Shown here: piece by piece, positions 1-21,792 of the stretch
How positions within the stretch are numbered: position 1 is the stretch's first letter
How the letters are laid out: each line of letters opens with the position of its first letter
NCBI GenBank assembly: GCA_023475455.1
Contig: JAMCVR010000244.1
Location: 1 to 21,792 of the forward strand
Length of the DNA stretch: 21,792 nucleotides
Source of the DNA: Thermoplasmatota archaeon
GTDB taxonomy: Bacteria; Pseudomonadota; Gammaproteobacteria; Burkholderiales; Thiobacillaceae
Reading direction: 5' to 3'
Position numbers and translations under genes: made by a program
The notes under the pieces: model-generated
What the model saw: only the letters and a program-made list of their open reading frames with translations
Databases searched by the model: none
What the model was told of the DNA's origin: nothing

Positions 1-127
1 CGACGCACATGCAAAGACTCAGAACTCCTTGATCACCCACATCGGCGGCCGCATCCCGGAGTCGAGGCTGTCCTGCCGGGCAAACTGGCCGTCGCCCTTC
101 TGGTCGATCAGGTAGTACGGCTTGCCG
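1..127 (-). pseudogene. Duplicate 3' fragment of the DUF2782 gene
   Basis: These bases repeat 1189-1315 exactly (offset 1188). They cover the last codons of the DUF2782-type protein encoded intact at 1207-1530, plus a few bases beyond its stop. At 127/128 the sequence switches abruptly to the 3' end of uvrD on the other strand, at a short stretch (ttgccg) that fits both genes. It looks like the end of one copy of a tandem-duplicated segment whose other edge lies outside the window. It cannot encode a product by itself. Confidence 0.85.
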
Positions 128-394
128 GAACAGGTGCTGATGCGCCTCAACCACCGCAGCGAGCCGGCCTACCCGTCAAGCGGAACCGGCACGCCAGCGG
201 CGACGCCGCGCAGCGCCCAGGCAGGCAACGACACCGGCTACCGCGTGGGCCAGAGCGTGGCCCACGCCAAGTTCGGCACCGGCATCATCATCGACTTCGA
301 GGGGCGCGGCCCCGACGCGCGGGTGCAGGTGAAATTCCGCGACGCCGGCACCAAGTGGCTGGCGCTGGCGTACGCCAAGCTGTCGGCAGCCTGA
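122..394 (+). CDS. uvrD: DNA helicase II (UvrD) C-terminal end, partial
   Basis: The reading frame to the TGA at 392-394 matches the extreme C-terminus of UvrD/Rep-type superfamily 1A helicases: a GYRVGQSVAHAKFGTG stretch followed by VQVKFRDAGTKWLALAYAKL, the Tudor-like tail that binds RNA polymerase in UvrD. Only about 88 residues are present; the helicase core is missing because the sequence upstream of about 125 is a duplicated piece of another gene. UvrD unwinds DNA in nucleotide excision and mismatch repair. The gene ends five bases before the convergent stop codon of the membrane-protein gene at 400. The true upstream part should lie outside the window, next to the other copy of the duplicated segment. 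The TTG at 122 is not a real start. Confidence 0.85.
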   Translation: MPEQVLMRLNHRSEPAYPSSGTGTPAATPRSAQAGNDTGYRVGQSVAHAKFGTGIIIDFEGRGPDARVQVKFRDAGTKWLALAYAKLSAA

Positions 395-399
395 ATGTA

Positions 400-1173
400 C
401 TAGCGCGACACCACGTTGCCGGGCGCGGGCTCGTCCGCCCACACCGCGAATATCGCCTGATACGAGGCGTACAGCGAACCGAACAGCAACGGCATCGCCA
501 CCAGCAGACCGAGCAGCAACGGCACCAGCGCGGCGAGGAACAGCAGCAGGCCGAGCGCGAGGCCATTCACCAGCATCGCCGCCCAGTTCCTGGCGACGGC
601 TTTCAGGCTGATGCCCAGCGCGGTGGCCGGACGGGCGCCGCCGAACAGGATCAGCGCGGGGGCGAACCAGGTGGCCATGATGAGGGGGGTGAACAACACC
701 AGTCCGGTCAGCACCGCGGGCATGGACTGATTCAGCACGGCTTGCATCTCCTGCGCCGTGGCATCTCCGCGCTTGGCGGCCTCCATCAGCGCTTCGGGAT
801 CGAACCCCATGCCCAGCATGACCTGGCCGATCAGCAGGGTGCCCAGCAATTGCACGGCGCCCACCGTCATCAACGGAATCGCCGGGCCCTGCAGGCCGGC
901 CAGAAAATGCGGCAGTTCGAGTTCGCCGCCGCCGTCGAGCGCGCGATACGCAGCCATGAAGCCGGCCACCATCAGCGGCGAAGCCAGTTCGGACAGCGAG
1001 CTGCCCACCACGGGGATCAGGCCGAGCGCCATCACCACGCCGAACAGCAGGCCGAACGCGGCGGACAGCAACAGGGGATTTTGGCGATACAGGCGAAAGC
1101 CTGCGACCACCCACTGAAAACCCTGGCTGGCCGCGACCTTGCGCGGGATGTCTTGATTGGAAGCGGTATTCAT
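400..1173 (-). CDS. BPSS1780-family integral membrane protein
   Basis: A 257-residue protein with an N-terminal cytoplasmic stretch followed by about five or six hydrophobic segments (for example LLLSAAFGLLFGVVMALGL near residues 34-52, and a long apolar run around residues 195-230). The pattern QGFQWVVAGFRLYRQNP followed by membrane segments is typical of the BPSS1780 family, a betaproteobacterial group of unknown function. It starts at the ATG at 1171-1173, 19 bases after the point where the duplicated segment of 1189-1315 begins, and ends convergently with uvrD. No enzymatic motif is visible. The assignment is to a family only; no function is proposed. Confidence 0.75.
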   Translation of the reverse strand: MNTASNQDIPRKVAASQGFQWVVAGFRLYRQNPLLLSAAFGLLFGVVMALGLIPVVGSSLSELASPLMVAGFMAAYRALDGGGELELPHFLAGLQGPAIPLMTVGAVQLLGTLLIGQVMLGMGFDPEALMEAAKRGDATAQEMQAVLNQSMPAVLTGLVLFTPLIMATWFAPALILFGGARPATALGISLKAVARNWAAMLVNGLALGLLLFLAALVPLLLGLLVAMPLLFGSLYASYQAIFAVWADEPAPGNVVSR

Positions 1174-1206
1174 GCGGCCGATTTTACCCGACGCACATGC
1201 AAAGAC

Positions 1207-1530
1207 TCAGAACTCCTTGATCACCCACATCGGCGGCCGCATCCCGGAGTCGAGGCTGTCCTGCCGGGCAAACTGGCCGTCGCCCTTCTGGTCGATCAGG
1301 TAGTACGGCTTGCCGACCCTGGGGATGACTTTCAGCATGTAGAGCCTGCCGTTGGCGCGGTACTCGACGACGCGCCCCTGGCTGCTCGGCTTGATCGTCA
1401 CCGGCGGCGCATCGCCGGGACCCGGCGCGCCGTCGGGAACGGGCTTCAGTTCGGGCGGGCGGTCGGACGGCGCGGCGGCAACGGCGAGGCCGCTCAACAA
1501 CAGGGTCAGCAACAGGACGGGATAACGCAT
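1207..1530 (-). CDS. Secreted DUF2782-type protein
   Basis: A 107-residue protein beginning [20 protein letters not shown], a classical Sec signal peptide with cleavage expected around residues 19-21. The mature part starts with a Pro-rich stretch and contains a small domain with RVVEYRANGRLYMLKVIP and KPYYLIDQKGDG, as in the DUF2782 family of betaproteobacteria, which lies near polA in these genomes. The ATG at 1528-1530 was chosen because a GGAG ribosome-binding site sits six bases upstream and the signal peptide begins there; a longer open frame up to 1638 overlaps the next gene and is not needed. It is probably periplasmic. Its function is unknown. Its 3' end is repeated at 1-127. Confidence 0.75.
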   Translation of the reverse strand: MRYPVLLLTLLLSGLAVAAAPSDRPPELKPVPDGAPGPGDAPPVTIKPSSQGRVVEYRANGRLYMLKVIPRVGKPYYLIDQKGDGQFARQDSLDSGMRPPMWVIKEF

Positions 1531-1561
1531 GACAGGCTCCGGAAGAAAAAAGGTTCGTGGC

Positions 1562-2290
1562 TCACAGATTGAACTGGATTTCGCGCTCGGCCAGTGACGG
1601 CATGAAGCCGCGTTTTTCATAATGGCTGAAGATGGCATCGACCACCTCTTCGGGTTTGTCGATGATACGCATGAGGTCGACGTCGCCGGGTGAAATCATG
1701 CCTTCATCCACCATCCTGGTTTTCACCCAGTCGGCCAGTCCCGCCCAGTAGCTCGAGCCCACCAGGACGATGGGAATGGGCGCGATTTTCCCGGTCTGCA
1801 CCAGGGTCAGCGCCTCGAACAGCTCGTCCAGCGTGCCGAAGCCGCCGGGCATGACGACGTAGGCGGCGGCAAACTTGACGAACATGACCTTGCGCGCGAA
1901 AAAATGCTGGAAGGTCTGGCTGATGTCCTGGTAGGCGTTGGAAACCTGTTCGTGCGGCAGCTGGATGTTGAGACCGACGCTCGGCGACTTGCCGAAATAG
2001 GCGCCCTTGTTGGCGGCTTCCATGATGCCGGGGCCGCCGCCGGAGATGACCGAGAAGCCGGCGTCCGACAGCTTGCGCGCGATCTCTTCGGTCAGCATGT
2101 AATACGCATGGTCGGGCGGCGTGCGCGCGCTGCCGAAGATCGATACCGCCGGACGGATGAACGCCAGGCGTTCGGTCGCCTCGACGAACTCTGCCATAAT
2201 CCCCAGCATCCGCCACGATTCGCGCGCCGAGTAATCGATCTCGGCGGTACGACCCGGGTCGGCGGCGGCAGGCAATTTATCAAAGTGCAT
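1562..2290 (-). CDS. LOG family protein (TIGR00730 Rossmann fold)
   Basis: A 242-residue member of the LOG/TIGR00730 family, whose characterised members are nucleoside 5'-monophosphate phosphoribohydrolases (cytokinin-activating LOG enzymes and bacterial PpnN/YgdH relatives). Two family signatures are visible: [15 protein letters not shown] at residues 83-97 and PGGFGTLDE at 148-156, the glycine-rich phosphate site and catalytic Glu region. The N-terminal [19 protein letters not shown] block is typical of the proteobacterial subgroup, so the long start is kept. The ATG at 2288-2290 is preferred over one at 2311, which would overlap the divergent polA start. In the cell it probably releases the base from nucleoside monophosphates; the exact substrate cannot be read from sequence. 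Confidence 0.85.
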
Positions 2291-2296
2291 TTTCGA

Positions 2297-3671
2297 GCGC
2301 CTCGTGAACAATCTCAGTGTGACCCATCCCGGAAAAATCCTGTTGCTGGTGGACGGCTCGTCCTATCTGTACCGCGCGTTTCATGCGCTGCCCGACCTGC
2401 GCAACAAGGCGGGCGAACCAACCAATGCGATCAAGGGCGTGCTCTCCATGCTGCACAAATTGCGGAAGGACTACGCGGCCGATTATATCGCCTGCGTGTT
2501 CGACGCGAAGGGCAAGACCTTCCGCGACGATCTGTATCCCGAGTACAAGGCCCACCGGCCGCCGATGCCGGACGATCTGCGCAGCCAGATCGAACCGCTG
2601 CATGACGCGATCCGCGCCGAAGGCTGGCCGCTCGTCATGATCGACGGCGTCGAGGCCGACGACGTGATCGGCACCCTGGTGCAGCACGCCGCGCGGCAGG
2701 GCATCCGCAGCATCGTCTCCACCGGCGACAAGGACATGGCGCAACTGGTCGACGACCACGTGACGCTGGTCAACACCATGAGCCAGGAAACGCTCGATCC
2801 GGCGAGCGTGGCCGCCAAGTTCGGCGTGCCGCCCGAACGCATCATCGATTACCTCACGCTGATCGGCGATGCGGTGGACAACGTGCCCGGCGTCGCCAAG
2901 GTGGGGCCGAAAACCGCGGTGAAGTGGCTCGCCGAATACGGCTCGCTCGACAACCTGCTGGCGCACGCGGATGAGATCAAGGGCGCCTCGTGAACAATCT
3001 CAGTGTGACCCATCCCGGAAAAATCCTGTTGCTGGTGGACGGCTCGTCCTATCTGTACCGCGCGTTTCATGCGCTGCCCGACCTGCGCAACAAGGCGGGC
3101 GAACCAACCAATGCGATCAAGGGCGTGCTCTCCATGCTGCACAAATTGCGGAAGGACTACGCGGCCGATTATATCGCCTGCGTGTTCGACGCGAAGGGCA
3201 AGACCTTCCGCGACGATCTGTATCCCGAGTACAAGGCCCACCGGCCGCCGATGCCGGACGATCTGCGCAGCCAGATCGAACCGCTGCATGACGCGATCCG
3301 CGCCGAAGGCTGGCCGCTCGTCATGATCGACGGCGTCGAGGCCGACGACGTGATCGGCACCCTGGTGCAGCACGCCGCGCGGCAGGGCATCCGCAGCATC
3401 GTCTCCACCGGCGACAAGGACATGGCGCAACTGGTCGACGACCACGTGACGCTGGTCAACACCATGAGCCAGGAAACGCTCGATCCGGCGAGCGTGGCCG
3501 CCAAGTTCGGCGTGCCGCCCGAACGCATCATCGATTACCTCACGCTGATCGGCGATGCGGTGGACAACGTGCCCGGCGTCGCCAAGGTGGGGCCGAAAAC
3601 CGCGGTGAAGTGGCTCGCCGAATACGGCTCGCTCGACAACCTGCTGGCGCACGCGGATGAGATCAAGGGCG
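2297..3671. repeat. Tandem duplication of 686 bp in polA
   Basis: 2297-2985 equals 2983-3671. The copies share three bases (gcg, 2983-2985) at the junction. The start codon and upstream ten bases of polA are included, so the second copy again begins with GTG, now directly after a stop codon. Confidence 0.92.
2304..2993 (+). pseudogene. polA: Truncated first copy of polA (5' nuclease part)
   Basis: This frame is identical in translation to the first 227 residues of the polA copy starting at 2990, then hits a TGA created at the duplication junction (2985/2986). It carries most of the N-terminal 5'-3' exonuclease domain ([61 protein letters not shown]) but no proofreading or polymerase domain. 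The GTG at 2304 lies only 13 bases from the divergent ATG of the LOG gene. In the undamaged chromosome this is almost certainly the authentic 5' end of polA, continuing directly into the sequence found after 3671. Confidence 0.85.
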
Positions 3672-5134
3672 TGGCCGGCGACAATCTGCGCGCCGCCCGC
3701 GACTGGCTGCCGCGGGCGCGCGTGCTGCTCACCATCAAGACCGACGTGGCGCTGCCGTTCGATTTCGACGACCTCGTACTGAAGCCGCGCGACACCGATG
3801 CGCTGCGGTCGCTGTTTGAACGCTACGAATTCCGCACCTGGCTGCGCGAGCTCGATGCCGCCGCGACGGCGAGCCCCGAGGTACCGGAACAGGACTGCAG
3901 CGGCGACCATCGCGCCCGTTACGAAACGATCCTGACCGAAGCCGCGCTCGACGCCTGGATCGCCAAACTCGAAGCGGCGCCGGCGTTTGCGCTCGACACC
4001 GAAACCACCAGCCTCAACGCCATGCAGGCCGAACTGGTCGGGATATCGTTCGCCGTCGGCCACGGCGAGGCGGCCTACCTGCCGCTGGCGCATCACTACG
4101 CCGGCGCGCCGGCGCAGCTCGATCGCGCGGCCGTGCTGGCGAAGCTGAAACCGCTGCTGGAAAGCCCTGAACCCAGAATCGTCGGCCAGCACCTCAAGTA
4201 CGACCGCCACATTTTTGCCAATTACGGCATCGCGCTCGGCGGCGTGGTCGACGACACGCTGCTGCAGTCCTACGTGCTCGAAGCCCACCAGTCGCACGAG
4301 CTCGGCAATCTGGCGTCGCGCCACCTGGGTCTTGCCACGATCAGCTACGACGACGTCACCGGCAAGGGCGCAACACGCATCGGCTTCGAGCAGGTGGCGA
4401 TCGAGCGCGCCAGCGAATACGCGGCGGAGGATGCCGACGTCACGCTGCGCGTGCGGGATGCGCTGGCGCCGCGGATCGACGCCTCCGATAAATTGGCTTT
4501 CGTCTACCGCAACATCGAACTGCCGGTGGCCGAGATACTCTTTCGCATGGAGCGCACCGGCGTGCTGCTCGACCGCAACCTGCTCGCGGTGCAAAGCGGC
4601 GAGCTCGGCAGAAAGATGCTGGAACTGGAGCAGCGCGCCTACCAGGAAGCCGGGCAGCCGTTCAACCTCGGCTCGCCCAAGCAGATCGGCGACATCCTGT
4701 TTACCCGAAAGGGCCTGCCGGTCGTCAAGAAAACCCCCGGCGGCGCGCCGTCCACCGACGAGGAGACGCTGGAACAACTGGCGCTCGACCATCCGATCGC
4801 GCGCGCGATTCTCGACTACCGCGGGATGGCCAAGCTGAAATCGACCTACACCGACAAGCTGCCGCAGATGATTCATCCGCGCACCGGGCGCCTGCACACC
4901 AGCTATTCGCAGGCCACCGCGGTGACCGGGCGGCTGGCCAGCTCCGACCCCAACCTGCAGAACATTCCCGCGCGCACCGCCGAGGGCCGCCGCATCCGCG
5001 AGGCCTTCATCGCGCCGCCCGGGCACCTGCTGGTGTCGGCCGACTATTCGCAGATCGAGCTGCGCATCATGGCGCACCTGTCGGACGACGCCGGCCTGCT
5101 GCACGCATTTGCCGCGGATCGACGCCTCCGATAA
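2990..5134 (+). CDS. polA: DNA polymerase I, N-terminal and middle part (frame broken)
   Basis: It encodes residues 1-708 of DNA polymerase I, the enzyme that removes RNA primers, fills gaps and works in excision repair. Domains in order: 5'-3' nuclease (about 1-290), an active-looking 3'-5' exonuclease with DTET (D336, E338), the [11 protein letters not shown] motif and YAAEDADV (Y477, D481), then the start of the polymerase domain up to motif A (DYSQIELR, D685). After residue 708 a 643-bp tandem duplication shifts the frame and the product ends in a short unrelated tail. If the extra 643 bp is removed (joining 5110 to 5754) the gene runs to 6359 as a normal 908-residue PolA. The GTG start overlaps the stop of the truncated first copy by duplication, not by design. 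Confidence 0.9.
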
Positions 5135-5756
5135 ATTGGCTTTCGTCTACCGCAACATCGAACTGCCGGTGGCCGAGATACTCTTTCGCATGGAGCGCAC
5201 CGGCGTGCTGCTCGACCGCAACCTGCTCGCGGTGCAAAGCGGCGAGCTCGGCAGAAAGATGCTGGAACTGGAGCAGCGCGCCTACCAGGAAGCCGGGCAG
5301 CCGTTCAACCTCGGCTCGCCCAAGCAGATCGGCGACATCCTGTTTACCCGAAAGGGCCTGCCGGTCGTCAAGAAAACCCCCGGCGGCGCGCCGTCCACCG
5401 ACGAGGAGACGCTGGAACAACTGGCGCTCGACCATCCGATCGCGCGCGCGATTCTCGACTACCGCGGGATGGCCAAGCTGAAATCGACCTACACCGACAA
5501 GCTGCCGCAGATGATTCATCCGCGCACCGGGCGCCTGCACACCAGCTATTCGCAGGCCACCGCGGTGACCGGGCGGCTGGCCAGCTCCGACCCCAACCTG
5601 CAGAACATTCCCGCGCGCACCGCCGAGGGCCGCCGCATCCGCGAGGCCTTCATCGCGCCGCCCGGGCACCTGCTGGTGTCGGCCGACTATTCGCAGATCG
5701 AGCTGCGCATCATGGCGCACCTGTCGGACGACGCCGGCCTGCTGCACGCATTTGCC
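4468..5756. repeat. Tandem duplication of 643 bp in polA
   Basis: 4468-5113 equals 5111-5756, with gcc (5111-5113) shared at the junction. The 643-bp unit is not a multiple of three, so it breaks the polA frame within the polymerase domain just after motif A. Confidence 0.92.
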
Positions 5757-6359
5757 AACGACCTGGACATCCACACCGCCACCGCCGCCGAGGTGTTCGG
5801 CGTGCCGCTCGATGCCGTCAACGCCGAGCAGCGGCGCATGGCCAAGGTCATCAACTTCGGCCTGATCTACGGCATGTCGGCTTTCGGCCTGGCCAGCCAG
5901 CTCAATCTCGAACGCGCCGCCGCGCAGGCCTGGATCGACCGCTACTTCGCGCGCTATCCCGGCGTGGCCGACTACATGCAGCGCACGCGCGAGGCGGCGC
6001 GCAGCCAGGGCTACGTCGAGACCGTGTTCGGCCGCCGGCTGTACCTTCCCGAAATCAACGCCAAAAACCCGCAGCGCCGCCAGGGCGCCGAACGCGCCGC
6101 CATCAACGCGCCGATGCAGGGCACCGCCGCCGACCTCATCAAGCTGGCGATGATTGCGGTGCAGGGCTGGCTCGACCAGGAAAACCTGGCCAGCCGTTTG
6201 TTATTGCAAGTACACGACGAACTCATCCTCGAAGTGCCCGAGCGGGAACTCGACCGCATGCGCGCCGAACTGCCCGCGCACATGTGCAACGTCGCCGCGC
6301 TCAAGGTGCCCTTGCGGGTGGGGGTGGGCGCCGGCCCCAACTGGGAGGCGGCGCACTAG
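5111..6359 (+). CDS. polA: DNA polymerase I, C-terminal polymerase part
   Basis: This is the second copy of 4468-5113 followed by the unique 3' end of polA. It encodes the complete polymerase domain: motif A ([15 protein letters not shown]), motif B (RRMAKVINFGLIYGMSAFG) and motif C (QVHDELILEVP), ending at a TAG at 6357-6359. It is out of frame with the preceding part and has no native start codon; the first in-frame start-like codon is a TTG at 5109. In the intact gene the sequence from 5754 on continues the frame that starts with the GTG. Identity is certain; the fragment status is most likely an assembly effect. Confidence 0.9.
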
Positions 6360-6377
6360 CTGCCAGCGTTGTCACTC

Positions 6378-6442
6378 ACAAAGAGGACGCGGAGGACACG
6401 GAGAGCAACCCGCCCCCTTTGCGCCCTCCGTGTCCTCTTTGT
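6378..6442. terminator. Long imperfect hairpin between polA and the OmpA gene
   Basis: Arms 6378-6395 and 6425-6442 pair over 18 positions with one G-T-type mismatch, around a 29-base loop. A run of six T follows at about 6450 on the plus strand, so it can end polA transcripts; it sits between convergent genes and may serve both. The left arm contains the nine-base word GAGGACRCG twice in a row, as in dispersed intergenic palindromes known from many environmental bacteria. No gene fits in 6360-6473. Confidence 0.6.
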
Positions 6443-6473
6443 AAAGTGCTTTTTTCCTGGTTCCTGTTTCCGC

Positions 6474-7472
6474 TTACTGTTGCGGGATCAGTTCCACGCG
6501 GCGGTTCCTGAAGCGGCCTTCTGCGGTCTTGTTGTCGGCCACCGGCTTGGCTTCGCCATACCCTTTTGCCGTCAGGCGATCCGCTGCCACGCCCTGCTTG
6601 ATCAGATAGTCGCGTACGGCTTCCGCACGGCGCTGCGACAGCCTGAGGTTGTAGGCGTCGGTGTTGACCGAATCGGTGTGCCCCGCCACTTCAACCTTGA
6701 CCTCGCCCCACTCCTTCAACGTGGCGGCCGCGTGGTCCAGAATCGTGATGGACTCGGGGCGCAGCCTGGCGCTGTCGGTGTCGAAGTTCACCCCTTCCAG
6801 CGTCAGTTTCCTGGGCGCGGCGGGCTCAGCGGCCGGGGCCGGCTCGGGCTCGACCACCTTGGGCGGGCAGCCATCGGCCGTGCCGGGCGCGGGAACGGTC
6901 GGGCACTTGTCCAGGTAGTCAGGGATGCCGTCGCCGTCGGAATCCAGCGGGCAGCCGTCGGCGTTGACCTTCACGCCGGCGGGGGTGTCGGGACACTTGT
7001 CGAGACCGTCGAACACGCCGTCGCCGTCGGAATCCAGCGGGCAGCCCCTGGCGTCGACCTTCGCACCTTTCGGCGTATTGGGGCACTGGTCCTTGCGGTT
7101 GGCCACGCCGTCGCCGTCGGAATCCAGCGGCGCACCCAGTCCCCAGGAATAACCCAGCAGCGCCTGGAAGTTGGTCAGGCCGGCGTTCGGCAGCGTGTCG
7201 TTGCCGAACGACTGGTCGGCACGCACTTCCCAGCGGAAGGCGTCGTTGGCGCCGACTTCCCATGCCTGCCCCACGCCCACCGAAGCCAACGGGCGGGTGA
7301 AGTCGGGGCCGTTGTCGGTGTTGACGTTCATCAGGCCGAGGCCGCCGGACAGGAACCAGTTGTAGCGCTGCTGTTTGGAGAACAGCCATTCGAGGCCGCC
7401 GCGCAGCGTGGTCACGTCGGCATCGCCCACGCCGGCGCGGTTGCCGTCATAGGGGCCGTAGACCAGATCGCC
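6474..7472 (-). pseudogene. Truncated copy of the OmpA-family porin gene
   Basis: It holds the downstream part of the OmpA-like gene, from the end of the barrel region through the thrombospondin type 3 repeats to the true C-terminus (ends NRRVELIPQQ, TAA at 6474). It lacks the signal peptide and the first strands because 6507-7472 is the duplicate of 7471-8436. In the undamaged gene the last codons at 6474-6508 should follow directly after the copy at 7473. The frame opens at 7523 in out-of-frame sequence, so no functional protein is expected from this piece alone. Confidence 0.85.
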
Positions 7473-8436
7473 TGAAGCGGCCTTCTGCGGTCTTGTTGTC
7501 GGCCACCGGCTTGGCTTCGCCATACCCTTTTGCCGTCAGGCGATCCGCTGCCACGCCCTGCTTGATCAGATAGTCGCGTACGGCTTCCGCACGGCGCTGC
7601 GACAGCCTGAGGTTGTAGGCGTCGGTGTTGACCGAATCGGTGTGCCCCGCCACTTCAACCTTGACCTCGCCCCACTCCTTCAACGTGGCGGCCGCGTGGT
7701 CCAGAATCGTGATGGACTCGGGGCGCAGCCTGGCGCTGTCGGTGTCGAAGTTCACCCCTTCCAGCGTCAGTTTCCTGGGCGCGGCGGGCTCAGCGGCCGG
7801 GGCCGGCTCGGGCTCGACCACCTTGGGCGGGCAGCCATCGGCCGTGCCGGGCGCGGGAACGGTCGGGCACTTGTCCAGGTAGTCAGGGATGCCGTCGCCG
7901 TCGGAATCCAGCGGGCAGCCGTCGGCGTTGACCTTCACGCCGGCGGGGGTGTCGGGACACTTGTCGAGACCGTCGAACACGCCGTCGCCGTCGGAATCCA
8001 GCGGGCAGCCCCTGGCGTCGACCTTCGCACCTTTCGGCGTATTGGGGCACTGGTCCTTGCGGTTGGCCACGCCGTCGCCGTCGGAATCCAGCGGCGCACC
8101 CAGTCCCCAGGAATAACCCAGCAGCGCCTGGAAGTTGGTCAGGCCGGCGTTCGGCAGCGTGTCGTTGCCGAACGACTGGTCGGCACGCACTTCCCAGCGG
8201 AAGGCGTCGTTGGCGCCGACTTCCCATGCCTGCCCCACGCCCACCGAAGCCAACGGGCGGGTGAAGTCGGGGCCGTTGTCGGTGTTGACGTTCATCAGGC
8301 CGAGGCCGCCGGACAGGAACCAGTTGTAGCGCTGCTGTTTGGAGAACAGCCATTCGAGGCCGCCGCGCAGCGTGGTCACGTCGGCATCGCCCACGCCGGC
8401 GCGGTTGCCGTCATAGGGGCCGTAGACCAGATCGCC
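6507..8436. repeat. Tandem duplication of 964 bp in the OmpA-like gene
   Basis: 6507-7472 equals 7471-8436, sharing cc at the junction. The 964-bp unit is not a multiple of three. Translations of both copies are identical in every part compared, including all three TSP3 repeats. Confidence 0.92.
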
Positions 8437-8649
8437 GAAGAAATTGGTGTCGGCGCCCAAACGCTGGCCATAACGCAGGCCGAACAGCGGATTGACCTCG
8501 TCGTCCTTGCCGCCGACCAGATCCTTGTCTGCCCAGCCGCCGCCCAGCAGCAATCCCAGTTCGCGCTCCGGCATCTCGGCCGCGCTGGCCGTTGCGCCGG
8601 CCAGCGTGACCAGACCGGCCAGCAGCCAGACCGCTTGTGTTCGTTTCAT
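7447..8649 (-). CDS. OmpA-family outer membrane protein with TSP3 repeats
   Basis: This outer membrane protein anchors the envelope to peptidoglycan. Order: signal peptide (MKRTQAVWLLAGLVTLAGAT, cleavage near residues 23-24), a beta-barrel-like region to about 188, three calcium-binding thrombospondin type 3 repeats (each with DSDGDG and a Cys pair, about 189-280), a Pro/Ala/Glu linker, then an OmpA C-terminal domain with NFDTDSARL, VAGHTDSVNTDAYNLRLSQRRA and GYGEAKPV. The ATG at 8647-8649 has a GGGAG site upstream; a longer frame to 8718 lacks support. The frame is broken only at the very end: the last ten native residues are replaced by seven others at the 964-bp duplication junction. Restored, the protein has 403 residues. 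Confidence 0.88.
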   Translation of the reverse strand: MKRTQAVWLLAGLVTLAGATASAAEMPERELGLLLGGGWADKDLVGGKDDEVNPLFGLRYGQRLGADTNFFGDLVYGPYDGNRAGVGDADVTTLRGGLEWLFSKQQRYNWFLSGGLGLMNVNTDNGPDFTRPLASVGVGQAWEVGANDAFRWEVRADQSFGNDTLPNAGLTNFQALLGYSWGLGAPLDSDGDGVANRKDQCPNTPKGAKVDARGCPLDSDGDGVFDGLDKCPDTPAGVKVNADGCPLDSDGDGIPDYLDKCPTVPAPGTADGCPPKVVEPEPAPAAEPAAPRKLTLEGVNFDTDSARLRPESITILDHAAATLKEWGEVKVEVAGHTDSVNTDAYNLRLSQRRAEAVRDYLIKQGVAADRLTAKGYGEAKPVADNKTAEGRFRRSGLRPL

Positions 8650-8719
8650 TTGAATGCTCCCGTGTAACGAAAAGGAAAAACCGCTCATCCCCCTCAATCG
8701 GTCAGGGACAGATTGCACG

Positions 8720-8748
8720 ATTGTATCTGTCGCCCCTCACCCGGTCAC
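8720..8748 (-). promoter_or_regulatory. Probable sigma-70 promoter of the OmpA-like gene
   Basis: On the minus strand, a -35-like GTGACC (8743-8748, four of six to consensus) is followed after 17 bases by TACAAT (8720-8725, five of six). It lies 71 bases before the start codon at 8649. A perfect seven-base inverted repeat, GACAGAT/ATCTGTC at 8707-8713 and 8725-8731, straddles the -10 box and could be an operator. This is read by eye only. Confidence 0.5.
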
Positions 8749-8780
8749 CAAAAGCCGGGGGGCTGACGTCTAAATCAGCT

Positions 8781-8808
8781 GCCGCGTTGCGCCTGCGCAA
8801 CACGCGGC
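8781..8808. terminator. GC-rich hairpin after mscL
   Basis: Left arm gccgcgttgcgc (8781-8792) pairs with the right arm 8795-8808, with a two-base bulge and a very short loop. It lies just downstream of the mscL stop on the minus strand. There is no T-run, so it may act as a weak or Rho-assisted terminator. Confidence 0.4.
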
Positions 8809-8815
8809 GCCTTAC

Positions 8816-9229
8816 TTACTTCTTCAGACCGTCCCGAATCTCGCGCAGCAGCACGATGTCTTCCGGCGTGGCCGTGGGGGACGCAGGCGGCGCCTCCTTC
8901 TTCAGCCGGTTGAGCTGCTTGACGATGACGAAGACGATGAAGGCCAGAATGACGAAATTGAGCAGGATGGTGAGGAAGCTGCCATAGGCGAACACCGGCA
9001 CCCCCGCATTCCTGACCTCGGCCAGCGTCATGGCCACGCCATCCGGCACGCTGCCGAGCGCGATGAACAGGTTGGAAAAGTCGAAGCCGCCGAATACCGC
9101 GCCGACGACCGGCATGATCAAATCCTTGACGATGGAATCGACGATCTTGCCGAAGGCGGCGCCGATGATGACGCCGACCGCCAGGTCCATGGCATTGCCC
9201 TTGACCGCGAATTCTTTGAATTCGGACAT
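8816..9229 (-). CDS. mscL: Large-conductance mechanosensitive channel
   Basis: A 137-residue MscL, the usual family length. It forms a homopentameric inner-membrane channel that opens under extreme membrane tension to release solutes during osmotic downshock. Visible features: an N-terminal amphipathic start [12 protein letters not shown], the pore helix [18 protein letters not shown] (about residues 13-30), a periplasmic loop, a second hydrophobic helix [19 protein letters not shown], then [12 protein letters not shown] and a C-terminal helix ending REIRDGLKK. The ATG at 9227-9229 was chosen over an upstream frame reaching 9364 because the family begins here and a purine-rich site lies upstream. 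It is divergent from dusB with about 128 bases between, where both promoters should lie. Confidence 0.95.
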
Positions 9230-9357
9230 GAAGCTCAAGTTTCCCCCTTGTGTTTGCCGGTGGAATATCGTGTGGTTGATGATAGTCACAGCGGCGACAG
9301 GCTGCCAGTACAAAAGTAATTTTTCCCGGCTTGGTGGGGGCCCGCGAGGAGGGTAAA

Positions 9358-9960
9358 ATGCCACCCCTTATGCGCATCGGCAGCCACCTCCTCAAGAACC
9401 GCCTGATCGTCGCCCCCATGGCCGGGGTGACCGACCGGCCTTTCCGCCAGCTTTGCAAGAAGCTGGGCGCGGGCATGGCCGTGTCCGAGATGGTGACGTC
9501 GAACTCGCTCTTGTACGGCTCGGCGAAGACGGCGCGGCGCGCCAACCACGAAGGCGAGGCCGACCCGATCAGCGTGCAGATCGCCGGCGCCGACCCGAAG
9601 ATGATGGCGGAGGCCGCGTGCCACAACGTCGACCGCGGCGCCCAGATCATCGACATCAACATGGGCTGCCCGGCCAGGAAGGTGTGCAACGTGATGGCGG
9701 GTTCCGCCCTGCTGCAGGACGAGCCGCTGGTCGGGCGCATCCTCGACGCCGTGGTGAAGGCCGTTCCCGACGTGCCGGTGACGCTGAAGATCCGTACCGG
9801 CTGGGACCGCGAGCACAGGAATGCGCTCAGCATCCTCAAAATTGCCGAGAACGCCGGGGTGCAGGCGCTGGCGATGCACGGCCGCACCCGCGCCTGCGGC
9901 TACAGCGGCGAGGCCGAATACGACACCCTCCGCGCGGTGAAGGCGAACGCGAAGATTCCG
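9358..9960 (+). CDS. dusB: tRNA-dihydrouridine synthase B, N-terminal part (frame broken)
   Basis: An FMN-dependent enzyme that reduces specific uridines in the tRNA D-loop. The first 201 codons are here: [19 protein letters not shown] near the start, the catalytic-Cys motif [11 protein letters not shown] (C104), and LKIRTGW. An ATG at 9358 is preceded by GAGGAGGG at suitable spacing; an ATG at 9370 is possible but too far from that site. At 9960/9961 a 415-bp duplication shifts the frame. Joining 9960 to 10376 gives an intact protein of 354 residues. A long open frame continuing to 11091 is an accident that reads shifted dusB and then fis. Confidence 0.9.
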
Positions 9961-10375
9961 CCACGAAGGCGAGGCCGACCCGATCAGCGTGCAGATCGCC
10001 GGCGCCGACCCGAAGATGATGGCGGAGGCCGCGTGCCACAACGTCGACCGCGGCGCCCAGATCATCGACATCAACATGGGCTGCCCGGCCAGGAAGGTGT
10101 GCAACGTGATGGCGGGTTCCGCCCTGCTGCAGGACGAGCCGCTGGTCGGGCGCATCCTCGACGCCGTGGTGAAGGCCGTTCCCGACGTGCCGGTGACGCT
10201 GAAGATCCGTACCGGCTGGGACCGCGAGCACAGGAATGCGCTCAGCATCCTCAAAATTGCCGAGAACGCCGGGGTGCAGGCGCTGGCGATGCACGGCCGC
10301 ACCCGCGCCTGCGGCTACAGCGGCGAGGCCGAATACGACACCCTCCGCGCGGTGAAGGCGAACGCGAAGATTCCG
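9546..10375. repeat. Tandem duplication of 415 bp in dusB
   Basis: 9546-9960 equals 9961-10375. The junction at 9960/9961 shows no shared base on either side, unlike the other duplications. The unit is not a multiple of three and breaks the frame. Confidence 0.92.
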
Positions 10376-10837
10376 GTCATCGCCAACGGCGACATCACCA
10401 CCCCGGAAAAGGCGCAATACGTCCTCGAATACACCGGCGCCGACGCCGTGATGATCGGCCGCGCCGCGCAGGGCCGCCCGTGGGTCTTCCGCGAGATCGC
10501 ACACTTCCTCGCCACCGGCGTTCACCTGCCGCAGCCGGAAGTGGCGGAAATCCACGCCGTGCTGCTCCAGCACATCCACGACCTGTACGCATTCTACGGC
10601 GACGTCACCGGGGTGCGCGTCGCGCGCAAGCACATTTCCTGGTACACCCGCGGGCTGGTCGGCAGCAGCGCCTTCCGCCACACCATGAACCGGCTCGACT
10701 CGGCGGCCGAACAGCTCGCCGTGGTCAACGACTACTTTGCCCAGGCGGCGCGCGCCGACAACCGCCTGCGCTACGAAACCGAACTCCAAAACAACAACGC
10801 GGAAGACATGCCGCCCGCCTCACGGCTCGCGGCATAA
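9961..10837 (+). CDS. dusB: tRNA-dihydrouridine synthase B, C-terminal part
   Basis: This repeats 9546-9960 and then carries the unique 3' end to the TAA at 10835-10837. It contains the catalytic-Cys motif again, the flavin-site block VIANGDI and GADAVMIGRAAQGRPW, and the C-terminal helical domain. Read alone it could start at a TTG or GTG near 9989, without the N-terminal FMN-binding strands, so it is unlikely to be active as a separate product. It is followed 14 bases later by fis, the common dusB-fis operon of proteobacteria. Confidence 0.9.
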
Positions 10838-10851
10838 AGGGGAACTTCAAC

Positions 10852-11091
10852 ATGATGGAAGAAAACGAAATCGCCGCCTGCATGCGGCGGTCGCTCAACC
10901 GCTATTTCAAGGACCTCGACGGCGAAACGCCGACCGAGATTTACAGCATGGTGCTGGGCGCGGTGGAAAAACCCCTGCTGGCCTACATCCTCGACCGCGC
11001 CGAAGGCAACCAGACGCGCGCCGCCGACATGCTCGGCATCAACCGCAACACCCTGCGCAAGAAAATGCGCGAACACGGCCTCTCGGATTAA
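10852..11091 (+). CDS. fis: Fis family DNA-binding regulator
   Basis: A 79-residue small nucleoid protein. The C-terminal helix-turn-helix is clear: [26 protein letters not shown] (about residues 51-76, here read in two halves), as in Fis, which bends DNA and affects rRNA promoters, recombination and global supercoiling. The N-terminal region with [19 protein letters not shown] is typical of betaproteobacterial Fis. ATG at 10852, with a second ATG directly after it at 10855; AAGGGGAA lies upstream. It sits downstream of dusB as in many proteobacteria, and seven bases before purH, so the three genes are probably cotranscribed. Confidence 0.93.
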
Positions 11092-11098
11092 ATTCCCC

Positions 11099-12685
11099 AT
11101 GACCATTCAACGTGCCCTGCTTTCCGTGTCGGATAAAACCGGTCTCGTCGATTTCGCCCGCGCGCTCGCCACGGCCGGCGTCGAACTGCTGTCCACCGGC
11201 GGCACCGCCAAGGCGTTGCGCGACGCCGGCCTGGCGGTGATCGACGTCAGCGACTACACCGGCTTCCCGGAAATGCTCGACGGCCGCGTCAAGACGCTGC
11301 ATTCCAAGGTGCACGGCGGCATCCTGGCGCGGCGCGACCTTGCGGATCACGTCGCCACCATGGAGAAGCACGGCATGCCCTACATCGACCTGGTGTGCGT
11401 AAACCTCTATCCCTTCGTCGCCACCGTATCGAAGCCGCACACGCTGGACGACGCCATCGAGAACATCGACATCGGCGGCCCGGCGATGGTGCGCTCGTCG
11501 GCCAAGAACTACCGCCATGTCGCCATCGTCACCGACCCCGCCGACTACCCGGCGCTGGTCGCCGAAATGCAGGCCAACGGCGGCGTGCTGACCGACGCCA
11601 CCCGCTTCAATCTGGCGAAGAAGGCGTTTTCCCACACCGCCGAATACGACGGCGCCATCAGCAACTATCTCACCGCGCTCAACGAAAAGAATGAGCGCGA
11701 GGCCTTCGGCGAGAAGCTGAACCTGCAGTTCACCCGCGCGCAGACCTGCCGCTACGGCGAGAACCCGCACCAGGCCGGCGCCTTCTACGTCGAGGCCAAG
11801 GCCCCGGCCGGCACGATTTCCACGGCACGGCAGATCCAGGGCAAGGAACTCTCCTACAACAACATCGCCGACACCGACGCCGCGCTCGAATGCGTGAAGC
11901 TGTTCGACGCCGCACCCGCCTGCGTCATCGTCAAGCACGCCAACCCGTGCGGCGTGGCCTACGGCGCGACTCTGCTGGACGCCTACGACCGCGCCTATCA
12001 GACCGATCCCGAATCGGCCTTCGGCGGCATCATCGCCTTCAACGGCCGGCTGGATGGGGCAACGGCGCAGGCCATCGTCGAACGCCAGTTCGTCGAGGTC
12101 ATCATCGCGCCCGAAGTCAGCCCGGAAGCCTCCGCCGCCGTCGCCGCGAAGAAGAACGTGCGCCTGCTCGAATGCGGCCAATGGGCGGGGGCGCCGTCGG
12201 GGAACCCGACCCAATTGGGCACAGCCCAGCTCGACATGAAGCGCGTCGCCGGCGGCCTCCTGGTGCAGGACGCCGACGTGCTGCTGCACGGCGAGCTGAA
12301 GACCGTCACCCGGCGCGCGCCAAGCGCCCAGGAAATGGACGACCTCCTGTTCGCCTGGCGCGTCGCCAAGTTCGTCAAGTCCAATGCGATCGTCTACGCG
12401 AAAGACCGCATGACCGTCGGCGTCGGCGCCGGCCAGATGAGCCGCGTCAACTCGGCGCGCATCGCCGCGATCAAGGCCGAGCACGCCGGCCTGCCGGTGC
12501 CCGGCTCGGTGATGGCGTCCGACGCCTTCTTCCCCTTCCGCGACGGCATCGACCAGGCCGCGGCGGCGGGCATCCAGGCGGTGATCCAGCCCGGCGGCTC
12601 GATGCGCGACGACGAAGTCATCGCCGCGGCGAACGAGCACGGCATCGCGATGGTGTTCACCGGGACGCGGCATTTCCGACATTGA
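11099..12685 (+). CDS. purH: Bifunctional AICAR formyltransferase / IMP cyclohydrolase
   Basis: A 528-residue enzyme catalysing the last two steps of IMP synthesis. The N-terminal IMP cyclohydrolase domain shows [15 protein letters not shown] and [18 protein letters not shown]; the C-terminal AICAR formyltransferase domain has the active-site motif KHANPCG (K279, H280), [11 protein letters not shown], and the ending [14 protein letters not shown] and [16 protein letters not shown] tail (here [12 protein letters not shown]). The length is normal and the frame unbroken. The ATG at 11099 lies seven bases after the fis stop. purD follows after a 146-base gap filled by a hairpin element, so both purine genes are neighbours but may not be read at equal levels. 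Confidence 0.97.
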
Positions 12686-12690
12686 TTGCG

Positions 12691-12806
12691 AGGGACTAGG
12701 AGCTAGGATTTAGGGGCTAGGGAATGAGCGGCTTCGCCGCACCTCGTGAATTCATTCCACGCGGCGAAGCCGCACAAAGCCCCCTAATCCCTAGCTCCTA
12801 GCCCCT
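12691..12806. repeat. Long CTAGG-type palindromic element between purH and purD
   Basis: Outer arms 12691-12717 and 12779-12806 are near-perfect inverted repeats made of iterated words such as CTAGGAGCTAGG. An inner 13-bp perfect stem (12728-12740 with 12761-12773, gcggcttcgccgc) closes a 20-base loop. It fills most of the 146-base gap; the sequence then runs CT-rich into the purD ATG with no visible ribosome-binding site. It may end or attenuate transcription after purH, or be a mobile REP-like element. No other copy is present in the window. Confidence 0.7.
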
Positions 12807-12831
12807 AACCCCTAACCAGCCCCTCACACAC

Positions 12832-14109
12832 ATGAAACTCCTAGTCATCGGCTCCGGCGGACGCGAACACGCACTGGCGTGGAAGCTCGCGCAATCACCC
12901 CGCGTCTCGCAGGTATTCGTCGCGCCCGGCAACGGCGGCACGGCGACGGAAGACGGTCTGGTCAACGTGCCCTTGACCTCGATTCCGTCGCTGGTCGAAT
13001 TCGTCCGCCGCGATCCGGACATCGCGTTCACCGTGGTCGGCCCCGAGGCGCCGCTGGCGGCCGGCGTGGTCGACGCCTTCCGCGCCGCCGGCCTGAAGAT
13101 TTTCGGCCCCACGCAGGCCGCCGCCCGGCTCGAGAGCTCGAAGGATTTCGCCAAGCAGTTCATGGCGCGCCACGGCATTCCCACCGCCGCCTTCGGCACC
13201 TTCACCGATGCCGCCGCGGCGCACGCCTACATCGATCAACACGGCGCGCCCATCGTGGTGAAGGCCGACGGCCTCGCCGCCGGCAAGGGCGTGGTGGTCG
13301 CCGCCACCGCGGAGGAAGCGCATGCCGCGGTCGATGCCATGCTCTCCGGCAACAGCATGGGCGAAGCCGGGCATCGTGTGGTGATCGAGAAATGCCTCAT
13401 CGGCGAGGAAGCCAGCTTCATCGTCATGGTCGACGGCGAGCATGTGCTGGCGCTCGCTTCCAGCCAGGACCACAAGCGCCTGGGCGACGGCGACACCGGC
13501 CCCAACACCGGCGGCATGGGCGCGTATTCGCCGGCCCCGGTCGTCACGCCCGAGCTGCACGCGCGCATCATGCGCGAGGTCATCCACCCCACCGTCGAAG
13601 GCATGGCCGCCGACGGCATCCGCTATACCGGCTTTCTCTACGCCGGCATCATGGTCGGTGCGGACGGCGCACCCAGGGTGCTCGAATTCAACTGCCGCAT
13701 GGGCGACCCGGAAACCCAGCCGATCATGATGCGGCTGAAATCCGATCTGGTGACCCTGGTGGAAGCGGCCGTCAACGGCCGGCTCGACCAGGTCGAAGCC
13801 GAATGGGACCGCCGCACCGCGCTCGCCGTGGTGCTGGCGGCCGCCGGCTATCCGGACGCTCCGCAAAAAGGCGCCGTCCTCGGCGCGCTGCCCGCCGCGG
13901 CCGAGGACCTGCACGTGTTCCACGCCGGCACCGCCGCGCGGGACGGCCGGACGGTGGTGAGCGGCGGCCGCGTGCTGGCGGTGACCGCGCTCGGCGACAG
14001 CGTGCGCATGGCGCAGAAACGCGCCTACGAAGCGGTGGCGGCCATCCACTTCGACGGCATGCAATATCGCCGCGACATCGGCTGGCGTGCGCTTGACCGG
14101 AAAAAGTGA
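12832..14109 (+). CDS. purD: Phosphoribosylamine-glycine ligase (GAR synthetase)
   Basis: A complete 425-residue enzyme that joins glycine to phosphoribosylamine with ATP in the second step of purine synthesis. Visible: N-terminal [34 protein letters not shown], the ATP-grasp region with [30 protein letters not shown], the family signature block [20 protein letters not shown], and [19 protein letters not shown]. The ATG at 12832 fits the family N-terminus. The last 82 codons are repeated at 14506-14752, but this copy is intact. The following gene, tsaC, begins about ten bases after the stop. Confidence 0.97.
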
Positions 14110-14118
14110 GGGTGAGGC

Positions 14119-14409
14119 GTGAGGGGTGAGGGGGCGGAACTGCGCGCGCACCTGCGGCGCGGCGACCTGATCGCCTACCCGACCGAATCCTGTTACGGGC
14201 TCGGCTGCGATCCGCGCAACGTCCGCGCGCTGCAACGGCTCATCCGGCTGAAGGGCCGCAGCGCCGCCAAAGGCCTGCTCCTGATCGCCGACCGTTTCAA
14301 ACGACTGAAACCCTTTGTTCGTCCCTTGAGCGCAGCTGAGCGGGGGCGGATGCAACGCAGCTGGCCCGGCCCCGTGACCTGGGTGGTGCCGGCGTCCGCC
14401 GCCTGCCCG
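14119..14409 (+). pseudogene. tsaC: Truncated first copy of tsaC
   Basis: The first 97 codons are identical to the intact tsaC at 14762: [34 protein letters not shown] and [13 protein letters not shown]. The sequence then switches at 14409/14410 to a stretch that is not tsaC, so the second half with the STSAN motif is missing. It would be the native 5' end in an undamaged chromosome. On its own it should not be functional. Confidence 0.85.
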
Positions 14410-14514
14410 TCGGCTTTGCGGTGGAAGACCGCGACCGCTCCAAGGGCGTGTATTTCGTGCGCTACATCGATCCCGAGATCGACAACGGCAGCAAGCGCGA
14501 CGAAGGCAAAAAGG
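14409..14514 (+). pseudogene. bamC: Short bamC-like fragment inserted at a duplication junction
   Basis: At least 96 bases (14410-14505) belong to neither tsaC nor purD. In the frame starting at 14409 they read VGFAVEDRDRSKGVYFVRYI followed by DPEIDNGSKRDEGKK, which strongly resembles a repeat of BamC/NlpB, the outer membrane assembly lipoprotein. The fragment meets the purD copy at about nine bases common to both (gcaaaaagg, 14506-14514). No complete bamC is in the window, so this piece was joined in from elsewhere in the genome or library. The identification is from recall of the family. Confidence 0.6.
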
Positions 14515-14752
14515 CGCCGTCCTCGGCGCGCTGCCCGCCGCGGCCGAGGACCTGCACGTGTTCCACGCCGGCACCGCCGCGCGGGACGGCCGGACGGTGG
14601 TGAGCGGCGGCCGCGTGCTGGCGGTGACCGCGCTCGGCGACAGCGTGCGCATGGCGCAGAAACGCGCCTACGAAGCGGTGGCGGCCATCCACTTCGACGG
14701 CATGCAATATCGCCGCGACATCGGCTGGCGTGCGCTTGACCGGAAAAAGTGA
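14506..14752 (+). pseudogene. purD: Duplicate 3' end of purD
   Basis: Bases 14506-14752 repeat 13863-14109 (offset 643) and encode the last 82 residues of GAR synthetase, with its stop codon. There is no native start; a GTG at 14558 could open a 64-residue remnant. It leads directly into the intact tsaC. Confidence 0.88.
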
Positions 14753-14777
14753 GGGTGAGGCGTGAGGGGTGAGGGGG
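14749..14777. repeat. GTGAGG iterated word at the purD-tsaC junction
   Basis: The purD stop is followed by repeated GTGAGG/GTGAGGC/GTGAGGG words. It supplies both a GAGGG ribosome-binding site (14751-14755) and the GTG start of tsaC at 14762. An identical stretch at 14106-14134 belongs to the other duplication copy. Confidence 0.6.
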
Positions 14778-15310
14778 CGGAACTGCGCGCGCACCTGCGG
14801 CGCGGCGACCTGATCGCCTACCCGACCGAATCCTGTTACGGGCTCGGCTGCGATCCGCGCAACGTCCGCGCGCTGCAACGGCTCATCCGGCTGAAGGGCC
14901 GCAGCGCCGCCAAAGGCCTGCTCCTGATCGCCGACCGTTTCAAACGACTGAAACCCTTTGTTCGTCCCTTGAGCGCAGCTGAGCGGGGGCGGATGCAACG
15001 CAGCTGGCCCGGCCCCGTGACCTGGGTGGTGCCGGCGTCCGCCGCCTGCCCGGCCCTGCTCACCGGCGGGCGCCCCACGATTGCCGTGCGCGTCACCGCC
15101 CATCCCGGCGCTGCGCGGCTGTGCCGCAGCCTCGGCATGGCGCTGGTCTCCACCAGCGCCAACAAAAGCGGCCGGAAACCCGCCAAAACCGCGGCGGAAT
15201 GCCGCAGAATATTCGGCGCGCGGGTGCGCGTGATCACCGGCCGCATCGGCACGCGCAAACGCCCATCCACCCTGATCGACTTAGCCACCGGAACGCTTCT
15301 TCGCCCCTGA
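14762..15310 (+). CDS. tsaC: Threonylcarbamoyl-AMP synthase (TsaC/YrdC/Sua5 family)
   Basis: A 182-residue protein, close to the length of E. coli TsaC (short form without the extra Sua5 domain). It makes threonylcarbamoyl-AMP from threonine, bicarbonate and ATP for the t6A modification of tRNAs reading ANN codons. Visible: [30 protein letters not shown] (KxR motif), [12 protein letters not shown], and [13 protein letters not shown] (the STSAN signature). The GTG at 14762 is the only plausible start, since an in-frame stop occurs two codons upstream at 14756; it lies inside a GTGAGG-repeat. The stop overlaps the hemF start by one base (TGATG), so the two genes are likely translationally coupled. 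Confidence 0.92.
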
Positions 15311-16236
15311 TGTCTGCCCCTACCTCCGTCACCGCCACGTTTGATACCAGCGCAGTCAAATCCTGGCTGCTCGACCTGCAGGCGCGCATCGTCGCCGCGC
15401 TCGAAGCCGCCGACGGCCTGCCCTTCCGCACCGACGCCTGGGAGCGCTCCGAAGGCGGCGGCGGCATCTCGCGGCTGATCGAGGAGGGCAAGGTGTTCGA
15501 GCGCGGCGGGGTGAACTTCTCGCACGTCACGGGGAGCCGGCTGCCGCCTTCGGCCAGCGCGCACCGGCCGGAACTCGCCGGACGGCGCTGGGAGGCGATG
15601 GGCGTCTCGCTGGTGCTGCACCCGAAGAATCCCTACGCGCCGACGGTGCACATGAACGTGCGCTGCTTCGTCGCGCTGAAGGACGGCGAGGCCCCGGTGT
15701 GGTGGTTCGGCGGCGGCATGGACCTCACGCCCTACTACGGCTTCGGGGAGGACGCGCGGCATTTCCACGCCACCTGCAAGAACGCGCTCGATCCCTTCGG
15801 CGCCGGTCTGCACCCGCGCTTCAAGAACTGGTGCGACCGCTACTTCTTCCTCAAGCACCGCAACGAACCGCGCGGCATCGGCGGCGTGTTCTTCGACGAC
15901 TTCGCAGAAGGCGGATTCGACCATGCGTTCGGCATGACGAAAAGCGTGGGCGATGCCTTCCTCACCGCCTATCTGCCCATCCTCGAACGCCGCAAGGACA
16001 CCGAATACGGCGAGCGCGAGCGCGATTTCCAGGCCTACCGGCGCGGGCGCTATGTCGAATTCAACCTGGTGTACGACCGCGGCACGCTGTTCGGCCTGCA
16101 GTCGGGCGGGCGCACCGAATCCATCCTGATGTCGCTGCCGCCGATCGTGAAATGGCGTTACGACTGGCACCCCGAGCCCGGCACGCCGGAAGCGGCGCTG
16201 ACCAGCGATTTTCTGGCCGCGCGCGACTGGGTCTGA
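15310..16236 (+). CDS. hemF: Oxygen-dependent coproporphyrinogen III oxidase
   Basis: A 308-residue enzyme that oxidatively decarboxylates two propionates of coproporphyrinogen III to give protoporphyrinogen IX, using O2. Family blocks are clear and in order: [34 protein letters not shown] N-terminal region (here read in parts), [57 protein letters not shown] and [18 protein letters not shown], ending in [15 protein letters not shown]. The ATG at 15310 overlaps the tsaC stop by one base. It implies that the organism makes haem with oxygen available at least part of the time. The next gene starts one base after its stop. Confidence 0.97.
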
Positions 16237-16237
16237 C

Positions 16238-19200
16238 GTGCACAAGGTTCCGCGCCGCATCCTGATCGGCTTCGCCATCCTGCTGCTGACTCTCGGCCTG
16301 GCCGGGCTCATCGCCTGGGAACTGCTGTCGTCGGCGCTGGAAGCGAAATACCTCGCCAGGACCGCGCAGAAGATGACCTGGCAAATCCGGCCGGGGCCAT
16401 CGGAACGCATCCGCTATCCCGGCCAGGGTCCGTACGACGTGCGCCTCGGCTACAGCAAGCTGCCGGGCTATCTGGCGCGCCTCGGCAAGGCCGGCTGGCA
16501 GATCGACCGGCAGGCCAGAATCAGCATCCAGATGGCGCGGGCGGCCGACCTCGGCCTGTTCCTGCCGTATCACGAAAAGGACCAGGCCGGCCTGAACCTG
16601 CTCGATAGCGACGGCAAGCTGCTGTACCAGAGGCTGCATCCGACGCGGGTATACGACCGCTTTGAAGACATTCCCAGGGTGCTGGTCGATGCCCTGCTCT
16701 ACATCGAGAACCGCGAACTGCTGACCGAGCAGTTCCCCACCCGCAATCCGGCGGTGGAATGGGACCGGCTGGCGCAGGCCCTGCTCGAAAAAGGCATCAG
16801 CCTGATCGACACCAATCGCAATGTGCCGGGCGGCAGCACCCTGCCGACGCAGATCGAGAAATATCGCCATTCGCCCGAAGGGCTGACTTCCAGCATGGGC
16901 GAAAAGCTGCGCCAGATGGGCACCGCCAGCCTGCGTGCCTATCTCGACGGCCCCAACACGCTGCCGATGCGGAAGAAAACGGTGATGGCCTACCTCAATA
17001 CCGTGCCATTGGCGGCAGCGCCGCGCTTCGGCGAGGTCAACGGTATCGGCGACGGCCTGTGGGCCTGGTATGGCTTGGACTTTGCCGAGGTCAACCGCAT
17101 CCTGAAGGGCACAGGCACCCTGAAGCATCCTGAAAGGCATATGGGCACAGGCACCCCGGAAAAACCGAAAGCGTCGCGCGGCAAGGACGCCGCCTATGCC
17201 CTAAAGGGCTCCGATCCACTGCGCGCCAAAGTCCCGCGGGGCGGGATGGAATCGTATGCCAGCGCGCTGAAGCACGCGCTGTCGCTCATCGTCGCCGAGC
17301 GTCGCCCGTCGTATTACCTCGCTGCCAATCGCAAGGCGCTCGACGCGCTGACCGACGACCACCTCGATCTGCTGGCCAATGCCGGACTGATTTCGCGCGG
17401 ATTGGCCGACCAGGCCAAGCAGGTCAAGCTGCGCGCGACCAGTCAGCGCATCGATCCGCCGCCGCCGCGCTTCGTCGACCAGAAGGCCGCCAATGCGCAG
17501 CGCATCCGCGTCGCCCGCCTGCTCGGCGAAGCGCGCCTGTACGATCTCGACCGGCTCGATCTCAAGGTCGACACCACCATCAAGCAGCCGGCGCAGAAAA
17601 TCGTCAGTCGCTACCTGCAAAGCCTGGCCAGGCCGGAAGCCGCTGCCGCGTCGGGGCTGATCGGGCATCGCCTGCTGCAGCCGGGCAACCCGCTGGCGAG
17701 CGTGATCTACAGCTTCACCCTGTACGAAAAAACCGCGCGCGGCAACCTGCTGCGCATCCAGGCCGACAACCTCGACCAGCCGTTCGACATCAACAGCCAG
17801 GCGCGGCTGGATCTCGGCTCCACCGCCAAGCTGCGCACCCTGGTCACCTATCTGGAAATCATCGCGCGGCTGCATGCCGAATACCGCCTGCTCGACGCCG
17901 CCACGTTGCAGCAGAAAGCGCAGCCGCAACGCGACGTGCTGGCGCAGTGGGTGGCCACGCGGCTTGTCGGGAACCGCGACGAAACGCTGGCCGCCACCCT
18001 CGACGCGGCGATGGGCCGCCCCTATTCCGCCGCGCCGGAAACCTTCTTCACCGGCGGCGGCCTGCACAACTTCGCCAACTTCGACCCCAAGGACAACGGG
18101 CGCGTGATGGACGTGTGGGAGGCCACGCGCAACTCGGTCAACCTGGTGTACATCCGCATCATGCGCGACATCGTCCGTCATTACGCCAGCAGCACCCCGG
18201 GGGCGGCGGCGCGCATCCTGGACGACGCCACCAACCCGCTGCGGGAAACCTACCTCGCCCGTTTCGTCGACCAGGAAGGCCGCGTCTTCATCAACCGGTT
18301 CTACCAGCGACACAAGAAACTCACGCCGGCGCAGATGGCGGAAGACCTGTACGCGCGCACCCGCCTCAACCCGCGCCGTTTCTCCGCAGTGTTCCGCTAC
18401 CTGGAACCGCAGGCCGATTTCAAGACCTACGTCGCCGCGCTGCACAAACAGGTGCCCGCCAGCGCCAGCCTGAGCCAGAAAACGCTCGAATCGCATTATC
18501 GAACCCATGCGCCCGATGCCTACAGCCTGGCCGACCGCGGTTACGTGACGCAGATTCATCCGCTGGAACTGTGGGTGGTCAAAACCCTGCGCGCCGCGCC
18601 GAAAACCGACCTCAAGACCCTGTACGAATCCGGCACCGGGGTGCGCCTCGAAGTCTACGACTGGCTGTTCAAGACCAGCCGCAAGAATGCGCAGGACATC
18701 CGCATCCAGAGCCTGCTCGAAGTCGAAGCCTTCGACGGCCTGCTGCGCGACTGGAAACGCCTGGGCTACCCGTTCGACACCGTCACGCCGTCCTACGCCA
18801 CGGCGATCGGCAGCTCCGGCGACCGTCCCGCCGCGCTGGCCGAACTGATGAGCATCCTGGTCAACGACGGCGTACGCGCGCCGATGGTGAGTCTCACCGG
18901 CCTGCACTTCGCCGCCGACACGCCGTACGACACCCGCCTGTCGATCAAGCCGGCCAAGGGCGAACGCCTGATGCCAGTCGAAGTCGCGCAAACCGTGCGC
19001 CGTGCGCTGGCCAGGGTGGTGGAGCAAGGAACGGCCGCGCGTCTCGCCGGCGCGCTCAAGGATCCGGCCGGGCAGCCGCTCGTCATCGGCGGCAAGACCG
19101 GCACCGGCGACAACCGCTTCGAGCGCTACGGCCGTGGCGGCCAGCTGCTGGAATCGCGCGTGGTCAACCGCACCGCCACCTTCGTGTTCTATCTGGGCGA

Positions 19201-19567
19201 CCGTTACTTCGGCACGCTCACGGCGCTGGTGCCGGGCGAACAGGCCGGCCAGTTCGGCTTCACCAGTTCGCTCACCGCGCAGATCCTGAAAACCCTGCTG
19301 CCAGCTTTGCAGCCGCATCTGTACCCGGAGCCGCCGGCACCGCCCAGGCCGGCGGCCGCAGCCGAAGTGCCCCCGGCTGCACCGCAGCCGGTCGCGCCGG
19401 CACCGGCGCCGCGCGCCCCGGTGAAAGAAAAACCCGACGGCGCCACCAGCCAGGCCGATCCGCCGGTCAAGCAGCCGGAGCCGATCCAGGGCGGCTTCCC
19501 CGAGGACCTTGAACCCAGCGTGGTGCTGCCGGTGCCGGTCGCGCCGCCCGTGACCACGACGCCGTGA
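16238..19567 (+). CDS. Atypical class A penicillin-binding protein (GT51 + transpeptidase)
   Basis: A 1109-residue inner-membrane enzyme expected to polymerise and cross-link peptidoglycan in the periplasm. Order: a transmembrane anchor at about 8-31; a divergent GT51 glycosyltransferase domain with YIENREL (Glu157, in place of the usual EDxxF) and GGSTLPTQIEK (199-208, in place of GGSTITQQ); a linker with a short repeat; a transpeptidase domain with S528-TAK531, S633-V-N635 and K953-TGT; then a Pro/Ala-rich tail from about 1030. The spacing from SxN to KTG is about 318 residues, well above the roughly 125 in E. coli PBP1b, so the domain carries a large insertion. The GTG at 16238, one base after the hemF stop, is the start in this frame; no clear Shine-Dalgarno was seen. 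Confidence 0.82.
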   Translation: MHKVPRRILIGFAILLLTLGLAGLIAWELLSSALEAKYLARTAQKMTWQIRPGPSERIRYPGQGPYDVRLGYSKLPGYLARLGKAGWQIDRQARISIQMARAADLGLFLPYHEKDQAGLNLLDSDGKLLYQRLHPTRVYDRFEDIPRVLVDALLYIENRELLTEQFPTRNPAVEWDRLAQALLEKGISLIDTNRNVPGGSTLPTQIEKYRHSPEGLTSSMGEKLRQMGTASLRAYLDGPNTLPMRKKTVMAYLNTVPLAAAPRFGEVNGIGDGLWAWYGLDFAEVNRILKGTGTLKHPERHMGTGTPEKPKASRGKDAAYALKGSDPLRAKVPRGGMESYASALKHALSLIVAERRPSYYLAANRKALDALTDDHLDLLANAGLISRGLADQAKQVKLRATSQRIDPPPPRFVDQKAANAQRIRVARLLGEARLYDLDRLDLKVDTTIKQPAQKIVSRYLQSLARPEAAAASGLIGHRLLQPGNPLASVIYSFTLYEKTARGNLLRIQADNLDQPFDINSQARLDLGSTAKLRTLVTYLEIIARLHAEYRLLDAATLQQKAQPQRDVLAQWVATRLVGNRDETLAATLDAAMGRPYSAAPETFFTGGGLHNFANFDPKDNGRVMDVWEATRNSVNLVYIRIMRDIVRHYASSTPGAAARILDDATNPLRETYLARFVDQEGRVFINRFYQRHKKLTPAQMAEDLYARTRLNPRRFSAVFRYLEPQADFKTYVAALHKQVPASASLSQKTLESHYRTHAPDAYSLADRGYVTQIHPLELWVVKTLRAAPKTDLKTLYESGTGVRLEVYDWLFKTSRKNAQDIRIQSLLEVEAFDGLLRDWKRLGYPFDTVTPSYATAIGSSGDRPAALAELMSILVNDGVRAPMVSLTGLHFAADTPYDTRLSIKPAKGERLMPVEVAQTVRRALARVVEQGTAARLAGALKDPAGQPLVIGGKTGTGDNRFERYGRGGQLLESRVVNRTATFVFYLGDRYFGTLTALVPGEQAGQFGFTSSLTAQILKTLLPALQPHLYPEPPAPPRPAAAAEVPPAAPQPVAPAPAPRAPVKEKPDGATSQADPPVKQPEPIQGGFPEDLEPSVVLPVPVAPPVTTTP
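17107..17156. repeat. 14-bp direct repeat pair inside the PBP gene
   Basis: GGGCACAGGCACCC occurs at 17107-17120 and 17143-17156, 36 bases apart. In frame it gives two GTGT motifs in the linker between the glycosyltransferase and transpeptidase domains, in a stretch with codons (ACA, AGG, CTA nearby) that are rare in the rest of the gene. It may be a small inserted repeat that kept the frame. Confidence 0.6.
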
Positions 19568-20850
19568 ACCCGAGGCTTGGGATCGCGCTCAAATCGGATA
19601 TGCTGAAAAGCAGCCCCATCCACCCCCGTGCCATGAAAGACAACATCCACCCCCTGATCCAGCACGCCCCGCCCGACTCGGGCAACGTCAGCATCCCGGC
19701 GTTGCGGGTGCTGTCGGAAATCACCACCAGCCTGTCGACCGATTCCAACGTCGAACAGCTGCTGGGACGCTTCCTGTCGACCATGATCCGCCTGGCCGGG
19801 GCGCAGGCCGGCGCGGTGCGCGTCATCACCGACGACCGCACCCATCTGCGGCTGATCGGCTCGGTCGGCCTGCCGGCCCACCTGGTCGAGCACGAGGCAC
19901 TCGTCAGCGTCGATTGCGGCGTGTGCGGCAAGGCGGCGCGCGAAGTCACGGTGAGCAGCTGGAACAACGTCGCCTTCTGCAAGCGCCAGGCCGACGACGC
20001 CTATTTCAGCGACACCTGCAACAGCGTGGTGGCGGTGCCGCTGATGCACAAGAACCAGGTGATGGGCGTCTACAACCTGTTCCTGGAAGAAGGCCGCAGC
20101 GTCCCCGAAGACGTGCGCCTCCTGTTCCGCTCGATCAGCGAGCACCTCGGCATCGCGCTGGAAAACGCGCGGCTCACCCGCGAGAACATGCGCATCTCGC
20201 TGATGAACGAGCGCCAGATGCTGGCCAACCAGATCCACGATTCGCTGGCGCAGACGCTGGCCTACGCCAAGATGCGGCTCACCGTGCTGTCCGACGCGAT
20301 GCGCCACGAGGATTACCCCAAGGCCAACCGCTACCTCGGCGACGTCGAGGAAGCCGTCGACCTCGCCTACGCCGACCTGCGCGACCTCATCACCCAGTAC
20401 CGCGACCGCATCAACCCGCGCGGCCTGGTGCCGGCGATCCAGGAACTCGCCAAGAGCTTCCGCAAGAAGGCCAATGCCGACGTCGACTTCCTCAACCTGG
20501 TGCAGGACGTTTCGCTGTCGCCCGACGAGGAAATCCAGGTCTTCCACATCATCCAGGAATCGCTCTACAACATCGCCAAGCACGCCCGCGCGCGCCACGT
20601 CGTCATCACCTTCGACCTCGAGAACGGCCAGTACATCGTCAACGTCGCCGACGACGGCGTCGGGGTGCAGAAGAAAAAAGACGAATCGTCCACCCTGGGC
20701 AAGAGTTTCGGGCTGACCATCATGCGCGAGCGCGCCGCCAGGCTGGACGGCAAGCTCATCGTGGAGTCGCGCCCCGCCGGCGGCACCGTGATCCGCCTGG
20801 TGTTCCCGCAGCGCGCCGCGCCCCATCAACACAGTGAGCACACCGCATGA
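19564..20850 (+). CDS. Soluble NarX-like sensor histidine kinase with GAF/Cys cluster
   Basis: A 428-residue kinase with no membrane segment, so cytoplasmic. A GAF-like sensory domain (about 45-205) carries four spaced cysteines, C118-x2-C121-x17-C139-x12-C152, resembling the central cysteine cluster of NarX/NarQ. It is followed by a HisKA_3 dimerisation helix with phospho-acceptor H225 (NQIHDSLAQTLAYAK) and an HATPase domain with the N-box QESLYNIAKHA (N336), DDGVGVQ and GKSFGLTIM. It should phosphorylate the adjacent regulator. The GTG at 19564 overlaps the preceding stop by four bases; ATGs at 19600 and 19633 are real alternatives, since the first 23 residues look unconserved. The signal is unknown; redox, oxygen or nitrogen-oxide sensing is an inference from the cysteines and family. 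Confidence 0.85.
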   Translation: MNPRLGIALKSDMLKSSPIHPRAMKDNIHPLIQHAPPDSGNVSIPALRVLSEITTSLSTDSNVEQLLGRFLSTMIRLAGAQAGAVRVITDDRTHLRLIGSVGLPAHLVEHEALVSVDCGVCGKAAREVTVSSWNNVAFCKRQADDAYFSDTCNSVVAVPLMHKNQVMGVYNLFLEEGRSVPEDVRLLFRSISEHLGIALENARLTRENMRISLMNERQMLANQIHDSLAQTLAYAKMRLTVLSDAMRHEDYPKANRYLGDVEEAVDLAYADLRDLITQYRDRINPRGLVPAIQELAKSFRKKANADVDFLNLVQDVSLSPDEEIQVFHIIQESLYNIAKHARARHVVITFDLENGQYIVNVADDGVGVQKKKDESSTLGKSFGLTIMRERAARLDGKLIVESRPAGGTVIRLVFPQRAAPHQHSEHTA

Positions 20851-21512
20851 GCCTCACCCGCATCATCCTCGTCGACGACCACACCCTGTTCCGCAAGGGC
20901 CTGGCCGAACTGCTCGAGCAGAGCGGCAGCATCGAGGTCACTGCCTTCACCGGCAATCCCGACGAAGTCGAGATGCTGCTGCGAGCGCACCGCCCCGACG
21001 TGCTCATCCTCGACCTCAACATGCCCGGCACCGACGGCATCACCCTGATGCAGCAGTTGCGCACCGACGGTTTCGACCTGCCCGTGCTCATCCTCACCCT
21101 GAGTGAAGCCGAGGACGACCTCGCCCGGGCGCTCCGCGCCGGCGCCAACGGCTATCTCTTGAAAAGCATGGAACCCGACGAAGTCGTCGACGCCATCCTG
21201 CGCGCCCAGCGCGGCGAAACCGTCGTCGCCCCCGCCATGACCGCCAAGCTCGTCAAGCTGTACGACCAGAAAGGCCAGGACGCCGGCTCCCTGCTCGATG
21301 CCCTGACCCCGCGCGAACGCGAAATCCTCAGCCACCTGTCGCGCGGCGAAAGCAACAAGGCCATCGCCCGCACCCTCGACATCAGCCACGACACCGTCAA
21401 GCTGCACGTGCGGCATATCCTCGCCAAGCTGAACCTGTCGTCGCGGGTGGAAGCGGCGGTGTTCGCGGTGGAGCATCGGGTGGCGCCGGGGGGGCGCGGC
21501 GAGGGGCGGTGA
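20847..21512 (+). CDS. NarL/FixJ-family response regulator
   Basis: A 221-residue two-domain regulator. The receiver domain has the acidic pair in IILVDDHTLFRKGLAEL, the phosphorylation site D56 in VLILDLNMPGTDG, the conserved Thr in VLILTLSE and the Lys in GYLLKSM. The C-terminal LuxR-type helix-turn-helix is LTPREREILSHLSRGESNKA followed by IARTLDISHDTVKLHVRHIL. The KLHVRHILAKLNLSSRVEAAV ending is very close to NarL. Its ATG overlaps the kinase stop (ATGA), so the pair is cotranscribed and coupled. The target promoters cannot be told from here; nitrate/nitrite respiration genes are a plausible guess for the family. Confidence 0.92.
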   Translation: MSLTRIILVDDHTLFRKGLAELLEQSGSIEVTAFTGNPDEVEMLLRAHRPDVLILDLNMPGTDGITLMQQLRTDGFDLPVLILTLSEAEDDLARALRAGANGYLLKSMEPDEVVDAILRAQRGETVVAPAMTAKLVKLYDQKGQDAGSLLDALTPREREILSHLSRGESNKAIARTLDISHDTVKLHVRHILAKLNLSSRVEAAVFAVEHRVAPGGRGEGR

Positions 21513-21518
21513 CAAGAC

Positions 21519-21692
21519 ATGGAAATGAAGCGTATCGCGTCTGAAGCGCCCCATTTTGTTTCGTATTGGGACGCCCTAAAAATTGATAGTGAATTGTTTT
21601 CTAGTAAGTTTTTAGAAACGCCATCACGAATGACGGCTTATAAAGCGTCATTTAGGATGGACACATTACGTTGGGCGTCTGGCTTGCGCTGA
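21519..21692 (+). CDS. Small hypothetical ORF in low-GC foreign DNA
   Basis: An open frame of 57 codons starting at the ATG at 21519, seven bases after the stop of the NarL-like gene. It is about 44% G+C by count and uses codons (TTA, AGT, AGG, CTA, ATT) rarely seen in the neighbours. The product (begins MEMKRIASEAPHFVSYWDAL) has no recognised motif. No good ribosome-binding site is seen. It contains a 7-bp inverted repeat, AATGACG/CGTCATT, near 21629-21652. It may be a real small gene, a gene remnant, or part of an integron cassette. Confidence 0.35.
   Translation: MEMKRIASEAPHFVSYWDALKIDSELFSSKFLETPSRMTAYKASFRMDTLRWASGLR
21570..21679. other. Candidate integron attC-like site
   Basis: The heptamer GTTGGGC (21670-21676) fits the attC core GTTRRRY. 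The flanking GGGCGTC (21673-21679) has an exact inverted partner, GACGCCC, at 21570-21576, about 110 bases across, within the usual attC size. The left core reads GCCCTAA instead of RYYYAAC, and the site overlaps the small open frame, so this is tentative. Confidence 0.25.
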
Positions 21693-21704
21693 AAGGAAAT
21701 CGTG

Positions 21705-21792
21705 ATGCAGGCGTTTGCACCCGTGGCCAGTTCCGTAGCTCGCTCTTGCCGGGTTCCGCTCGGTGTCCGGTCGGCGTCCGCTGAAGCTCAAA
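21705..21792 (+). CDS. Partial small ORF running off the window end
   Basis: An ATG at 21705 with an AAAGGAAA ribosome-binding site about six bases upstream opens a frame of at least 29 codons (begins MQAFAPVASSVARSC) with no stop before the window ends. It starts 28 bases after the GTTGGGC heptamer, which is the layout of an integron gene cassette start. No function can be assigned. Confidence 0.35.
   Translation, partial: MQAFAPVASSVARSCRVPLGVRSASAEAQ

What the first reader, a model, noticed from the sequence alone, without database searches (positions are those of the whole stretch)
1..15052. Six partial direct duplications break housekeeping genes in the first 15 kb
Direct repeats with offsets 1188, 686, 643, 964, 415 and 643 bp occur in uvrD/DUF2782, polA (twice), the OmpA-like gene, dusB and purD-tsaC. 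No differences between copies were found where compared, junction homology is 0-3 bases in most, and gene boundaries are ignored. Removing one copy of each restores normal-length proteins. This is what results when contigs with overlapping ends are concatenated without merging, or from chimeric amplification. Nothing comparable is seen after 15052. Two unrelated duplications have the same 643-bp offset, which may be chance. A real cell with polA and dusB both broken this way is unlikely.
Basis: partly seen in the sequence, partly recalled or inferred. Interest (0 to 1): 0.7.

Follow-up and report, generated by a model that had tools for sequence, protein, structure and literature searches.

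The report
Assembly-made tandem copies in Thiobacillus contig
Six stretches of ordinary bacterial housekeeping DNA appear twice in a row in this contig, most likely because the assembly program walked twice through false joints in the sequencing data, not because the living bacterium carries broken genes.

Summary
In detail: six perfect direct duplications (3,390 nt per set of copies, no mismatch) lie in the first 15,052 nt, none after. The organism is Thiobacillus-like. In 21 loci of relatives (20 genomes) each unit that is present is single copy. The repeat at the window start is exactly 127 nt, the top k in the SPAdes settings of two papers seen. In a k=127 graph a single back-jump junction gives such a start, and unmerged overlaps longer than 127 nt do not occur (toy graph). 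The sixth duplication holds 96 nt of an NlpB/BamC-type lipoprotein gene, over 1 Mb away in two relatives. Junction microhomology exceeds chance (P 0.0016 for seven joints, three of them inferred from relatives; 0.04 for the four seen directly). Best reading: head-to-tail chimeric molecules, probably made in vitro, became graph loops that were walked twice. Only polA and dusB are clearly broken and one OmpA C-terminus altered; the other three duplications leave complete genes. No reads were available, so real duplications are not excluded.

The parts
1..127 (+). Window start: last 127 nt of the first tandem unit (3' part of the DUF2782 gene, reverse strand), joined to the uvrD 3' end at 127/128
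   Evidence: Exact match to 1189-1315; exactly one repeated 127-mer and no repeated 128-mer for this pair
128..1315 (+). First tandem unit (1188 nt), the copy seen in full: uvrD 3' end, BPSS1780-family membrane protein gene, 3' part of DUF2782 gene
2297..2985 (+). Second duplication, copy 1: polA 5' part
   Evidence: 689-nt exact copy at 2983-3671
2983..3671 (+). Second duplication, copy 2
4468..5113 (+). Third duplication, copy 1: inner part of polA
   Evidence: 646-nt exact copy at 5111-5756; the two frames overlap on the polA profile at 476-691 of 889
5111..5756 (+). Third duplication, copy 2
6507..7472 (-). Fourth duplication, copy 1: OmpA/TSP3 gene
   Evidence: 966-nt exact copy at 7471-8436; Pfam
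7471..8436 (-). Fourth duplication, copy 2
9546..9960 (+). Fifth duplication, copy 1: dusB
   Evidence: 415-nt exact copy at 9961-10375; frames cover the DusB profile at 1-194 and 67-317 of 319
9961..10375 (+). Fifth duplication, copy 2
13863..14409 (+). Sixth duplication, copy 1: purD 3' end and tsaC 5' part
   Evidence: 547-nt exact copy at 14506-15052
14410..14505 (+). 96-nt spacer: fragment of an NlpB/DapX lipoprotein gene (the name bamC is recalled) from elsewhere in this kind of genome
   Evidence: Pfam Lipoprotein_18 E 1e-4, 21.8 bits, under the cut-off of 25; 91% to 1501-1596 of L081 inside an ORF that matches Lipoprotein_18 at E 9e-50; up to 99% in the genus
14506..15052 (+). Sixth duplication, copy 2

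Best explanation
The window is most likely a whole short-read contig of an uncultured Thiobacillus-like bacterium, made by a de Bruijn graph assembler with k=127 (SPAdes type). The reads held junctions in which the end of a 0.4-1.2 kb stretch is followed by its own beginning (once through a 96-nt piece of a lipoprotein gene). Each junction turns the graph into a loop, and the assembler walked each loop twice and wrote A-X-X-B. Shown here: the exact duplications, single copy in the relatives examined, the foreign 96-nt piece, the 127-nt start, and that a toy graph with one back junction has an edge that would give the same start. Inferred: the assembler and its k, that the window is the whole record, that junction reads exist, that the loops were walked twice, and that the junctions were made in vitro (template switching or self-ligation) rather than in the cell.
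For: Six exact tandem repeats, none after 15052. Relatives single copy wherever a unit is present at over half coverage, of 21 loci: unit 1, 17 of 17; unit 2, 18 of 18; unit 3, 19 of 19; unit 5, 20 of 20; unit 6, 21 of 21; unit 4, 10 present, double cover only within its own TSP3 repeats. Start repeat is exactly one 127-mer. Toy graph: the junction edge begins with the loop's last 127-mer, and no two unitigs share more than 127 nt at their ends. Two papers use SPAdes with k up to 127 (PMC6511391; PMC12352057; passages seen). The spacer comes from a gene about 1.02 and 1.37 Mb away in two relatives. Microhomology of 5, 3, 3, 2, 0, 1, 3 nt: P 0.0016 against random back junctions. 5 of 7 joints share 2 nt or more, against 20% in the null and 76.8% in MDA chimeras (PMC1855051, passages).
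Against: No reads, depth or assembly graph could be examined. No assembler was run; the toy graph contained the junction by design, so it shows that the idea suffices, not that it happened. Local MDA chimeras are mostly inverted (337 inverted, 11 direct under 10 kb; PMC1855051; inverted also dominate in PMC6515389), while all six here are direct; that only loops survive assembly is untested. The microhomology excess is only P 0.04 for the four joints seen directly; the other three are inferred from relatives: the first from 6 of 8 loci whose alignment reached the joint, the spacer's 5' joint shares 1 nt in the closest relative and 2 in the other five, its 3' joint 3 nt in four of six and 2 in two. 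PMC4595205 gives an overlap peak of 6 nt for inverted MDA chimeras, longer than here.
Confidence: 0.6

Rival explanations
1. Contigs with overlapping ends, from different assemblies or k values, were concatenated without merging; the lipoprotein piece is a chimeric contig end.
For: Perfect identity and no gap in four of six; the five full pieces between joints are 2.1-4.5 kb, plausible contigs.
Against: Within one de Bruijn assembly end overlaps cannot exceed k (toy). The exact 127-nt start would be chance. Blind joining predicts no microhomology excess.
Confidence: 0.15
2. The tandem duplications are real in at least some cells: recent microhomology-mediated duplications, one with a templated 96-nt insert from a distant gene.
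For: All six are direct, as tandem duplication requires; short microhomology; three of six leave complete genes. Sequence alone cannot tell a real junction from one made in the tube.
Against: Six in 15 kb and none in the next 6.7 kb; polA and dusB frames broken; no unit doubled in the 21 loci examined; 118 of the 120 polA relatives listed are 872-932 aa (where only lengths of 0.55-1.75 times the query could appear); for the dusB junction frame 27 hits, the best-scoring 52% identical over 77%, the rest covering 28% or less except one at 31% over 79% and one at 44% over 46%.
Confidence: 0.15
3. The junctions come from small circles in the DNA (circularised fragments or extrachromosomal circles of 0.4-1.2 kb), which can give only head-to-tail joints.
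For: Direct-only joints and loop sizes of 415-1188 nt; the sixth would be a two-piece circle of 547+96 nt.
Against: No depth or read evidence was available. That such circles are not established in bacteria is own knowledge, not searched.
Confidence: 0.08

Closest known systems
False duplications in genome assemblies (PMC2864568, PMC9516828: titles and starts of abstracts seen in listings)
   Same: Copies created by assembly that mimic recent duplications and disturb gene models.
   Different: Those listings speak of diploid genomes whose two haplotypes are built apart; here a bacterium, and probably graph loops from junction reads.
Chimeras of multiple displacement amplification (PMC1855051, PMC4595205, PMC6515389: passages seen)
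   Same: Joints between nearby places, with a few complementary bases, at distances up to a few kb.
   Different: Those are mainly inverted; all six here are direct. Whether this sample was amplified is unknown.

Membership tests
Assembly-graph loop artefact (k=127 de Bruijn) | Repeat at a contig end of exactly k nucleotides | tested here: met
   1-127 recurs at 1189-1315; one repeated 127-mer, no repeated 128-mer. That position 1 is the record's start and that k was 127 are inferred
Assembly-graph loop artefact (k=127 de Bruijn) | Junction reads present, at lower depth than the flanks | not testable with these tools
   No reads or graph held
Unmerged overlapping contigs | Exact tandem copies with no junction homology beyond chance | tested here: inconclusive
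   Exact copies met; homology above chance, P 0.0016 with seven joints, 0.04 with the four seen directly
MDA chimera | Complementarity of 2 nt or more at most joints | tested here: met
   5 of 7 joints; three of the seven values rest on relatives
MDA chimera | Mostly inverted orientation | tested here: not met
   0 inverted, 6 direct
Real chromosomal tandem duplication | Present in independent assemblies or relatives | tested here: not met
   0 of 21 relative loci; no close match to the dusB junction frame among 27 hits. Same-species contigs could not be searched

The most novel reading that the evidence does not exclude
A natural Thiobacillus population really carries a cluster of microhomology-mediated tandem duplications, one with a templated insert from a gene about 1 Mb away: a bacterial counterpart of replication-based chromosome rearrangement (chromoanasynthesis), perhaps in a minority of cells or as small circles.
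Probability: 0.07. Interest if true: 0.7.

Novelty: not a real feature. Interest (0 to 1): 0.15.

Why it matters
It warns that contigs can hold perfect tandem copies that split housekeeping genes into plausible but false pseudogenes and truncated proteins, and it suggests a simple marker to screen for: a contig-end repeat of exactly k nucleotides together with internal head-to-tail copies. Claims of gene loss or duplication from such contigs would be wrong.

Tried and rejected
Own-genome search: no genome is held for the window. Rfam at gathering thresholds and ARAGORN: nothing. Repeat- or element-mediated duplication: disfavoured, since unit ends fall in or beside ordinary genes and no repeat of 20 nt or more flanks them; the two imperfect inverted pairs are not at unit ends. 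Old duplication: disfavoured, as copies are identical while the closest relative differs by about 9-16%. Independent recurrence of the dusB junction: 27 hits, none close to the window; this is weak, since the database is clustered at 90% identity and only the 7,945 candidates sharing most words were scored. The window's own frames were not seen among the hits listed. No metagenome scan was allowed, so same-species contigs could not be sought. Literature: seven counted searches; no title or abstract start in their listings names this loop artefact, so the loop-walking step rests on own knowledge and the toy graph. Passages of PMC11237453 and PMC10029925 gave no k setting.

Full report
Observation. 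Copies are identical over 127, 689, 646, 966, 415 and 547 nt. Four are head-to-tail, sharing 3, 3, 2 and 0 nt at the joint. The first is cut by the window start. The sixth has 96 extra nt between its copies.

What the DNA is. The genes are the uvrD 3' end, a BPSS1780-family membrane protein, DUF2782, a TIGR00730-family protein, polA, an OmpA/TSP3 protein, mscL, dusB, fis, purH, purD, tsaC, hemF, a large protein with transglycosylase and transpeptidase matches, a GAF histidine kinase and a LuxR-type response regulator. The closest locus found is a Thiobacillus sp. MAG (L001, PurH 91%), collinear, its aligned blocks 84-91% identical; it lacks the OmpA-like gene at this place.

Relatives. Twenty loci were fetched, chosen by hand from the 56 genus genomes; with L001 this makes 21 loci from 20 genomes. 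Counting a unit as present at more than half coverage, units 1, 2, 3, 5 and 6 are single copy in 17 of 17, 18 of 18, 19 of 19, 20 of 20 and 21 of 21. The OmpA unit is present in 10 of 21; one search's automatic tally called only 4 of these single because its internal TSP3 repeats match twice, and one search shows that the double cover lies only in those repeats (window 6863-7130). Of the 120 best polA relatives listed, 118 are 872-932 aa long; the others are 685 and 802 aa.

Which genes suffer. The second polA duplication splits polA: the two frames cover profile positions 2-691 and 476-889 of 889. The two DusB frames cover 1-194 and 67-317 of 319. The OmpA-like frame 7447-8718 differs only at its C-terminal end from the frame 6474-7523. 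PurD, TsaC and DUF2782 keep a complete frame. The first polA duplication begins 7 nt before the start codon, so its second copy has the whole N-terminus. UvrD may be complete upstream, outside the window (inference). Of the six offsets only 1188 is a multiple of three.

The spacer. Bases 14410-14505 match the NlpB/DapX lipoprotein family weakly and L081 at 91%, inside an ORF with a strong match to that family. 52 of 56 genus genomes have a match at E up to 0.001, the best 99% identical. In two relatives where both lie on one contig of about 3 Mb, that gene is about 1.02 Mb (G012) and 1.37 Mb (G007) from this locus. The spacer is thus a piece of another part of the same kind of genome.

The 127-nt start. 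At k=127 the first repeat is exactly one k-mer, and at 128 it vanishes. In a toy k=127 graph built from a relative's locus plus one back junction, the junction edge runs from the loop's last 127-mer to its first; a path starting there begins with a 127-nt repeat, as this window does, and no two unitigs shared more than 127 nt at their ends. The toy held the junction by design and no assembler was run. Two papers, of which passages were seen, list SPAdes runs with k up to 127 (PMC6511391; PMC12352057). That the window starts at its record's start is inferred.

Microhomology. Six of eight relatives reached the first joint and suggest 5 shared nt. The spacer's 5' joint shares 1 nt with the closest relative and 2 with the other five; its 3' joint shares 3 with four of six and 2 with two. 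With 5, 3, 3, 2, 0, 1, 3, random back junctions reach the sum with P 0.0016; with the first joint but not the spacer P is 0.0035; with the four joints seen directly P is 0.04.

Mechanism. Back-jump molecules in the library, looped in the graph and walked twice, would explain the start repeat, the exact copies, the microhomology and the foreign piece. Against a plain MDA origin, local MDA chimeras are mainly inverted (337 to 11 under 10 kb in PMC1855051), although 90.9% of the direct ones under 10 kb there had complementary bases, which fits. Self-ligated fragments and other template switching remain open, and so do real duplications. Reads would decide.

Noticed in passing
window 17105-17254: The transglycosylase/transpeptidase gene (16238-19567) has about 120 nt of extra in-frame sequence compared with G030 and G025. 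Its 3' part (about 17191-17254) resembles a short repeat found at several other places in many genus genomes; the whole stretch has matches in 34 of 56, up to 15 in one, but some of these matches are the gene itself. The RNA fold of 17188-17262 is no better than shuffles (z 0.95).
   Followed up: partly
window 6474-8718: The OmpA/TSP3 gene between polA and mscL is present in 10 of 21 relative loci and has no match in the other 11, including L001; some of the 11 do not cover the interval.
   Followed up: partly
L001 and L103 (G001:C46 and G001:C81): One MAG holds two contigs with this transpeptidase gene, both 86% to the window, which suggests two strains in one bin or a second gene copy.
   Followed up: no
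window 21511-21792: After the response regulator the sequence diverges: of 32 relative loci compared, 15 matched the end stretch at all and only L091 (72%) matched beyond about 21510; several loci end near there.
   Followed up: no
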